Part shown: piece by piece, positions 1 through 64,000 of the stretch
How the letters are laid out: the number at the start of each line of letters is the position of its first letter
Numbering within the stretch: the first letter of the stretch is position 1
Source of the DNA: Canibacter zhuwentaonis
Lineage (GTDB): Bacteria > Actinomycetota > Actinomycetes > Actinomycetales > Microbacteriaceae
Direction of reading: 5' to 3'
Assembly (NCBI RefSeq): GCF_018531145.1
Contig: NZ_JAHDSZ010000010.1
Span: 1-64,000 of the forward strand
Length of the DNA: 64,000 nucleotides
Position numbers and translations under genes: made by a program
The notes under the pieces: model-generated
Told to the model about the DNA's origin: nothing
Database searches by the model: none
Seen by the model: only the letters and a program-made list of their open reading frames with translations

Positions 1-897
1 AACATCACCCCTTACAACAACCTGTCCTTCAGTAAGCCCCACAGGCTGAAACGAAGCCTTCAACACCGTTTTACGAGAAACAATTGTAAACATGGCTTGA
101 GAGGGAGTGGCGGTGAAAGATTCTGAATGGGCAACACCACCAAGTTTGCCGATAGGAAACTCAATCACTCCGTCAGCGGTAGTCCTAACCGTGTGAGACC
201 CAATATGGTTTGTTGCAGTACCTTTTATTAGAACAGTGTCATCAAACAACTGTGCCGCGCCGTCGTCCTTACTGTGATAAGAACGTAAACTACCAGTTAG
301 CGTACGTGACTGTTGGTTATAGTTCCATTGAAAACCAGACAATGTGCAAGCAAGCTGGTTTGTGCAATTCCTCGTTTTGAAGGGGCCTTTGGTGAGTGTT
401 TCTTGTGATATTGTAAACCCGGTGGGTAGTTGAACACTGAAGTTAACGTTAATAGTATAAAAACTTGATGCATCATTTATCTGCTCAACCATCCGGTACG
501 CCGTATTGTTATACCTGAATGACACTTGGATGCTAGCTGCTTCACCGGGGTAGTATTCTGTTTTGTCGGTTGTTGTTGTGGTTGTGACTAGATCCGTGAT
601 GGTGGTGCGGTTTATTCCGGCTGGTAGTTGTGTAGTGTGCGGGGGGTTTGTTGCTGGTTTGGTTTTGCTTGTGTTGTTTGCACCAGTGTTGCCTGGTTGT
701 AGGCTGGTGGTAGTTGTGGTGGGTTTAACAGGTTTATCACCTGCTACTTGCAGCAGCGTGTTTTGCCCTGTTGCAACACCCACCCCAACGGTTTGACCTG
801 TTTGTACGCTAGCTAGTGTGCTGAACACCAGCGCTAGTGTGAGAATGTTTGAAACAACACCCCGTGCCTGCAACAGCAAAGAAACCACACCAGTCAA
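1..897 (-). CDS. LPXTG-type pilus/adhesin protein, N-terminal part (runs off left edge)
   Basis: The reading frame is open from position 897 to the window edge, so about 299 residues are visible and the C-terminus is missing. A TTG start at 897 lies 5 bases after a GGAGG ribosome site (903-907). It gives a signal peptide with a hydrophobic stretch near residues 17-30, then a Thr/Pro/Asn-rich linker, then extracellular beta-sandwich sequence containing YYPGEAASIQVSFRYN. An in-frame ATG at 963 is possible but has no ribosome site. The visible part is clearly homologous to the cassette at 2690-4615, which ends in LPLTG, so this protein is probably a sortase-anchored surface adhesin or minor pilin. 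Of the array's members in this window it is the only one with promoter, ribosome site and signal peptide together, so I infer it is the expressed copy. Confidence 0.75.
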   Translation of the reverse strand, partial: MTGVVSLLLQARGVVSNILTLALVFSTLASVQTGQTVGVGVATGQNTLLQVAGDKPVKPTTTTTSLQPGNTGANNTSKTKPATNPPHTTQLPAGINRTTITDLVTTTTTTDKTEYYPGEAASIQVSFRYNNTAYRMVEQINDASSFYTINVNFSVQLPTGFTISQETLTKGPFKTRNCTNQLACTLSGFQWNYNQQSRTLTGSLRSYHSKDDGAAQLFDDTVLIKGTATNHIGSHTVRTTADGVIEFPIGKLGGVAHSESFTATPSQAMFTIVSRKTVLKASFQPVGLTEGQVVVRGDV

Positions 898-938
898 AAC
901 AACCTCCAAACAAACACCCCTAAAACCCCCTATATAAG

Positions 939-967
939 ATATAAGAGCTTCAGACCCTAGCATCCAA
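939..967 (-). promoter_or_regulatory. Putative promoter of the first adhesin gene
   Basis: On the minus strand TTGGAT (967-962) is followed after 17 bases by TTATAT (944-939). The start codon is about 40 bases further on. The 14-base homopolymer at 989-1002 lies 21 bases upstream of the -35-like element. Confidence 0.4.
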
Positions 968-988
968 AATAAACCACCATTAAAACTA

Positions 989-1002
989 CCCCCCCCCCCC
1001 CC
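989..1002. repeat. Homopolymer of 14 C (14 G on the coding strand)
   Basis: An uninterrupted run of 14 C at 989-1002 sits just upstream of the putative promoter of the leftward adhesin gene. Poly-G/C tracts of this length are well known slipped-strand mispairing sites controlling phase-variable surface genes. Here the tract is outside the reading frame, so any effect would be on transcription. Confidence 0.9.
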
Positions 1003-1228
1003 GGAAAAGTCAAACCAAACAACCCCCTACACACCACCAACACCCCCCAAACCCACTAAAACAAAACCCCCAATACACGCAAACAGCAAAATAAACACTA
1101 AACCGACACAAAACCACACCGTATAAAGTTTTAACTCCACGAAAACTAAACCCCGAAAGAAACCTTTTAACACCAAAGAACCATGCAATCCAAGCAGTTC
1201 CAACCTATTAGTGAGTATAGGAAGTTTG
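1003..1228. repeat. Non-coding 3' flank of cassette B, repeated after cassette D
   Basis: No gene is seen here. Positions 1201-1231 match 5962-5992 in inverted orientation over 31 bases, covering the stop region of both major-pilin copies. Positions roughly 1105-1180 match 6176-6255 imperfectly, again inverted. The strand bias is strong (C/A-rich on plus). The segment between these matches and the C tract shows no recognisable element. Confidence 0.6.
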
Positions 1229-2584
1229 TTAATGTTGCATATTGTTTTTGTTTGCGGTGAGTTTTCGTTTCCTGTGTACTATAGCAACGGTTATTAGGCC
1301 TGTAGCTATGAGTATTCCACCGGTTGTTAGCATGATTGTTTGACCTTGTGCGCCGGTTAGAGGAAGCGCAGGAACTGTGACTTTGCTGTTGTAAACAGTT
1401 ACTGTTGCAGGGTTAGTTAGAGTGTTATTTTCACCCACGGTAACTGGCATACATGTATCGTTAAGCACGTATCCGGTTGGGGCTTTAATTTCTTTTATGC
1501 TGTATTTGCCGGCTTTAACCGCAATGGGTGAAACCAGTTTACCCGTATCGCGTGTTACAAGCATTTCTTGTAGGTCTACTTTAGTTGTGCAGTCGTTACC
1601 GGTGTAGAGTTCGAAGGTTGCGCCTGATATTGCGATCATGGTGTCTTTAACATATTTTTGAATATCAAAATACCCGTAGATGAGAGTTGGTGCGCCACCC
1701 GGACCACCACCCGGCACAGGGTCTGGTGTTGACTGTGTGGTATCTCCTCCACCAGAGGTTTTGATTCTAACGTTGGCGGTGTTTACAATCTTCCCGGGAT
1801 CGTTTACTGTGGTTGTGATTTTGAATGTAACAGTCTGACCTCCTCTAAGGGTTGTTGTGTCATCTAAGCTGCCTGCTAGGGTTCGGTTTCCGTTTCCTGT
1901 GGCGGTAACGGTTACACCAACCTCCATGCCGTTAACCTGCGCGGTAGTTTCAACGTAGCCTAGGTTTTCGGCAAGCTGGTCTGTGAAGCTTACCTCTGTG
2001 AATGTTTCACCATTTTGGAGTTCTGGTAGTACTTGTGTGATAGTCCAGGTGACACTATCACCGAGTTTTGTAGCACCCTTATCGTCTAGGGTTTTAGTTG
2101 GTTTAGCGCTAACAGTGTTTTTTGGGTAGACGTGTACGTTATAGTTCCACGCGTTGCCGTTTGGGTGGGGTACGGTAACAATAAAAGGCGCAGCCTTTTT
2201 AACCACACCAGCAGGAGCATTGGTTTCTGTAACCAGATAAGCACCAATATCAAGATCACTGAATGTGGCTTCCCCGTTATCGTCTGTTGTTCGGGTAGTT
2301 TCAGACCCCGCTGCTACCCTGTTTTTAGCTTGATCAGCGGTTAGGGTTTTAAGCGTCATCCAGTCGGTGTCTTGTGTGAGATCAAGATTGAGTTTTTGAA
2401 TCTTAAACTCTACCCCAGCAATCGCAACCCCCGCAGGGTTTTCAATCTGTCCTGTGCCGGGGTTGCCTTGAAGGGTTTGCTGTTTGTGTTTATGCACAAT
2501 AATCGAACCCCGCTGGCTTGTGTCAATATCACCGGGCGCGGCGGCGTTAGCCGGTTGTGTAAGGATCAACCCACCCGCAACCAA
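1229..2584 (-). CDS. SpaA-type major pilin (cassette B), 5' end probably missing
   Basis: Isopeptide-forming fimbrial protein of about 451 residues. It has an E-box-like YLVTETNAPAG near 117-126, a pilin motif with VYPK (Lys near 155), a Gly/Pro-rich linker, a Cna_B-type domain with E-box IKEIKAPTGY, and a C-terminal LPLTG (about 407-411) with membrane helix and Arg/Lys tail. A sortase would crosslink such subunits through the VYPK lysine into a shaft. The TTG at 2584 leaves only a shortened signal peptide ending PANA. Upstream codons are open back to the TAA at 2690-2692 but contain no ATG, GTG or TTG and no convincing ribosome site. That frame is the same as the preceding adhesin cassette. 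It is therefore either a silent donor cassette or expressed unusually. It is close to cassette D at 4609-5964. Confidence 0.8.
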   Translation of the reverse strand: MVAGGLILTQPANAAAPGDIDTSQRGSIIVHKHKQQTLQGNPGTGQIENPAGVAIAGVEFKIQKLNLDLTQDTDWMTLKTLTADQAKNRVAAGSETTRTTDDNGEATFSDLDIGAYLVTETNAPAGVVKKAAPFIVTVPHPNGNAWNYNVHVYPKNTVSAKPTKTLDDKGATKLGDSVTWTITQVLPELQNGETFTEVSFTDQLAENLGYVETTAQVNGMEVGVTVTATGNGNRTLAGSLDDTTTLRGGQTVTFKITTTVNDPGKIVNTANVRIKTSGGGDTTQSTPDPVPGGGPGGAPTLIYGYFDIQKYVKDTMIAISGATFELYTGNDCTTKVDLQEMLVTRDTGKLVSPIAVKAGKYSIKEIKAPTGYVLNDTCMPVTVGENNTLTNPATVTVYNSKVTVPALPLTGAQGQTIMLTTGGILIATGLITVAIVHRKRKLTANKNNMQH

Positions 2585-2689
2585 CAGCTTACTAAAACAA
2601 CCACACCACCCGCCGGTGTTAGCCAGCCTGCAGGGGCTGACACCCGAGCGGTGAAACCACTTGCCGCCTGTTGCTTCTGCTTGTGGGTG

Positions 2690-4369
2690 TTACACGCGAG
2701 CCCGTAGCCGTCTGCGTGCTACAAGCCCCGCCGCAACACCAACTATCAGTACACCTGCTCCTGCTAGATATAGCCAGTCGGTTGCGATTCCGCCGGTGAG
2801 TGGCAGCGGTGGTGCTACGGCCATGAATTTGCGTTGTAAACGAACTGTGTGTTGAACTGTTTCGTCCATCATAACCTGTTGCAGTTGATACACCGACGGG
2901 GTTTGGCTGGTGAACTCCCAACCATCAGGGGCTGTCATGTTGCGTACTGTTACTGTGCAATTACTGCCAGCCCATACTATTTTATGTATAACTTGGGGCG
3001 CTCCTGCGCCGTTAACAAGCGCAGCGTAGTTTAGCGTGTACGTGAACGTAGCGTTATGCTTAAACGGGGTAACACAGTTGATACTACCCGACACTGTCAC
3101 AACACCACTAGCGGGGTGTTCTCCTTCGGGTTTTACAATGAGTGAGACTGTGACCCTTTTGTTTGTGACATTAAAACTTGCTCTTGAAGTGTTATTGTTT
3201 TGGTTAGCGTCTGTAAACGTCGCGCTGGTGGTTGCAGTGAAACTACGGCTGTTAGCATCAAAGAACCCTGCTTTGCCTGTAACGGTTACTTTAATGCTGC
3301 CTCCGGCTGGAATAACCGGTATTGTTGCTGTTACCGTGTGACTAGCTGCGTTGTACACCCACTGGGCAGGACACATAGCACCACGCCCTGTGGTGGTGCA
3401 TGTTGAGTTTACTGTGGCGGCAGTGTTTACAAACCCGCCCTTTGGTAGTTGGATTGTGACGGGGATGTTACGCGCCTCATAGCCGCTGGCTGTGATTGTT
3501 GATATTACCTGTACCGGCTGGCCTGCGGCTACTGTTGGTGTGGGGGTGGTTGTTTCGGTGGATACTTCGATTGGTATTTTTTCAACCTCCAGCCGTATTG
3601 TGCTGGTGCGTGAGCTGGTGATGTTTGATTCTGTTTGGGTGATACGGTCGGGTGTTTTCCATCTCCAGCCTGCTGGAACAGCGCCCTTAACAATGGTTAT
3701 CACACAGGTGCTACCTGCATCAACCATGTTGTTTAATTCTCTGTTCCATTTGCCGCCTACTAGCTGGTTGTGTTTTAGAGTAAACCTAAGATTAGTACGC
3801 CTGTCTGATTGGCCTTGGGGGTTAATGCATAAAACCTCGCCTGTTACAACAACCTGTCCTTCGGTGAGCCCTACAGGCTGAAACGAAGCCTTCAACACCG
3901 TTTTACGGGGTACAATCCGAAACACCGCTTGAGAGGGAGTGGCGGTGAAAGGTTCTTGCACATCATTAACACGAGAATTGGTTTTGTCGATGTAGGTAAA
4001 ATCTAAAAGCCCGTTAGCGGTAGTCCTAACTGTGTGGGATGTGTTGGGTGTGCCTGTTACTGTTCCTGTTATGTTAAGTTCCTCAAAAAGCTGGTACTCA
4101 CCGCCGTACTTATAGTGGGGGGTGGGTGTGGGGAAACTACCGGTGAGCCTGCGTGACTGTTGATTGTAACTATATTCAAAACCATCCGCCATACATGCCC
4201 GCTGATCAGTGCAGTCTCTTGTGAAGGGGCCTCTGGTTAGTGTGTCTGGTGAGATTGTAAACCCGGTGGGTAGTTGAACCCTGAAGTTAATTTTAACAGT
4301 ATACGAATCCTGATCGGATTGAATATACTGCACCTCCTGGTATGCCACCTCGTTATACCTGAATGACAC
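2690..4369 (-). CDS. LPXTG adhesin / minor pilin (second copy), 5' end missing
   Basis: The open frame actually extends from 4615 to 2690, but the first available start codon is GTG 4369, which cuts off conserved sequence. The region upstream of 4369 matches the first adhesin (Thr-rich linker, then YYPGEAASIQ). The match stops at VAGG near 4595, so the signal peptide and start are lost. It contains several extracellular beta-sandwich repeats of DUF11-like character, ends with LPLTGG, one membrane helix and an Arg-rich tail, and stops with TAA at 2690. The lost region has been replaced by the reverse complement of the major-pilin signal sequence of cassette D. I read it as a silent cassette; the alternative is a degraded gene. 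Confidence 0.75.
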   Translation of the reverse strand: MSFRYNEVAYQEVQYIQSDQDSYTVKINFRVQLPTGFTISPDTLTRGPFTRDCTDQRACMADGFEYSYNQQSRRLTGSFPTPTPHYKYGGEYQLFEELNITGTVTGTPNTSHTVRTTANGLLDFTYIDKTNSRVNDVQEPFTATPSQAVFRIVPRKTVLKASFQPVGLTEGQVVVTGEVLCINPQGQSDRRTNLRFTLKHNQLVGGKWNRELNNMVDAGSTCVITIVKGAVPAGWRWKTPDRITQTESNITSSRTSTIRLEVEKIPIEVSTETTTPTPTVAAGQPVQVISTITASGYEARNIPVTIQLPKGGFVNTAATVNSTCTTTGRGAMCPAQWVYNAASHTVTATIPVIPAGGSIKVTVTGKAGFFDANSRSFTATTSATFTDANQNNNTSRASFNVTNKRVTVSLIVKPEGEHPASGVVTVSGSINCVTPFKHNATFTYTLNYAALVNGAGAPQVIHKIVWAGSNCTVTVRNMTAPDGWEFTSQTPSVYQLQQVMMDETVQHTVRLQRKFMAVAPPLPLTGGIATDWLYLAGAGVLIVGVAAGLVARRRLRARV

Positions 4370-4575
4370 TTGGATGCTAGCTGCTTCACCGGGATAGTAT
4401 TCTGTTTTGTTTGTTGTTGTGCTTGTGACTAGATCCGTGATGGTGGTGCGGTTTACCCCGGCCGGCAGCTGTGAAATATGTGGGGGTTTTGTGTTTGTTG
4501 CTGGTTTGGTTTTGCTTGTGTTGTTTGCACCAGTGTTGCCTGGTTGTAGGCTGGTGGTAGTTGTGGTGGGTTTAA

Positions 4576-4615
4576 CAGGTTCACCACCAGCTACTTGTTG
4601 CGGGTGGGTTGATCT
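4576..4615. other. Head-to-head chimeric junction between two truncated pilin cassettes
   Basis: The minus-strand adhesin frame opens at 4615 and the plus-strand major-pilin frame opens at 4576, so they overlap for 40 bases with no start codon for the adhesin and only an internal TTG for the pilin. Homology to the other adhesin begins at about 4595 going left, and homology to the other major pilin begins at about 4594 going right. The two cassettes are thus fused at nearly one point, as expected of recombination. Confidence 0.7.
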
Positions 4616-5964
4616 TTACACAACCGGCTAACGCCGCCGCGCCCGGTGATATTGACACAAGCCAGCAGGGTTCGATTATTATGCACAAACATAAACAACA
4701 AGGCCCTCAAGGCAACCCCGGCACAGGACAAATTGAAAACCCTGCGGGGGTTGCGATTGCTGGGGTAGTGTTTAAGATTCAAAAACTCAATCTTGATCTC
4801 ACACAAAACACCGACTGGGAAACGCTTAAAAATTTAACCGTTGATCAAGCTAAAACCAGGGTAGTTATGGGGTCTGAAACTACCCAAACAACAGACAACA
4901 ACGGGGAAGCCAGATTCAATGGTCTAGCTGTTGGTGCTTATCTGGTTACAGAAACCAATGCTCCCGATAATGTGGTTAAAAAGGCTGCGCCTTTTATTGT
5001 TACCGTACCCCACCCAAACGGCAACAACACGTGGAACTATAACGTACACGTCTACCCAAAAAACACTGTTAGCGCTAAACCATCTAAAACCCTAGACGAT
5101 AAGGGTGCTACAAAACTCGGTGACAGTGTCACCTGGACTATCACACAAACACTACCAGAACTCCAACAAGGTGAAACATTCACAGAGGTAAGCTTCACAG
5201 ACCAGCTACAGGAAGGCCTAGAATACGTTGAAACTACCGCGCAAGTTGACGGCCGTGAGGTTGGTGTAACCGTTGCTGCCACAGGAAACGGAAACCGAAC
5301 CCTAACAGGTCACTTAGATGACACAACAACCCTCAGGGGAGGTCAGACTGTTACATTCAAAATCACAACCACAGTAAATAAACCCGGGAAGATTGTAAAC
5401 ACCGCAAACGTTAGAATCAAAACCTCTAATGGAGGGGACACCACACAGCAAACCCCAGACCCAGACCCGAATGGTGGCCCAGGTGGTGGCCCGGGTGGCG
5501 CACCAACTATCTTTTTCGGGTATTTTGATATACAAAAATATGTTACAGGCACCATGATCGTAATATCAGGCGCAACCTTCGAACTCTACACCGGTAACAC
5601 CTGCACAACTAAAGTAGACCTACAAGAAACCCTTATAACACGCGATACGGGTAAACTAGTTTCACCCATCCCGGTTAAAGCCGGCACATACAGCATAAAA
5701 GAAATTAAAGCCCCAACCGGATACGTGCTTAACGATACATGTACGCAGGTTACCGTGGGTGAAAATAACACTCTAACTAACCCTGCAACAGTAACTGTCT
5801 ACAACAGCAAAGCCATTGTTCCTGCGCTTCCTCTAACCGGCGCACAAGGCCAAACAATCATGCTAACAACCGGTGGAATACTCATAACAGCTGGAATAGC
5901 AGCCGTTGCTATAGTACACAGGAAACGAAAACTCACCGCAAACAAAAACAATATACAACATTAA
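4609..5964 (+). CDS. SpaA-type major pilin (cassette D), 5' end missing
   Basis: Close homologue of cassette B in opposite orientation, with the same architecture: truncated signal sequence ending PANA, E-box, VYPK pilin motif, Gly/Pro linker slightly longer than in B, Cna_B domain with IKEIKAPTGY, LPLTG anchor, membrane helix and HRKRK tail. Differences from B come in patches between invariant blocks (for example around NTVSAKP and DTGKLVSP), a mosaic typical of gene conversion between cassettes. TTG 4609 is the only in-frame start candidate, has no ribosome site, and removes the start of the signal peptide. The frame is open only from 4576. I infer a silent donor copy. Confidence 0.8.
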   Translation: MIFTQPANAAAPGDIDTSQQGSIIMHKHKQQGPQGNPGTGQIENPAGVAIAGVVFKIQKLNLDLTQNTDWETLKNLTVDQAKTRVVMGSETTQTTDNNGEARFNGLAVGAYLVTETNAPDNVVKKAAPFIVTVPHPNGNNTWNYNVHVYPKNTVSAKPSKTLDDKGATKLGDSVTWTITQTLPELQQGETFTEVSFTDQLQEGLEYVETTAQVDGREVGVTVAATGNGNRTLTGHLDDTTTLRGGQTVTFKITTTVNKPGKIVNTANVRIKTSNGGDTTQQTPDPDPNGGPGGGPGGAPTIFFGYFDIQKYVTGTMIVISGATFELYTGNTCTTKVDLQETLITRDTGKLVSPIPVKAGTYSIKEIKAPTGYVLNDTCTQVTVGENNTLTNPATVTVYNSKAIVPALPLTGAQGQTIMLTTGGILITAGIAAVAIVHRKRKLTANKNNIQH

Positions 5965-6006
5965 CAAACTTCCTATACTCACTAATAGGTTGAACCAAAA
6001 AAGCAA

Positions 6007-6042
6007 GTGGGTGCTGTGTGATTAGATTCACACAACACCCAC
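6007..6042 (+). terminator. Strong hairpin after cassette D
   Basis: Arms 6007-6021 and 6028-6042 are 15 bases with one mismatch and a 6-base loop TTAGAT. It lies 42 bases after the major-pilin stop and is probably a transcription stop. Confidence 0.6.
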
Positions 6043-6060
6043 CCTTTCACACCCACCACC

Positions 6061-6083
6061 AAACACCCATTTTTTGGGTGTTT
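6061..6083. terminator. Second hairpin after cassette D
   Basis: AAACACCC and GGGTGTTT arms around a T-rich loop, about 20 bases after the first hairpin. The near symmetry would let it act on either strand. Confidence 0.5.
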
Positions 6084-6090
6084 AAATCGC

Positions 6091-6224
6091 CTGGTTCTCT
6101 AGCGTTAAAAGATTTCTTTCGAAACTTGTGTTCTCGTGTGGATGGGTTTTGCGGGTTTGAAACTGTCTGTAATGTCTGGTTCTCTAGGGTTAAAAGTTTC
6201 TTTCGAAACTTAGTTCTCGTGGAG
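6091..6224 (+). repeat. Imperfect direct repeats in the 3' flank
   Basis: Two units of about 49 bases, at 6091-6139 and 6176-6224, each start CTGGTTCTCTAG and contain TTTCTTTCGAAACTT. The second unit can form a hairpin (arms AAGTTTC and GAAACTT). A third, inverted, diverged copy lies near 1139-1190. Open frames through this region look accidental. Confidence 0.65.
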
Positions 6225-6262
6225 TTAAACTTTATACAGTGTGGTTTTGTGCCGGTTTAGCA

Positions 6263-6618
6263 TTTATCATGCCAGTTGTACAAGAGTAGTGAGGTTGTGG
6301 GGTTTAACGCTCCAGGAGGAGTGATAGAACACCACACCAATGATAAAATAAGTATATAGAAAAAGTTGTGTCCACGGAGCAACAGTAGGAAGACAGGGAA
6401 ATAATCGAAGAAACAAGTCGATGTGTATTTTAATTTTATAGGCAACTGTTAAGTACCACAGAATAAAAAAATAATACCTAAAATTTTATAAAAATAACCT
6501 TTTGAACCACACTTAAAACTTGTGATTTTACAAGTTTTTTGTTATTGTTAATTAAACTTGAGGGGTATAAAATAAATGCATCTTATCAACCGTTTCGGAA
6601 GATTTTAGGAGATAAAAA
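6263..6618. other. AT-rich non-coding left border of the restriction island
   Basis: No gene is seen. Base composition becomes markedly AT-rich from about 6330, marking the edge of acquired DNA. No insertion-site duplication or transposase was recognised. A promoter for the island genes lies at its right end. Confidence 0.5.
6545..6573 (+). promoter_or_regulatory. Promoter of the restriction-modification genes
   Basis: TTGTTA (6545-6550), 17-base spacer, TAAAAT (6568-6573). The regulator start codon is 46 bases downstream with its own ribosome site. Confidence 0.5.
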
Positions 6619-6783
6619 ATGAAGAAAAAAGGCTTGATTGAGATAGTAAACATTTCAAGGAATTGTGCTGCTCATATGGGTAATAATAAATATATTTCAA
6701 TGGCAAATATTAACCGTATATGTGAAGCTTTAGAGTGCATCCCAAATGATGTATTTCAGTTCTGTGTAAGTGATAAAAGATAA
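6619..6783 (+). CDS. Small Cro/C1-type helix-turn-helix regulator, N-terminally short
   Basis: A 54-residue frame starting at ATG 6619, 7 bases after AGGAG. The C-terminal half contains NINRICEALECIPNDVF, the typical end of the small Xre-family regulators found in Firmicutes, where full members are about 65-70 residues. Here the N-terminal first helix seems to be missing, and the expected glycine-threonine turn is altered. It lies directly before the methylase, and such proteins often control restriction-modification operons. Because the fold is incomplete, DNA binding is doubtful. Codon use is AT-rich like its downstream neighbours. Confidence 0.6.
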   Translation: MKKKGLIEIVNISRNCAAHMGNNKYISMANINRICEALECIPNDVFQFCVSDKR

Positions 6784-6796
6784 GGAGAATAAGACT

Positions 6797-7651
6797 ATGA
6801 CTAAAAATTCAAGAAAAAAGAATGTCGTTCTTTCTCCTGTAGTAAAGTGGGTTGGTGGCAAAAGACAGCTACTAAGTGATATAGTTCCACTTATTCCAAA
6901 GACATTTTCCACTTATGTTGAGCCTTTTGTGGGTGGAGGAGCAGTCATATTTGATATTCAGCCTAAAAAAGCAGTTATAAACGATTTTAATAGTGATCTG
7001 ATAAATATTTATAAGGTAATTAAAGACAAACCTAATGAATTAATTTCAGCTTTAGAAAATCATGAACGACTTAATTCAGAGGAATATTTTTATGAAGTTA
7101 GGGCATTAGATAGAAATGAAAACTATAGTGTAATGACAGATATAGAAAAAGCCGCAAGAATTATCTATCTAAATAAAACATGTTTCAATGGGTTATTTAG
7201 AGTAAACCAAGCAGGACAATTTAATTCACCTTATGGAAAATATGAAAATCCTAATATAGTTAATATGCCTGTTGTATTAGCCATGTCAAAATATTTTAAT
7301 GAAAATAATATAAAAATAATTAATGGGGATTATAAAAAACCTTTAAAAAACTTGACAAGAGGTGCATTTGTATATTTTGACCCACCATATATGCCGATTT
7401 CATCTTCATCATCTTTTACGGGTTACACGGAAAATGGATTTGATAAGAAGCAACAAATCGAACTAAAGGAAGAATGTGATAAATTAAACTCTAAAGGGAT
7501 TAAGTTTTTATTGTCTAACTCAGATCATCCTTTTATTAGAGAGTTATACAAGCATTATGAAATTATTACTGTAAAAGCAAAACGTTCAATAAATAGGAAT
7601 GGAAATAAACGTGGAGAAATAAATGAAGTGTTGGTAAAGAACTACGCATAA
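6797..7651 (+). CDS. DNA adenine methylase, Dam/DpnM family
   Basis: Site-specific N6-adenine methyltransferase of the D12 class, about 284 residues, that protects DNA from the partner endonuclease. Motifs in order: WVGGKRQLL near the N-terminus, EPFVGGGAVIFD (AdoMet binding), YLNKTCFNGLFRVN, and catalytic DPPYMP near the middle. D12 enzymes of this kind often methylate GATC, but the target here is inferred. ATG 6797 follows AAGGAG by 9 bases; an upstream in-frame GTG at 6770 overlaps the regulator gene and looks less likely. The endonuclease start follows after one base. Composition is far more AT-rich than the backbone, indicating transfer from a Firmicute-like donor. Confidence 0.92.
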   Translation: MTKNSRKKNVVLSPVVKWVGGKRQLLSDIVPLIPKTFSTYVEPFVGGGAVIFDIQPKKAVINDFNSDLINIYKVIKDKPNELISALENHERLNSEEYFYEVRALDRNENYSVMTDIEKAARIIYLNKTCFNGLFRVNQAGQFNSPYGKYENPNIVNMPVVLAMSKYFNENNIKIINGDYKKPLKNLTRGAFVYFDPPYMPISSSSSFTGYTENGFDKKQQIELKEECDKLNSKGIKFLLSNSDHPFIRELYKHYEIITVKAKRSINRNGNKRGEINEVLVKNYA

Positions 7652-7652
7652 A

Positions 7653-8950
7653 ATGAATATTGATGAAGCTTGGACTAAACTTTTTGAAAAATATGATATT
7701 TTTAGCGAAATTAAGAGCGAAGGAGCCTTTTATATTACTGCTAGTCAAATAAAATTTTTTAAAGAACCAAGATTAATGGCAAAATGGGATAGCTCCGAAA
7801 ATTTACCGAGTATTTTCAAAAAACACAATATCAACATCTTACCCATTAGCCGAACAAAATATATTTTAAGTGATTTTAAGTTGTATGAACCAATTCCAGA
7901 ATTGGGAGAACATATAACTGAAATGCAAAAAGTGGAAATTCCTGAATATGAAACGATTGATATTGGAAACATATCATCAGAAGCAAATGCAATTAATGTT
8001 CTAATGCTTTCAAAAATATTAGATGATTTTTAGATGAAGATAATAATATTGCTACATTTAATGGCAGAATGGGTACAGGTGTTTTCAGTTTTCGTGTAGA
8101 TAGACATCGAGGAACTGCATTTCAAGTTGATGTTGAAAATGCACAATGTGAAATTGATGGAGGAATGGAAAATGATAATTCAGTTGTTATTTTAGAAGCA
8201 AAAAATGTTGTTCATCCAGATTTTCATGTAAGGCAACTTTATTATCCGTATAGATTATGGGCAAGTAAAGTTAATAAGCCTATTAGACTTGTTTTTTCTA
8301 TTTATTCAAACCAAATATATAGATTATTTGAATATGAGTTTGAAGATAAAAATAACTATTCATCAATAAGATTGGTAAAATCTAAAAACTATTCTTTACA
8401 AGATACGGATATTTCTTTAAATGAGATTTATGATGTGTATTCTAATGTAGAAGTTGTTTATGATGATAATCAAAATAAAACCGATATCCCTTTTATACAA
8501 GCTAATTCTTTTGAAAGAATTATATCGCTTATGGAATTACTTTTCGAGGAAGAAAGAACGGCGGAAAATATAGCTGAAAAAATGGAATTTGATTTAAGGC
8601 AATCTGATTATTATCACAATGCAGGTAGGTATCTTGGATTATTCGAGAAGAAAGCTGTTAAAGAAGAAGATGGAAAAAAAGTAAAAAAAGTTTTTTTATC
8701 TAGATTGGGGAGGGACACAGTAAAACTTAGATACAAAGAACGTCAATTGAAATTGGTTAGTTTGATTTTAGAGCATGAAATATTTAATAAGCTATTTCTA
8801 AAGGTTTATAATGGTGGAGAGTTGCCTACCAAAGAGGAAATTCAAAATATTATGAGAGAAAATAATGTGTGTAATGATCAACAGATAGTTAGACGTTCCA
8901 GTTCGGTTTATTCATGGCTTAAATGGATATTTAACTTACAAAATATATAA
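7653..8950 (+). pseudogene. Type II restriction endonuclease interrupted by a single frameshift
   Basis: Two adjoining frames make one protein. The first (7653-8033, 126 residues) begins MNIDEAWTKLFEKYD and stops at TAG 8031-8033. The second is open from 8030 to 8950 and continues the family sequence directly (LDEDNNIATFNGRMGTG). Adding one T to the T run at 8027-8031 restores a protein of about 431 residues. From memory the sequence resembles the type II enzymes with DUF6996/DUF6997 domains that sit next to Dam-like methylases. The probable nuclease core has acidic and lysine residues in the IDGG and ILEAKN segments of the second part. Loss of the nuclease would leave an orphan methylase. 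A sequencing error cannot be excluded. Confidence 0.75.
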
Positions 8951-9080
8951 ACCACAAAAGTGTATTTTTATGTAGTACATACAGAAGTTTATTGTCGAGA
9001 TAGCAGAAATGTTATCTCTTTTTTTGTTGTTCAAAACAGAAAAGGGAAACAGAAAATGAAAAATATATAGAAAACTTTTA

Positions 9081-9255
9081 ATGACAGAAGAAGAAATCAA
9101 GCAGTTACAAAACAAAAAGAAAGGCACATCATTCAGCAGCAACAGGAAGTAAACAAAAGAGCAAGAAACACCTTTATGAAAAGGAGCAGTCTTTGAAAGT
9201 ATCTTTAATGAAAGCAGTATTCTACCAAAAAGTAAAATTGGCAATAGCAAAAATC
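9081..9255 (+). pseudogene. Decayed remnant of a small mobile-element gene (DUF3847-like)
   Basis: ATG 9081 opens MTEEEIKQLQNKKK, which resembles the start of the small DUF3847 proteins carried by Firmicutes conjugative elements. The frame stops after 23 residues. Fragments in other frames (VNKRARN, then SIFNESSILPKSKIGN) look like the rest of the same protein, broken by several frameshifts and an internal deletion. No other gene is visible between 8951 and 9267. This is weak evidence read by eye, but it fits the foreign composition of the island. Confidence 0.35.
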
Positions 9256-9267
9256 ACGCACAAACAA

Positions 9268-9305
9268 AAGGAGGGTGCGAGCTAAACCAAGCTCGCACCC
9301 TCCTT
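9268..9305 (-). terminator. Terminator of purD
   Basis: Perfect 16-base arms (9268-9283 and 9290-9305) with a 6-base loop. On the minus strand the hairpin is followed by TTTTG, and it lies 11 bases after the purD stop codon. Confidence 0.85.
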
Positions 9306-9315
9306 AAAAACAGTC

Positions 9316-10563
9316 TCAGCGCCCAGCCGCAATATCTGTACGATACTGCCCGCCCGCAACTTGCAGCTTGGCAATTCCCGCATAAGCGCGCTCCCTAGCA
9401 GCTGCAACATCCGCCCCTAAACCAACAACGCCCAAAACACGCCCGCCAGCCGTGCGCCAAACCCTGCCGCACTTGCTCACAGTTCCCGCATGTACCAGGT
9501 GCACTCCCTGCTGCTGCACAGCCTCTTCAAGCCCCTTAATCTCATCGCCGGTGCGCGCCTCCGCCGGATACCCCGCGCTAGCTAAAACAACAACCACCGC
9601 CGCTCTATCGGAGGCAAACTCTGGCTCCGGCAAGCTCTCAAGCTCACCACGAGCGCTCGCCAACAGATACTCGCTGAGCGGGCTAACCATACGCGGTAAC
9701 ACAACCTGAGTTTCGGGGTCACCAAAGCGGGCGTTAAACTCGATTACTTTTAAGCCCGCATCAGTGACTATCAGCCCGCAGTAGAGCAACCCAATAAAAG
9801 GCGTGCCGCGCGAAGCAAGCTCACTCACAACCGGTTGCGCAACACGCTCGGTAACGGTGCTCACAAAATCTGCTGGTAGCCAGGTAAGCGGGCTGTAAGC
9901 ACCCATGCCGCCCGTGTTTTCGCCCCTGTCACCGTCAAAAATGCGCTTGAAATCTTGCGCTGGCGTGAGCGGTTTCACGGTTTTCCCATCGGCGAAAAAA
10001 AACAGTGAGACCTCTTGCCCCCAAAGGTGCTCCTCGATAATCACTCGCCCGTGCGGCTGCCATTTTGCAATGTGCGCTATTGCCGCCTCGGTGTCAGAGG
10101 TAACCAGCACGCCCTTGCCAGCGGCGAGCCCATCGGCTTTAATCACGTACGGCGCGCCAAACTCATCGAGTTTTTGCCGCGCGGTTTCAACCGTGATTAT
10201 AGCTGATCGCGCCGTAGGCACCTGTGCGCTCTGCATAATCTCTTTTGCAAAATTTTTAGAGCCCTCGAGCATTGCAGCGCTCTTATCGGGGCCAAAAACC
10301 GCAATGCCGCGTGCGCGCACCGCGTCAGCAACGCCCGCTATTAGCGGCGCTTCAGGGCCTATAACGAGCAGCTCAAAATCTGCTTGCTCCGCATACTCGG
10401 CAACGGTCTGCGGGCTGGTGTAGTCGAGCGGCACTGTTTGGATTCCTGCGGCGGATATTCCCGCGTTGCCGGGCGCGCACACAATATCGTGCACCCCTTC
10501 TGCTGTTAGCGATAGTGCGATAGCGTGCTCACGCGCACCAGATCCTAAAACAAGTATTTTCAC
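9316..10563 (-). CDS. purD: Phosphoribosylamine-glycine ligase
   Basis: Second step of purine synthesis: ATP-dependent joining of glycine to phosphoribosylamine. The protein is about 415 residues with the GTG start at 10563, matching the family (about 420). The N-terminal KILVLGSGAREHA, the ATP-grasp core with YVIKADGLAAGKGV, and GENTGGMGAYSP are diagnostic, followed by EFNARFGDPETQ for metal binding. An upstream start at 10617 would overlap the preceding gene and adds sequence absent from the family. It is the last gene before the acquired island and ends in a strong terminator. Confidence 0.95.
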   Translation of the reverse strand: MKILVLGSGAREHAIALSLTAEGVHDIVCAPGNAGISAAGIQTVPLDYTSPQTVAEYAEQADFELLVIGPEAPLIAGVADAVRARGIAVFGPDKSAAMLEGSKNFAKEIMQSAQVPTARSAIITVETARQKLDEFGAPYVIKADGLAAGKGVLVTSDTEAAIAHIAKWQPHGRVIIEEHLWGQEVSLFFFADGKTVKPLTPAQDFKRIFDGDRGENTGGMGAYSPLTWLPADFVSTVTERVAQPVVSELASRGTPFIGLLYCGLIVTDAGLKVIEFNARFGDPETQVVLPRMVSPLSEYLLASARGELESLPEPEFASDRAAVVVVLASAGYPAEARTGDEIKGLEEAVQQQGVHLVHAGTVSKCGRVWRTAGGRVLGVVGLGADVAAARERAYAGIAKLQVAGGQYRTDIAAGR

Positions 10564-10601
10564 GGTGTCACCAATTCTATAAATCAACTGCCGGGTTGTG
10601 A

Positions 10602-11750
10602 TTACAGCTTCCACCACTTGCGTTTGGGAAGCTCTTTCTGCACGGGCTGCGACGCAGTGGCGCGATCGTCGAGAATCTCTTCGAAGAGTTGCTCAAAGTC
10701 TTTTGCGGCGGATGTGTCTGCCGCGGGTTCTATCGCTGTGGGTGCTGCAAGTGTTTCTGCCGCAGACCCCGCCTCGGGCGCTGTCAGCGTCTCCGCCGCG
10801 CGCTCTGTCCGGGTTTCTGCCGCAGGATCTGCCACAGGTTCTGCCGTGGACGCGCTCTGAGCCTGCCCAGCCTGAACACTCGCACCCTGCTCGCTATCAA
10901 CAAATTCCTGCGCTGTTACCACCAGCGGAACATTAGCCTCGCCGAAATCCTGAGTTACCTGAGTCACAGGCTCGTCACTCTGCAACTCTGCAGCCGGATG
11001 CTGCGCGGCATCCGGCGCATCTACAACTCGAACCTGCTCGCCAGCACCCACAGCATCCGCCGCACTAGCACCCCCATCACAAACAGCAACTGCTGCAGCG
11101 CACGATTCCGCGCCTGTCACGCCCGGAATCGGCTCTGCCGCAGCCCCGCACTCAGAATCGCGCGTTAGCGCCGCTTCTTGTTCTTCGAGTTCTCCTGAGC
11201 TTTGTTCTTGTCGCCCCGGTTCCCGAACCAGCGAATCACTCGCTCTGAAATCAGCTTGACTACCCACACCAGCACAACCCGGCGAATCCATACCATCATA
11301 GTTACTTCCTCTTTCTGACGCTGTGGCAGCAGCGCTCGTCTCGCACTGCTGCAGTTCAGAAAAATCATACCCGCTCAGCCTGGTTAAAACATTAGACCAA
11401 AACTTTTGCGACGCGGCAGCCCGATCCGCCCCATCAATAACGCCGTCAAAACCGGTTTCGGTGACCGTCACCAGCACCTCATCACCGCGCGAGCGCAGGG
11501 TCACCAGGGTTGCTGTGCTCGGCTCGCCATCGCGCCGCACCCGATAGCCAAACACGTGCCCGGGCACCCACACATCGAGTTCGCCCGAGATGTCAAAAAA
11601 CCACACCTCACCGCCGCGCTGCGGGTCAAACCGCAGACTCGTACTATCCGACAGCTCGCTCAAAATTGCCTCGCTCGTGAGCGCCTGCCACACCGAATCT
11701 CGCGGCTGCTCGATATTCTGGCGGACAATTACCGGTCCGTGCGTCACCAT
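10602..11750 (-). CDS. SRPBCC (AHSA1/START-like) domain protein with long acidic tail
   Basis: 382 residues. The first 135 or so form a ligand-binding SRPBCC fold: START-like IEQPRDSVWQALT, then GGEVWFFDISGE and TVTETGFDG. The remaining 230 residues are low complexity, rich in Ala, Glu, Ser and Gln, and likely disordered, ending in a basic aromatic tail KRKWWKL. The ligand and function are unknown. The gene is divergent from purC and lies 38 bases upstream of the purD start, so it may be transcribed with purD. The repetitive Ala/Glu tail is unusual for this family, which is normally about 150 residues. Confidence 0.75.
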   Translation of the reverse strand: MVTHGPVIVRQNIEQPRDSVWQALTSEAILSELSDSTSLRFDPQRGGEVWFFDISGELDVWVPGHVFGYRVRRDGEPSTATLVTLRSRGDEVLVTVTETGFDGVIDGADRAAASQKFWSNVLTRLSGYDFSELQQCETSAAATASERGSNYDGMDSPGCAGVGSQADFRASDSLVREPGRQEQSSGELEEQEAALTRDSECGAAAEPIPGVTGAESCAAAVAVCDGGASAADAVGAGEQVRVVDAPDAAQHPAAELQSDEPVTQVTQDFGEANVPLVVTAQEFVDSEQGASVQAGQAQSASTAEPVADPAAETRTERAAETLTAPEAGSAAETLAAPTAIEPAADTSAAKDFEQLFEEILDDRATASQPVQKELPKRKWWKL

Positions 11751-11815
11751 GCTGATCTCCTCGTGTTAAGACTCTATAGTATTAGCCTATCCGTTTTAAC
11801 TGGCAAAATAGTAGT

Positions 11816-12697
11816 GTGAGCATAACAAATATTCCTCCGCAAATACCCGGCTGGCAACACATCGCGTCTGGCAAAGTGCGCGAAATCTACCAGAGCGCCG
11901 CTGGCGGCGCGCACCTGTTGCTGCTGGCGAGCGACAGAGTGAGCGCTTTTGACAGGCTGCTTGACCCGCCAATTCCAGGCAAGGGCGCGCTACTAACGCA
12001 GCTTTCAAGCTGGTGGATGAGCCAGCTGAAAACCCCAAACCATCTCACCGGCGCAACCCCTCCCGCCGCGCACAGCAAAAACGCGGTAATCGTGAAAAAA
12101 CTCGAAATGCTGCCGGTTGAGTGCATTGTGCGGGGCGCGATTACCGGCTCCGGTTATCAAGAATATCTAAGCCGCGGCGCGGTGTGCGGCATTAAGCTGC
12201 CAGCGCTGCTCGAAGATGGTGCGCTGCTACCAGAGCCGATTTACACCCCCGCGTACAAAGCACCGCAGGGCGAGCACGATGAAAACATCAGTTACGAGCA
12301 AACTGTCGAGCTGGTAGGTGCGGATGCTGCTGCGCAGCTGCGCGACACGTCGCTCGAGATTTTCACGCACGCGCAACGAGTCGCTGCCGCGGCGGGGCTG
12401 ATTTTGGCGGATACCAAGTTTGAGTTTGGTTTTGACCGTAATACCGGCGAGCTAACTTTGGCGGATGAGGTGCTCACAAGCGATTCTTCGCGCTACTGGG
12501 ATGCGACAGCTTATAACACCGGCGAGGGGGCTGCCCGGCTGGTCAGTTTTGACAAGCAGATCGTGCGTAACTGGCTGCTTACAAACTGGGATCGCACGGG
12601 GGCTGCGCCAACGCTGCCCTATGCGATCGTGGAGCGCACCCTGCAACAGTACCGCACCCTGTTTAGCAGGCTCACCGGTGAAACTGCGCCGGCCTAA
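11816..12697 (+). CDS. purC: Phosphoribosylaminoimidazole-succinocarboxamide synthase
   Basis: Joins aspartate to CAIR in purine synthesis. 293 residues, normal length. ASGKVREIY near residue 17, the SDRVSAFD segment, GSGYQEY and the ADTKFEFG signature are all present. The start is GTG 11816 and no Shine-Dalgarno sequence is present. A -10-like CAAAAT at 11804-11809 ends 6 bases before the start, so the message may be leaderless. It is divergent from the SRPBCC gene, so the 65-base gap probably contains both promoters. Confidence 0.95.
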   Translation: MSITNIPPQIPGWQHIASGKVREIYQSAAGGAHLLLLASDRVSAFDRLLDPPIPGKGALLTQLSSWWMSQLKTPNHLTGATPPAAHSKNAVIVKKLEMLPVECIVRGAITGSGYQEYLSRGAVCGIKLPALLEDGALLPEPIYTPAYKAPQGEHDENISYEQTVELVGADAAAQLRDTSLEIFTHAQRVAAAAGLILADTKFEFGFDRNTGELTLADEVLTSDSSRYWDATAYNTGEGAARLVSFDKQIVRNWLLTNWDRTGAAPTLPYAIVERTLQQYRTLFSRLTGETAPA

Positions 12698-12888
12698 CGG
12701 GTCCGTTGTAGGTGTTAGCGCTCCGGTGAGCGAGTTGCCGACCCCACGGTATGCTGGGCGCTAACGCAGCGACAAAATCTGCTCGCACAACGGAATGCAC
12801 ACCGTTTTACAAGCTCCCCAGAAAACCCCATCCGCCTAGCGATAAAATGGAAACAAGCACACATTGTTAGAAACCGTAAGGAGAAGCT

Positions 12889-13140
12889 GTGGCTAAAATT
12901 ATCGTTGAGGTCATGCCGAAGGCTGAGCTGCTTGACCCGCAGGGCAAAGCTATCGCCGCGGCGCTCGCTCGTAACGCCGCAAACCCGTTTACCGCTGTGC
13001 GAGTTGGTAAGCGTTTTGAGCTTGCAGTTGCCGGTGAGGTTACCGCCGAAACGCTCGCGCAGGCGCAGCAAATCGCAACCGAGGTGCTGTCAAATTCGGT
13101 TATCGAAAACGTTGTTGCCGTGTTTGAGGCGGGCGCATAA
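12889..13140 (+). CDS. purS: Phosphoribosylformylglycinamidine synthase subunit PurS
   Basis: Small 83-residue subunit that bridges PurQ and PurL in the Gram-positive type of FGAM synthase. The [21 protein letters not shown] start and the GKRFEL segment are typical. GTG 12889 follows AAGGAGAAGCT closely. The stop codon overlaps the purQ start (TAATG), indicating translational coupling. About 190 bases separate it from purC. Confidence 0.93.
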
Positions 13141-13847
13141 TGTCCGCGCGCATCGGAATTGTCACGTTTCCCGGGTCGCTTGACGATCGCGACGCCCAGC
13201 GCGCGGTGCGACTGAGTGGCGCAGAGCCGGTTGCGCTCTGGCATCGCTCGCAAGATCTTGCAGACGTGCAGGCAATCGTATTACCCGGCGGATTCAGCTA
13301 CGGCGACTATCTGCGCCCGGGTGCAATTGCGGCGATTTCTCCGATTATGACGGCGGTTATTGAGGCTGCGGGCAGGGGAATGCCCGTGCTGGGTATTTGC
13401 AACGGCTTTCAAATTCTTGTTGAGTCGCGGCTTTTGCCGGGCGGGCTGATCCGCAACTCACACCAGCAGTTTATTCGCCGCGATCAGCGGTTGCGCGTGG
13501 AAAACACTGCGACCGCGTGGACAAACCGTTTTACCGCCGGTGAGGAAATCACGATTCCGCTTAAAAACGGCGACGGTGGTTATATTGCGGATGCCGAGAC
13601 CCTGCTCGAGATTGAGGGCGAGGGGCTTGTGACTTTCCGCTACAGCGGTGTTAATCCGAACGGCTCTCTTAACGACATTGCCGGGTTGCGCAACCACGCG
13701 GGCAATGTTGTTGGGCTGATGCCTCACCCCGAGCACGCTGTTGAGGCAGGTTTTGGTCCGGACACTCCCGCCGCGATGCGCTCCGGGCTTGACGGTCTGC
13801 GCCTATTCCAAAGCGCAATAGCGGATATAACCGCTAACGTACTTTAA
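13140..13847 (+). CDS. purQ: Phosphoribosylformylglycinamidine synthase, glutaminase subunit PurQ
   Basis: Class I glutamine amidotransferase that supplies ammonia to PurL. 235 residues. The nucleophile Cys is at about 87 in GICNGFQ, and the His/Glu pair is in MPHPEHAVE near residue 200. It is translationally coupled to purS. The purL partner lies 1.5 kb downstream, separated by a minus-strand membrane-protein gene, which is an uncommon interruption. Confidence 0.95.
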
Positions 13848-13988
13848 CAGCCAGGCTTGTGCGGCGTTTGCTCCTAGCGTCTAGTTAGTCTGCACCGATT
13901 TTTGGACGCGCACTAACAGCGCGCTAACTAACCACCCCGACCGACTGCCGAGGTTTAACAATCCCGCGCTTAGCCGCTCGGCGTCTCT

Positions 13989-15137
13989 TTATCCGCTCTG
14001 CGTCGATTTTTGCGCGCGCAGGTGTGGCGGATACGGCGCGCCTGGCACGCTGAAATCTGGTGAGCCATCCGGCAGCTGCGGCAGCGGCGTGCCATCTGCC
14101 AGCGTTGGCCATGCAAACTGCCCGTTTTCGTCCGGTTGCACTTCTTGCGTCGGGGGAGACTGCTCAGCCGGTACAACCTGCGAAGTTTGAGCGGGTGCAG
14201 CTGTAGCAGGCTCGATCGGCGCAGGCTCAGCAGCAGGCTTTGTAGCCTCTTGTAGGCTTACCTGCTCTGCCTGCTGTTCTGCTCGCTCCTGCGCAACAGA
14301 ATGTTTTGGGCTTGCACAAACTTGCGCCGCCGTTTGCCCCTGCGCTGTCACAGTTGCTGCAGGCCAGACTGGTACTGCTGCAGGAGCCGCGCTGGTAGTT
14401 GGCGCGGGCTGTTGCCTCCGCCTCTGTTGCATCCGCCTTTCCCAAAAACTACCGGGGCGCGGGAGAAACTCTGGCAGCGTGAAAGCTAGCAGCACGCTCA
14501 TAACGGCAGCGATACCGCTGAATAAAAATAAGGCCATGGCTGCGTTCAAGAACAGACCTATCGGCTCCAACCCGAAATTGCTGATAATCGGTCTCGCTGT
14601 CACCAAAACAGTGAATAAAAAGCTCAGCCCGGCCGCCACGAGCGCGAAAATTGCCGCCATCGATGGTTTGCCGTCGCGCGTGCACGATCCGCGCTCTGAC
14701 AGCTTAATTATCAACCACGACCACCCCAGAGCGAGCAAAAACCAGCTGTACGTGCTGGCAACATAGGAGACAACGCTCGCCGAGGTGTAACTGCTGTAGT
14801 AGAAAAACTCGTATGACCAGGTGTTCAAAAATGCGACACCCAGTACGTACAGGTTGGTGCACAGAATCACCGGCAGAATCCAGCTATTGCGGCGCGATTT
14901 AACCCGAGCGCTCACAATCGCAATCACCGTGAAAATCGCGAACAGCATAAATGATGCAAAAATGCGCGTGCCAACGTGCTGCAGATTTGGCACGGTCAAA
15001 ACCAGCAGCACAGAAACCACGCCCAGCACGGCAACCGCAGCGATGTTAATCCTTAAAAATAGAGCGCGACTCGGTATATATTGCTGCAAATTTGCAGCAA
15101 TACTGGGCTGGTGTTCTTGCGGGTTATTCATGCGCAT
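13989..15137 (-). CDS. Membrane protein of unknown function with Pro/Ala/Gln-rich cytoplasmic tail
   Basis: 382 residues. About six membrane segments lie between residues 28 and 225 (for example INIAAVAVLGVVSVLLVL, LFAIFTVIAIVSA and ALGWSWLIIKL). A long Ala/Pro/Gln/Thr-rich tail follows and ends with FAWPTLADGTPLPQLPDGSP, a recurrent tail in actinobacterial proteins. I do not recognise a family. It sits between purQ and purL on the opposite strand. ATG 15137 and ATG 15131 are both possible starts; no strong ribosome site is seen. Confidence 0.65.
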   Translation of the reverse strand: MRMNNPQEHQPSIAANLQQYIPSRALFLRINIAAVAVLGVVSVLLVLTVPNLQHVGTRIFASFMLFAIFTVIAIVSARVKSRRNSWILPVILCTNLYVLGVAFLNTWSYEFFYYSSYTSASVVSYVASTYSWFLLALGWSWLIIKLSERGSCTRDGKPSMAAIFALVAAGLSFLFTVLVTARPIISNFGLEPIGLFLNAAMALFLFSGIAAVMSVLLAFTLPEFLPRPGSFWERRMQQRRRQQPAPTTSAAPAAVPVWPAATVTAQGQTAAQVCASPKHSVAQERAEQQAEQVSLQEATKPAAEPAPIEPATAAPAQTSQVVPAEQSPPTQEVQPDENGQFAWPTLADGTPLPQLPDGSPDFSVPGAPYPPHLRAQKSTQSG

Positions 15138-15170
15138 AAGTATTTCATTTTTACCTGAATAAAAAACTGA

Positions 15171-15349
15171 GTGCGGGCGGCGACTCGTAGCGGGTTACTA
15201 GCCCATCACAGCCCGCACGCGGGTGACTGGCTTCCGCTTGCTGATTGCTTGTCACCGCCCGAATACGGGTGGCGAATCGTGACATCCTAATTGTTTATCA
15301 CAGCCCGCACAAAATCGAGTTATCAACAATTAGCGGCGGGCTATAAAAT
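15171..15349 (+). promoter_or_regulatory. Hairpin-rich region upstream of purL
   Basis: Three nearby inverted repeats share the motif GCCCGC/GCGGGC: GTGCGGGC with GCCCGCAC (15171-15220), CGCCCG with CGGGTGGCG (around 15275-15295), and AGCCCGC with GCGGGCT (about 15304-15343). They may include the purL promoter leader or a terminator array. No known riboswitch core was recognised. Confidence 0.3.
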
Positions 15350-15410
15350 CTCAGCTAAAAACGGCTAAAATTGAGGCAGTTGCAACTCTAAAATTACCCG
15401 AGGAGTCATT

Positions 15411-17717
15411 ATGTCTACCCTTTTACCAGACACCGTCGCAAACGCCATCGCGACTCCTGATAAAACACAGCCGTATGATCAACTCGGGCTCACGCTCGAC
15501 GAGTACAACAAGATCCGCGAGATTCTTGGGCGACGCCCGACCTCTGGCGAGCTTGCGATGTACTCAGTTATGTGGTCAGAGCACTGTTCTTACAAGTCTT
15601 CTAAAAAGTATCTGCGCCAGTTTGGGCAGAAAGTTACCGATAAAATGCGCGAACGGCTCATGGTAGGCATGGGCGAAAACGCCGGCGTAATCGATATTGG
15701 CGAAAACTGGGCGGTAACCTTCAAGGTTGAAAGTCACAACCACCCCTCATATATTGAGCCTTTCCAGGGCGCGGCAACGGGTGTTGGCGGCATTGTGCGC
15801 GATATTATTTCAATGGGTGCGCGCCCGGTTGCGGTGATGGATCAGCTGCGCTTTGGTAAAATTGACGATCCCGACACTGCTCGTGTTGTGCATGGGGTTG
15901 TATCGGGCATTAGCTCGTACGCGAACTGCCTGGGGCTGCCAAACATCGGCGGGGAAACCGTTTTTGACAGTGTTTACCAAAAGAACCCGCTTGTTAACGT
16001 ACTCGCCATCGGCGTTATGAAACACCAGGATATTCGGCTTGCGAACGCGAGCGGCACCGGCAATAAAGTTGTTCTGTTCGGCGCCCGCACGGGCGGTGAC
16101 GGTATCGGTGGCGCTTCAATTCTCGCGTCTGACAGTTTTGACAGCGCGGGGCCGGTGAAACGCCCCGCCGTGCAAGTTGGCGATCCTTTTGCAGAAAAAC
16201 TGCTCATTGAGTGCTGTCTGGAGCTGTATCGGGCAAAGCTCGTTGAGGGCATCCAAGATTTGGGCGCTGCGGGTATCTCCTGCGCAACAAGCGAGCTTGC
16301 CGCAAACGGTGACGGCGGAATGCTTATTGAGCTTGATAACGTGCTGTTGCGCGATCCGTCGCTAACTGCGGAAGAAATTCTCATGTCGGAGTCGCAGGAG
16401 CGCATGATGGCCGTTGTTACTCCCGAAAAGCTCGACGCGTTTTTGGCCGTAACTCAAAAGTGGGAGGTTGAAACCAGCGTTATCGGCGAGGTTACAGATA
16501 CCGGACGGCTTGTTATCAACTGGCAGGGCGGTGAAATTGTGAATGTGGATCCGCGCACTGTAGCCGTTACCGGTCCTGTTTACGATCGCCCAGCAGCACG
16601 CCCGGCGTGGCTTAATGCGGTGCAGGCAGACAGCGCCACAAAACTTGCTCGCCCACAAAACGGCGCGGAATTGCGCGAGCAACTGCTGCAAATTTTAGGT
16701 CACCCAAATCAAGCGTGCCCGGCGTGGATAACCAACCAGTATGATTCTTACGTTTTGGGTAACACCGCCCTCACTTTCCCTGATTCTGCGGGAATGGTGC
16801 GCGTTGATGAAAGTTCTGGCTTGGGGGTTGCCTGCTCCACAGATGCAAACGGGCGTTACAGCTACCTTGACCCCTACGCGGGAGCACAGCTCGCGCTCGC
16901 AGAGGCGTATCGCAACGTGGCAGCTTCGGGCGCTGTGCCAACGGCTGTTACCGACTGTCTAAACCTCGGCAGCCCTGAGGATCCAAACGTTATGTGGCAG
17001 TTTGCACAAACCGTTGAGGGTTTGAGCGACGCCTGCTTGGAGCTTGCAGTGCCCGTCACCGGCGGCAATGTTTCGCTCTACAACCAGACCGATCAAACCC
17101 CCATCCACCCAACCCCTGTTGTCGGTGTGCTTGGAATTATCGACGATGTTGCCCGCCGCGTGCCGAGCGGATGGCAAGATCAAGGCGAAAATCTGTATCT
17201 GCTCGGGGTTACTAAAGACGAACTAGACGGCTCTGCATGGGCTGACGCGGTTCATAATCATCTGGGCGGCACGCCTCCAAAAGTTGATCTTGCTGCGGAA
17301 TCTCAACTCGCCGGGCTGCTACACTCGGCCAGCGTAAACGGCATTATTTCGGCAGCAACCGATCTTTCTGAGGGCGGTCTTGCGCAGGCTCTCGCAGAGG
17401 GCGTGCTCAGGTTTGGCGTGGGCGCGCGCGTCTGGATTTCAGAGCTGACACAGCGCGACGGCATTGACGTAACCGCAGCTCTCTTCAGCGAATCACAGGC
17501 TCGCGCACTGGTTGCTGTGCCGCGCGAAGAGAACGTTAAGTTTCAAGGGCTGTGCAACGGTCGCGGCGTTAGTGTGCTACGCATCGGTGTGACCGACGGC
17601 ACGGGTAAAAACGCTGTTTTGGAGGTGCAGGATCAGTTCACCATCCCGCTTACCGAACTGAAAAACACGCACTCACGCACTCTGCCCACACAGTTTGGAT
17701 CGCTAGTGGGTGAATAA
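15411..17717 (+). CDS. purL: Phosphoribosylformylglycinamidine synthase subunit PurL
   Basis: Catalytic subunit of FGAM synthase, 768 residues, the small form that needs PurS and PurQ. Typical segments include [19 protein letters not shown] near residue 46, [22 protein letters not shown], and an AIR-synthase-like C-terminal half with [16 protein letters not shown] 15411 follows GAGGAG by 6 bases. The gene stands alone after the divergent membrane-protein gene, with its own long upstream region. Confidence 0.96.
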
Positions 17718-17849
17718 GCCCGGCGGTAGCTCGCCACTGGGCTTGCGATAATTTCGCGCGGCGCAAACCCACGGTAAGAACGCACACAGCTCGCTGCGCG
17801 CCAATCCGCGCTGCAATGGTGCGCGCAAGCCCGCAGGGTAAGTCCGCCG

Positions 17850-18488
17850 CTAGCTGGTCGCTAAAATATCGTTTACTTTAGCGACCACAAGCCTGTTAAT
17901 CTCTGCAATTGGTGCTGTTGCGTCAACAAGCAGATACCGCTCAGGTGCTTTTGTTGCAAGCCGCCTAAAAGTTTCTGCCACCGACGTGTGAAACGCTAGT
18001 GTTTCACACTCGATGCGATCCTCTGCCTCTTCACGATGTGCAATGCGCTCACCGCGCAGCGCCGGATCAAAATCAAGCAGCACGGTTAAATCCGGGGTTG
18101 TGCCTTCTGTAACCGCCGCGCTAAGCTCGTAAATCCACTCTTCTGAAAGACCTCGTGCGCCCGCCTGATAGGCAATTGACGAGTCAATATAGCGATCCTG
18201 CAACACTATCGAGCCCGCAGCGAGCGCTGGCATGATCACCTCGGCGTAGTGCTGCGCGCGATCCGCCGCATACAGCAGTGCTTCTGCGCGAGGCGCAACA
18301 TCAGACCCGTGCAAAAGCAATTCGCGGATGCGCGAGCCCAGAAGTGTGCCCCCCGGTTCGCGCGTGCAAACTATCTGCTGCTGCGGCAGCTGCTCCCGCA
18401 GAGAGTTCGCCAGCAAGCGCAGCTGCGTGCTTTTACCCGCGCCATCACAGCCCTCAAAAACTACAAACAGCCCGCTATGAGATCGCAT
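17850..18488 (-). CDS. tmk: Thymidylate kinase
   Basis: Phosphorylates dTMP to dTDP. 212 residues. P-loop EGCDGAGKST at 12-21, TREPGGT at 42-48, and DRYIDSS at 98-104 are the canonical motifs, and the lid region contains GERIAHREEAEDRIE. It lies 8 bases downstream of topA on the same strand and is probably co-transcribed with it. The tad-topA-tmk neighbourhood resembles that of mycobacteria. Confidence 0.95.
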   Translation of the reverse strand: MRSHSGLFVVFEGCDGAGKSTQLRLLANSLREQLPQQQIVCTREPGGTLLGSRIRELLLHGSDVAPRAEALLYAADRAQHYAEVIMPALAAGSIVLQDRYIDSSIAYQAGARGLSEEWIYELSAAVTEGTTPDLTVLLDFDPALRGERIAHREEAEDRIECETLAFHTSVAETFRRLATKAPERYLLVDATAPIAEINRLVVAKVNDILATS

Positions 18489-18496
18489 AGTTTGTG

Positions 18497-21265
18497 CTAC
18501 TCGCCCCGCTCGACGGCTAGTCTTGCTTCGCGATTGGCTTTGCGCGTCTCCGCTGCTTTTTTTGCAGCGGCTGAACGAACCTGATCCACCTCTTTTTTAG
18601 CTGCCGCTCTTTTAACTGCCGCTTTCCTCGCTGGCGCTTTTGTGCCCCATTTTTTCGCCGAACCTTTCGCCCGTTTAGCAGCGAGCAAATCAACAACTTG
18701 CTCGTATGTGAGCTCTGGTATGCCTTCGCCGCGTGGCACTGTCACATTGGTTGACCCGTCGGTTATATACGGTCCGAAACGACCGTCTCTAACAACAATC
18801 GGTCTTCCGGTTACCGGATCAACATCAAAAACGCGCAGCGGCCCTGTCACTTTGCGTTTACCGTATTTAGGAGAGGCAAACAGTGCCTGCGCACCCTTAA
18901 CGTCAATGCTGAAAATCTCAGCCTCGCTGCTCAGGCTGCGGGTTTCTATACCGCGCTTAATGTACGGCCCGTAGCGTCCGTTTTGTGCGTATATCATTTC
19001 GTCACCGTGCTCGGTATCTACGCCCACTTCGCGCGGCAAACTCAGCAGTTTTATTGCGGTTTCAAGATCAACGGTTTCCGGATCCATAGTCTTAAACAGT
19101 GACGCAATCGGCAGTTTTTCGCCTTTGGGCAGCTCTTCGCCGTCTGCCAGCTGTTCTGCGACATACGCCCCAAAGCGACCCGTTTTGGCTATAACATTGC
19201 GCCCACTCGCAGGATTTACGCCCAGCACCCTGTCTGAGGCAGGTTCCGCGGCAGCAAGTTCGGTTGCTTTTTGCTCTGTTAGCTCATCGGGAGCGAGATC
19301 CGCCGGAATAGAAACCGCGCGCGGCTTCCGCTTGCCCGTGTTATCATCTCTCTCGCATTTTTCGTCTAGAACCTCAAGGTAAGGGCCGTACCTGCCGTTG
19401 CGCAGCGCAATATTTTTAGAGATCTGCACCGTGTTAATAGCGCGCGCATCGACCTCTCCAAGGTTGTCAACAACCCGCCGCAATCCGGGATGGGTGGCGG
19501 ATCCAAAATAGAACTCGCGCAACCAGTTTTCGCGGTTTTTTGTGCCCGCAGCGATATCATCGAGATCCGCTTCCATCGTGGCGGTGAAATCATAGTCAAC
19601 CAGCTCTGCAAAGTGGTTTTCGAGCAGCCGTATAACGCTAAACGCGATCCAGTTGGGAACAAGCGCGTTACCGTTTTTAGCAACGTAGCCGCGGTCTATG
19701 ATCGTGGACATAATAGTCGCGTAGGTTGAGGGTCTGCCCACTCCCAACTCTTCCAGGCGTTTGGTGAGGCTCGCCTCGGTGTATCGCGCGGGCGGTGTCG
19801 TGTTGTGCTCTTTCACTTCAGCGCCAGTAATTTGCACAGCATCGCCAGCTTCAAGCAGCGGCAGGCGCTCCATTTTTTCCGCTCGCGATTTGTCATCGCG
19901 CCCTTCTTCGTAGGCGGCTAAGAACCCGGGGAAGGTGATTACCGTGCCGCTAACCTTGAACTCCAGCTGCGCGGATGTGCCCGACAAGCTGGCGGTGTCC
20001 GCGATTGTGATGGTGTCGGTGGATCCTGTAGCGTCTGCCATTTGGCTGGCCACGGTTCGCTTCCAGATGAGGTCGTAAAGCGCAAGTTCTGAACTGGTGA
20101 GCTGGCGTTTGAGGCTCTGCGGCTGCGCAAAAACCTCACCTGCGGGGCGGATCGCCTCGTGTGCCTCCTGCGCGCTCTTGTTCTTTTGCGCGTAAACTCG
20201 CGGCTGCGGAGCGACCGAGTTGCCGCCGTAGAGTTGCGCAGCGGCGGTTCTGGCGGCATTAACTGCCTGCGCAGAAAGGTTGCTCGAGTCAGTACGCATA
20301 TAGGTTATATAGCCTTTTTCGTACAGCGACTGCGCAACCGACATTGCCTGCCACGAGCTGAGATTAAGCTTGCGTGATGCTTCCTGCTGCAGGGTTGAGG
20401 TTGTGAAAGGCGCGGCGGGGCGACGCCTATAAGGTTTTGTTTCACGATTAACAACCTGCGCCTGTTTTGCCAGAGTTGCTGCTATTTCTTGCGCGGCTTC
20501 CGCGTTTAAGATGTGAATTTCACCGACGTTTTTAGCTGATAGCTCGCCGTGTTCGTTAAAGTCTGCTCCCGTAGCAACTTTTTTACCGTTCACGGTGTTC
20601 AGTCTGGCAGAAAAATCGCTTTCGGCAGAGTTGAACTGTGCGGTCACGCTGCAATAATCAACGCTGATAAAGTCCATCCGCTCACGCTCACGGTCAACAA
20701 CCAGCCTGGTTGCAACGGATTGCACCCGCCCAGCAGACAGTTTTGGTCCGACTTTCCGCCACAGCACGGGCGAAATATCGTAACCGTATAGCCTGTCAAG
20801 GATCCGTCGGGTTTCTTGCGCGTCAACCAGGTTAGTATCTATTTCACGGGTGTTTGCGACCGCTTCATCAATTGCCTGTTTGGTGATCTCGTGAAAAACC
20901 ATACGGCACACGGGAACTTTAGGTTTTAACACCTCGAGCAGATGCCACGCGATTGCTTCTCCCTCGCGGTCTTCGTCTGTTGCTAACCAAAGCTCGTCAG
21001 CGTCTTTTAGCGCTCGTTTCAACTGCGCTACGGTTTGTTTCTTGTTGTCGCTAACAACGTAATACGGCGCAAAATCATTTCCAACATCAACAGCAAACTT
21101 GCCCAGTTCGCCGTGCTTCAACTCTGCCGGTAATTCTGACGGTTCAGCAAGGTCACGGATATGCCCCACAGAAGCAACCACTTCGTACTCTTTGCCTAAA
21201 AATCCTCTGATAGTGCGGGCTTTTGTAGGTGACTCCACTATAACTAGTTTTTTTGAGGCTGCCAT
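18497..21265 (-). CDS. topA: DNA topoisomerase I
   Basis: Type IA topoisomerase that relaxes negative supercoils. About 922 residues from ATG 21265, which follows AGGAG by 4 bases; an upstream start at 21295 is less likely. The Toprim segment contains TDEDREGEAIAWH (about 96-109). The active-site Tyr is near residue 322 in ITYMRTDSS. The C-terminus carries repeated GRYGPYI-type modules and a Lys/Ala/Arg-rich tail without zinc fingers, the actinobacterial form. The tail is likely to contact DNA or RNA polymerase, as in mycobacteria. Confidence 0.95.
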   Translation of the reverse strand: MAASKKLVIVESPTKARTIRGFLGKEYEVVASVGHIRDLAEPSELPAELKHGELGKFAVDVGNDFAPYYVVSDNKKQTVAQLKRALKDADELWLATDEDREGEAIAWHLLEVLKPKVPVCRMVFHEITKQAIDEAVANTREIDTNLVDAQETRRILDRLYGYDISPVLWRKVGPKLSAGRVQSVATRLVVDRERERMDFISVDYCSVTAQFNSAESDFSARLNTVNGKKVATGADFNEHGELSAKNVGEIHILNAEAAQEIAATLAKQAQVVNRETKPYRRRPAAPFTTSTLQQEASRKLNLSSWQAMSVAQSLYEKGYITYMRTDSSNLSAQAVNAARTAAAQLYGGNSVAPQPRVYAQKNKSAQEAHEAIRPAGEVFAQPQSLKRQLTSSELALYDLIWKRTVASQMADATGSTDTITIADTASLSGTSAQLEFKVSGTVITFPGFLAAYEEGRDDKSRAEKMERLPLLEAGDAVQITGAEVKEHNTTPPARYTEASLTKRLEELGVGRPSTYATIMSTIIDRGYVAKNGNALVPNWIAFSVIRLLENHFAELVDYDFTATMEADLDDIAAGTKNRENWLREFYFGSATHPGLRRVVDNLGEVDARAINTVQISKNIALRNGRYGPYLEVLDEKCERDDNTGKRKPRAVSIPADLAPDELTEQKATELAAAEPASDRVLGVNPASGRNVIAKTGRFGAYVAEQLADGEELPKGEKLPIASLFKTMDPETVDLETAIKLLSLPREVGVDTEHGDEMIYAQNGRYGPYIKRGIETRSLSSEAEIFSIDVKGAQALFASPKYGKRKVTGPLRVFDVDPVTGRPIVVRDGRFGPYITDGSTNVTVPRGEGIPELTYEQVVDLLAAKRAKGSAKKWGTKAPARKAAVKRAAAKKEVDQVRSAAAKKAAETRKANREARLAVERGE

Positions 21266-21478
21266 CTGGCTCCTTCTAACACTGTGTGTAAACATTTAAT
21301 CTCTCCGATTAAAGCAAAACTTGCATAATCTATTACCGAGATTAGCTACACGATTCTGTCACATAATAACCAATTGAACACTATAACACTAAAAGTTTTT
21401 AATCTTTACTCAAAAACTCTTAAACCTCTCCCTAATAGTAATCATAATATCCCACGATCCTTGATATCCCACACGCCT

Positions 21479-21787
21479 TTACTCGCTCCCCGCCCGCGCT
21501 CGCGCAACAAGCGCAAAACCCGCAAACTGCGCGGCACACTCAACCTGCACGGTTGTTGCGGCGAGCTCACACTGTGTCAGTGCGGCTCCGTGTGCGGCGG
21601 CAACATCAGACGCAATCCGGCATGGCGGATCCCCACGCAGTCCGAATAACGCATCCGCCGCGGCAAGCGCAGCATTATCAGCGGCAGCTGTGACCGTGTG
21701 CTGTTTCTGCACCGCCGCGCTAACTCCCAGCACGGCTGCGCCGACCGCCAGTGTTACGGCTATTAACACCGACATTAGAAAACTCAT
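21479..21787 (-). CDS. TadE-like pilus-locus protein, Rv3654c type
   Basis: 102 residues. One N-terminal membrane helix (MSFLMSVLIAVTLAVGAAVLGVSA) leads into an Ala-rich exported domain with paired cysteines. Position and form match the last gene of the mycobacterial Tad locus (Rv3654c family), thought to be a minor pseudopilin or secretion helper. It is the distal gene of the minus-strand Tad cluster. Between it and topA, 21296-21478 holds no gene. Confidence 0.75.
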   Translation of the reverse strand: MSFLMSVLIAVTLAVGAAVLGVSAAVQKQHTVTAAADNAALAAADALFGLRGDPPCRIASDVAAAHGAALTQCELAATTVQVECAAQFAGFALVARARAGSE

Positions 21788-21922
21788 TTACTCACCTCAT
21801 TAATACCCCTCAAACAAAACACAATCACGCCCGCACAGTGTGTTGCAACGCTCTCTGCTGCTCACACAAACGCCAGCCCACTCGCACAACCACCCCAATT
21901 GCATTACCCCCTCCCTTACTCA

Positions 21923-22375
21923 TTAGGTCACGTCCGTTTTTGCCGCGCAGCTGCGCGCCTCAATCGCAAACGCTCTTAACACCGTAGTGTTTTTATGCGT
22001 GCGCAGAGTGACGCAGTGCAGCGCTGCATCCGCTGCCACCGCCCGATATTCAACGCCCTCGCCTAAATCGCCGCGATATTTTGCCGCTTGTGCAGTGTCT
22101 CCCCGGGCTTCGAGCCGCGCGATTTCAGCAGCGGCGGATATTAGTTTTATTTTCTGCGCGCTAACGGATAAGCCGCCAACAATCAGCGCGAGAGTAACCA
22201 CCACAACGGGCAGCAGGATCGCAAATTCGGCGGTAACTCCCCCTTTTTCGCTCCGCACCAATTTCGCAATGGAAGTTAGTTCCATTTTTCCGTTGCGCGC
22301 GAACTTCGCAACTAAGGTTAATCCCGATTTTTTGCTCCACATTAGCCCTGCAATGGCGGTTACTCTGCGCAACAC
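21923..22375 (-). CDS. TadE-family minor pilin
   Basis: 150 residues from GTG 22375. EKGGVTAEFAILLPVVVVTLAL near residue 43 is the TadE prepilin-like signature, with the processing site before the hydrophobic helix. The exported part has two cysteines. The upstream 40 residues are unusually long and basic, so an internal GTG near 22258 (start of VRSEKGGV) may be the true start. It follows the DUF4244 pilin after 5 bases, as in mycobacteria. Confidence 0.75.
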   Translation of the reverse strand: MLRRVTAIAGLMWSKKSGLTLVAKFARNGKMELTSIAKLVRSEKGGVTAEFAILLPVVVVTLALIVGGLSVSAQKIKLISAAAEIARLEARGDTAQAAKYRGDLGEGVEYRAVAADAALHCVTLRTHKNTTVLRAFAIEARSCAAKTDVT

Positions 22376-22380
22376 GAGAG

Positions 22381-22767
22381 CTACCCTGCGCTGTTGAGGG
22401 CGTTTTCTATTAGCCGCGTGAGAGCCGCACGAACTTCGCCGCTGCGCATAATAACAACGAGAAGACCCGCAAAAGCAACGGCTGCGATAATCACAATTGC
22501 GTACTCAGCCGTCACTCCGCCGCGTTCTGAGCTCAGCAGTTGTTGCGCTCTGTGCAAACGCCTGCACCGCTCTTTGTAGCTTGTGCGCCCGCGCATTAGA
22601 TTTACAAACAGCAAATACCTGCGCGCATTCGCAACATAAAATCGGTGCAACCATAAATATAAATAAACGTCTAAAAATCTAAACCCCGAATACGAGACCG
22701 AGTTAGATTTATTACGCGGTTGCGCACAAGCTGAGATCCGCTCACGGATGCTATTTAGTGTGAACAT
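22381..22767 (-). CDS. DUF4244 family Flp-type pilin subunit
   Basis: 128 residues from ATG 22767, which follows AGGAG by 5 bases. The C-terminal 50 residues contain ERGGVTAEYAIVIIAAVAF, the Flp/DUF4244 pilin signature: short prepilin leader ending before a Glu-containing hydrophobic helix. This would be the main pilin of the Tad machine. The N-terminal 75 residues are long, basic and aromatic, which is more than the usual leader of this family. No prepilin peptidase gene lies in the window. Confidence 0.8.
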   Translation of the reverse strand: MFTLNSIRERISACAQPRNKSNSVSYSGFRFLDVYLYLWLHRFYVANARRYLLFVNLMRGRTSYKERCRRLHRAQQLLSSERGGVTAEYAIVIIAAVAFAGLLVVIMRSGEVRAALTRLIENALNSAG

Positions 22768-22914
22768 TTTTACTCCTGTTCTAGTATGTGAGACTTCAAT
22801 TATCACGGCGTTGCAGGGGTGCACCGCCTAAAAATCAGATACCTGTTGATAACCGCGCAGCTGCTCGTTTTACAGGGGCTGTGGATAACGTTTTAATCCG
22901 CAACCACCCGCGGT

Positions 22915-23787
22915 TTAATCCCCAACCCCCTGCAACATCGCAACAACAAGCGGAATCACACCCGTTAAAATAAACGCTGGAAGCACACAGCACGCTAACG
23001 GCAAAAGCGCTTTTGTGCCCAGTTTTTCCGCCGCGGTCTCTAGTTTTTCGAGCTGCTTGCGACGAGCTTCAAGCGCCACCTCCTGCAGCGCCGTGTTAAA
23101 ACCGGCTCCCGCGTAACGCATTTTTGCCAGCACCGAATCAACAGACCCGTCCGCAGCAAGCTCGTCCGTGTTCAACCACTCTGCATTGTTGCTGCAGATT
23201 GCATCCGCCACCAGTTTTTTAGCCTGTGCCGCGGCAAAACCCCCGCACATAGCAAGGGCGACCAGCTCGCTCTCGTAACCGGCAAGGCTCTCCAGCCGCG
23301 CAACCTGCGCAGTCATGCGCCGCAACCACAGAACACCAACAAGCATCAAACAGGCGGCGGCAAACAGCAGCAATACGCCGTATCCGCGCAGCAGCACGCG
23401 GAGCGGATCAAACCCAACCAGGTAGCCCATCGCAACGCCAAACAACGGCAGCGCTGCAACCAAAGCCATGCTAGCTTTAATACCGCTGAGCAGCACCCGT
23501 CTGCGTTTGCGAGCTTCTAGCAGGGCGTCAAACGCACGCGCCAGGCTTTGCAACCCCCACGCATAGGGAGCGCCCGTTGTGATGGCAATATCTTGCACAA
23601 CTCGCAAAACGCTCGCCGCACGGCTGTTTTGCTCTAGTGAAACGGCAGCCGAGGCTGCAACCCCTGCGCGCAGGCAAGCCGCCGCGCTCTGCAATTCCTG
23701 TTTGTATTGTGCAAGTTCGGCGTCGAATTTGCTTTCGCTATCACCCGGCATAATCGCGGCTATTTTGGACAGATAGCGCGCTTTCAT
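22915..23787 (-). CDS. Type II secretion F-domain membrane protein of the Tad locus
   Basis: 290 residues with membrane helices near 104-120, 135-158 and 265-285, plus cytoplasmic segments rich in Ala, Leu and Arg. This is the TadB/TadC platform protein that anchors the ATPase. Usual Tad loci have two such proteins (TadB and TadC); only one is visible here. The start overlaps the ATPase stop (ATGA), showing translational coupling. Confidence 0.8.
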   Translation of the reverse strand: MKARYLSKIAAIMPGDSESKFDAELAQYKQELQSAAACLRAGVAASAAVSLEQNSRAASVLRVVQDIAITTGAPYAWGLQSLARAFDALLEARKRRRVLLSGIKASMALVAALPLFGVAMGYLVGFDPLRVLLRGYGVLLLFAAACLMLVGVLWLRRMTAQVARLESLAGYESELVALAMCGGFAAAQAKKLVADAICSNNAEWLNTDELAADGSVDSVLAKMRYAGAGFNTALQEVALEARRKQLEKLETAAEKLGTKALLPLACCVLPAFILTGVIPLVVAMLQGVGD

Positions 23788-25244
23788 GATCTAACAAGCT
23801 GTGTTTCTGTGTTCTCAAGCCAGGTGTCGTTAACCCCCGCGAATCCAGTGGTTGATATTTTCTCGTACCCCGCCGCGTCCGATACAGAAAAGCTTGTGCC
23901 GCCCGCAGGTCCGCCATCCACAACCGCGGACGCGTCGCTAACCGCACCCGCAACCCCCGCATCAACGCTAATCTGCAGCTCACCGTTTGCGCCTAGCCGC
24001 GGCGCACCCAGCTGCGCAATCCGCAATTGCCCGTTACCATTGCGCCGCAACTGCACAACCAGATGCACCGCCGCAACAACCTGTTTTGCAAGCGCCACCG
24101 CACCCATTCCAGCGAGCGCTCCAAGCGCCTCCAGGCGCGCAGGAAGCTCACCCAGCCCGGAACAGTGCACAGTGCTCATTCCACCGCTGTGACCGGTGTT
24201 AAGCGCGTTTAACATAGTGGCAAGCTCCGCACCACGGCACTCGCCAAGCACTAGCCTGTCGGGTCGCATCCGCAACGCCTGTTTCAAAAGTTCATCAAGG
24301 CTCACCGCTCCCCCCGCCTCGCTGTTTGCAGCGCGCGATTCAAGCGCCACATGGTGCGGATGCTCTAGCACAATTTCGGTGACATCCTCGATTGTGATAA
24401 TCCGCTGATTCGCTTCAGCCGCATCCAGCAGCGCCCGCAAAAGCGTTGTTTTGCCCGTTGCGGTCCCGCCGCTAATCAGAATATTACGCCGCGCAGACAC
24501 AGCAGCGAGTAGCTGCCGCGCAACTTGCTCACTGCACGTTCCGTTATGCACCAGGTCACGCAGTGCTAGGCGCTGCAGGTTTGGCACGCGGATCGAAATC
24601 GCCGCCCCGTGCACCGCTATCGGTGCCAGCACCGCGTGCACTCGAATTCCCGCGCCAAGCCGCACATCTTGCGCCGGGTGCAGCTCATCAAGCTGACGCC
24701 CGCCCGCTACAATCAGTCCGCAAGCAAACTCGCGTAGCTCGCGCGCATGGCGGATCGGCGGAGTGAAGCTCTGCATTGCGCCGTCAATATCTGCCCACAA
24801 CTGCACTCGCTCACCCCGACTCTGGACGAAAATGTCGCGCACTCCCGGCCTGTCAAGCAGGGGCAGCAGCCACGAAAACGCCCTTTTTTGGTGCAACAGA
24901 AGCGTCTCGCTGATCACCGTCAGAGGCGGCAGGTTTTGCGCAGCACCGCGCACATTCACGCCCGTACTCCCGCGCGCTCTTGAAGCCGGTGCGCCAGCAC
25001 TCGGCACGCCAACGGCGCTCAGCAAACTCCCGTGCACGCTCCCGCGCGTGCTTGAGTCCGGCGATCCCGCGCCCGCAAAGCTCACAGCACCCGGCACGCC
25101 CACGCCAAAAGCGCCCGGCATAAACTCCGCTGCGGGCATAAAGGCAGATTCTAGCTGCGGCGGCATAAAAGCATTAAGCGGCGGCGATGCGCCGCTGGTT
25201 TGCCGATCAAGCGATAGCGCGTGTTTTTTCGTAAAAAATTTCAT
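23784..25244 (-). CDS. tadA: Tad/Flp pilus assembly ATPase, CpaF/TadA family
   Basis: About 486 residues from ATG 25244; an in-frame GTG at 25265 is possible and neither start has a good ribosome site. A Gly/Ala/Pro-rich N-terminal region precedes a secretion ATPase domain with Walker A SGGTATGKTTLLRALL, the Asp/His boxes (TIEDVTEIVLEHPHHV) and LVLGECRGAE. The C-terminus has another low-complexity Ala/Gly/Asp stretch. It is the first gene of the Tad cluster. The usual TadZ/Ssd partner upstream is absent. Confidence 0.9.
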   Translation of the reverse strand: MKFFTKKHALSLDRQTSGASPPLNAFMPPQLESAFMPAAEFMPGAFGVGVPGAVSFAGAGSPDSSTRGSVHGSLLSAVGVPSAGAPASRARGSTGVNVRGAAQNLPPLTVISETLLLHQKRAFSWLLPLLDRPGVRDIFVQSRGERVQLWADIDGAMQSFTPPIRHARELREFACGLIVAGGRQLDELHPAQDVRLGAGIRVHAVLAPIAVHGAAISIRVPNLQRLALRDLVHNGTCSEQVARQLLAAVSARRNILISGGTATGKTTLLRALLDAAEANQRIITIEDVTEIVLEHPHHVALESRAANSEAGGAVSLDELLKQALRMRPDRLVLGECRGAELATMLNALNTGHSGGMSTVHCSGLGELPARLEALGALAGMGAVALAKQVVAAVHLVVQLRRNGNGQLRIAQLGAPRLGANGELQISVDAGVAGAVSDASAVVDGGPAGGTSFSVSDAAGYEKISTTGFAGVNDTWLENTETQLVRS

Positions 25245-25315
25245 GCAATAATTTTTAGCTGCCACTGACGCTATCGAGTCTAAAACCGTGAAACCTGTGC
25301 AAAACCTGGCTTATC

Positions 25316-25507
25316 TCAATCTGTCGAAAACGTAATTAACCGCACCAGAGAAAACCCGCGTACAGCAACCGCGCTCAACCCCAAAATCCGCGCACCCAAA
25401 GCCAGCACAACACAAACGCCACAACCCGTAAAAACAACCCTTAACAGAGCCACACGCTCAACAGATCCGCTAAAAATCAGCCCGGAAACAATAACAGAGC
25501 CGCGCAC
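25316..25507 (-). CDS. Possible small hydrophobic protein
   Basis: 63-residue frame between ridA and the Tad ATPase, GTG start. One membrane-like stretch (VVFTGCGVCVVLALGARIL) is present. No ribosome site and no known family. It may be an accidental frame in the leader of the Tad operon. Confidence 0.25.
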   Translation of the reverse strand: MRGSVIVSGLIFSGSVERVALLRVVFTGCGVCVVLALGARILGLSAVAVRGFSLVRLITFSTD

Positions 25508-25538
25508 CCAACAGGATACGCAGCTCTTAGCACGTAGT

Positions 25539-26018
25539 TTATTCCGCTATTTCAAAAACAAATTCCGCCTCAACGGGAACATCAAGCGGCAGCACAGCAA
25601 CGCCCACGGCAGAGCGCACGTGAACGCCGCTCTCGCCGAAGATTTTACCCAGCAGCAGCGATGCGCCGTTAGCAACAAGCGCCTGATCCGTGAACTCAGG
25701 GTCAGAAGCAACAAAAACGGTTACTTTAACAACCCTTTTAATCTTGTCGAGCGAACCCACAACACCCTGCACTGCCGCGAGCGCGTTCAGAGTGCAAACC
25801 TCAACAAGCTTTTGCGCCTGCGCGAGCGAAACAAACCCTGCTTCGTTGGTGTTTTTAACCTTTCCGCATCCCGCAACTTTACCCTCAACCAGCGGAATCT
25901 GTCCGCTGGTGTAAACAAAGTTACCAACCTGAGTTGCTGGCACATAAGCCGCGACCGGAGCTGCGATCTCGGGCACGGTGTAGCCGAGCTCTGCGATTTT
26001 TTCTGCAATAGTTGACAC
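25539..26018 (-). CDS. RidA family protein (reactive imine deaminase-like)
   Basis: 159 residues from GTG 26018. The RidA fold is shown by FVYTSGQIPLVEG near residue 40 and the C-terminal VAVLPLDVPVEAEFVFEI. The family hydrolyses reactive enamine/imine intermediates; the catalytic Arg seen in typical RidA appears near HVRSAVGVAVLP. An upstream extension to 26108 overlaps the preceding gene and lacks homology. It lies 2 bases after the DUF4177 gene. Confidence 0.88.
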   Translation of the reverse strand: MSTIAEKIAELGYTVPEIAAPVAAYVPATQVGNFVYTSGQIPLVEGKVAGCGKVKNTNEAGFVSLAQAQKLVEVCTLNALAAVQGVVGSLDKIKRVVKVTVFVASDPEFTDQALVANGASLLLGKIFGESGVHVRSAVGVAVLPLDVPVEAEFVFEIAE

Positions 26019-26020
26019 TG

Positions 26021-26371
26021 TTATTTTGCCTTTCGTTTTAGATATGCCACGTTGCCGCCAGCTGGACCGGTGATTATCTGCACCAGTTCCCAGCCTTGCG
26101 CACCCCAATTATTGAGAATTTGAGCCTCGTTGTGCAACAGCAGCGGGGTTACAAAGTACTCCCATTTAGCGTGCGCCAGCGTCGCAGTTGTTTCCGCCGC
26201 TGCTGTTGCTGCGGATGTTCCTGCACACGTTCCTGTAACCACAGCCGCATCAAAGTCAGTTCCCGTGGCAGCTACCGCGCAGTTGCCTGCCGCGTCCGCA
26301 GCATCCGCCGTTACTGCGCACATTCCCATAGCATCCGCTGCTGTTTTTGAACCGTTATTCACCGTGTTCAT
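26021..26371 (-). CDS. DUF4177-type small protein with Ala/Thr-rich N-terminal extension
   Basis: 116 residues. The last 50 residues match the small DUF4177 proteins of actinobacteria (AKWEYFVTPLLLHNEAQIL, then WGAQGWELVQI). The first 65 residues are a low-complexity Ala/Thr/Gly stretch absent from the usual 50-60 residue family members. ATG 26371 has a weak AGAGG site. No good start lies directly before the conserved domain, so the extension may be real. It is probably in one operon with ridA. Confidence 0.7.
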   Translation of the reverse strand: MNTVNNGSKTAADAMGMCAVTADAADAAGNCAVAATGTDFDAAVVTGTCAGTSAATAAAETTATLAHAKWEYFVTPLLLHNEAQILNNWGAQGWELVQIITGPAGGNVAYLKRKAK

Positions 26372-26452
26372 TCGCCTCTTTTCTGTGTGATTTGAGATCT
26401 CTAAAAATTGTACTGTTAAACACCTTTCAGAGTTTTGGCATATGCTAATTTT

Positions 26453-29017
26453 ATGAGTTCTATATCAAAAACGCCCCGCAAGGTTTACAGTTTTAAACCG
26501 CGCACCCCAGGCGGACGCATTGGTGCACTAATCGGCGCAGCCGTGATGAGCGTTATTGCGGGCGTGTTGCTAACTGTGGCGGTTACCCCGGTGGTGGCTC
26601 TGAGCGGCGCTACCGCATCCACCGCGATCTCACTTTTTGAGAACCTGCCCGGCTACATCGACCCGGGCAGACTGTCGCGCCCGTCAGAAATATACGCCAA
26701 GGGCAAAAACAATGAAGAGGTGCTGATCGCCCGTTTTTACGCGCAAAACCGGCAGCTGGTGAAGTGGAATCAGATTGCGCAGTCGGTGAAAGACGCCGCA
26801 GTCTCTGAGGAAGATCCGCGCTTTTACACCCACGGCGGCGTTGACGTGCTGGCCGCAGCCCGTGCGGTTGCGCAAAAAGTCACCCGCAGCGGGCACTCCG
26901 GCGCGTCAACAATTACAATGCAGTATGTGCGCAACGTACTGGTGCAAGAAGCTGAACTGATCGCCGACAAAGAAGAGCGCGAGAAGGCGTACGTCAACGC
27001 CACCCGCGAAGATATAGACCGCAAACTCAAAGAAATGAGGCTGGCTATTTCAATCGAAAAACGCTATTCCAAAGACGATATTTTGTTAGGCTATCTCAAC
27101 ATTGCTAACTATGGCGGGCGGATCTACGGAATCCAGGCCGCAGCGCACGCCTACTACAGTAAAAACGCTGATGAGCTCAGCATTGCCGAGGCCGCCAGCC
27201 TGGTTGGCATAGTGAACTCGCCGGCGACTTTGAACCTGCGCAACCCTGACAACTACGAGGCAAACGAAAAACGCCGCAACAGAATTATCGGATCGATGCT
27301 GCGCGAGGGCAGAATTACTCAGGAACAGCACGACGAGGCGATCGCAACCCCCGTTGAGCCGAAGCTATCAGACACCACAGCAGGGTGCTCCATGGCTGAA
27401 AACCGCAAACTCGGTCACTTCTGCGACTACATCGTGAACTACCTGCGCAATGACTCCCGATTTGGCGATACTCCAGAAGAACGCTGGTTTCGCCTCCAAA
27501 ACGGCGGCTTTAAGATTATGAGCACAATCGACCTTGACCTGCAGCAGGCGGCAACAGACGGTATGGCAGAGTATATGCCAGCAACGCGACCCGGAATCGA
27601 CTACGGCGGTGCGGCGGTGTCGGTATCCACTAAAACGGGTGAAGTGCTCGCCATGACTCAAAACCGGCCGTTCAGCGATGTGCCAGAGTTTGTCGAGGAG
27701 CACCCCGAGTACACGAGCATTAACTACAACACCGACTACGAGTACGGCGGATCGCACGGCTTCCAGTACGGCTCGGTTGCAAAAGCGTTCACCATGGCTG
27801 AGTGGCTCAACAGCGGGCACAACATCCGCGAGCGCGTGAACGTTGGCGGTCGCACCGTGAACTTCTCAAGTTTCCGAGCCAGCTGCCTGCCTAACGGCGT
27901 CTACGGCGGCGGATCATTTACCTTCCGCAACCACAACCTCGCCTCGGGAGTGAACACTGTGCTGCACGCGATGGACAACTCGCTCAACGGCGGTTTCGTC
28001 TCGATGGCACAGAAACTTGATCTGTGCAAAATCTTTGACGTGCAAAAAGCGATGGGCGTGCATCGCGCGGCCGCGCAGAACACAGAACCCAGCCTGTCAA
28101 ACTACGGCACAAAAAATCTCACGATCGTGCCCGCGGGCGTTTTTAACGGCAACGATGAGGTGTCTCCGCTCACAATGGCAACCGCGTACGCCGGATTCGC
28201 CAACAACGGTAAAGTGTGCAAGCCCTCCCCGATCGCGTCAATACACGATTTTGAAGGCAAAGAGGTTGCGTTCACCAAAGCCAGCTGCAAACAGGCCATC
28301 CCCGAAAACGTTGCGCACGGAGTGCTCTACACGCTCGAGCACTACATCACCTCGGGTATTGGCGGGTTCGGTCGCGGCAACACCGGAGTGCCACGCTACG
28401 GCAAAACGGGAACAACAGACAACAACAAAGACAACTGGTGGGTTGGCGGATCAACCGAGGTTGCAACCGCTGTGTGGCACGGTAACGTGACGGGTAACAC
28501 CGACCTGATGGACCTTGGAATCTACCGCAACTCAGGCAAAGTCTGGCGCGATATTATGAACTCTGCCGATCGCAAGTACAAAGGCGAGGCGTTTCCGCGC
28601 CCGAGCGAAAGCACCCTGCAGCCACGCCAACAGCAGGTTCCTGACATCACAGGTCAGCAGTTTGAAGAGGCAAAGCACGTGCTGGAGGCCGCTGGCTTTA
28701 TCGTAGAGCAGGCTGGCTCTGAGCACTCTGACAAGCCAGAGGGTCAGGTTTTGCGCATGGAGTCAGACGGCGACACCGTACGCCTAATAGTTTCAAACGG
28801 TATTCCGGGCACGCCTAGGCTGCCCGGTGAGCTAACAGGGATTAGCGCGCAGGAGGCGGCTAACAGGCTCGGCGCGGCTGGTTACTATGACGTTGTGATG
28901 CAGTGTTCGAGTGGCGGAAGCCCGCACCCGCGCCGCGAAGTTACCTCGGTGTCGCCCGCTCCGGGAACAGAGGCAAACCACAACACCAGAATTACCCTCA
29001 CGATTAAGTGTAGGTAA
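26453..29017 (+). CDS. Class A penicillin-binding protein with PASTA domains
   Basis: Bifunctional cell-wall synthase, about 854 residues from ATG 26453. Membrane helix near residues 24-50; GT51 glycosyltransferase domain with EDPRFYTHGGVD and STITMQYVRN; transpeptidase domain with active Ser in GSVAKAF, SLN triad and KTGTTDNNKD; then two PASTA-like repeats (VPDITGQQFEEAKHVLE and LTGISAQEAANRLG). PASTA domains sense muropeptide or beta-lactam. No Shine-Dalgarno is seen, and a -10-like TATGCT at 26441-26446 ends 6 bases before the ATG, suggesting a leaderless message. It is divergent from the DUF4177-ridA pair. Confidence 0.93.
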   Translation: MSSISKTPRKVYSFKPRTPGGRIGALIGAAVMSVIAGVLLTVAVTPVVALSGATASTAISLFENLPGYIDPGRLSRPSEIYAKGKNNEEVLIARFYAQNRQLVKWNQIAQSVKDAAVSEEDPRFYTHGGVDVLAAARAVAQKVTRSGHSGASTITMQYVRNVLVQEAELIADKEEREKAYVNATREDIDRKLKEMRLAISIEKRYSKDDILLGYLNIANYGGRIYGIQAAAHAYYSKNADELSIAEAASLVGIVNSPATLNLRNPDNYEANEKRRNRIIGSMLREGRITQEQHDEAIATPVEPKLSDTTAGCSMAENRKLGHFCDYIVNYLRNDSRFGDTPEERWFRLQNGGFKIMSTIDLDLQQAATDGMAEYMPATRPGIDYGGAAVSVSTKTGEVLAMTQNRPFSDVPEFVEEHPEYTSINYNTDYEYGGSHGFQYGSVAKAFTMAEWLNSGHNIRERVNVGGRTVNFSSFRASCLPNGVYGGGSFTFRNHNLASGVNTVLHAMDNSLNGGFVSMAQKLDLCKIFDVQKAMGVHRAAAQNTEPSLSNYGTKNLTIVPAGVFNGNDEVSPLTMATAYAGFANNGKVCKPSPIASIHDFEGKEVAFTKASCKQAIPENVAHGVLYTLEHYITSGIGGFGRGNTGVPRYGKTGTTDNNKDNWWVGGSTEVATAVWHGNVTGNTDLMDLGIYRNSGKVWRDIMNSADRKYKGEAFPRPSESTLQPRQQQVPDITGQQFEEAKHVLEAAGFIVEQAGSEHSDKPEGQVLRMESDGDTVRLIVSNGIPGTPRLPGELTGISAQEAANRLGAAGYYDVVMQCSSGGSPHPRREVTSVSPAPGTEANHNTRITLTIKCR

Positions 29018-29027
29018 CCGACCGGGT

Positions 29028-29054
29028 GGGTGGTGTGCCCAAGCGCCACCACCC
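29028..29054 (+). terminator. Weak hairpin after the penicillin-binding protein gene
   Basis: GGGTGGTG (29028-29035) can pair with CACCACCC (29047-29054). No T run follows, so the effect is uncertain. Confidence 0.3.
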
Positions 29055-29098
29055 TTCCTCCCACTCCCAAGAACCACTCCGCACAAAGGATGAAATAA

Positions 29099-30127
29099 GT
29101 GGCTAAAAACACCCTCACCAGTTTTCGTAACGCGGCAATTATTGCAGGCGTGGCGAGCGCATCCGCACTCGCCTGGGGCATCCTGGTAGAGCGCCACCTG
29201 TACACGCTGCGACACGAGTCGCTGCCGCTGTTGGAGACGGGCAAAAAACCCGTGAATGTGCTGCACCTGTCAGATTTTCACCTGGCACCGTGGCAGGAAA
29301 GGAAAATCGCGTGGCTGAAATCATTGGCAGAGCTTAACCCCGACGCTGTTGTGCTCACCGGAGATCTGCTCGGACACCGCGACGCTTTAGCTGCGCTGCT
29401 GGAGGCGCTGCTGCCGCTCGCCGAAACTAACGCAAAAATATTTTTTACAAACGGATCGAACGACTATTTTGGCCCGGTAGCAAAAAATCCGCTGCAATAC
29501 CTGCTGCGCGCCAGCAACGCTAGTGGTAAGCGCTCAAAACACCCCAGTGTGTCGCTTTATAATGAGCGGCTAATGCTCCAGCTTAAAAACGGTTTGGGTG
29601 CAATCGACCTCAACAACAGCGCAAAGCAGGTCACGATTAAAGACTCTACAATGCTCTGGTTTGGGCTCAACGACGCTCATCTTAAATACGATGACCCGGC
29701 AAAAATGCACGCCGCAATCGCTGCCGAGCGGGGCGCAGCAGCCAGCGCCGAGTCGGGCATCAAAAACAACACCGAACAGAGCACTGCAAACGGCGGCGAA
29801 CAAAACACCCAAAACAGCACTGTGCCGCTGAGTCTGGGTGTCACACACGCACCGTACATAAAAACGCTGAACACCCTCACGGATGCTGGCGCAGAACTGA
29901 TTTTTGCCGGGCACACACACGGCGGACAAGTGCGCGTGCCGTTCGTGGGAGCACTCACCTCAAATTCCGATCTACCGCTGCCACAGGCGCGCGGGCTCTC
30001 CTCCTGGCACACCGCAGACAAACACTCGTTCTTGCACGTTAGCGCCGGAATTGGGCACTCGATTTATGCGCCCATCAGGTTTGCCTGTCCGCCAGAAGCA
30101 ACGCTACTCAGGCTAGAGCCTAAATAA
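29099..30127 (+). CDS. Membrane-anchored metallophosphoesterase
   Basis: 342 residues. An N-terminal hydrophobic segment (AIIAGVASASALAWGIL) is followed by a calcineurin-like phosphoesterase fold with LSDFHL, VVLTGDLLGH, FTNGSNDYFG, VTHAPY and FAGHTHGGQVRVP, which supply the two-metal site. The usual GNHD motif appears as GSND. An Asn/Thr/Ala/Gln-rich insertion near residues 215-242 looks like a surface loop. Start GTG 29099 follows AAAGGA by 9 bases. The gene lies 80 bases after the penicillin-binding protein, a common neighbour pair in actinobacteria. Confidence 0.88.
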   Translation: MAKNTLTSFRNAAIIAGVASASALAWGILVERHLYTLRHESLPLLETGKKPVNVLHLSDFHLAPWQERKIAWLKSLAELNPDAVVLTGDLLGHRDALAALLEALLPLAETNAKIFFTNGSNDYFGPVAKNPLQYLLRASNASGKRSKHPSVSLYNERLMLQLKNGLGAIDLNNSAKQVTIKDSTMLWFGLNDAHLKYDDPAKMHAAIAAERGAAASAESGIKNNTEQSTANGGEQNTQNSTVPLSLGVTHAPYIKTLNTLTDAGAELIFAGHTHGGQVRVPFVGALTSNSDLPLPQARGLSSWHTADKHSFLHVSAGIGHSIYAPIRFACPPEATLLRLEPK

Positions 30128-30172
30128 GCGCGGCTCAACCGGCGAGCTGTTCAGATCGCAACCGGCAAACAA

Positions 30173-31225
30173 CTATGCTCGCAGCTGCCGGGCAACAATT
30201 TCCGCCAATTGCACCGCGTTCAGAGCTGCACCCTTGCGCAGGTTGTCGTTCGCAATAAAAAACACCAGCCCTTTGCCATCGGGAACGCTCTGATCATGCC
30301 GCACACGCCCCACAAAGCTCGGGTTTTTACCGGCGGCATCCCGCGGATTAGGCATATCGCACAGCTCAACCCCGGGCGCTTTTGCGAGCAGCTCCTGCGC
30401 TTCCGCCACATCAACCGTGCGCTCAAACTCAGCGTGCACCACCAGGGAATGCCCTGTAAACACGGGAACTCGCACACAGGTTCCCGCAACTAACAGCTCT
30501 GGAATCTCAAGGATCTTGCGGCTCTCATTGCGTAGTTTCTGCTCCTCATCGGTCTCAAGCGACCCATCATCAACGAATCCGCCCGCAACCGGCACAACAT
30601 TTGCGGCAATAGCGGCCGCATACACCTCGGGCTGCGCGTGCGGTATCGCCTGCCCGTCGCGCACAAGATCAGCTATTCTGCCGCTCTTCACAAGCTCCGT
30701 CAGCTGCCCGGCAAGCTCCGCCACCCCGTGCACTCCCGAGCCTGAGGTTGCCTGATAGGTGGCTATTTTAAGCCGCGTCAGCCCGTATGCGTCGTGCAAA
30801 ACTCGCAGCGGCGGCATGGCCGCCATCGTCGTGCAGTTTGGGTTGGCGATAATGCCTTTTTTTGCGCCCGCTATCGCATACGGGTTAACTTCGCTCACAA
30901 CCAGCGGCACCTCGGGATCCAGCCGCCAATGGCTTGAATTATCGATCACAACAGCTCCCGCGGCGGTAAACTTTGGTGCGTAGCTGGCGGATGTCGCTCC
31001 CCCGGCAGAAAACAGCGCAATATCAATGCCGTTAAGATCTGCTGTTGCAAGATCTTCAACGGTAACTTCCGCGCCCCGATAAATAACAGTTTTGCCCGCC
31101 GAACGCGCGCTCGCGAAACACCGCACACTGTCGGCATTCACTTCGCTCTGCGCGAGAAAATCAAGCATCACCGCGCCAACCTGCCCGGTTGCGCCAACAA
31201 CTGCAACGGTTATTTTTCTAGTCAT
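30173..31225 (-). CDS. asd: Aspartate-semialdehyde dehydrogenase
   Basis: Reduces aspartyl phosphate to aspartate semialdehyde for lysine/diaminopimelate, threonine and methionine. 350 residues; NADP-binding VGATGQVGAVML near residue 10, catalytic Cys at about 131 in NPNCTT, and active-site His in VFTGHSL. ATG 31225 follows AGGAAAA. It lies 36 bases after lysC on the same strand, forming the usual lysC-asd operon. Confidence 0.96.
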   Translation of the reverse strand: MTRKITVAVVGATGQVGAVMLDFLAQSEVNADSVRCFASARSAGKTVIYRGAEVTVEDLATADLNGIDIALFSAGGATSASYAPKFTAAGAVVIDNSSHWRLDPEVPLVVSEVNPYAIAGAKKGIIANPNCTTMAAMPPLRVLHDAYGLTRLKIATYQATSGSGVHGVAELAGQLTELVKSGRIADLVRDGQAIPHAQPEVYAAAIAANVVPVAGGFVDDGSLETDEEQKLRNESRKILEIPELLVAGTCVRVPVFTGHSLVVHAEFERTVDVAEAQELLAKAPGVELCDMPNPRDAAGKNPSFVGRVRHDQSVPDGKGLVFFIANDNLRKGAALNAVQLAEIVARQLRA

Positions 31226-31261
31226 TGTAAAATTTTCCTGGTGTATTAGTTTGTACGTATT

Positions 31262-32542
31262 TTATCGACCGCTGCCAGCGTAAACGGTTGCCGCTTCTGC
31301 CGCGTCAAGCTCAAGCGCTGTGTGCAGCACCTGCTGGGCGCGGGCTGCCACATCCGCTCTGGTCACAACAGAAATGCGGATCTCGCTGGTTGAAATCATC
31401 TCAATATTGATCCCGGCCTCGTAGAGGGTGTTGAACAGCAACGCGGACAGTTCGGTGCTGGTGCGCATACCGGCACCAACAACCGCTATTTTCGCAATTT
31501 GGTCGTCGTACTGCAGCGACTCGAAGCCGATGCTCACTTCCGCTGCCTGCAGCGCGGCAACAACCTTTTTGCCCTCGCTTATTGGAACGGTAAAGCTAAT
31601 ATCGGTGCGGCGCGAACCGGCCGCCGAAACGTTTTGCACGATCATATCAACGTGCGCTTTTGTTGTGGCAACAATCCCGAAAATTTGCGCCGCGCGGCCG
31701 GGTGCATCTGGCACGCCAACAACTGTGATTTTAGCGTCGTTCATTTCGGCGGCAATGCCGCTAATAATTGGCTGTTCCATATCCGCTATCTCCTCTGGAA
31801 TCTCCCTGTTTGGATCGTAAACTAAAGTGCCTGGGGTGTTAGAAAACGACGAGCGTACGTGCAATTTAACCCCGTGCCGACGCGCGAACTCAACCGCTCG
31901 CAGGTGCAGAACTTTTGCGCCGCTCGCTGCCAGCTCGAGCATTTCTTCGCAGGTGATCGCATCGAGTTTACGTGCCAGCGGCACAACTCGCGGATCCGCC
32001 GTAAAAATACCGTCAACATCGGTGTAAATCTCGCACCAGTTGGCGTTTAGCGCGGTGGCCAGCGCGACTGCGGTGGTGTCTGATCCGCCGCGCCCGAGCG
32101 TTGTGATGTTGCCGGTACCGGTTGCGAACCCCTGAAATCCGGCGACGATCGCGATCGCTCCCGCGTCGAGCGCCGCTTTTACGCGCCACGGCTCGATCGC
32201 CACGATTTTCGCCGCCCCGTGCGTCGCGTCGGTGAGCATCCCTGCCTGGCTGCCGGTGAAGGAAATGGCGTCAGCTCCCATGCTTTTAATCGCCATCGCC
32301 AGCAGCGCCATCGAGATTCGTTCGCCCGCTGTTAGCAGCATATCCAGCTCGCGCGGCTCTTGAATGGGGGTAATCTGATCGGCGAGATCTAGCAGCTCAT
32401 CGGTGGTATCGCCCATTGCGCTCACAACAACAGCAACGTTATTGCCGGCTTTGCGCGCAGCCACGATTCGTTTTGCAATGCGTTTAATACTGGCGGCATC
32501 CGCGACCGATGAACCCCCGTACTTCTGCACTATTAGCGCCAT
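31262..32542 (-). CDS. lysC: Aspartate kinase
   Basis: First step of the aspartate family pathway. 426 residues, the full alpha form. [10 protein letters not shown] at 7-16, [24 protein letters not shown] and [15 protein letters not shown] form the kinase core, and two ACT domains follow for feedback control. ATG 32542 follows AGGGGG. Upstream TTGCGA and TAGGAT on the minus strand (19-base spacing) may be its promoter. An in-frame start for the beta subunit was not tested. Confidence 0.96.
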
Positions 32543-32821
32543 AAATTCCCCCTGTTAAAAACCTATCTGTCTATCCTAGCGCGCTGCATTCCTACGGTCG
32601 CAACATATATAACGGATTTCACAGCCCCGGTGTAATTCGACCCCGGGCGATTTTCAGCTCGCGCAGCTCCGGGTCGGTGCGCAAAACACGACGCTCCCAC
32701 TAAGCCTTCGCGGGGGCATCCGCGAAAATCCCGCGCCACCGCACAACACGCCGCCGCACACATCCTTTGCCCACGCATAAGAACCCAGCTAAACCGCAAA
32801 ACACCCGCGCAAAACCTCGCA
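32543..32821. other. Intergenic region between recR and lysC
   Basis: No gene is supported. On the minus strand a hairpin TCGCGG/CCGCGA follows recR, and the putative lysC promoter lies within about 60 bases of the lysC start. Short frames here read as accidental. Confidence 0.4.
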
Positions 32822-33415
32822 TTACAGCTGTTTGCGCCCTTCAAAAGCACGCCCGAGGGTGATTTCGTCGGCAAACTCAAGATCGCCGCCAACGGGCAAG
32901 CCAGACGCGAGCCGACTCACTCTCACGTCTATTGCGTGTAGCGTTCGAGAGAGGTAAGCGGCGGTGGCCTCGCCCTCAATATTTGGGTCCGTTGCAATAA
33001 TCACTTCTTGCACGGTGTTGCCGCTAAGCCGCTGCATTAGCGCGGCTATGCTGAGCTGATCTGGCCCGATGCCGTCAATCGGGCTGATCGCGCCGCCCAA
33101 AACATGATATTTGCCGTTAAACTGGCGAGTGCGCTCGATTGCGATAACGTCTTTTGGCTCTTCAACAACACAAATTGTGCTGTTTTCGCGACGCGGATCG
33201 CTGCATATCGTACAGGTTTGCTGCTCGCTCACGTTGCCGCAAACGTCGCAGAACTTAATCCGCTCGCGCACTTCGCCCAGAATCTGCGCCAACCGGCTCG
33301 GGTCGTAGCTCTGTTTCTGCAAAATGTGAAAGGTTATTCGCTGCGCCGATTTTGGACCGATCCCGGGCAGCCTGCCGAACTCGTCAACAAGCTCTTGAAT
33401 TATTCCCTCGTACAC
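32822..33415 (-). CDS. recR: Recombination protein RecR
   Basis: 197 residues, normal length. Helix-hairpin-helix [14 protein letters not shown] near residue 13, a four-cysteine zinc motif (CDVCGN with CTICSD) near residue 57, then the Toprim domain with VVEEPKD and [12 protein letters not shown]. RecR loads RecA with RecF/RecO during gap repair. GTG 33415 lies 14 bases after the dnaX stop, the classic dnaX-recR pairing. Confidence 0.96.
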
Positions 33416-33429
33416 TGTTTTTATCCGCC

Positions 33430-35775
33430 CTAATTCTGATCCATGCTGAATCCATAACCCTCACTAGCGCCGCCGTACGCCTGCTCGTCGGTTTCTGCGG
33501 ACGCATTCTCGCTGGGACGCTCAAAGGGTCCCTCTGATATTACCTTCGCCGCGGGAAACACGTTCTGCACAACACTGTCACCGTAGCGCTCAACCTCTGG
33601 AAGCTGATTTTGGAGCGGCGCATCCTGCGCAGGCGCGGTCTGCGCAGCCGGTGCTGGTTGCTGCGGGGGTTGCACACTAGCTAAGGTTTGTGAGGCGTGA
33701 GCGCCTCCGCTCACTGCGGGCGATGTGCTCTCTGGCGTTACCGCAGAGCACGACTCGTTTTGCGGCGGAGACGCCCCCTGAAATACTGGTGATCCCGGAG
33801 AAGTCGGCGCGTTTTGCGGCGCAGGAGAGCCCGATCCGCCCATCGACTGCTGCGGCACAGGAACGTTTTCAGCAGCTTGCCGGGCTTGTCTGTGCAATTC
33901 TTGCTGGTGCTCAAACTGCGCGTCGGTGATCTGTTGTGCCTTGTAGCGAATCTGCACACCAAGCACCTCTTGCAAAACTTCTCGCACAGAAGCTGCTCCG
34001 TGCTGTTTAAAGCGGTCAAGGTCGCTGTCGCTGCGCACGCCAACGCTGAACAACGCGCCATCAAGCTTAAGCGGCACAATCAACAAGCTCGCCTGCAGGG
34101 CAAGCGCGTTTTCTTGAATTTCGCCGAGCAGTTCTTGCCAAAGTTCCTGCATTTCATCGCCCGCTATAGTTTGGTTTTGGAGGACTGACGCGGTGTTTTG
34201 CATGGCGTCTGAGACCTTACCCGGCAGCTGCCCACTATCTTGCGCACCCGCTGGAGTACCGCCAGATAGCTGCTCACCATCTTGCACGCCCGCTGGAACA
34301 CCGCCGGGAATCTGCCCCGACACCGGCACAGTAGTGCCATGCGTCTCACCCGAGTTTACGCGCTGAGGCGCGGACGGCACACGCTGCGCGGTCTGTGCTA
34401 CAGGAAGTACACTCTGAGCACTCTGCACGCCAGGCTGCACAGAAGCTGCCGGAGCGGGAGAGTCCGCTAAAAATTTGGTTGAGGGCGCGGATGTTTCAAC
34501 ATTATGAATCTGCTTTCGCAAGAAATCTTTAATCTCGCTAATAGACACCTGATTCTGCGGCTTTTGCTCACCTGCCGTCTCGTTTTGCACCGCACCGAAC
34601 TGCGCAGGCACACCAGACTGCTCGGGCGCATCAGACTGAACGGTCGCATCAGCACCCCGCACAGGCTTCACCCCAATCACAACAAGCGCTTGCGCCATCA
34701 TCAGCTCCAACTGCAGCTGTGGCGCAGTTGCACCGCCCATGCTGTTGAGCGTATCGTTCACAATAAGCGCAACCTGCGACAGCTTCCCCTGCGCAAACAA
34801 CCGCGCCTGCGCACGCATTTCAGGCACAGCACCCTGTGGCAAATCCCTAAAAACACTTTGCGCGCCATGCTCATCAGTCGCCGCAACAACGATTAAATCA
34901 CGCATACGCAAAAGCAAATCCTCGGTAAACCGGCGCGGATCCTGCCCAGCCTGCACAACCTGCTCAACCATCGCAAACACCCGCCCGCTATCGCCCGCGG
35001 CAAGCGCGGCAATAACCTCAGTAATCAACTCCGCACTGGTAAACCCGAGCAGCGCGGTAGCCAACTGCAAAGTTACGCGCCGCTCAGCAGACCCCGCTAT
35101 CAGCTGATCTAAAATTGACAGCGTGTCTCGCGCCGATCCGCCGCCAGCACGCACGAGCAGAGGCAGCACCCCGGCTTCGAGCGCCACCGACTCGCTCTCA
35201 CACAAAGCGCTCACGTAATCAGCGAGCATCCCCGGCGCTATCAGCCTAAACGGATAGTGGTGGGTGCGCGATTTAATAGTGCCCAAAACCTTCTCGGGCT
35301 CGGTTGTGGCAAAAATAAACTTCAGATACTCCGGCGGCTCCTCAACAATCTTCAAAAGCGCATTAAATCCGTGCGTTGTCACCATGTGCGCTTCATCGAT
35401 AATAAAAATCTTGTAACGATCCCGCACCGGAGCAAAATTAGCGCGCTCCCGCAAATCACGCGCGTCTTCAACGCCGCCGTGGCTCGCAGCATCTATCTCA
35501 ACAACGTCCATCGATCCGCCGCCATTGCGCCCCAGCTCAACACAGCTCGCGCACTCTCCGCACGGCGTGTCCGTCGGGCCCTGTGCACAGTTCAGGCAGC
35601 GCGCCAGCACCCGCGCCGATGTTGTTTTACCGCACCCGCGCGGGCCGCTAAACAGGTAGGCGTGCCCGATTCTGTTACTGCGCAGCGCTGTTACCAGCGG
35701 CTCGGTAACGTGCGTTTGCCCAATCATTTCGGCGAACGTTTCGGGACGGTATCTGCGGTATAAAGCTATTGCCAT
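33430..35775 (-). CDS. dnaX: DNA polymerase III subunits gamma and tau
   Basis: Clamp-loader ATPase, about 781 residues from ATG 35775. [20 protein letters not shown] opens the conserved domain; P-loop GPRGCGKTT at 44-52; zinc cysteines at about 60-78; DEAHMVT box and SRTHHYPF follow. After about residue 370 the protein is a long Gln/Pro/Ala/Ser-rich linker with one conserved tau-like segment (around [15 protein letters not shown]). ATG 35775 is preferred over an upstream start at 35811 because the family begins with this sequence. No frameshift signal for a separate gamma form was identified. Confidence 0.95.
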
Positions 35776-35876
35776 AGCATATATCCTACTGGCTGCGATA
35801 TAAGCCCGCACTAAGCTATAAGCGCTTGTGAATAATTCACACCCAATTTAATGTTTCACCCAATATTATTAGGTAT

Positions 35877-38030
35877 GTGTCAGCTAGAATATATATCACC
35901 TCAATAGAAGGCAACTCGGGCAAAAGCTCGGTTGCCCTCGGCGTTGTTGATACGCTGCTCTCGGAAGCTCCCAAGGTCGGAGTTTTCCGCCCGCTCGTGC
36001 GCACTCACAAGGAGCGCGATAGAATCCTCACAATGCTGCTCAAACACTCACGCTCACAGCTACCCTACGAGGACTGCGTCGGGGTGACATACGAGAAAGC
36101 GCACCAGAATCCGCGCCAGGCGTTAAGCACGATCGTTGAGAAATTCAAGCGGCTCGAAGCAAAATGTGACGCCACGGTGATTGTTGGCAGTGATTTCAGC
36201 GACGTCGCATTCCCCACAGAACTAACTTTTAACGCCCAGATCGCCGCGAATCTCGACGCCCCGGTGCTGCTCGTTTTGGGTGGGCGGATCAACCAGCGCT
36301 CAGAACAGCGCCTGGGTCAGCTAGCACCGCGCACCCCGCAGGAACTCGCGCAGGTAGCGGATCTCGCTCGCGGGCATCTATCGCAGACCCACGCCAGGCT
36401 GCTCGGGGTTATTGTAAACAGAACCGACCGTGAAAAACTGGACGAAACCGTATCCGCTATCCAAAAAGTGCTGCCGGAACACGTGCCCACGTGGGCTATC
36501 CCTGAAAACCAGCTGCTCGTGGCGCCCCCTGTCGCGGCGGTGCTGGAGTCCACCGGCGGCGAGCTGGTGCGCGGCAGTGTTGACCTGCTCGATCGCGAAG
36601 TGCTCGGGCTCGTTGTCGCGGGGATGTCGATGGAGCGCGTGCTACCCCGCCTGCAAGAGGGCGCGCTGCTGATTATCGCGGCGGATCGCTCAGAAACCCT
36701 GCTCGCGGTCACAATGGCGCACGAGGCAACGACTTTTCCCACAATCGCCGCAATTATTATTAACGGCGATTTCCCGCTCTCCAAAGACGTGTCGCGCCTG
36801 CTCGACGGCATCGACTCGAGCCTCCCTGTGATCCGCGTTAAAACCTCAACTTTTGATACCGTGCTGGGCGTGCTACGGGCGCGCGGCGTGATCTCGCAGG
36901 CGTCCCCACGCAAATTTGATATTGCGCTCTCGAGCTTTCACACACACGTTGATGCCGAGCTGCTGCGCAGCAGAATGCAGGTGGATCGCGGCACCGTGCG
37001 CACCCCGATTATGTTTGCTTACGAGCTGTTTGAACGCGCTAAGGAATCGGCTTCCCATATTGTGCTGCCGGAGGGGCAAGACGATCGCATTTTACGCGCG
37101 GCGAGCAGCATTTTGACGCGTAAAATCGCACAGCTCACAATTTTGGGCGAGCCAGGCAGCATCCGCAAGCGTGCCGCTGAGCTGGGTCTGCACATTGAAG
37201 ATGCCACGATTATTAACCCGACAAAATCTGCGCTGCTACCGCAGTTCGCGAGCGAGTACGCGAAAATACGCAAGCACAAGGGCATCACCTACGATCAGGC
37301 ACACGAAAGAATGCAGGATGTGAGCTATTTTGGCACGATGATGGTGCAGCTCGGGTTCGCCGACGGTATGGTTTCGGGTGCCGCGCACACAACAGCGCAC
37401 ACGATCAAGCCGAGTTTTGAGATTATTAAAACCAAGCCCGGGGTTTCTGTTGTTTCCAGTGTTTTCTTCATGGCACTGGCCGATCGCGTGCTTGTGTACG
37501 GCGATTGCGCGGTAAATCCCGACCCGAGCGCTGAGCAGCTTGCCGACATCGCGATTTCTTCGGCAGAAACTGCGGCGCAGTTCGGAGTGGATCCGCGAGT
37601 TGCGATGCTCTCGTACTCGACCGGCACATCCGGCTCGGGAGCGGATGTTGATAAGGTGCGCATTGCAACCGAACTGGCGCAGCAGCGTCGCCCAGATCTG
37701 CCCTTTGCCGGACCGATTCAGTATGATGCCGCCAGCGACCCGAACACCGGCAAGTCAAAGCTGCCCGGTTCGCGGGTTGCCGGGCGCGCCACGGTCTTTA
37801 TTTTCCCCGATTTGAACACTGGAAATAACACGTATAAGGCGGTGCAGCGATCCGCCAACGCGGTTGCTGTGGGACCGGTTTTACAGGGGCTCAACAAGCC
37901 GGTTAACGATTTGTCGCGCGGCGCGACGGTCACCGACATTATTAACACGGTCGCAATCACCGCAGTGCAGGCGGGCATGAGCGCCGCCGAGCCTACCACG
38001 CCAACGGCAGGCACAGATGCGCACGACTAA
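35877..38030 (+). CDS. pta: Phosphate acetyltransferase
   Basis: Interconverts acetyl-CoA and acetyl phosphate. 717 residues, the long form: an N-terminal DRTGG/P-loop-like part (SIEGNSGKSSVALGVV), a middle DRTGG domain, and a C-terminal PTA_PTB catalytic domain with VLPEGQDDRIL and VSGAAHTTAHTIKP. GTG 35877 lacks a ribosome site; TATTAT at 35864-35869 ends 7 bases before it. Directly followed by ackA. The 101-base gap to dnaX probably holds two divergent promoters. Confidence 0.95.
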   Translation: MSARIYITSIEGNSGKSSVALGVVDTLLSEAPKVGVFRPLVRTHKERDRILTMLLKHSRSQLPYEDCVGVTYEKAHQNPRQALSTIVEKFKRLEAKCDATVIVGSDFSDVAFPTELTFNAQIAANLDAPVLLVLGGRINQRSEQRLGQLAPRTPQELAQVADLARGHLSQTHARLLGVIVNRTDREKLDETVSAIQKVLPEHVPTWAIPENQLLVAPPVAAVLESTGGELVRGSVDLLDREVLGLVVAGMSMERVLPRLQEGALLIIAADRSETLLAVTMAHEATTFPTIAAIIINGDFPLSKDVSRLLDGIDSSLPVIRVKTSTFDTVLGVLRARGVISQASPRKFDIALSSFHTHVDAELLRSRMQVDRGTVRTPIMFAYELFERAKESASHIVLPEGQDDRILRAASSILTRKIAQLTILGEPGSIRKRAAELGLHIEDATIINPTKSALLPQFASEYAKIRKHKGITYDQAHERMQDVSYFGTMMVQLGFADGMVSGAAHTTAHTIKPSFEIIKTKPGVSVVSSVFFMALADRVLVYGDCAVNPDPSAEQLADIAISSAETAAQFGVDPRVAMLSYSTGTSGSGADVDKVRIATELAQQRRPDLPFAGPIQYDAASDPNTGKSKLPGSRVAGRATVFIFPDLNTGNNTYKAVQRSANAVAVGPVLQGLNKPVNDLSRGATVTDIINTVAITAVQAGMSAAEPTTPTAGTDAHD

Positions 38031-38125
38031 CCCGCATCAGCAACGGACAAGCAATGTCGGGCAGCCCAGCAACGACTCACCGCAAACGCGACTCCCCAAT
38101 CCATCCCCGACAGCAAAGGCATAGT

Positions 38126-39319
38126 ATGAGCACAGTTTTAGTTATTAACAGCGGATCCTCCTCCCTCAAATACCAGCTCGTAAACACGGTCGACGGCTCT
38201 AAAATCGCCGCCGGACTGGTCGAGCGGATCGGTCTGCCGGGCGCCAACATCGCACACGAGCAAAACGGTATCAAAACGCAGCACACCCGTGAAATACCAG
38301 ATCACACATTCGCTTTTGCCGCTGTCACAAGGGTTTTTGCCGAGCAGCAGATGCCTTTTGAATCGCTGCAACTAACCGCCGTCGGGCATCGCGTTGTGCA
38401 GGGCGGTGAAAAGTTTATTGAGCCAACCCTGATCACCGACGAAGTTGAGCGGGCAATCGCCGAGCTCTCAGCGCTCGCGCCGCTGCACAACCCCGGGCAG
38501 CTTGCCGGAATCCGCGCGGCTCGCAAAGTTTTCCCCAAAACCGCCCACGTGGCAGTTTTTGATACCGCTTTTCACCAGTCAATGCCGCCGGCCGCCTACG
38601 AGTATGCACTCGATCAAAACACCGCCCGCCAATACAGCATTAGGCGCTACGGCTTCCACGGCACCTCGCACAGCTATGTTGCACGCCGCGCCGCAGAATT
38701 CTTAGGGCGTCCCGTATCCGATCTAAAACAGGTGGTTTTGCACCTGGGCAACGGTGCGAGCGCCTGCGCTGTGCAAGGCGGCACCTCGATCAACACCTCA
38801 ATGGGGCTAACTCCCCTGCAGGGGCTGGTTATGGGCACGCGCACGGGCGATATTGACGCCTCTGTGGTGTTCCACCTGCACCGTACCGCTGGTATGAGCA
38901 TCGACGAAATCGACACCCTGTTCAATAAACAGTCGGGACTTTTGGGGCTAAGCGGATCAGCGGATATGCGCGATGTCACCGCCGCCGCTGCCGCCGGTGA
39001 CGCGCGCGCAACGCAGGCGCTTGCTGTCTATACGCACCGTATCAGGCACTATCTTGGCGCGTACGCTTTTGAGCTGGGCGGACTTGACACGGTTATTTTC
39101 ACCGCCGGAGTTGGTGAAAACGTGCCGCAGATTCGCGCGGCTGTGTGCGCGGATCTGGCCGCGTACGGCATTGTGTTAGACAGCGCTCTAAACCAGCAGC
39201 GTTCGCGCAAAGTGCGCGAAATTAGCGCGGCTGAAAGCCGCGTACGCGTGCTGGTTGTGCCCACAGATGAAGAACTCGAAATAGCCCTGCAGGCGCAATC
39301 ACTCGTGGCAAGCCTATAA
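38126..39319 (+). CDS. ackA: Acetate kinase
   Basis: Makes ATP and acetate from acetyl phosphate. 397 residues from ATG 38126; VLVINSGSSSLKYQL is the N-terminal signature, and FHGTSHSYV and LGNGASACAV match the kinase fold. An upstream in-frame start at 38054 adds sequence without homology. Separated from pta by 95 bases and probably co-transcribed, giving overflow acetate metabolism. Confidence 0.96.
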   Translation: MSTVLVINSGSSSLKYQLVNTVDGSKIAAGLVERIGLPGANIAHEQNGIKTQHTREIPDHTFAFAAVTRVFAEQQMPFESLQLTAVGHRVVQGGEKFIEPTLITDEVERAIAELSALAPLHNPGQLAGIRAARKVFPKTAHVAVFDTAFHQSMPPAAYEYALDQNTARQYSIRRYGFHGTSHSYVARRAAEFLGRPVSDLKQVVLHLGNGASACAVQGGTSINTSMGLTPLQGLVMGTRTGDIDASVVFHLHRTAGMSIDEIDTLFNKQSGLLGLSGSADMRDVTAAAAAGDARATQALAVYTHRIRHYLGAYAFELGGLDTVIFTAGVGENVPQIRAAVCADLAAYGIVLDSALNQQRSRKVREISAAESRVRVLVVPTDEELEIALQAQSLVASL

Positions 39320-39433
39320 AAAAAACTTGGCGCTGCGGTAAAAACGTCGCTAGTTGCAGCAGATAAACCGCCGCGAATAGTGGCGAATCAAGCCCACACC
39401 GTTTACCGCCGGCGTTCGCCACTAGCGGGTATT

Positions 39434-39525
39434 AAAAACTCCCCACGCACCCGCGAGAGCCCGGTTACCCTTGCTGCATTTCTGCCCTGGGGGAGTTAGC
39501 CAGGATCGCGCCGCGTGAGGAGCAA
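39434..39525 (-). ncRNA. ffs: Signal recognition particle RNA (4.5S, small bacterial type)
   Basis: On the minus strand the domain IV core reads CAGG-GCA-GAAA-TGC-AGCA, the exact SRP layout: CAGG and AGCA sides of the symmetric loop, a 3-base-pair stem and a GNRA tetraloop (GAAA rather than GGAA). The ends pair (CTCCTCACGC with GCGTGGGGAG), and TTTTT follows as a terminator. Length is about 92 bases. The RNA binds Ffh and targets membrane proteins. The ends are estimated to within a few bases. Confidence 0.9.
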
Positions 39526-39530
39526 CCTTA

Positions 39531-39560
39531 AGCATACCGCAAATCACAAAGCGTATGCAA
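39531..39560 (-). promoter_or_regulatory. Promoter of the SRP RNA gene
   Basis: TTGCAT (39560-39555) and TATGCT (39536-39531) with an 18-base spacer on the minus strand. A start 6-7 bases further matches the predicted RNA 5' end near 39525. Confidence 0.65.
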
Positions 39561-39639
39561 ACAGCGCTCTTAGACAGCTCTCGGCTAAAACCGCTATCGC
39601 TCCGCGCAGGCGATTTCAGCCGCTATAAGTTAGAAGCTG

Positions 39640-40461
39640 CTAATCAGCATAGTCGGGCGCATACGGCAGTTCAAAAAGCTCCTCGAGCGTTTTAATGCCT
39701 TTGTCGTGCATCCACTTTGCCCGATCCACTCCAACATAGCGCCAGTGCCACTCCTCAGCGGCAAAGCCGACAATATGCTGTAGATTCTCCTGATAGCGCA
39801 GAATGAACCCGTACTTATAAGCGTTTTCGCGTACCCATTTGCCCGCCGGAGTCGCCGCATACGCGCTGCCCAGGGCGCAGTTATTTTCCGGCTGATCGCC
39901 CATAATATCCATCGCATAACCGAGCTGATGCTCGCTGTGCCCGGGGCGCGCCACATAGGCCTCGCCCTGCGCAAGACCAAACTCGGCTACCTCGCGGTCG
40001 TACAGCCGCTTCTGCAGGCTGTAACTGCGGTATCCGGAGCATATAGTGAAGCCCGCGCCCGTTGCCTTGCGCACATCCTGATACATCTGGGAGGCAGCGG
40101 ATGCGGCCACAGGCACAAGCATCTGCTCACCAGAGTGCGGCACGCCCTCTGGCTTCGCCAGTTTGGCCGGCACGTAATCTATGGGATTAACCGGGCGTAG
40201 TTTATTAACAACAACGCCAGGAGAAACCGGATTGTCAATCAGATTACGCCTTGCCTGCAGCGCAAAAGCAGATTCTAGCAGACGGTGGTGAAAATCATCA
40301 ACAACCGCTGTCTGCTGCTCTCGCGCTATCTGCATTTCCTGAGCCCGTTTTGCTGCGGCGATTTGATTGCTTCTGCTCACGAGAAGAAACGTGAACAAAG
40401 CAAAAATCAGTAACAATCCAACAGCCAGAGCAAGTCTCGTGGCAAATAGTTTACGCTTCAC
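39640..40461 (-). CDS. D-alanyl-D-alanine carboxypeptidase, VanY/M15B family
   Basis: 273 residues. An N-terminal membrane anchor (about residues 10-28) and a coiled Ala/Gln/Arg-rich stalk precede the zinc peptidase domain. SEHQLGYAMDI supplies the His and Asp ligands, and EEWHWRYVG the catalytic Glu and third His. The enzyme trims D-Ala from peptidoglycan peptides. GTG 40461 follows AAGGT by about 8 bases. It lies downstream of tRNA-Arg and upstream of SRP RNA on the same strand. Confidence 0.9.
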   Translation of the reverse strand: MKRKLFATRLALAVGLLLIFALFTFLLVSRSNQIAAAKRAQEMQIAREQQTAVVDDFHHRLLESAFALQARRNLIDNPVSPGVVVNKLRPVNPIDYVPAKLAKPEGVPHSGEQMLVPVAASAASQMYQDVRKATGAGFTICSGYRSYSLQKRLYDREVAEFGLAQGEAYVARPGHSEHQLGYAMDIMGDQPENNCALGSAYAATPAGKWVRENAYKYGFILRYQENLQHIVGFAAEEWHWRYVGVDRAKWMHDKGIKTLEELFELPYAPDYAD

Positions 40462-40563
40462 TATTAACTACCTTAATTTATCTAATAATAATGATAACGA
40501 TATTCTAACACCTGCGCAGCCGCTGTGTCAGGCGTATTTCACTAATACCGCTAGGAGGAAAAG

Positions 40564-40636
40564 TGCCCCAGATAGGAATCGAACCTACGACACCTTCTTT
40601 AGGAGAGAAGTGCTCTATCCACTGAGCTACTGGGGC
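40564..40636 (-). tRNA. tRNA-Arg (anticodon CCU)
   Basis: 73 bases. Acceptor GCCCCAG pairs with CTGGGGC, the D arm contains AGCTCAGTGGATAGAGC, the anticodon stem CTTCT/AGAAG encloses loop CTCCTAA (anticodon CCT), and the T arm carries GGTTCGAATCC. CCA is not encoded. It would read AGG codons. Confidence 0.95.
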
Positions 40637-40668
40637 ATACAGCGCAGTTTTGCACCGTTTAAAACAAA

Positions 40669-40700
40669 GTGGGCAAACCCCCTATTCAAGATTTGCCCAC
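40669..40700 (-). terminator. Terminator of rplK-rplA
   Basis: GTGGGCAAA (40669-40677) pairs with TTTGCCCAC (40692-40700). On the minus strand it is followed by TTTGTTTTAAAC, 14 bases after the rplA stop. Confidence 0.75.
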
Positions 40701-40713
40701 CCGTTAAAACACA

Positions 40714-41403
40714 CTAGATAGCGTTTATGTCAAGCGGAATACCAGGACCGAATGTTGTTGAAACAGCACCTTTCACAAGGTATTTACCCTTAGCCGAAGC
40801 TGGTTTTAGACGCACAATCTCTTCAAGAGCCGCGTTAATGTTATCGGTGAGCTGCTCGGCGCTAAACGACACCTTACCAACGATAAAGTGCACATTAGCG
40901 TGCTTATCAACACGGAATTCGATTTTACCACCCTTAATGTCGGTAACGGCTTTAGCCGCATCGGGTGTTACCGTGCCGGTTTTAGGGTTGGGCATCAGAC
41001 CGCGCGGACCAAGCACCTTACCCAAACGGCCAACTTTACCCATCATGTCTGGGGTTGCAACCGCAGAGTCAAACGCTGTCCACCCTGCTGCAACCTTAGC
41101 GATAAGCTCGTCGCCACCAACCTCGTCAGCGCCAGCAGCAATTGCTGCCTCAGCTGCCGGACCGATAGCGAACACGATAACACGAGCGGTTTTACCCGTG
41201 CCGTGTGGCAGGCTAACGGTGCCACGCACCATCTGATCTGCCTTGCGCGGATCAACGCCGAGCTTCACGGCAACTTCAACAGTGCTGTTGGTTTTAGCAG
41301 AACCTGTTTCACGTGCCAGCGCAACAGCTTCTGCGGGGGTGTAAAACTTGCCGTCTTCAATCTTTGCGGCGGCGGCGCGATACGCTTTTGATTTCTGTGC
41401 CAT
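40714..41403 (-). CDS. rplA: 50S ribosomal protein L1
   Basis: 229 residues, normal length. It forms the L1 stalk that contacts exit-site tRNA and often represses its own operon. [29 protein letters not shown]-type N-terminus, [15 protein letters not shown] and [11 protein letters not shown] are diagnostic. It lies 11 bases after rplK and ends in a strong terminator. Confidence 0.97.
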
Positions 41404-41414
41404 AGTAATCGCTC

Positions 41415-41846
41415 CTACTCTACCGTAATACCCATTGAGCGAGCAGTGCCCGCAATAATCGACTCTGCCGCGTCAAGATCGTTAGCGTTCAGATCCGCCA
41501 TTTTCTGCTCGGCAATCTGACGCACCTGATCGCGTGTCACCTTCGCAACTTTAACGGCGTGCGGGGTGGATGAGCCCTTCTGCACACCAGCTGCTTTTTT
41601 AATCAGCTCAGCTGCGGGTGGGGTTTTGAGCACAAACGTGAACGAGCGATCCTCGTAAACGCTGATTTCAACGGGCACAATGTTGCCGCGCTGTGATTCT
41701 GTTGCGGCGTTATAGGCCTTGCAGAACTCCATAATGTTAACGCCGTGCTGCCCCAGAGCCGGACCTACCGGAGGTGCTGGGTTAGCGGCACCAGCAGGAA
41801 TCTGAAGCTTAATCAGACCCGTGACTTTCTTTTTCTTGACTGCCAT
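41415..41846 (-). CDS. rplK: 50S ribosomal protein L11
   Basis: 143 residues. [26 protein letters not shown] near the N-terminus and the C-terminal rRNA-binding domain ending [11 protein letters not shown] are typical. L11 forms the GTPase-associated centre with 23S rRNA. ATG 41846 follows AAAGGAAAAA. nusG, its usual upstream neighbour, is not found; an NlpC/P60 gene lies there instead. Confidence 0.97.
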
Positions 41847-41860
41847 TTTTTCCTTTCTAA

Positions 41861-41924
41861 CGAGATCTGTAAGATCTCTCCCACTTGCAGACGTTCTGCA
41901 GTGGTTTAGCGCTTAAATAAGCGC
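41861..41924 (-). promoter_or_regulatory. Structured leader of rplK-rplA
   Basis: Three hairpins precede rplK: a perfect GCGCTTA/TAAGCGC (41909-41924), CCACTTGCAGA with TCTGCAGTGG (41881-41904), and GAGATC/GATCTC (41862-41878). This may be the L1 autoregulatory target, by analogy with other bacteria, but the L1-binding motif was not positively identified. Confidence 0.4.
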
Positions 41925-41934
41925 AAGCCGTATA

Positions 41935-41964
41935 ATTTTACTCAAGCTCGGCTGTAAATATCAA
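41935..41964 (-). promoter_or_regulatory. Promoter of rplK-rplA
   Basis: TTGATA (41964-41959), 18-base spacer, TAAAAT (41940-41935) on the minus strand, just upstream of the structured leader. Confidence 0.6.
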
Positions 41965-42008
41965 ATAACAGCTTGCCGCGCCCGCTTATCCGCAAGCAAA
42001 GCCCGAAA

Positions 42009-42728
42009 CTACTGCAAACGCACTATATAAGCGTAAGTATCAGGGTTTGAATCGCGCCAGCTGTTTTCAACCGTGTTGCCGCCGCTGTATCCGCCATGCA
42101 CTGCTGTGTTGTTACCGGCGTAAATAGCAACGTGGAAACCCGGGGCAATCATAATATCACCCGGCTGTGCATCAGCGTGCGGCACAACAACGCCGTAGCG
42201 CAAGAATGCCATAATGCCGTGATCATAACCGCCCTGGTCTCTGCGAGTTGTGTACCCGATAGCCGCCAGCGCGTTCTGCACCATGTCGGTGCAATCCTGG
42301 CGCACTCCCAGCTGCGCACGAGCGGCAGCCAGCAGGGCTACGGACGCAGAACCGGCAGGAGCAGCATTTACCGCAGCGGCGATCCGCGCGCTCTGTTCAG
42401 CTGAGGAAAGACCGCGCGGAACTCCCGCATTACGAACCGGAGTTTGCGCCACCTGCGCCACAACGTCGAGCGAGTAAGCGCCAACCTCGGCGATATCAGA
42501 AACGCCATCCGCATAGGAAACAAAAAATTCTTGCACCGCACCGCGCTTAACAGAATACAACGCGCCCTCAGAGTTAGGTGTTACAGCGTGTGCGGGAATG
42601 GCAACCGTTGCCGCAAATAAGGAAACGAAGAACACTGCTGTTGCACGCCAACCAAGACCGCAAGCGCGCTTTTTGCGCGAAACCTGCTGGGTCAAAACAA
42701 TTTCTGTGCTCGGAGAAAATATATTCAC
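42009..42728 (-). CDS. Secreted NlpC/P60-like peptidase
   Basis: 239 residues from GTG 42728. An N-terminal signal peptide ends near AHA (about residue 48). A Ala/Val-rich middle precedes an NlpC/P60-like domain with the nucleophile Cys in RQDCTDMVQNAL and the His in PGFHVAIYAG. The family cleaves peptidoglycan stem peptides. The GDIM-to-FHVAIYAG spacing is typical of CHAP/NlpC folds. A palindrome 33 bases upstream may be a regulator site. Confidence 0.8.
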   Translation of the reverse strand: MNIFSPSTEIVLTQQVSRKKRACGLGWRATAVFFVSLFAATVAIPAHAVTPNSEGALYSVKRGAVQEFFVSYADGVSDIAEVGAYSLDVVAQVAQTPVRNAGVPRGLSSAEQSARIAAAVNAAPAGSASVALLAAARAQLGVRQDCTDMVQNALAAIGYTTRRDQGGYDHGIMAFLRYGVVVPHADAQPGDIMIAPGFHVAIYAGNNTAVHGGYSGGNTVENSWRDSNPDTYAYIVRLQ

Positions 42729-42760
42729 TATTTACTCTCTACTCGATTGCAAAAACGAAT

Positions 42761-42778
42761 AACGGTTAAATAACCGTT
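42761..42778. promoter_or_regulatory. Perfect palindrome upstream of the NlpC/P60-like gene
   Basis: AACGGTTA-AA-TAACCGTT, 8-base arms. TAAC also repeats directly at 11-base spacing, reminiscent of the paired sites of the actinobacterial cell-wall regulator MtrA, which controls such peptidases. The region 42779-42980 shows no gene. Confidence 0.35.
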
Positions 42779-42980
42779 CTGACAATCATAACCAAAATAT
42801 ATTAAAAGTCATAGCCCAACGCCCGCCCCGTAAATCGGAGGCAAACGATGTCGAATCTGAAAATCAGCTGAACGCACAACAGGCAGCGCCCGCTAAAACG
42901 CTATCTTAAGACGGCAAGCGCTGATCTGCGCAAGCAGTCACCGCTCCGCAGCAGCAAGCACTGCCCTGCAACGACAAGAG

Positions 42981-43691
42981 CTACTCCGCAATAGTATCCG
43001 TCAGCACAAACACATGAGCGGCCTCGTCCTTAGCCAGCAGCAGCACAATCTCAGATTTCAGCGCAGAAACCCGCACCCCCTCACTGCTAAGCTCGAATTC
43101 CACAGTCGCTCCGGGCATAATCTGCGCCTTTCTAAACTCGGTTAGCACCTCCGAATGCACCTGTAAAGGCTCTGCAAACCGATCCACCTGCGCCGCATAC
43201 TTCAGCAAATCCTGCGTCGCAAAAACCTCAACCGCGCTCTGCACCGGCATAATAAAAGCCCCCCGGGTTTTCACGCCCAGCCCGTCTAGTGCGGGAATCG
43301 GGTTGCCATACGGCGACCGCACCGGCGTCTCAATCAGCTGTATGATCCGCTTTTCAACCCGCTCGCTCATAACGTGCTCCCAACGGCACGCCTCGGCGTG
43401 CACAAACTCCCACTCAAGCCCGATTACATCGTGCAAAAGCCGCTCTGCGAGGCGGTGCTTGCGCATCACCAAAAGCGCTTTCTGTTCGCCCTCGGCGGTG
43501 AAAACAAGATGCCTGTCGTTGCTGACGGTCACCAGTCCGTTGCGCTCCATGCGCGCAACCGTTTGCGATACGGTCGGGCCGGAGTGCCCCAGCCGCTCAA
43601 GAATGCGAGCTCGTAAAGGCACAATTCCCTCTTCCTGCAGCTCGAGAATTGTGCGCAGGTACATTTCGGTTGTGTCAATCAGGTCAGTCAC
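42981..43691 (-). CDS. DtxR/IdeR-family metal-dependent regulator
   Basis: 236 residues from GTG 43691 after GGAG. N-terminal winged helix (TEMYLRTILELQEEGIVPLRARI, then GPTVSQTVARMERNGLV), dimerisation and metal-binding domain with HRLAERLL and HAEACRWEHVMSERVE, and a C-terminal SH3-like FeoA domain. Such proteins bind Fe(II) or Mn(II) and repress uptake genes. No obvious target operon is adjacent; the cupredoxin cluster lies about 3 kb to the right. Confidence 0.92.
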   Translation of the reverse strand: MTDLIDTTEMYLRTILELQEEGIVPLRARILERLGHSGPTVSQTVARMERNGLVTVSNDRHLVFTAEGEQKALLVMRKHRLAERLLHDVIGLEWEFVHAEACRWEHVMSERVEKRIIQLIETPVRSPYGNPIPALDGLGVKTRGAFIMPVQSAVEVFATQDLLKYAAQVDRFAEPLQVHSEVLTEFRKAQIMPGATVEFELSSEGVRVSALKSEIVLLLAKDEAAHVFVLTDTIAE

Positions 43692-43801
43692 TTATCACTC
43701 CCATAGATAGCTTCTTTCCCAGCATACCCGCGTAATTCTGAGCTTTTACCACACACCGCAGCAAATAACCAAGTAACCGCTAGCAGAGTAGAATAATATG
43801 C

Positions 43802-44995
43802 ATGACAGCGATTAAAATTCCACGGGAACTGCTCCCCGCAGACGGGCGGTTTGGATGCGGACCATCAAAGATCCGCCCCGCACAGCTCGAGTTTTTAGCA
43901 AGCCTGCAACCACAGGTGCTGGGCACATCGCACCGGCAGAGTCCAGTTAAAAATCTGGTTGCCAGTGTGCAAGAGCAGCTGCTAGAGCTGTTTGCCGCGC
44001 CTGAGGGTTACGAGATTATTCTGGGCAACGGCGGCGCAGCAGTGTTTTGGGATAGCGCTGTGCACTCGCTCATCCGGAATCGCAGTCAGCACGCGAGTTT
44101 TGGCGAATTTGGCGCAAAATTTGCCAGTGCCGCTCGTAATGCCCCGTTTTTGGCGGATCCACAAATAATTACGGCAGAACCCGGGCAGTATGCTGCCTGC
44201 CGCACCGCGAATGCCACAATAGACGTGTACGCGTATCCGCACAACGAAACCTCAACCGGGGTGATGAGCGATGTGAAGCGGTATGGCACAGATGTGACAA
44301 CCGAAGCGGATCGCACCCGTAACGCGAACAGCGCGGGCAGCGCAAGCGGCGCAGCGGGCGCGAGTGACGCACTAACGGTTGTTGACGCAACGAGCGCGGC
44401 GGGAGGTCTTGCATTTGATGCGAGCGAGGTTGATGTGTATTATTTCTCACCGCAAAAGAACTTCGCGAGCGATGGCGGGCTCTGGTTTGCGCTCGTATCT
44501 CCCGCAGCCGTTGCTCGAATTGCCGAAGTTGCAAGCAGCGGGCGCTATATTCCGGAGACGCTGTCACTGCAGGTTGCGCTAGAAAACTCGCGCAAAAACC
44601 AGACTCTCAACACGCCCTCTGTTGCAACACTCGCGCTCATGGATGAGCAGCTGCGGTGGATTATCAGATCCGGCGGCATGAAATTTGCCGATTCACGCAC
44701 ACAAGAGTCGGCAAATATCCTATACGCGTGGGCGGCAGAACACAGCAAAATAACGCCTTTTGTAGCGGATGTGGCGCACCGCTCGCAGGTTGTTGTAACT
44801 CTCGATGTTGCACCCGAAATAAACGCCGCTCTAGTCTCGAAAGCCCTGCGCGAAAACGGTATTGTTGACACCGAGTCGTACCGTAAACTGGGACGCAACC
44901 AGCTGCGCATAGCAACTTTCACAGCGATTGACCCCGCTGATGTACGCAAACTCACCGCGTGCATAGACACGGTTCTTAACAGCCTCGCCGCATAA
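43802..44995 (+). CDS. serC: Phosphoserine aminotransferase
   Basis: PLP enzyme of serine synthesis, 397 residues. FGCGPSKIRPAQ near the N-terminus, LGNGGAAVFWD and the PLP lysine in SPQKNFASDGG match the actinobacterial SerC type. A Ser/Ala/Gly-rich low-complexity insertion near residues 178-197 makes it longer than usual. ATG 43802 has no ribosome site; TAGAAT at 43789-43794 ends 7 bases before it. It leads a plus-strand row with the flavoprotein and cupredoxin genes. Confidence 0.92.
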   Translation: MTAIKIPRELLPADGRFGCGPSKIRPAQLEFLASLQPQVLGTSHRQSPVKNLVASVQEQLLELFAAPEGYEIILGNGGAAVFWDSAVHSLIRNRSQHASFGEFGAKFASAARNAPFLADPQIITAEPGQYAACRTANATIDVYAYPHNETSTGVMSDVKRYGTDVTTEADRTRNANSAGSASGAAGASDALTVVDATSAAGGLAFDASEVDVYYFSPQKNFASDGGLWFALVSPAAVARIAEVASSGRYIPETLSLQVALENSRKNQTLNTPSVATLALMDEQLRWIIRSGGMKFADSRTQESANILYAWAAEHSKITPFVADVAHRSQVVVTLDVAPEINAALVSKALRENGIVDTESYRKLGRNQLRIATFTAIDPADVRKLTACIDTVLNSLAA

Positions 44996-45017
44996 CCCTA
45001 CAGAAACACGAAACAGC

Positions 45018-46454
45018 ATGAGCAACACTATAGAACGTAAGCACCGCATTGTGATCCTTGGCGGTGGTCCTGGAGGGTACGAAGCCGCACTTGTTGGCGC
45101 GCAGCTCGACGCAGACATCACGCTCGTTGAAGCAACCGGCATTGGTGGATCCGCCGTGCTCACCGATGTTGTACCCTCAAAAAGCTTGATCGCAACCGCG
45201 GATGCGGTGGCTGCCGTGCGCAACGCGAGCGAGCTGGGCGTTTGCACCGTAACAGAATCTGGCGAGAGCTGCGAGGTTACAACGGTTGTCGACTGCGCAG
45301 CGCTCAACAAACGCCTTTTAAGAATGGCGCAGACACAGTCACAAGATATGCTCAAGAAGCTCACATCTGCGGGAGTGAAGGTTATTTTCGGGCACGCAAA
45401 ACTTGCTAGCCGCAGCGCTGTTAGCATCAGCACGAACACCGGTGAAACACAGCTTATCGAAGCGGATACGATTGTTATCGCAGTTGGCGCGAGCCCGCGC
45501 AAGCTGGTCAGCGCCAAGCCCGACAACGAGCGCATTCTCACCTGGAAACAGCTTTACAACCTAACCGAGCTACCCGAGCACCTGATTGTGGTTGGCTCGG
45601 GTGTAACAGGGGCAGAGTTTGCAAGCGCCTATAGAATACTTGGCTCTAAAGTAACGCTCGTGTCGAGTCGCGAGCGGGTGCTTCCGGGAGAAGACAAAGA
45701 CGCCGCACAAGTGCTAGAAGAGAAGTTTAAGCAGCTCGGTATGCAAGTGCTCAGCAAAAGCCGAGCGGATGCGGTGATCCGCACCGCAGACGGGGTGCGT
45801 GTTGAGCTTGCAGACGGACGCGCAGTAACTGGCTCGCACTGTTTAATGGCAGTTGGATCCATTCCAAACACCTCCTGTATTGGGCTTGAAAACGCGGGAA
45901 TTAAAACAACAGACAGCGGGCATATTCGCGTAAACAGGGTTGCTTCAACATCTGTTCCATCGATATACGCAGCGGGAGACTGCACGGATTTTTATCCGCT
46001 CGCCTCTGTTGCTGCAATGCAGGGCCGCACCGCAATTATGCACGCACTGGGCGATTTTGTGCGCCCAATTGAGGTACGCAATGTTACATCTAACGTGTTT
46101 ACCTCGCCAGAAATTGCGACAGTTGGCTTTAGCGAAAAAGATATTGAAGAAATCCCAGAGCTCGCAGCAACTTCGAGCGTGCATATGCTGCCGCTGCACG
46201 AAAACCCGCGCGCTAAAATGCAGGGTGTTAAAGAAGGCTTTGTAAAAATTATTGCCTCCAAGCTCAACGGAGCCGTGCGCGGCGGGGTGATTGTTGGCCC
46301 GCGTGCCAGCGAGCTAATTTTTGCGCTCGCGGTCGCGGTCGAACACCGTCTCACCGTTGATCAAATAACTGCCGCATTCACTGTTTACCCCTCCATGACA
46401 GACTCAATTTCTGATGTTTCCCGAGATCTTCATGTACGACCAAAAATCAAGTAA
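45018..46454 (+). CDS. NAD(P)H-quinone dehydrogenase, LpdA/Rv3303c type
   Basis: 478 residues with dinucleotide-binding ILGGGPGGYEAA near residue 12, a second NAD site (VVGSGVTGAEFAS) and the FAD site IYAAGDCTD. It belongs to the lipoamide dehydrogenase superfamily but lacks the redox CXXXXC pair: the region reads GGSAVLTDVVPSKSL, as in the mycobacterial quinone reductase LpdA. It therefore probably reduces quinones rather than disulfides. It lies 22 bases after serC and 20 bases before the cupredoxin lipoprotein. Confidence 0.9.
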   Translation: MSNTIERKHRIVILGGGPGGYEAALVGAQLDADITLVEATGIGGSAVLTDVVPSKSLIATADAVAAVRNASELGVCTVTESGESCEVTTVVDCAALNKRLLRMAQTQSQDMLKKLTSAGVKVIFGHAKLASRSAVSISTNTGETQLIEADTIVIAVGASPRKLVSAKPDNERILTWKQLYNLTELPEHLIVVGSGVTGAEFASAYRILGSKVTLVSSRERVLPGEDKDAAQVLEEKFKQLGMQVLSKSRADAVIRTADGVRVELADGRAVTGSHCLMAVGSIPNTSCIGLENAGIKTTDSGHIRVNRVASTSVPSIYAAGDCTDFYPLASVAAMQGRTAIMHALGDFVRPIEVRNVTSNVFTSPEIATVGFSEKDIEEIPELAATSSVHMLPLHENPRAKMQGVKEGFVKIIASKLNGAVRGGVIVGPRASELIFALAVAVEHRLTVDQITAAFTVYPSMTDSISDVSRDLHVRPKIK

Positions 46455-46474
46455 CCAACCACAGAAAGCGAACT

Positions 46475-46849
46475 ATGAAAACCAGATCTAAAACAGCAAC
46501 CGCTATAGCCTCCCTTGTGGCGACGCTATCTCTGTTAGCATCCCTCACAGCGTGCGGCTCCAGCAAACCTGCGCCGACCCCATCAGCTGAGGGCGTAAGC
46601 CCCGCAGCGGTTGTGCAGGCGTACGATAACGGATACAAGCCAAAAACGGTGACGGTTAAAGTAGGTGAAGCTGTTAAGTGGGAGTTTACCGGCACGGCAA
46701 AGCACGATGTGATCGCCGCCGACGGCAGTTTTGTTAGCGAACTCATGCAAACGGGCAATTATACGCACGTTTTTGCAAAGGCCGGCACCTACGAGTATAA
46801 ATGCTCAGTGCACCCGGAAATGCGCGGCACAGTGGTTGTTACCGAGTAG
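46475..46849 (+). CDS. Cupredoxin (plastocyanin-like) lipoprotein
   Basis: 124 residues. Signal peptide with lipobox LTAC (Cys near 27), a Ser/Pro spacer, then a type I copper domain. Copper ligands are visible: His in AKHDV, then Cys, His and Met in YKCSVHPEMRG. It would be a membrane-tethered electron carrier on the outside of the cell, possibly paired with the quinone reductase immediately upstream. Confidence 0.9.
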   Translation: MKTRSKTATAIASLVATLSLLASLTACGSSKPAPTPSAEGVSPAAVVQAYDNGYKPKTVTVKVGEAVKWEFTGTAKHDVIAADGSFVSELMQTGNYTHVFAKAGTYEYKCSVHPEMRGTVVVTE

Positions 46850-47053
46850 CAAACGGCGGATCGACCCGGTAAAGGTGACCCGTGCCTGCGCGGTGCTGGT
46901 CGCCTGAGTCGCGTAACCTTCATTACTGAGTCATGCTGCGTTCACTACTTGGTCACGCGGTATTCATTCCTGAACAGCGCAGCATCCACTGCGGAGCAGA
47001 GCGCAGAGCTGTTCTTTGTCAAACCGCACCGCATTCATTGCCGCCAATAAAAC

Positions 47054-47082
47054 AGTGGGTGTCAGCACAGCTGACACCCACT
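47054..47082. terminator. Bidirectional terminator between convergent genes
   Basis: Perfect 12-base arms AGTGGGTGTCAG (47054-47065) and CTGACACCCACT (47071-47082), loop CACAG. T-rich sequence follows on the plus strand and TTTTATT on the minus strand. The rest of 46850-47106 shows no gene. Confidence 0.85.
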
Positions 47083-47106
47083 TAATTTTATAGTCACGCT
47101 TTAGAG

Positions 47107-47430
47107 TTATTTCTTGCCGCGCCGCCACCAGGCACGGCGATTTGCTTTAGCTCTCATCTTGCTCCGCTCGTGCAAAATGGCGTACGCTAGTTTGTCTTCA
47201 TGCACTTGGAAAGAAGCGTAGGGCATATCGTTGATCAAAACCACCGGGATTTCGTCGCCGTATTTTTCCGCCAACTCATCGTTTTCAAAAATATTAATCT
47301 CGTCATAGTCAATATCTATTTCTCGTTCAGCGGCGGCATCTAGCACCCTCTGGATAACCTGTTGAGCTTCAACGCAGAGATAACACTCGGGCTTGCTAAC
47401 AAGCGTTAATCTAACAGCTGGGGTATACAT
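47107..47430 (-). CDS. Glutaredoxin-like thioredoxin-fold protein (DUF836)
   Basis: 107 residues. SKPECYLCVEAQQVI near residue 12 holds the CxxC redox pair; VDYDEINI-type strand and IPVVLINDM complete the thioredoxin fold. The tail is strongly basic (RAKANRRAWWRRGKK). The role is presumably thiol-disulfide exchange in the cytoplasm; the substrate is unknown. It lies 51 bases downstream of the bS22 gene on the same strand. Confidence 0.88.
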   Translation of the reverse strand: MYTPAVRLTLVSKPECYLCVEAQQVIQRVLDAAAEREIDIDYDEINIFENDELAEKYGDEIPVVLINDMPYASFQVHEDKLAYAILHERSKMRAKANRRAWWRRGKK

Positions 47431-47481
47431 TTGTGATAAAGCTAAGGAACAGCGCTCTAGCGCCCCACATCAAACAAGATG

Positions 47482-47580
47482 CTACTTTTTATTACGACGC
47501 TGGTGACGAGTTTTGCGAAGCAGTTTACGGTGCTTCTTTTTCGACATTCGCTTACGGCGTTTTTTGATTACTGAACCCAT
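47482..47580 (-). CDS. 30S ribosomal protein bS22 (AURKAIP1/COX24 domain)
   Basis: Only 32 residues, nearly all basic: starts [20 protein letters not shown] and ends HQRRNKK. This is the short Arg/Lys-rich protein found in actinobacterial 30S subunits. ATG 47580 follows AGGTG by 7 bases. It is too short for many gene callers but is highly conserved. Confidence 0.9.
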
Positions 47581-47704
47581 AGTGTTTCACCTCTAGTAAG
47601 TATAAATACACAAGACAGCACCCTGCGTGCATCTTGACCATATCCAACAAGTTTACTAATAAAAAAATATGAACGTCTCACAATCTACTGAAAAGAGTAG
47701 AATA

Positions 47705-48652
47705 CTAGCCGTGCACCCTTTCGGCAAGAACGCCGAGCCGCTCATTGAGCAAACTTCTAAACCGCTCAACATCCGCGGCAATTGCGACCTGCGCGTTAGG
47801 ATCCGCTGATTTTCGATCCACCAAGGTCATCCCGCGAGTGTGCTCGCCGGTCACCTCAACCAGCACCCTGGCGGGCACAAATTCGAGTATCTCACTATCC
47901 ACCAGCGCGGACATCGTGAGCGCGTCGTGTTGCGCAGTTTCGCCCGCAATATCTGGGGTGTCCTGATAGGCGGGCAGCATTTTGCGCAGCCCCTCGGCGA
48001 TAATTCCCCCGGCGGCAGTAACTCTCGGCAGGTGGCGCAGACCGAGAGTTGTTGTCTCTGTCACGTTAAGCCCCACCATCCGCACCGGCACTCCCGAGTT
48101 GAACACCAGCGCAGCCGCCTCAGGGTCGGTATAAATGTTGAACTCTGCGGCGGGGGTGATATTGCCCAGGCGCGTGCCGTAGCCACCACCCATTATGACT
48201 AATTCTTTGATCAGCTCACGCGCGGCAGCATCGGCTACCAGCAGCTGCGCCACATTTGTGAGCGGACCAAGCGCCACTATCGTTGCCAGCTCTCCCGATT
48301 CTGCAACCTCGCGCAGCACCTGCGACATTAGCGGCAGCGCGATCAGTTCGCTACGCCCGGTGATATCCGGGATCTCCGGATGCCAGTTGCCAAGACCGCC
48401 CGCGCCATGCACTTCGGCGGCGGTGACCGCAAGGTTTCTGTTGAGCGTGCGCCAGGCTCCGGCGGCAACCGGACACTGCAGCCCCAATAGGTCGCGCAGC
48501 CCGAGCGCGTTGGAAGTTGTAATGTCAATTCCCACGTTGCCAGCAACGGTGGTGATTACGCGCACATCAAGCTCGCAGCTGGCGGCGGCCAGCATAATTG
48601 CTACAGCATCGTCAATGCCCGGATCGGTGTCGATAATAACAGGTTTTGCCAT
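47705..48652 (-). CDS. Inosine-uridine-type nucleoside hydrolase
   Basis: 315 residues. Calcium-binding N-terminal IIDTDPGIDDAVAIML, GPLTNVAQLL, IMGGGYG and NIYTDPEAAALVF are the IUNH signatures; HDALTMSALVDS supplies the C-terminal catalytic His/Asp. It releases ribose from nucleosides for salvage. It starts 7 bases after the ArsR-type regulator and forms an operon with it. Confidence 0.93.
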   Translation of the reverse strand: MAKPVIIDTDPGIDDAVAIMLAAASCELDVRVITTVAGNVGIDITTSNALGLRDLLGLQCPVAAGAWRTLNRNLAVTAAEVHGAGGLGNWHPEIPDITGRSELIALPLMSQVLREVAESGELATIVALGPLTNVAQLLVADAAARELIKELVIMGGGYGTRLGNITPAAEFNIYTDPEAAALVFNSGVPVRMVGLNVTETTTLGLRHLPRVTAAGGIIAEGLRKMLPAYQDTPDIAGETAQHDALTMSALVDSEILEFVPARVLVEVTGEHTRGMTLVDRKSADPNAQVAIAADVERFRSLLNERLGVLAERVHG

Positions 48653-48659
48653 CGCACCG

Positions 48660-49154
48660 CTATCCGCGCAGTTTAATTCTTGCCACCAGTTCTTTTACCG
48701 GCACTGTTGCTTTTGCCGCGACCCTGCCAACGGACTCTGCCGCGTGCAGAGTTTTGTCGCCAACTACCGAGTCTTTTGCTGCGGCGTGCAGCTCTCCGCA
48801 TTTATTGCACACCTGGTAAACATCCCTGTTTTTATAGCTGTCTTCGGTTATGTACTCAACCGATATTTCAGTGTCGATGCCGTTTGCTAAAAATCGCAAA
48901 AGAAAATCTTCCGCCTCGTTAAAAGGCTCAATGTTGAGCTTATAAAACCGAAACGCACCCTCCTCGCGCACCCGCACAACATCAGCATCGCGCATTATTT
49001 TAAGATGTTTTGACACCGTAGGCTGATTTACACTTAGCTCTTCAACAAGATCAGAAACGCTTTTTTCAACTGACGCGACGGCTCCCGAACCTAACAGCGC
49101 CGTTAAAATATCTCGGCGCGTCGCATCAGCTAGTACATAAAAAATGTCAGACAT
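48660..49154 (-). CDS. ArsR-family winged-helix regulator with acidic C-terminal extension
   Basis: 164 residues from ATG 49154. MSDIFYVLADATRRDILTALL opens an ArsR-type winged helix with recognition helix NQPTVSKHLKIM near 53-64. The C-terminal 80 residues include a CNKCG pair and a mixed charged tail. A longer start at 49187 is possible. It is translated just before the nucleoside hydrolase and probably controls that gene, or a wider set. Confidence 0.85.
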   Translation of the reverse strand: MSDIFYVLADATRRDILTALLGSGAVASVEKSVSDLVEELSVNQPTVSKHLKIMRDADVVRVREEGAFRFYKLNIEPFNEAEDFLLRFLANGIDTEISVEYITEDSYKNRDVYQVCNKCGELHAAAKDSVVGDKTLHAAESVGRVAAKATVPVKELVARIKLRG

Positions 49155-49382
49155 ATTCTCAAGAATACCCGCCCAATCTGAAACCATGCAGACTAGGCAA
49201 GTATTTTAACCGGCTACTGAGCTATCTCAGTGTGCCGCCACAGCTAATTCCGGTTTCAATAGTTGCGATAAGCGGATCACTCACCCTCTCCGCCCCGGTT
49301 ATAGCAGCGGTCTTTTTAATCATGTAGCTTATCTTTTGACCTATTGGGAACACCCGGTAACAAATTCCGGACTCAATCTTAT

Positions 49383-49586
49383 TTACCTTACATATGACAG
49401 ATTCAGTGGGCAGCTCAACTCCTCCGGAGAGCAGTTTAAGCACCCTGTCAGATTAGCGCCGAACGCTGTTTCAGCCTGGTGTTGTGGCTTAATAGAAACA
49501 TCCAAAGAACACTCTCCCTCAGTTGCGTTTGCACAGAGCTGCGTGCATGCTCCCGCTGTATCGTTATAGTATCTTTGCTTTTCCAA
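49383..49586 (-). CDS. Unrecognised cysteine-rich small protein frame
   Basis: 67 residues from TTG 49586, with six cysteines (TAGACTQLC, EGEC, TGCLNC, ELSC). No ribosome site is clear. A second minus-strand frame (49222-49443) overlaps its end in another phase and also holds cysteines, ending ETGISCGGTLR; a frameshift could join them. I do not recognise a family. It may be part of a small-peptide cluster with the frames at 49640-49741 and 49814-49870, or an accident of a non-coding region. Confidence 0.25.
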   Translation of the reverse strand: MEKQRYYNDTAGACTQLCANATEGECSLDVSIKPQHQAETAFGANLTGCLNCSPEELSCPLNLSYVR

Positions 49587-49639
49587 AATAACTATCCCGT
49601 ATTTTTAACGGTAAAATACTCTCGTTATTTTCGGTCTCT

Positions 49640-49741
49640 CTAAACTGTATTCTGCGGCAAACGTAAAAATGTTGTAACAATAATCGTAATCGCCGCGATA
49701 ACACCCGGCACTACCAGCAGCGTGCTTTTCCTCTCCTGCAT
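49640..49741 (-). CDS. Small single-span membrane peptide
   Basis: 33 residues: MQERKSTLLVVPGVIAAIT, then a short hydrophobic run and a basic tail. ATG 49741 follows GAGGGGG by 5 bases, a strong ribosome site, and a hairpin lies after the stop. It is probably a membrane peptide; the function is unknown. Confidence 0.45.
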   Translation of the reverse strand: MQERKSTLLVVPGVIAAITIIVTTFLRLPQNTV

Positions 49742-49813
49742 AATTACCCCCTCAGTAGTCTTATCTCGGTGACTTGGAGAAACTATCTATTTCACAGTGC
49801 ACCAGATATTTTC

Positions 49814-49870
49814 TTAGGTTGCGCACCGTGAGGGTTTCGCTCGTTTCAGTGCGAAATATGTTTTATGCAA
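49814..49870 (-). CDS. Possible 18-residue peptide with strong ribosome site
   Basis: TTG 49870 follows a near-perfect AAAGGAGG by 9 bases and encodes MHKTYFALKRAKPSRCAT. Such a good ribosome site in front of a tiny frame suggests a translated leader or peptide. It sits upstream of the 33-residue membrane peptide on the same strand. Confidence 0.35.
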   Translation of the reverse strand: MHKTYFALKRAKPSRCAT

Positions 49871-49939
49871 TATCAGTGACCTCCTTTAACAACTGCAGAA
49901 CTACGCACTTAACACCGGTTAGCAAATCTTAATAAACTC

Positions 49940-50830
49940 CTAATTGGTTTTCTTGGCAAGCTCGGCAGCGCGGTTTTTTACCGCACGCACAACACCGTCA
50001 AAAATCGCCTCCGGACTGGCGGCGTTAAAAACCTCAAGCGCTTTTTCTGTTGTGCCACCCGGGCTTGTTACCTCACGGCGTAATTCCGCAGGAGACTTGT
50101 CGCTGCTGTGCAGCAGCGCGGCAGCGCCGGTCACGGTACCCTCCCCCAGCACGCGAGCCTGATCCGCTGTAAATCCGGCACGCTCAGCCGCCGCAGTGAG
50201 CTGCTCAGCAAACCAAAACAGATACGCGGGACCAGACCCGGAAATCGCACTCAGCGCGTCAATCTCTCGTTCGGGCACGACCAGCACCTCGCCCACGCAC
50301 TCAAACAGCGCCACGCCAAGCGCGGTTGCCCGCTCACTGGCAGCAGCCGCAGCTAGCCCCGTAACACCACGCCCAATCAGCGCAGGAGTATTTGGCATCG
50401 CGCGCAGAATCTGCACGTCATCGCGGCTTCCCAGCGCCTCCCGCATAAGCTCGGTTGTGATTCCTGCGGCAACGCTCACAACCGTTGCGCCGAGCGCCAG
50501 ATCTTGCGCAATCTCGCGCAGCAAATCAGTGATAGCCCATGGCTTAACCCCGAGCACCACCAGCTGCGCGCCCGTAACCGCACGCTTGTTCGCATCCGCG
50601 CACTGCTCAACGCTCAGCACCTCGGTGCGGGGCAGGTCACTGTGCCGCTGCGCACTGCGCGCAGAATTGGTTGTTGCGGTGACTTTGAAGCGCGCATTCG
50701 CCGTGTTTCTAAGCAGGCCTTCCAAAATAGCGGATGCCATAGAGCCCACGCCCAAAAAACTAATATGCTCAATATCGTGCAGGAGTGTGCTAGTTTTTTT
50801 GTTACTGTTGCTTGTGTGCTGTGAGTTCAT
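49940..50830 (-). CDS. proC: Pyrroline-5-carboxylate reductase
   Basis: Last step of proline synthesis. 296 residues from ATG 50830. Rossmann start FLGVGSMASAILEGLL follows an unusual Ser/Asn/Lys-rich 25-residue lead. LRAMPNTPALIGRGVTG and the C-terminal ELRREVTSPGGTTEKALEVF are family signatures. TAGAAT on the minus strand (50843-50838) ends 7 bases before the start, with no ribosome site, so a leaderless message is likely. Confidence 0.95.
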   Translation of the reverse strand: MNSQHTSNSNKKTSTLLHDIEHISFLGVGSMASAILEGLLRNTANARFKVTATTNSARSAQRHSDLPRTEVLSVEQCADANKRAVTGAQLVVLGVKPWAITDLLREIAQDLALGATVVSVAAGITTELMREALGSRDDVQILRAMPNTPALIGRGVTGLAAAAASERATALGVALFECVGEVLVVPEREIDALSAISGSGPAYLFWFAEQLTAAAERAGFTADQARVLGEGTVTGAAALLHSSDKSPAELRREVTSPGGTTEKALEVFNAASPEAIFDGVVRAVKNRAAELAKKTN

Positions 50831-50894
50831 AACAGTTATTCTAAGGCATATGTGCAACTATAAATAGGTGTCACCTAAATATTCAGGAGCGGAC

Positions 50895-51206
50895 ATGAAA
50901 AACACAACCAACACCAAAAAAATTGTGCACGCCGCAGAGCAGGCACTGTTAGAGAACTCGGACATTGCGCAGGTAATTCGCGTTAGTGCCGCCGTAACCC
51001 CGAGCGCGGAGCTGCTCATCGGCGCGAAAATCTCACTGCCGGCGGATATGAAAATGTGGCAGGTTTCGCGCGTAATCGCCTGCGCGGAGCGCGCTGTGGC
51101 GGTCGCATGCCCAACAGCGGCGCAGGTTTTCATCAGTCCCGATGTTTACCTGAACCTGCACGATGCGCCAACAACATCGGCGATTGTAACCCTCAGCTAC
51201 GACTAG
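50895..51206 (+). CDS. Stand-alone protein resembling the C-terminal domain of cation diffusion facilitators
   Basis: 103 residues from ATG 50895, 5 bases after AGGAG. The sequence (for example ELLIGAKISLPADMKMWQVSRVI and AAQVFISPD) has the beta-alpha-beta-beta-alpha-beta pattern and spacing of the cytoplasmic dimerisation domain of CDF metal transporters, but no membrane part is present. The match is by eye. It could be a metal sensor or a partner of a transporter encoded elsewhere. It is divergent from proC. Confidence 0.5.
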   Translation: MKNTTNTKKIVHAAEQALLENSDIAQVIRVSAAVTPSAELLIGAKISLPADMKMWQVSRVIACAERAVAVACPTAAQVFISPDVYLNLHDAPTTSAIVTLSYD

Positions 51207-51328
51207 GTCGCGTGACTGAAGTGCGCGCTTAGGTCGCGCAGTTAGATTTGCGCGCCGCTAGATTGAGTGCGGATAAGAAAGCTCGCCGGTAGCGATGCGC
51301 GCCGCTAAAACGCGCTAGTTGCAGCTGA

Positions 51329-51814
51329 TCAGCGCTTGTGCGCAAAAAAATCTTGCAGCAGACGCGCTGATTCGCACTCTAAAACGCCCGCAATAACCTC
51401 GGGAACGGGATGCGGCAGCCTGCCGTCGCGCAACAGATCATAGACGCTTCCGGCCGCGCCGGCTTTTTCATCCCACGCTCCAAAAACCACGGTGTCGACG
51501 CGCGACGCAAGAATAGCACCCGCACACATAACGCAGGGCTCAAGCGTAACAACCAGCGTGCAGCTGCTTAAGATACGCTCACCCAATTGCTGAGCTGCCG
51601 CGTTTAGCGCGATGATTTCTGCGTGTCCTGTTATTTCGGGCAACTGCGCACGGGCGTTGTGCGCCAGGCTGATAATCTCGCCGCTGCTGTCTAACACGGC
51701 GGCGGCGACCGGCACTTCACCAGCCTGCCCGGCACACTTCGCGAACTGCAGCGCGCGCCGCATTGCCCGCATATGCGCGGGCTTGACCGGAATTAAAGGA
51801 GATTTTAAGGACAC
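51329..51814 (-). CDS. tadA: tRNA-specific adenosine deaminase
   Basis: 161 residues. Zinc site HAEIIALNAA (His, catalytic Glu) and PCVMCAGAI (two Cys) are present. The enzyme converts A34 to inosine in tRNA-Arg(ACG). GTG 51814 lacks a ribosome site; TACAAT on the minus strand (51826-51821) ends 6 bases before it. The symbol is shared with the unrelated pilus ATPase above. Confidence 0.93.
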   Translation of the reverse strand: MSLKSPLIPVKPAHMRAMRRALQFAKCAGQAGEVPVAAAVLDSSGEIISLAHNARAQLPEITGHAEIIALNAAAQQLGERILSSCTLVVTLEPCVMCAGAILASRVDTVVFGAWDEKAGAAGSVYDLLRDGRLPHPVPEVIAGVLECESARLLQDFFAHKR

Positions 51815-52009
51815 CCCTACATTGTATATTCTTGCGCAAAATTGCGCGCCCCTCGTCGCTTACCGCACCCGCCCAAACCTATCACGCGCCTACCACCAAC
51901 CAACAGCCGCCCACGCCCGACATCCACTACCGACCGCACCCGCGCGCCCAGAACCTGCCGCGATTAAAGTTCTAGGCAGATTTTATCCGCTAGGCAGTAG
52001 AATTAAATT

Positions 52010-52645
52010 ATGGAAATTTTTGTTGCCAAACACCCACTAATAACTCACAAGCTCTCCGTGCTGCGTGATAAAAATACTTCACAGCCAATTTTTAAGCAGC
52101 TAATAGAAGAGATAATGACGCTGTTAGCGTACGAGGCAACCCGCGAGGTGCGTGTGAGCGAAATCACAGTAGACACGCCCGTGGCGACAACAACCGGCGT
52201 AACCCTCAAAACACCCCTGCCACTGGTAGTGCCGATTTTACGCGCCGGTCTCGGCATGCTCGAGGGCATGATGCGCCTTGTGCCAACCGCAGAGGTTGGG
52301 TTTTTGGGCATGGTGCGCAGCGAAGAAACCCACCAGCCAACAACCTACGCAGAACGCCTGCCGCAAAACCTCACCGGCAGGCAGTGTTTTGTACTGGATC
52401 CGATGCTCGCAACCGGTGGATCTCTTGCCACCGCAATTGAGTTTCTGTTCAAGCGCGGGGCGGATGATGTCACCGCAATATGCGTGCTGGGTACTCCCGA
52501 GGGGGTCAAACAGATTCAAAAAACCGTCGGCGATAAAAAAGTTAAGCTTATTTTAGGGGCGCTCGACGAGGGTCTTAATGAGCAGGCCTTTATTGTACCC
52601 GGGCTTGGTGACGCGGGCGATCGACTCTACGGCACAGCAGTGTAA
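52010..52645 (+). CDS. upp: Uracil phosphoribosyltransferase
   Basis: Salvages uracil to UMP with PRPP. 211 residues. [30 protein letters not shown], the PRPP site [16 protein letters not shown] and [13 protein letters not shown] are diagnostic. ATG 52010 has no ribosome site; TAGAAT at 51998-52003 ends 6 bases before it. It is divergent from the tRNA deaminase gene. Confidence 0.97.
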
Positions 52646-52664
52646 GACGCAGGCAGGTTGCATA

Positions 52665-53003
52665 ATGATCCCGCACACAAACAGTAACCCTGATAAAGAG
52701 ATTCAACTGACCGAAACAAAAGCGGCATATTTTGTGCAACAGAGTTACGTGAGAAAAAAACTGGCGAAGTTCCCTCGGCTGTTATTTTTACATAAAATAT
52801 TTGTGTTTTGCGTCGGTAGCATCGTTATTTTTGCGGGTGTTTTAATGCTCGCACTGCCCGGTCCGGGGTGGCTCACTATTCTGCTCGGTCTCGCGATTAT
52901 GGGCACAGAGTTTACCTGGGCACAAAAAACGCAAGCCTGGCTAAAAACAAAACTCCTTACGGCTCTCACAAAGTTCCGCAACCGCAAAAAGGGCACTGAC
53001 TAG
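52665..53003 (+). CDS. TIGR02611-type PGPGW membrane protein
   Basis: 112 residues from ATG 52665. Two hydrophobic segments meet at LPGPGWLTILLGLAIMGTEF, the PGPGW motif of an actinobacterial membrane family of unknown function. The N-terminus is polar and the C-terminus is basic (KFRNRKKGTD). It lies 19 bases after upp, so it is probably co-transcribed. Confidence 0.85.
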   Translation: MIPHTNSNPDKEIQLTETKAAYFVQQSYVRKKLAKFPRLLFLHKIFVFCVGSIVIFAGVLMLALPGPGWLTILLGLAIMGTEFTWAQKTQAWLKTKLLTALTKFRNRKKGTD

Positions 53004-53132
53004 TCACGCACTTATTAACAAGCGGATCAATTCACGCAGCACAGGCTAGCTGTCGCGGTTAGATACGCTGCCCTGTGCACTAACGCAGCCACCCAGCGCC
53101 GCCTTACCCACAGCTCACCCACGCCCACCGGC

Positions 53133-53831
53133 CTATATTGCACGCAGGTTTTTGGTCGCTGCCTGATTGCTAATAATTTTCACTCCGGGCACTGACTCAA
53201 AGCGGTATCCAGCGCCGCGCACGGTACAGATCAGCTCCTGATAGCTGCCGAGTTTTGCGCGCAGTCGCCTCACGTGCACGTCTATTGCGCGGGCGTTCGG
53301 AGCGGCAGCGGCGTCAAGATCCGCCCACACATTCTCGATAATATCCTCGCGGCTAACAGTAATCCCCTCGCGCACAACAAGATAACGCAAAAGGGCAAAC
53401 TCGCGGAATGTGCAGCTCACAGATTCACCGTTTATGATTACGCGACGGCGGCGCAGATCCACCACCAGCCCGTGCTCAGCCTGCCCGCGAGAGCGCTGCT
53501 GGTATCTGGCACAGGCTGTAGGCTCTCCCAGCGCAAGCCGCGTCACATCGACGTTGTCACCCGTTGCGCCCTGCGGCGCAAGCGCCACCGCGGTATAGCT
53601 CTGCGCACCGGGCGCAAGCTCTGCGAGCTGTGTTTTTAGCTGCGCCACGAGTTCGGCGAGTTTTGTGCCGCCCGCCGCAAGCTGCTCGTCAGTGATGCCG
53701 ACATACAGCGCAAATCCGCGCACCTCTTTGGGGAATGCAACCGCCTGCAGGTGCGGTTTTGTGCGCTCGGGCGTGGCTATTTCGGAGCTTATTTGTGCGG
53801 GTGCTGGGGTTAGTAGTGCAAGATTAGACAC
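53133..53831 (-). CDS. OmpR/PhoB-type winged-helix regulator without receiver domain
   Basis: 232 residues. The C-terminal 100 residues form the winged helix: VDLRRRRVIINGESVSCT, FALLRYLVV, then RAIDVHVRRLRAKLG and VRGAGYRFE. The N-terminal 120 residues have no phosphoacceptor Asp pattern and are Ala/Leu/Thr-rich, so this is not a standard response regulator. The trigger and targets are unknown. Confidence 0.8.
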   Translation of the reverse strand: MSNLALLTPAPAQISSEIATPERTKPHLQAVAFPKEVRGFALYVGITDEQLAAGGTKLAELVAQLKTQLAELAPGAQSYTAVALAPQGATGDNVDVTRLALGEPTACARYQQRSRGQAEHGLVVDLRRRRVIINGESVSCTFREFALLRYLVVREGITVSREDIIENVWADLDAAAAPNARAIDVHVRRLRAKLGSYQELICTVRGAGYRFESVPGVKIISNQAATKNLRAI

Positions 53832-54009
53832 GGGTATAAAACTTTCAGGGCACAGGTCACAGGTTTAGTGACCCGGTAATTAGCATCCGCTATATGGGAG
53901 CGGATAACACGCGCAATTTTAGAGCAGCCGCGCGATAGGGCTACAGAATATGCCCGTAATCAGGGGTTAAAACCCTCAGAGCAAGATGAGAATTAAGCCA
54001 AAAAATTTA

Positions 54010-54117
54010 TTAGGCGCACATTTTGGAACGCATCACACTACGGCGGCACATCATCATGCCCTTAACTCCTGCAGTCACCTCGCGGATCAACTGAGCAGTG
54101 CCAAAATTGTGATTCAT
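54010..54117 (-). CDS. Small frame with C-terminal cysteines, unrecognised
   Basis: 35 residues: MNHNFGTAQLIREVTAGVKG, then MMMCRRSVMRSKMCA. There is no ribosome site, but TAATAT (54128-54123) ends 5 bases before the ATG, like other leaderless genes here. A hairpin separates it from the HMG-CoA synthase stop. It is the only plausible gene in 53832-54166; the rest of that stretch shows nothing clear. Confidence 0.3.
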   Translation of the reverse strand: MNHNFGTAQLIREVTAGVKGMMMCRRSVMRSKMCA

Positions 54118-54166
54118 AGTAAATATTAAAGCGCAAAAAACGCTAAAGCGCAAATCAAGTCGGCGC

Positions 54167-55363
54167 TTAGTGCCCCTCGTGCACATTCCAGGTGCCGGTT
54201 ACAATCGGTAGCGTGCTATCGGCATACACTCGCGCACCGTCACGCAACCCAACAAATCTGTATGGTGCGCGCGTTTTTCGCGAGTTTGAGTAATTCACAG
54301 CGCTGCCCCGCTCGTGAGCAACGTGCAGGTCTCGATACTCTTCAAAACTAAGCTCTGTGCGCCCCGCAATTTCTTGCGCCGCAATATTAGGGTGCAAAAA
54401 CCGCTCGTAACCGGGCTGCACAACACCCGTAAAAAACTCTCCCTCGGCACCGGATCCGTAGCTGTAGCAACCGATACGCTTACCAGATAGTTCTCGCTTA
54501 AAATGCAACAGCGACAGCAAGCCGATGTAGAGCGAAGCCGTGTAACAGTTGCCCAGGTAGGGGGTATAATTCAGGCTTGGCTCAACCCGTGACTCCTCAA
54601 CGTTTTTGCCCGTGTGCTCAACCAGCCTGCGATGCCCCTTAATCGCCATTTTCGTAAACGGCTGATGGTGCACAAAAAAATCAATCTCCGCAAGCTCAAA
54701 TCCGCCGCGCGCACGGTAATCTTCCCAAGCCCCCGTGAACGCACCCAAATAGGCATCCATCGAGCGCTCGCCATCAACGAGCGGGGTTGACAGATCGTTC
54801 GGCCGCCAAAAATCATCGATGTGAGCCGACCAGATACCAGAAACCGGCTCGATTTCGAGCAGCGCCGGATCCGCCCCAATAATCATCGCAACAGCGCCCG
54901 CACCCTGCGTTGGCTCGCCAGCGGACGCGACCGCATACCGCGCGATATCGCTTGCCACAACAAGCACCCGCTCGCTCGGGTTGCGGCTCACCAGCCCCAG
55001 CGCCAGCTGCAGCGCTGCCGTGCCCGCATAACACGCCTGTTTAGTCTCAATAACTCGCACCGCGGTGCTCAACCCGAGCAGTGAGTGCACAAACATACCC
55101 GCCGATTTTGACTGGTCAACCCCGCTTTCGGTGGCGAAAATCAGGGTGCGGATCCCCTCCTGCCCGGCACGCTCCAGCACCCGCGCAGCGGCGGTTGCGC
55201 CGAGTGTCACAGCGTCTTCATCAAGCGCGGGAATAGAAAAAGCCTCCTGACGCAGTCCGAAGCGATACTTGTTTGGGTCAACTCCTGTTGCTTTTGCGAG
55301 CGTGTCCAGCCTCACAACGTAATTAGCGCTGGCTAGCTCCATGTCTACAATGCCGAGCTTCAC
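54167..55363 (-). CDS. mvaS: Hydroxymethylglutaryl-CoA synthase
   Basis: Condenses acetyl-CoA with acetoacetyl-CoA. About 398 residues from GTG 55363, one base after the reductase stop. Catalytic Glu in FATESGVDQSKS (about residue 79), Cys in TKQACYAGT (about 111) and His in FFVHHQPF match the Gram-positive enzymes. Last gene of the mevalonate operon. A longer start at 55387 would overlap the reductase without homology. Confidence 0.94.
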   Translation of the reverse strand: MKLGIVDMELASANYVVRLDTLAKATGVDPNKYRFGLRQEAFSIPALDEDAVTLGATAAARVLERAGQEGIRTLIFATESGVDQSKSAGMFVHSLLGLSTAVRVIETKQACYAGTAALQLALGLVSRNPSERVLVVASDIARYAVASAGEPTQGAGAVAMIIGADPALLEIEPVSGIWSAHIDDFWRPNDLSTPLVDGERSMDAYLGAFTGAWEDYRARGGFELAEIDFFVHHQPFTKMAIKGHRRLVEHTGKNVEESRVEPSLNYTPYLGNCYTASLYIGLLSLLHFKRELSGKRIGCYSYGSGAEGEFFTGVVQPGYERFLHPNIAAQEIAGRTELSFEEYRDLHVAHERGSAVNYSNSRKTRAPYRFVGLRDGARVYADSTLPIVTGTWNVHEGH

Positions 55364-55364
55364 T

Positions 55365-56414
55365 TTACACCCCGTGCTTGCGCTCAATTGCGACGTGCGT
55401 TGCCATTAGTTCTCCGGGATTGGTTTGCGCGGCGAGCAGGCTCAGCTCCCCGCAGAGCACCGTGGCGGCGGTAATTGCCGCTAGACGCCGCGCATTTTCA
55501 CCGGGGTCACGCGCCTCGGCGCAGCCCATCCGCCGCAAATTCTCGGTGATCCTGCAAAGGTTTTTGCCGTTGCCAACCGTGCCCATAATCAGGTTGGACA
55601 GGGTGCATGAAAAATACAGTCCTCCGAGGCGTTCTTGCGCGTAAGTGATGCCCTGCGAGCCCTCCACGATGTTGGCCGCGTCTTGCCCCGTTGCCAGATA
55701 CACTCCCAGCAGCATATTTGCGTAGTGCGCGTTAGCCGCGCGCACAGAACCCGCAAGAATTGAGCCGACCAGGTTTTTTTGGGTTGAAAGCTCGGTAATT
55801 TTTGCTGCGCTCGAGCGCAGGCGACGCGTTACAATCTCGTGCGGCAGGAAAATCTCGGCGATTGCCGCTTTGCCCCGACCTAAAATGCTGTTCACCGCAG
55901 CAGGTTTTTTATCGGCACAAACATTACCCGAAATTGAGCCGTAACTGAGCCCTAAATCCCAGCTTAAAATCTCGTTCATAAGTTTTTCCGCCGCGGCGGT
56001 GACCATATTATGCCCCGACGCATCTCCCGTTGTGAACGCAAACCGCACAAACAGCAGATTACCCACAATCTCAGTGCTAATCTCGGTGAGCTGTGCAAAT
56101 CGGCTCTGTTGCACCACAAGCTCTGCCAGGTTTGCGAAGCACTGCTCGATCCGCTCTGCCGCAGCAACAGCAACAACCGCAGAATCTGCGGTGAAAATAA
56201 CCGAGCGAGTCATTTTTTCGCCGGTGATTGTGACGGTTATACCACTGGCAACCTCGCGTGAGATGCTAGCGCCACGCCCCACAGAAGGCCATAGCGGAGT
56301 CTCGTAGGTGGCAAGCGGCACATAAACTTCCTCCTGCAGCACATTACCGCTAATACGCAGCGGACCTATCCACTGTGTTGGAATGGGGGTAATTAGTGTT
56401 TCTCGCTCGCTCAT
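55365..56414 (-). CDS. mvaA: Hydroxymethylglutaryl-CoA reductase
   Basis: Reduces HMG-CoA to mevalonate, the committing step. 349 residues. Catalytic Glu in YETPLW (about 38), the GDASGHNM segment that binds cofactor and substrate, catalytic Lys in CADKKPAAVN and GTVGNGK are visible. The start overlaps the idi stop (ATGA). Whether it uses NADPH or NADH is not certain from sequence alone. Confidence 0.94.
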   Translation of the reverse strand: MSERETLITPIPTQWIGPLRISGNVLQEEVYVPLATYETPLWPSVGRGASISREVASGITVTITGEKMTRSVIFTADSAVVAVAAAERIEQCFANLAELVVQQSRFAQLTEISTEIVGNLLFVRFAFTTGDASGHNMVTAAAEKLMNEILSWDLGLSYGSISGNVCADKKPAAVNSILGRGKAAIAEIFLPHEIVTRRLRSSAAKITELSTQKNLVGSILAGSVRAANAHYANMLLGVYLATGQDAANIVEGSQGITYAQERLGGLYFSCTLSNLIMGTVGNGKNLCRITENLRRMGCAEARDPGENARRLAAITAATVLCGELSLLAAQTNPGELMATHVAIERKHGV

Positions 56415-57520
56415 AGTTCGATCCCTTCTGCGGCAGTGCTCAACTCAACGTGAGCGCTGTTGCTGCGGCGCGTAAAACTCGTCAGGTCGATTCCGCGCAG
56501 CTGACAGTACTCCCGCACGCTCCCGCGAATGAGCAGATCGGTGCGGGCTAGTTCAGCCACGCTGGCCGCGCCCAAAAGCGCGCTGATCTCGTGCAATCGC
56601 GACACCCACCAGTCTACTCTCTCTATTAGCAACTGCGGATCATCGGCAGCCGCGACCGTAAGAAACGCCCCGGCAACGCCCACGCCGCGCGCGCCGAGCG
56701 CCAAAAGTTTAATCGCGTCGAGCGGGCTTTTCACCCCACCCGAAGCCAGCAGGGTGTGGAACTCTGGCGCGTCAAGCAGACTGCAGACGGCTGATTGCCC
56801 GAACTCGGCAAGATCCGCGTACCCGTCGGCGCGCCGCGATGCCTCTATTTGCGCGAAATTTGTGCCGCCTTTGCCGCTCACATCCGCTATTTGCACCCCG
56901 ATATTGCGCAGCGTGCGCAGCGTGCGGCGGCTCAGCCCGCACCCAACCTCTTTCACAATAACCGGCACCTGCACGCGGTTCACAATCTCCTCGAGCCGCG
57001 GCAGCCACGTTTCAAAATCGCACTCGCCCTCTGGCATCACGGTCTCTTGCACAGCGTTCAGATGTATTTGCAGCGCGTTTGCGTGCAGCATTTCAACCGC
57101 GCGCTTGGCGTCGTCCAGGCTGCGCCCGGCTCCGATGTTTGCGCACACAAAACCGTGCGGGTTTAACTCGCGCAAAACGGTGAATGTGCGCCTGGTTTCT
57201 GGCAGGTCGAGCGCCATACCGAGCGAGCCGGAGGCCACCGCGATCCCGGTTGCAGCGGCAGCCTCAGCAATCACTTTGTTAATTTTAGCGGCCTGCTCAA
57301 TACCACCCGTCATTGCGTTAATATACAGCGGATGCTGCCACACGCTGCCGGCAACCTCGGTGGTTAAATCAACACTCTCGCGGTTAATTGCGCCCAGCGC
57401 ATGGTAAATGAACTCCACATCATTATAATCGCGTGCGCTGAGCGGATCGCGCTGCTGTTCGAGCGCAACTCTAATATGGTCAGCTTTACGCGCCGCAGCG
57501 CCGTTTGGTTCAGTGCTCAA
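56411..57520 (-). CDS. fni: Type 2 isopentenyl-diphosphate delta-isomerase
   Basis: FMN-dependent interconversion of IPP and DMAPP. About 369 residues from TTG 57520, which follows GGGGAA and overlaps the kinase stop; an upstream TTG at 57550 is possible. RKADHIRVALEQ, INAMTGGI, VKEVGCGLSR, GGTNFAQIE and the glycine-rich SGGVKSPLDA are family motifs. Confidence 0.94.
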   Translation of the reverse strand: MSTEPNGAAARKADHIRVALEQQRDPLSARDYNDVEFIYHALGAINRESVDLTTEVAGSVWQHPLYINAMTGGIEQAAKINKVIAEAAAATGIAVASGSLGMALDLPETRRTFTVLRELNPHGFVCANIGAGRSLDDAKRAVEMLHANALQIHLNAVQETVMPEGECDFETWLPRLEEIVNRVQVPVIVKEVGCGLSRRTLRTLRNIGVQIADVSGKGGTNFAQIEASRRADGYADLAEFGQSAVCSLLDAPEFHTLLASGGVKSPLDAIKLLALGARGVGVAGAFLTVAAADDPQLLIERVDWWVSRLHEISALLGAASVAELARTDLLIRGSVREYCQLRGIDLTSFTRRSNSAHVELSTAAEGIEL

Positions 57521-58595
57521 AATCTTCCCCGCACCCTTCAGAAACCGCAAGTTTAAGCGGTGTTATACCAGCTTCTACCCATAATTCTAAAACTTTTTGC
57601 GCTATTTCGTGCGTTGACGCAAACGCGATCCCACAGTCGCCACCACCAGCACCACTGGTTTTTGCCGCGCAACCCTGCTGCACCGCTATTTCGCCGAGTT
57701 TTTTTAGCTGCGCGGTCTCAATTTCGGCGCCGCGCTTGCTTGCCAGCTCGCGCAACAACTCACCTGCTCGCGCAATTGCGCCAGATATTCGCGCGTAATC
57801 GCCATCAGCAAGCCCCTCAATCAGCATTTCAACGTTACTGTCGCTGGCGCTAGCGAACTCACAAAACTCGGTGTCCGCAAAGCTCTGATCCGCCGCAACC
57901 GTCGCCACCATGTGCTCGGTTGCCGCGGGTTTCGCCGTCCACCCAACCAGCAAACTACCGCTCTTAGGAGCAGGCAGTTGGCGCACGCTCATACTCCGCC
58001 AACCCACACTCTCAAGCGCCGCCAGCACGCCGCCGGCGGTGTAAGCGGCGCTAATAACGGCTCTGTCTGGCGATGTGTAGCGAATCCATCCGCCGTACAG
58101 ACTCGCCGCAATATCGCCGCCCGAGCCGCGCACTGAAATATCCGCCGTTGCAATAATCGCGAGCTGCAACACCGTGCCACGATCACACCCCAGTCCGTAA
58201 AAATCAGTGAGTGCCTGCACGGTCGCAGCAACCACCGCGCCCGACGAGCCAAGCCCTATTTTATAGCCTGTGCCATTATCAAGGTTGGAAACCAGCCGCA
58301 GCTCATAGCCACGCTGCGCCACGCCCCGCGCCGCCCGCAGCCGCTCAACAACCATAATTGCGGCGGCGGCGTAATCACGCTCGCGCAAAGCGACCCGCGC
58401 AGACAGGCTGGCATCAAAGCAGACCGACTGCGGTTTGCTGCCGTAGAAATCAGAGCGCACTGTAACATCCTGCGCGTCACTCACGGTCGCGGTCACTCCC
58501 CTGTTAACCGCAACTATCACAGCCCTGCCGCCGGGCTTCACAACCGCGTACTCCCCGGCAATATACAGTTTGCCGCAGGCGTAGGCGCTATGCAT
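57510..58595 (-). CDS. Phosphomevalonate kinase
   Basis: 361-residue GHMP kinase. AYACGKLYIAGEYAVVKPGG at the N-terminus, the ATP-binding GLGSSGAVVAATVQ and the C-terminal GAGGGDCGIAF are the three GHMP motifs. It adds the second phosphate to mevalonate 5-phosphate. It overlaps the decarboxylase by 8 bases upstream and the isomerase downstream. Confidence 0.93.
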   Translation of the reverse strand: MHSAYACGKLYIAGEYAVVKPGGRAVIVAVNRGVTATVSDAQDVTVRSDFYGSKPQSVCFDASLSARVALRERDYAAAAIMVVERLRAARGVAQRGYELRLVSNLDNGTGYKIGLGSSGAVVAATVQALTDFYGLGCDRGTVLQLAIIATADISVRGSGGDIAASLYGGWIRYTSPDRAVISAAYTAGGVLAALESVGWRSMSVRQLPAPKSGSLLVGWTAKPAATEHMVATVAADQSFADTEFCEFASASDSNVEMLIEGLADGDYARISGAIARAGELLRELASKRGAEIETAQLKKLGEIAVQQGCAAKTSGAGGGDCGIAFASTHEIAQKVLELWVEAGITPLKLAVSEGCGEDFEH

Positions 58596-59610
58596 GACAC
58601 TCCGGCACGGTCAGGTGGTTATCGCTTAAATACGCGCCGCGCCCCGGTGCTGCGGTGTGCACAGCGCCAAACTCGGCGAGCTTTGCGCTCACAACGACCG
58701 TGTCGCGCGGGCGGGTAATAACCACCACGTTGGGTCCCGCATCCGCCGTCGCATAGCACTCAATTCCGCTCTCGCGCAGCTGTTTGATCACGTCAAAAAT
58801 CGCGAACGACACCGGCTCAAGATAGCGGATCGCCGGCTCAGCTGACATAATCAACGCGTGCAGCTGCAGCGCGTGCGCCTCGGCAATCTCACCAAGCGCC
58901 GTGAAATCATCGGCCTCACACGCGGTGATCATGCGCGACAGCACCCGCTCGGTGTGCCCGGCCCACGCGCCCCAGAAAGGCGAGGTGTCGCGCGTTAACA
59001 GCATTGCCTCGCGGCTAGAAACCGCCTTTTCTGCGCTGTTTACCTGGCACACAACCATCCGCATTTCGGGTGCGGACAGCTGCGTTGCATACGAACTGGT
59101 GTCATCCGCACCCGTATGCCACACCGCAAACCTGTCAATAACCGACCGGCAGGCCGATCCCGATCCGCGTCGCGCTAGCGCGCTCAGCTGCTCCCGCGAC
59201 AGTTGCAAACCGTACGCGGCAGCTCCGGCCACTGCAAGCGCCGCGAATCCAGCGGCGGATGAGGCCAGCCCCGCGCCCGTGGGTGCCCGATTATTAGAAA
59301 CCACGGTTGCACACTCGCAACTGCCCGCGCGCTCGCGAATCAGCTCCAAAAAAACGCTCACTCGCTGCGCAGCTTTGCCATCTACTCGCTTACCGTTTAG
59401 ATAGAATGCATCAGCCGCGCCACCGAGCCGCACGGTTGTTGTTGTGGCGGCAGAGTCGAGCGTCATCGACATACTGCCAGCAACGGGCAAAATCAACCGC
59501 TCATCGCGCTTGCCCCAGTATTTCACCAGCGCAATATTTGGGTGCGCGATCGCCGTTGCAGACGCGCCCCCGCCAGCGGTCGATGTTGTTTGCGATCCGT
59601 TCATACGCAT
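58588..59610 (-). CDS. mvaD: Diphosphomevalonate decarboxylase
   Basis: 340-residue GHMP-fold enzyme that makes isopentenyl diphosphate with loss of CO2. HPNIALVKYWGKRD near residue 23, GAGLASSAAGFAALA and the acceptor region SVIDRFAVWHTGADD are characteristic, and DAGPNVVV lies near the C-terminus. The start is 12 bases after the mevalonate kinase stop. Confidence 0.95.
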   Translation of the reverse strand: MRMNGSQTTSTAGGGASATAIAHPNIALVKYWGKRDERLILPVAGSMSMTLDSAATTTTVRLGGAADAFYLNGKRVDGKAAQRVSVFLELIRERAGSCECATVVSNNRAPTGAGLASSAAGFAALAVAGAAAYGLQLSREQLSALARRGSGSACRSVIDRFAVWHTGADDTSSYATQLSAPEMRMVVCQVNSAEKAVSSREAMLLTRDTSPFWGAWAGHTERVLSRMITACEADDFTALGEIAEAHALQLHALIMSAEPAIRYLEPVSFAIFDVIKQLRESGIECYATADAGPNVVVITRPRDTVVVSAKLAEFGAVHTAAPGRGAYLSDNHLTVPECHA

Positions 59611-59622
59611 TCAATTCTACTG

Positions 59623-60600
59623 TTACTGCGCTGTCTGCTGTAGCGTTGAAACCCAGGTGCAAACCGCTCCGGCGCTACGCAGTGCGAGCTCGATCCGCCG
59701 CGCATCTGCGGGATCTCGCGCCAGCGAAATAGTGCACCCTCCAAGACCGCCTCCGGTCATTTTTGCCCCCAGCGCGCCCGCTGCGATCGCATCGCGCACC
59801 AGTTTATTAAGCTCGTGCGAACTCACCCCGAGCTCGTTGAGCGTTGCGTGCGCCTCGGTCATAATACCGCCCAGCAGCTCGTGATCTCCAGCACCAAGCG
59901 CAGCTTCTGCGCTCTCGGTTAGCGCGGCCAGGCGCTCAATCAAAACGGTTATTAGCTGCGGGCGATTCTCCCGCAGCGCGCGCACCCCGCCAACGGCAAT
60001 CGAGGTTTTGCCGGGCGTGCCGGTGTCCGCAATAACCAGCGTCACCTCTTTTTTGTTGCGTAACAGCTTAGGCACGCCACCGCGAAACAGCAGCGGACCG
60101 GTTGCCACAACCGCGTGCGCGTCAAGCCCCGAGGAGGTGCCGTGTGCGATGTGTTCTGCGTACTGCACAAGATTAAACCGGTCGAGCTCGGTCAGCTCCA
60201 CACCGGCCAAGCTAGCCGTCGCCCGCACAACCGCGGTCGCAACCGCAGCGCTCGAACCGAGCCCGCGCTCCACAGGAATCGGGCTGTCAATCGTTAAAGA
60301 TATTGCCGCCGGGTCAAGATCGAACCGTTTCGCGCTCTCGCGCATTGCGGTAAGCGGCGGGCTCATGCGCGCAGGCGCGTTGCTTAGCGGACCAGAATAA
60401 ACCTCGCTTAAGAGCACCGGTGCTGCGCTGTGCTGCACAGTTGCTCGCACTTGCAGATCGGGCAGCGGAAAAGCTATTGCCGGAGCCCCGTAAACAACAG
60501 AGTGCTCACCTATTAGAATGCTTTTACCGTGCGCCAAACCCACACCAATGGCGGTGTTTTGTAGCTCGTTTAAGTTTGCTGAAGAATGCATAATAACCAT
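59623..60600 (-). CDS. mvk: Mevalonate kinase
   Basis: 325-residue GHMP kinase, first gene of the operon. GKSILIGEHSVVYGAPAIA, ERGLGSSAAVATAVVR and AKMTGGGLGGCTISL are the three conserved motifs; SSGLDAHAV holds the catalytic Asp. ATG 60600 and ATG 60591 are both possible starts with no strong ribosome site. The six-gene order mvk-mvaD-pmk-idi-reductase-synthase is the one known from Streptomyces mevalonate clusters. Confidence 0.95.
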   Translation of the reverse strand: MVIMHSSANLNELQNTAIGVGLAHGKSILIGEHSVVYGAPAIAFPLPDLQVRATVQHSAAPVLLSEVYSGPLSNAPARMSPPLTAMRESAKRFDLDPAAISLTIDSPIPVERGLGSSAAVATAVVRATASLAGVELTELDRFNLVQYAEHIAHGTSSGLDAHAVVATGPLLFRGGVPKLLRNKKEVTLVIADTGTPGKTSIAVGGVRALRENRPQLITVLIERLAALTESAEAALGAGDHELLGGIMTEAHATLNELGVSSHELNKLVRDAIAAGALGAKMTGGGLGGCTISLARDPADARRIELALRSAGAVCTWVSTLQQTAQ

Positions 60601-60710
60601 GCGGCACGGCTTCTAAAGATAATCCGTACAACTTAAACAGTCTACTCAGCTAGTCTGAATAAAACTGTGCGCGGCATTTGTTTAGGGCGTTATTGTGCGC
60701 AGTTAGAGTA

Positions 60711-60733
60711 CGCCACAAACCCAGTTTGTGGCG
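60711..60733. other. Perfect hairpin between the mevalonate operon and the LCP gene
   Basis: CGCCACAAAC (60711-60720) and GTTTGTGGCG (60724-60733), loop CCA. It lies in the divergent promoter region and could be an operator or an mRNA leader structure. Confidence 0.5.
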
Positions 60734-60827
60734 CTAAAATAGCTTAAGCGGCTATTATTTACTAAACAGCGCTAACGCGCGCAGCATTATTTATCCCACC
60801 CCACACGTTGCAGACAGGACAATTTGT

Positions 60828-62069
60828 ATGGCAGGCCTAAAACCCCTCAACCATAAAACGGCAGTGAGGCATGGCAAGCTCCGGCGTTCAGCGTCCATCC
60901 GCAACTTTTTCAAATCCCTGCTGGCTGTGGCACTGGCTCTCTGTCTGAGCGTCATTGCAGTTGTTGCCTACGCCGCAGTAGATTTGAGCAACAAAATTGA
61001 CACCGTTGAGCTCACATCCGCTCCCCCCGCAGCGCAGAAAGAAATTCTGAAATCGCTTGACGGCGCAATTAGCGTGCTGCTGGTGGGTTCCGACTCTCGC
61101 GTTGGGCAACAGAGCATTAACGACGGCGAAGAGGGCAGCCTTAACGATGTCACAATGCTGCTGCGCATTTCCAAAGATCACAAAAGCGCCACTGCTGTGA
61201 GCTTTCCTCGCGATTTGCTAGTGCCTTTCCCAAGCTGCCCCGGCCCTAACGGCGAAGCAGACTACTATTCGGCGCGTTCTGCAGCGCAGCTCAACTCGGC
61301 GCTATCACAGGGCGGATTAGTATGCGTCGCGCGCACAATTGAAAAGCTCACAGGAGCTGAGATTCCATACGCGGGACTGATCACTTTTGACGGCGTTATT
61401 AATATGTCAAACGCTGTTGGCGGCGTGGATGTGTGCCTGACCCAGCCCATTAAAGACCCCAAAACGGATCTCGACCTGCCCGCCGGCAATGTGCACCTGG
61501 TAGGTTTGGAAGCGCTGCAGTTTTTGCGCACGCGGTACGGGGTTGGTGACGGCGGAGACGTGAGTCGAATCAGCAATCAACAGGTTTTTCTGTCCGCTTT
61601 GATCCGCAAAATCAAGAGCGCAGAGACTCTCTCAAACCCCGGCAAAGTTTACTCCCTCGCAAAAGCTGCGGTTGAAAATATGACCCTCTCTAGCAATATG
61701 GCGAGCATTGCCTTTATGAAATCTATGGCCGCCACCGTAAACCAGCTCGACCTTGAGAAGGTAAATTTTGTGCAGTATCCGAGCTACTCGAGCACGCGCA
61801 GCCCGGGCAGGCTTGAACCTGACACCGCAAACGGGCGCATTTTGATGGAGCGCATTCTGAGCGATCAGCCGTTCACTATTGGCGACACGGGAGCTGCTGC
61901 GGTGAAGGTCACAGAGCCTGAAGTGACAGCTCAGGAGAATGCAGAGTCAGCAGCGGATGCGCCTCCCGGCGAATCGCCCGCACCGGAATCTGCGATGCCG
62001 CAGCCGGATAACATTAAAGGGCAGAACGCGGCGACTGTGACCTGCTCAGCCGGGCGCACTGACCGCTAG
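60828..62069 (+). CDS. LytR-CpsA-Psr (LCP) family cell-wall ligase
   Basis: 413 residues. Short basic cytoplasmic part, one membrane helix (about 27-50), then the LCP domain with LLVGSDSR, NDVTMLLRIS, AVSFPRDLLVPFP, GLITFDGVINMSNAVGGVDVCL and FLRTRYGVGDGGDVSRISNQQ. These carry the Asp and Arg residues that bind the polyprenyl pyrophosphate and attach glycopolymers to peptidoglycan. The C-terminus is a Glu/Ala/Pro-rich tail. ATG 60828 follows AGGAC. Divergent from the mevalonate operon, which makes the isoprenoid precursor of such lipid carriers. Confidence 0.93.
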   Translation: MAGLKPLNHKTAVRHGKLRRSASIRNFFKSLLAVALALCLSVIAVVAYAAVDLSNKIDTVELTSAPPAAQKEILKSLDGAISVLLVGSDSRVGQQSINDGEEGSLNDVTMLLRISKDHKSATAVSFPRDLLVPFPSCPGPNGEADYYSARSAAQLNSALSQGGLVCVARTIEKLTGAEIPYAGLITFDGVINMSNAVGGVDVCLTQPIKDPKTDLDLPAGNVHLVGLEALQFLRTRYGVGDGGDVSRISNQQVFLSALIRKIKSAETLSNPGKVYSLAKAAVENMTLSSNMASIAFMKSMAATVNQLDLEKVNFVQYPSYSSTRSPGRLEPDTANGRILMERILSDQPFTIGDTGAAAVKVTEPEVTAQENAESAADAPPGESPAPESAMPQPDNIKGQNAATVTCSAGRTDR

Positions 62070-62089
62070 CACGCCGCCTGCAAATAAGC

Positions 62090-62109
62090 GCGCGGCGCGT
62101 GCGCCGCGC
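62090..62109 (+). terminator. GC-rich hairpin after the LCP gene
   Basis: GCGCGGCGC pairs with GCGCCGCGC. No T run follows, so it is a probable but not certain terminator. Confidence 0.45.
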
Positions 62110-62176
62110 CAGTAGTCTGCGAGAAGTGGCAAGATACATCCCTGTACGCTACAATGATGAGTGTGTTTTTACACAC

Positions 62177-62268
62177 GGAGACGTGCCGGAGCGGCCGAAC
62201 GGACTTCACTGCTAATGAAGGGTCGGGGTTGAACTCGACCGGGGGTTCAAATCCCCCCGTCTCCGCCA
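62177..62268 (+). tRNA. tRNA-Ser (anticodon GCU)
   Basis: 92 bases including an encoded CCA. Acceptor GGAGACG pairs with CGTCTCC; anticodon stem CTTCA/TGAAG encloses CTGCTAA; a long variable arm (GTCGGGGTTGAACTCGAC) marks a serine tRNA; the T arm contains GGGTTCAAATCCC. Confidence 0.95.
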
Positions 62269-62493
62269 ATTGGCTCTGCAGTAACCCGCCTTAGGTCGCA
62301 CAGAGCCTTTTCTGTTGCCCCTTACAACAGTTATAAAATCGTTATCAAAACACAGCAGGCAGCTTTTTGCCCCGTATATACAGCGCACAACAGCTGCTCG
62401 ACACCGCATCCGCAAAAAATTTTCACCACTCGGCGAAGATTTTGCTTTATACTTGTATTAAGCTCTATCAAAAAGATAGCTTTTAATTAGCGC

Positions 62494-62499
62494 TATAAT
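62494..62499 (+). promoter_or_regulatory. -10 element of the transporter gene
   Basis: A consensus TATAAT lies about 28 bases before the start codon. No clear -35 is seen; a hairpin (CTATC/GATAG, loop AAAAA) lies just upstream. Nothing else was seen in 62269-62526. Confidence 0.5.
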
Positions 62500-62526
62500 C
62501 CTAGTGCTCTTATATCAAGGAGGAAT

Positions 62527-64000
62527 ATGTCTAAAGCTACCACCACCAGCCCGACAGGTCAGCGGGTCAGCTGGACCGGGCAATACGGTTTTCTTATGGC
62601 GGCCATTGGAGCCGCTGTAGGTCTCGGCAACATCTGGCGCTTCCCCGGCATTGCCTACAATAACGGCGGCGGAGCGTTCCTGCTCCCCTACCTTGTCTCA
62701 CTGCTCTGCATTGGGCTTCCGATTCTATTACTCGAGTACGCGCTGGGGCACAAGTATCGCGGATCAGCTCCCCTAGCATTCCGCCGCTTCACAAAAAAAG
62801 CCGAGTTCCTCGGCTGGTGGCAAGTTGCTATTTCAGCAGTCACTTCAATCTACTACGCACTGGTGATTGCCTGGGCTATCAGCTATATGTACTACTCGAT
62901 CAACCTTGCGTGGGAGGATGACGCGCTCGGGTTCTTCCTCAACTCCTACCTGCAGGTCGATACCTCTTCGGTGGCTTCTTTCACTCCCGTGATCCCCGTG
63001 CTGATTCCGCTCCTGCTCGTGTGGGTGGTTTCGTCGTTCGTGATCAGCCGCGGCGTTACCAAAGGCGTGGAGCTTGCCAACAAGATCTTCATGCCACTGT
63101 TGGTTGTGCTGTTCCTGATCATCGTGGTGCGCGCGCTGTTTCTGCCCGACGCAATCAGCGGCATTAACGCGTTTTTCACCCCCGACTGGGAAGCGATTAG
63201 CGACGGTAAAGTTTGGCTATCCGCTTTCAGCCAGATTTTCTTCTCGCTGTCAATCGCGTGCGCAATTATGACCACCTACGCTTCGTATATGCCACGCCGT
63301 TTCAACATCACCGGCACCGGTCTTGTTGCCGGCTTTGCAAACTCCGCTTTTGAAATTCTCGCGGGCATTGGCGTGTTTGCCGTGCTGGGCTTTATGAGCG
63401 CACAACAGGGCGCCGCCATCGACGAGTTAGCGGGAGTTACCGGAGCGAACCTATCGTTTATCACCTTCCCGACTATCATCTCGCTGATGCCGGGCGGTCC
63501 GATCTTCGGCGTGCTGTTCTTCGCCTCTCTCGCCCTCGCGGGAATAACCTCACAGGTTTCAAACGTACAGGCAGCAACGGGTGCGTTTGAAGACAAGTTC
63601 GGATGGAGCGCAAAGCGCAGCTCACTGATTCTCGGCTCTATTATGGCCGTTGTTTCAGTCGCTTTCTTTGCGACAACAACTGGCATTACAACGCTCGATA
63701 TTATCGACGCCTACATTAACGATATCGGTCTTGTCGGCGGCGCTATCGCGATGGCCGTTCTGGCGGTCTTCGTACGCCCTCGCCTGCGCGGACTGCGGAT
63801 GCACCTTAACGCAACATCATCGATCCAGCTGCCCCGCATTTGGGAGTACTTCGTCGGTATTATTGCGCCGCTCGCAATCGGTGTGATGCTAGTGGTAGCT
63901 ACCGCCGACTACATAGCCAATGGCTACAGCGACCATGCCGCAGATGATCCGCGAATCATTTTCTTCGGCTGGGGATGCCTGATTGTGACGGTGATTTTCG
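62527..64000 (+). CDS. Sodium:neurotransmitter symporter (SNF/NSS) family transporter, C-terminus cut by window
   Basis: About 491 residues are visible and the frame runs off the right edge. ATG 62527 follows AAGGAGGA. The first helix contains GFLMAAIGAAVGLGNIWRFPG, the sodium- and substrate-binding signature of the LeuT-like family, followed by NNGGGAFLLPYL. About eleven membrane helices can be counted. Bacterial members move amino acids or related compounds with sodium; the substrate here is not predictable. A common partner is a short MetS-like subunit downstream, beyond the window. Confidence 0.92.
   Translation, partial: MSKATTTSPTGQRVSWTGQYGFLMAAIGAAVGLGNIWRFPGIAYNNGGGAFLLPYLVSLLCIGLPILLLEYALGHKYRGSAPLAFRRFTKKAEFLGWWQVAISAVTSIYYALVIAWAISYMYYSINLAWEDDALGFFLNSYLQVDTSSVASFTPVIPVLIPLLLVWVVSSFVISRGVTKGVELANKIFMPLLVVLFLIIVVRALFLPDAISGINAFFTPDWEAISDGKVWLSAFSQIFFSLSIACAIMTTYASYMPRRFNITGTGLVAGFANSAFEILAGIGVFAVLGFMSAQQGAAIDELAGVTGANLSFITFPTIISLMPGGPIFGVLFFASLALAGITSQVSNVQAATGAFEDKFGWSAKRSSLILGSIMAVVSVAFFATTTGITTLDIIDAYINDIGLVGGAIAMAVLAVFVRPRLRGLRMHLNATSSIQLPRIWEYFVGIIAPLAIGVMLVVATADYIANGYSDHAADDPRIIFFGWGCLIVTVIF

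Follow-up and report, generated by a model that had tools for sequence, protein, structure and literature searches.

The block at the left end of the window (the whole stretch of 64,000 nucleotides analysed here) is probably one end of a dispersed library of silent cassettes for two cell-wall-anchored proteins, segmental gene conversion among the copies being part of the same explanation. Four LPLTG-type frames of two families, A and B, alternate within positions 1–5964 (Table 1), as a preliminary description of this DNA had stated, and the first base of the window is the first base of its contig. That description had also placed a promoter and a ribosome site at the leftmost frame only, which holds among the four window frames. 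The ribosome site, GGAGG (907–903), lies ahead of TTG 897, a start flagged by the start scan; TTG 897 is probably the true start, in preference to ATG 963, since a stop closes the frame from the matching ATG in a sister copy on C20. For the other three window frames, the start scan flagged no start codon that lies at or ahead of the conserved part and has a 4-mer resembling a ribosome site, which bears out the reported loss of starts, and the 350 nt ahead of each frame contain no stretch of eight or more G. Their 3' ends are complete and carry LPLTG anchors, again as described. The beginning of the signal sequence is indeed missing from the A copies, but its second half, VAGGLI[LF]TQPANA, is kept, which corrects the earlier account. 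The two A copies of the window form inverted repeats (1201–2589 and 4589–5992) with three pairs of arms of 437–514 nt at 90–93% identity, and the patchwise difference claimed between them is seen in the alignment.

Table 1. Features of the A/B array in the window, with positions in window coordinates
Feature	Position	Strand	Description
B promoter-bearing gene, 5' half only	1–963	-	LPXTG-family surface protein; cut by contig start
Putative promoter of the B expression gene	979–1013	-	-35-like TTGACT 1013–1008; G14 spacer 1002–989; then TAGTTTTAAT 988–979
Silent A cassette 1	1229–2584	-	Major pilin of SpaH/EbpB type, YPKN motif and LPLTG present; second half only of signal peptide, no start
B-to-A spacer	2585–2690	-	Repeated at other B 3' ends; IG_BA matches on C2, C3, C8, C18, C21, C22
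Silent B cassette	2690–4597 (5' limit approximate)	-	No start, no promoter; 3' end complete with LPLTG
Head-to-head junction of truncated B and A cassettes	4588–4612	.	Inside the signal-sequence regions of both
Silent A cassette 2	4594–5964	+	Lacks a start; orientation opposite to A cassette 1
3' flank, end of array homology in the contig	5965–6262	+	Recurs in other array members; A2tail_IG matches on C2, C3, C7, C22, C23

The block has 105 DNA matches in its own genome. DNA of the A and B families amounts to 45.8 kb, or 3.2% of the 1.41 Mb assembly, with pieces on twelve contigs beyond the window's own. Long truncated pieces (15 of A and at least 12 of B) occur in both orientations and are often joined to one another, and the promoterless copies of A and B together, more than 20, are scattered. 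At the protein level we found 23 matches to A and 32 to B, seven of the latter, at 29–39% identity, forming a third, related family. Silence was judged by the absence of the poly-G element described below: the 15 truncated A segments all lack a G8+ run in the 350 nt upstream, the contig ending there for C27 and C7c. Of the truncated A segments, 13 have their 5' side assembled, and all of these lack a complete signal peptide and start of their own, while two further segments are cut by the contig end on that side; the missing part, as read from a complete A gene on C22, is MNLKKFAAIVALPAL. Outside the window, the longer or fused frames of the cassettes C12b, C7a, C3a/C3b and C12a include possible starts accompanied by a ribosome-site-like 4-mer, and some of these cassettes may be translated.

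Judged from its sequence, the promoter-bearing B gene of the window is a mosaic of two silent copies. Positions 511–660 are identical over 150 nt to the silent B copy C3c (C3:6552–6701), and positions 424–515 are identical over 92 nt to the silent B copy C3d. The closest partner changes at window position 516, from C3c (21 of 22 informative sites) to C3d (126 of 147), with p=0.00005; five of the six triples tested for such a switch gave this value, the sixth (C26exp/C3d/C18) giving p=0.32. Further identities link positions 1–133 to C18:189–321 and positions 836–922 to a promoter copy at the end of C21, and the silent B cassette of the window has 382 nt (3767–4148) identical to C12:4377–4758 and 235 nt (2984–3218) identical to C3:5184–5418. 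Contig ends in this assembly have exactly 127 nt in common and lie in A/B arrays; given this exact overlap, a short-read graph is likely. The C3d tract is shorter than the assembler overlap, taken from these ends as 127 nt, and the C3c tract is longer, so that a wrong join could contribute there. C21 also has a complete poly-G B gene (35045–37168), which is 46–60% alike to the other copies and shares no identical stretch as long as 15 nt with the B gene of the window.

Poly-G promoter elements of the form TTTGA(C/T)TT...G9–14 occur 12 times in the genome; a surface-type frame starts downstream of 11, and the twelfth is at a contig end. Five B-family 5' ends carry such an element, contrary to the single expression site proposed earlier. 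We infer that these elements function as promoters, with the -10 element assigned by eye. Several surface genes thus have a homopolymer that separates -35 from -10, the arrangement of poly-G promoter-spacer phase variation of the porA/opc type. The pattern is absent from all four congeners (genomes of 1.3–1.9 Mb), and a stricter version of it occurs in none of the 395 further genomes that were sampled across the order. The genus is probably Canibacter (Microbacteriaceae): a PurL scan put Canibacter zhoujuaniae first at 81%, with Leucobacter close behind at 80%, and the small genomes of the congeners fit this. Scanning named genomes, a set that may omit this one, with the A protein yielded no confirmed relative.

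The A family is a SpaH/EbpB LPXTG major pilin (NF033902, 269 bits vs. a cut-off of 95), with GramPos_pilinD1 and SpaA domains and with YPKN and LPXTG motifs in the alignment. A PDB sequence search with A returned known pilins, the best being Spa2 (7woi). A sortase had been expected to the left of the window. The genome does encode a class C (pilin-polymerising) sortase (C18:8879–9862, 235.6 bits vs. a cut-off of 160), but in the assembly it is not adjacent to the array, the window's contig ending at base 1. Four complete A genes with a start and full signal peptide are present on C22 (after groEL) and C23. We considered them as recent recipients of the A cassettes and rejected this, as they have no exact run longer than 20 nt in common with the A cassettes; they are therefore not evident recipients, and the A recipient is missing. 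Such a gene may lie in an assembly gap, for example between C22 and C23. An expression gene that is a mosaic of silent copies, as in Neisseria pilE/pilS, is thus found for B and not for A. The pilE/pilS-like reading first suggested gains support for B, from the library, the mosaicism and the patched promoter-bearing gene, but not for the major pilin; the gene that can be shown to be both varied and promoter-bearing is B.

The best explanation for these observations, and in our view a probable one, is a silent library combined with segmental conversion into B genes with poly-G promoters. Segmental homologous recombination (gene conversion) would vary B, and by extension A, between promoterless 5'-truncated cassettes on one side and a few B genes with promoter, start and signal peptide on the other. 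Exchange would be frequent, directed from silent to expressed copies and dependent on RecA, and A would have a recipient, although none was found. As the poly-G run lies between -35 and -10, slippage should also change expression, turning each expression gene up or down according to tract length. Switching would be active, and the variation would serve immune or niche adaptation. A more speculative extension, which we regard as doubtful, has two layers: poly-G slippage would pick the active gene among several, and conversion from ~40–50 kb of cassettes would rewrite the chosen gene, making hybrid B-A (adhesin-pilin) proteins possible at expression sites. Such hybrids would explain pilin cassettes that have no recipient of their own.

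The copies, in whose substitution patches gene conversion had been suspected, are strongly mosaic. In four overlapping subsets of 12, 9, 9 and 8 copies, the PHI test gave p=0.001 and a permutation run test p=0.0005–0.002 in all four. Tree tests on the 11 A and 8 B copies spanning a common block reject the trees of other thirds in all six comparisons for A and in four of six for B. Exact tracts of at least 60 nt number 313, with identical tracts reaching up to 454 nt, against an overall similarity of 84–94% among A cassettes and ~60–98% among B copies (without C21m). We read this exchange as the past history of the copies in one genome. Ordinary concerted evolution could have produced it in a phase-variable multigene family, through background recombination that leaves truncated copies as by-products and involves no programmed switching between donor and recipient. 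That alternative is possible though unlikely. It accommodates exchange between silent copies, and not solely between silent and expressed ones, as the PHI and tree tests indicate; exchange between promoter-bearing copies, the C22 pair having 172 nt in common; the missing A recipient; and the absence of MutS from the genome, which may let divergent sequences recombine freely. It does not readily account for promoterless pieces that keep open frames, and the 3% of a 1.41-Mb genome given over to these copies is hard to explain if they are purposeless.

Head-to-head B/A joints with other breakpoints than that of the window occur on C2, C3, C7, C9 and C12. Some joints recur at the same gene positions (B1052/A90 three times, A904/EXP327 and B1727/A856 twice each), and the B1052/A90 chimeras, on C12, C3 and C7, are in frame. 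These recurring joints, the alternating orientations and the head-to-head pairs are what a site-specific inversion system of the shufflon/vsa type would leave, in which a recombinase flips cassettes at short signal-sequence or linker sites and so links a silent gene to a promoter. We nevertheless hold this to be improbable. By eye, the array joints have few bases in common and no shared motif, and the exchange is patchy within genes rather than confined to whole-cassette swaps. A search of two recombinase families found two PF00589 tyrosine recombinases, both XerC/XerD-like, and no PF00239 serine recombinase, and hence no dedicated site-specific recombinase within these families. An invertase, suggested by the inverted arms and the recurring joints, was accordingly rejected.

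Nearly all pieces are open in one frame (14 of 15 truncated A extracts and 17 of 18 B extracts). The stop count covered 13 truncated A copies, all but the frameshifted C3d and the short C2b among the 15, together with 9 of the 18 B copies, trimmed to the open frame. It found no stops, where neutral drift at assumed rates of 5% (A) and 6% (B) per site would give ~19 and ~25, and the median dN/dS in the same copies is 0.62 for A and 0.40 for B. These values, and the tracts identical with the promoter-bearing gene, make it very improbable that the arrays are decaying, functionless pseudogenes left by duplication and rearrangement, even with the many fragments, the common chimeric joints, the frameshift in A cassette C3d and a stop in the B fragment C3:217–717. 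An assembly artefact or a mixture of strains is hardly credible: short-read repeats as long as the longest identical tracts could be misjoined, and contigs do end within the arrays with 127-nt overlaps, but a 127-nt graph should not misjoin shorter repeats, most tracts of at least 60 nt in the tested gap-free blocks are shorter than 127 nt (61 of 65 in A, 49 of 53 in B), the contamination estimate for the assembly is 0.05, and the number of cassettes is independent of single joints.

Silent-cassette antigenic variation is known from Neisseria, Borrelia, Anaplasma, Treponema and mycoplasmas. Neisseria pilE/pilS combines promoterless, 5'-truncated silent copies with a mosaic expressed gene, segmental conversion and G-rich DNA near the promoter, and the silent library plus conversion proposed here has the same elements, the silent copies likewise keeping open frames. 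Unlike pilE/pilS, it involves sortase-type wall-anchored LPLTG proteins (both A and B) and not a type IV pilin, two intermixed families and several expression genes, with the poly-G inside the promoter whereas the G4 element of Neisseria lies upstream; it resembles pilE/pilS in mode of action without belonging to that class. In Mycoplasma genitalium, the MgPar layout consists of scattered, intermixed fragments of two surface genes in a small genome. The A/B array resembles this mgpB/mgpC system in layout, genome size and segmental exchange, and differs in its many inverted and chimeric joints, LPXTG proteins, poly-G promoters and several expression sites. Excerpts of four articles have Neisseria pilin antigenic variation as their topic (PMC3899283, PMC12108084, PMC3547852, PMC10094033), and those of another describe segmental exchange of mgpB/mgpC with repeats as well as ~100 donors among the msp2 functional pseudogenes of the 1.4-Mb A. 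phagocytophilum genome (PMC4534519). In Borrelia, the silent vls cassettes are ~90% alike to the expressed gene, vlsE, and act by segmental gene conversion, according to excerpts of PMC11499132. Both vls and msp2 share silent donors and segmental conversion with the present system, but vary a lipoprotein or an outer-membrane protein, from a single expression site in vls, whereas here there are LPXTG proteins of two families and several sites.

Among actinobacteria, Tropheryma whipplei also has a reduced genome and a surface-protein family, WiSP, whose members mark the end points of an inversion and of a deletion (PMC2078596, in excerpt); it has WND repeats in place of sortase pilins, and the excerpted text describes no start-less cassette library. 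Poly-G tracts at surface genes are likewise found in Bifidobacterium, where the studied tracts cause slippage in the coding frame of sortase-pilus genes (PMC9187656), and homopolymer tracts in Gardnerella (PMC11287997); both articles, in excerpt, further note tracts that precede genes or sit in promoter spacers. Here, unlike in the Bifidobacterium pilus genes studied, it is the promoter spacer that holds the tracts of the pilin and B genes, and neither set of excerpts contains a cassette library. Among the matches listed from the open-licence literature, none describes a silent-cassette library for sortase-anchored proteins or in actinobacteria. The array suggests a bacterium that changes its surface through cassettes, as those of gonorrhoea and Lyme disease do. 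If real, it would offer a wall-bearing, probably cultivable Gram-positive for studies of donor choice and switching without type IV pili or linear plasmids. The array also warns that short-read assemblies break exactly at such libraries.

The second protein, B, carries an LPXTG anchor in the silent cassette, which has no Pfam match at E≤0.001, and the complete B protein has no match in a PDB sequence search at E≤1. Searching for similar folds with the B model returned many beta-sandwich matches of low TM score (PrgB Ig domains, pilins, integrins), and B is predicted to be a string of beta-sandwich domains; the modelled structure and the alignment of B draw on silent as well as promoter-bearing copies. 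Variable residues are weakly enriched in loops in A (p=0.036) and show no such enrichment in B (p=0.35), in AlphaFold alignments that leave out C3d and C2b for A, and C2b and smaller pieces for B. Rfam gave no match at gathering scores in positions 1–9000 of the window. A consensus promoter scan found 9 sites vs. 7.5 by chance, no excess, and did not list the poly-G promoter, whose spacing is outside the range of the scan. Terminator-like sites are in excess (20 vs. 8.3 expected), some of them being the poly-G itself.

The assembly of this genome comprises 28 contigs and 1,410,484 bases, and the window opens at base 1 of contig C26. Two surface-protein families occur within window 1-6262. Family A is a SpaH/EbpB-type major pilin with one copy on each strand, and these copies form inverted repeats that are 90-93% alike. 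Family B is a larger LPLTG protein, assigned to no known family, with two copies that are both on the minus strand. As the preliminary description held, a promoter and ribosome site are restricted to the leftmost B frame, which likely starts at TTG 897; this promoter consists of TTGACT, a run of 14 Gs (G14) and TAGTTTTAAT. The other three frames do lack the poly-G promoter and ribosome site while keeping their LPLTG ends. An AT-rich insert (about 28-32% GC) adjoins the array at window 6770-8950, where a D12-class adenine methyltransferase is followed by DUF6996, DUF6997 and DUF7226 frames, and it looks like an acquired restriction-modification unit. Elsewhere in the window, translations judged by eye resemble a Tad/Flp-type secretion ATPase with pilus parts (21923-25265) and a cluster of mevalonate-pathway enzymes, from HMG-CoA synthase to mevalonate kinase (54167-60600).

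Searching the genome against itself returned 105 DNA matches to the block, 23 protein matches for A and 32 for B, seven of the latter (29-39% identity) representing a third related family. A/B fragments fill 9.8 kb of the 10.7 kb contig C3, 5.8 kb of the 5.9 kb C7 and 3.4 kb of the 3.9 kb C9, and A/B pieces touch a contig end in ten others (C2, C8, C12, C18, C20, C21, C22, C23, C26 and C27). By blastn, 45.8 kb, or 3.2% of the assembly, is homologous to the block, a figure that partly includes the complete genes. The fragments are joined in many ways across the genome (see table).

Joints between A and B fragments, the complete B gene, and loci of a third large surface-protein family (C, contigs; L, extracted stretches of contigs)
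Feature	Location
Head-to-head B/A pairs	C2, C3, C7, C9, C12, C26
In-frame B-A fusions, same strand, one shared position	C12, C3, C7
A-B joints, same strand	C12, C3
Tail-to-tail joints	C3, C7
Complete B gene, 707 aa, with G14	C21:35045-37168
Third surface-protein family	L041:664-3627
Third surface-protein family	L041:3-494
Third surface-protein family	L042 (C12:153443)
Third surface-protein family	L043 (C12:476479)

The genome also has four complete A genes, tandemly arranged and each with its entire signal peptide. One pair follows groEL at the C22 end and the other lies at the C23 start; these contig ends are probably adjacent in the genome. G14 promoters precede both complete A genes on C22, and a third such element, with G13, lies at the end of that contig. 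Besides the complete B gene, four promoter-bearing B 5' ends are cut by contig ends (C26, in the window; C7; C20; and the C21 end). The single expressed gene first envisaged is thus replaced by several sites with phase-variable poly-G promoters, five of them B 5' ends. Two silent B copies, on C9 (L030 near 1390) and C27 (L040 near 950), retain a promoter remnant without the poly-G, in whose place a hairpin resembling a terminator, with a run of Ts, was seen by eye.

The copies share 313 exact tracts of at least 60 nt, the longest being 454 nt (C3/C27) and 382 nt (window 3767-4148 with C12), at an overall likeness of 84-94% among A cassettes and about 60-98% among B copies (leaving out one, C21m). 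Tracts below 127 nt (61/65 for A and 49/53 for B, in the tested gap-free blocks) should not stem from false joins, since the overlap of the assembly graph is, as we infer, 127 nt. Run tests on the copies gave p=0.0005-0.002, and PHI rejected a single history in all four sets at p=0.001 (the lowest value attainable with 1000 permutations). Trees of alignment thirds were mutually rejected in 6/6 comparisons for A and 4/6 for B; these weigh more, because the column-shuffle null of the tract test ignores relatedness.

A segment-by-segment comparison of the window's promoter-bearing B gene with the other B copies revealed a mosaic. Its start region most resembles the promoter-bearing copy at the C21 end (up to 98%); next come a segment nearest to C9/C27 (94%), one in which several copies score alike (97-98%), segments nearest to the silent copies C3c and then C3d (each up to 100%), and finally one nearest to C18/C7b (mostly 93-100%). 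The switch from C3c to C3d is sharp at window 516 (21/22, then 126/147 informative sites, p=0.00005), and the exact tracts at window 511-660 (C3c) and 424-515 (C3d) abut with a 5-nt overlap; neither copy has a poly-G promoter or a flagged start. The C3d/C18 switch was not significant (p=0.32), and the C18 and C7b copies, which are cut at their 5' side, may or may not be silent.

For B, these observations fit a model in which several phase-variable expression genes undergo segmental gene conversion with a silent library. The proposed analogy to pilE/pilS, centred on the major pilin, survives for B, whose promoter-bearing gene is mosaic, but not for A. There the library is present and the recipient is missing, since the complete A genes have no exact run longer than 20 nt in common with the cassettes. 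An expressed A gene may sit in an assembly gap; alternatively, A may be displayed within B-A hybrids or its cassettes may be by-products.

One frame is open in 14 of the 15 truncated A segments and 17 of the 18 B extracts; the exceptions are C3d, which is frameshifted, and the C9 extract, which takes in upstream non-coding DNA. No stops were found in 13 A copies or 9 B copies, versus ~19 and ~25 expected from neutral drift at an assumed 5-6% per site, and dN/dS has a median of 0.62 in A and 0.40 in B. The open frames could also be maintained by conversion with functional copies. The genome encodes class C (C18) and class E (C28) sortases and only two PF00589 recombinases, a XerD match above the cut-off and another for which XerC is the best model, below the cut-off. 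PF00239 had no match in the genome and MutS was not found there, the latter of which would fit tolerance of divergent recombination and poly-G slippage.

B was absent from all four congeners searched, as was the poly-G promoter pattern. Among 398 sampled genomes of the family, the B profile found two others, with marginal matches only (E 1.4e-4 and 4e-4), and a stricter promoter pattern was absent from 395 other sampled genomes of the order. A-like pilins, at 26-44% identity, occur in 7 of 39 other relatives searched; six of these relatives have one or two matches each and the seventh has four. Given this scarcity, the cassette system appears, within the genomes sampled, to be either of recent origin or limited to C. 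zhuwentaonis.

The literature matches listed included no silent-cassette system built on sortase proteins, and the words Gram-positive, Actinobacteria and Firmicutes are all missing from the main text of one review (PMC4534519). Passages in other reports place T. whipplei WiSP genes at the endpoints of one inversion and one deletion (PMC2078596), and describe switching of Bifidobacterium pili via in-frame G-tracts, mentioning other tracts in promoter spacers (PMC9187656). Gardnerella is described as having many variable homopolymers, its G/C tracts mostly upstream of genes (PMC11287997), and Canibacter oris is reported from bite wounds (PMC8165742).

Poly-G elements also occur outside A and B. 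A third large surface-protein family, with an LPXTG-like end by eye, is found downstream of four poly-G promoters like those above (see table) and also breaks contigs, the C12 end and C28 start having 127 nt in common. On C18, two tandem genes for secreted-looking proteins (153427 and 156885) each follow the same G13 context. Another G13 run, at C21:19154 (within C21:18500-23500), lies just upstream of or within a frame that, by its motif, we take to resemble a DNA methyltransferase, and this locus is possibly a phase-variable methylation system.
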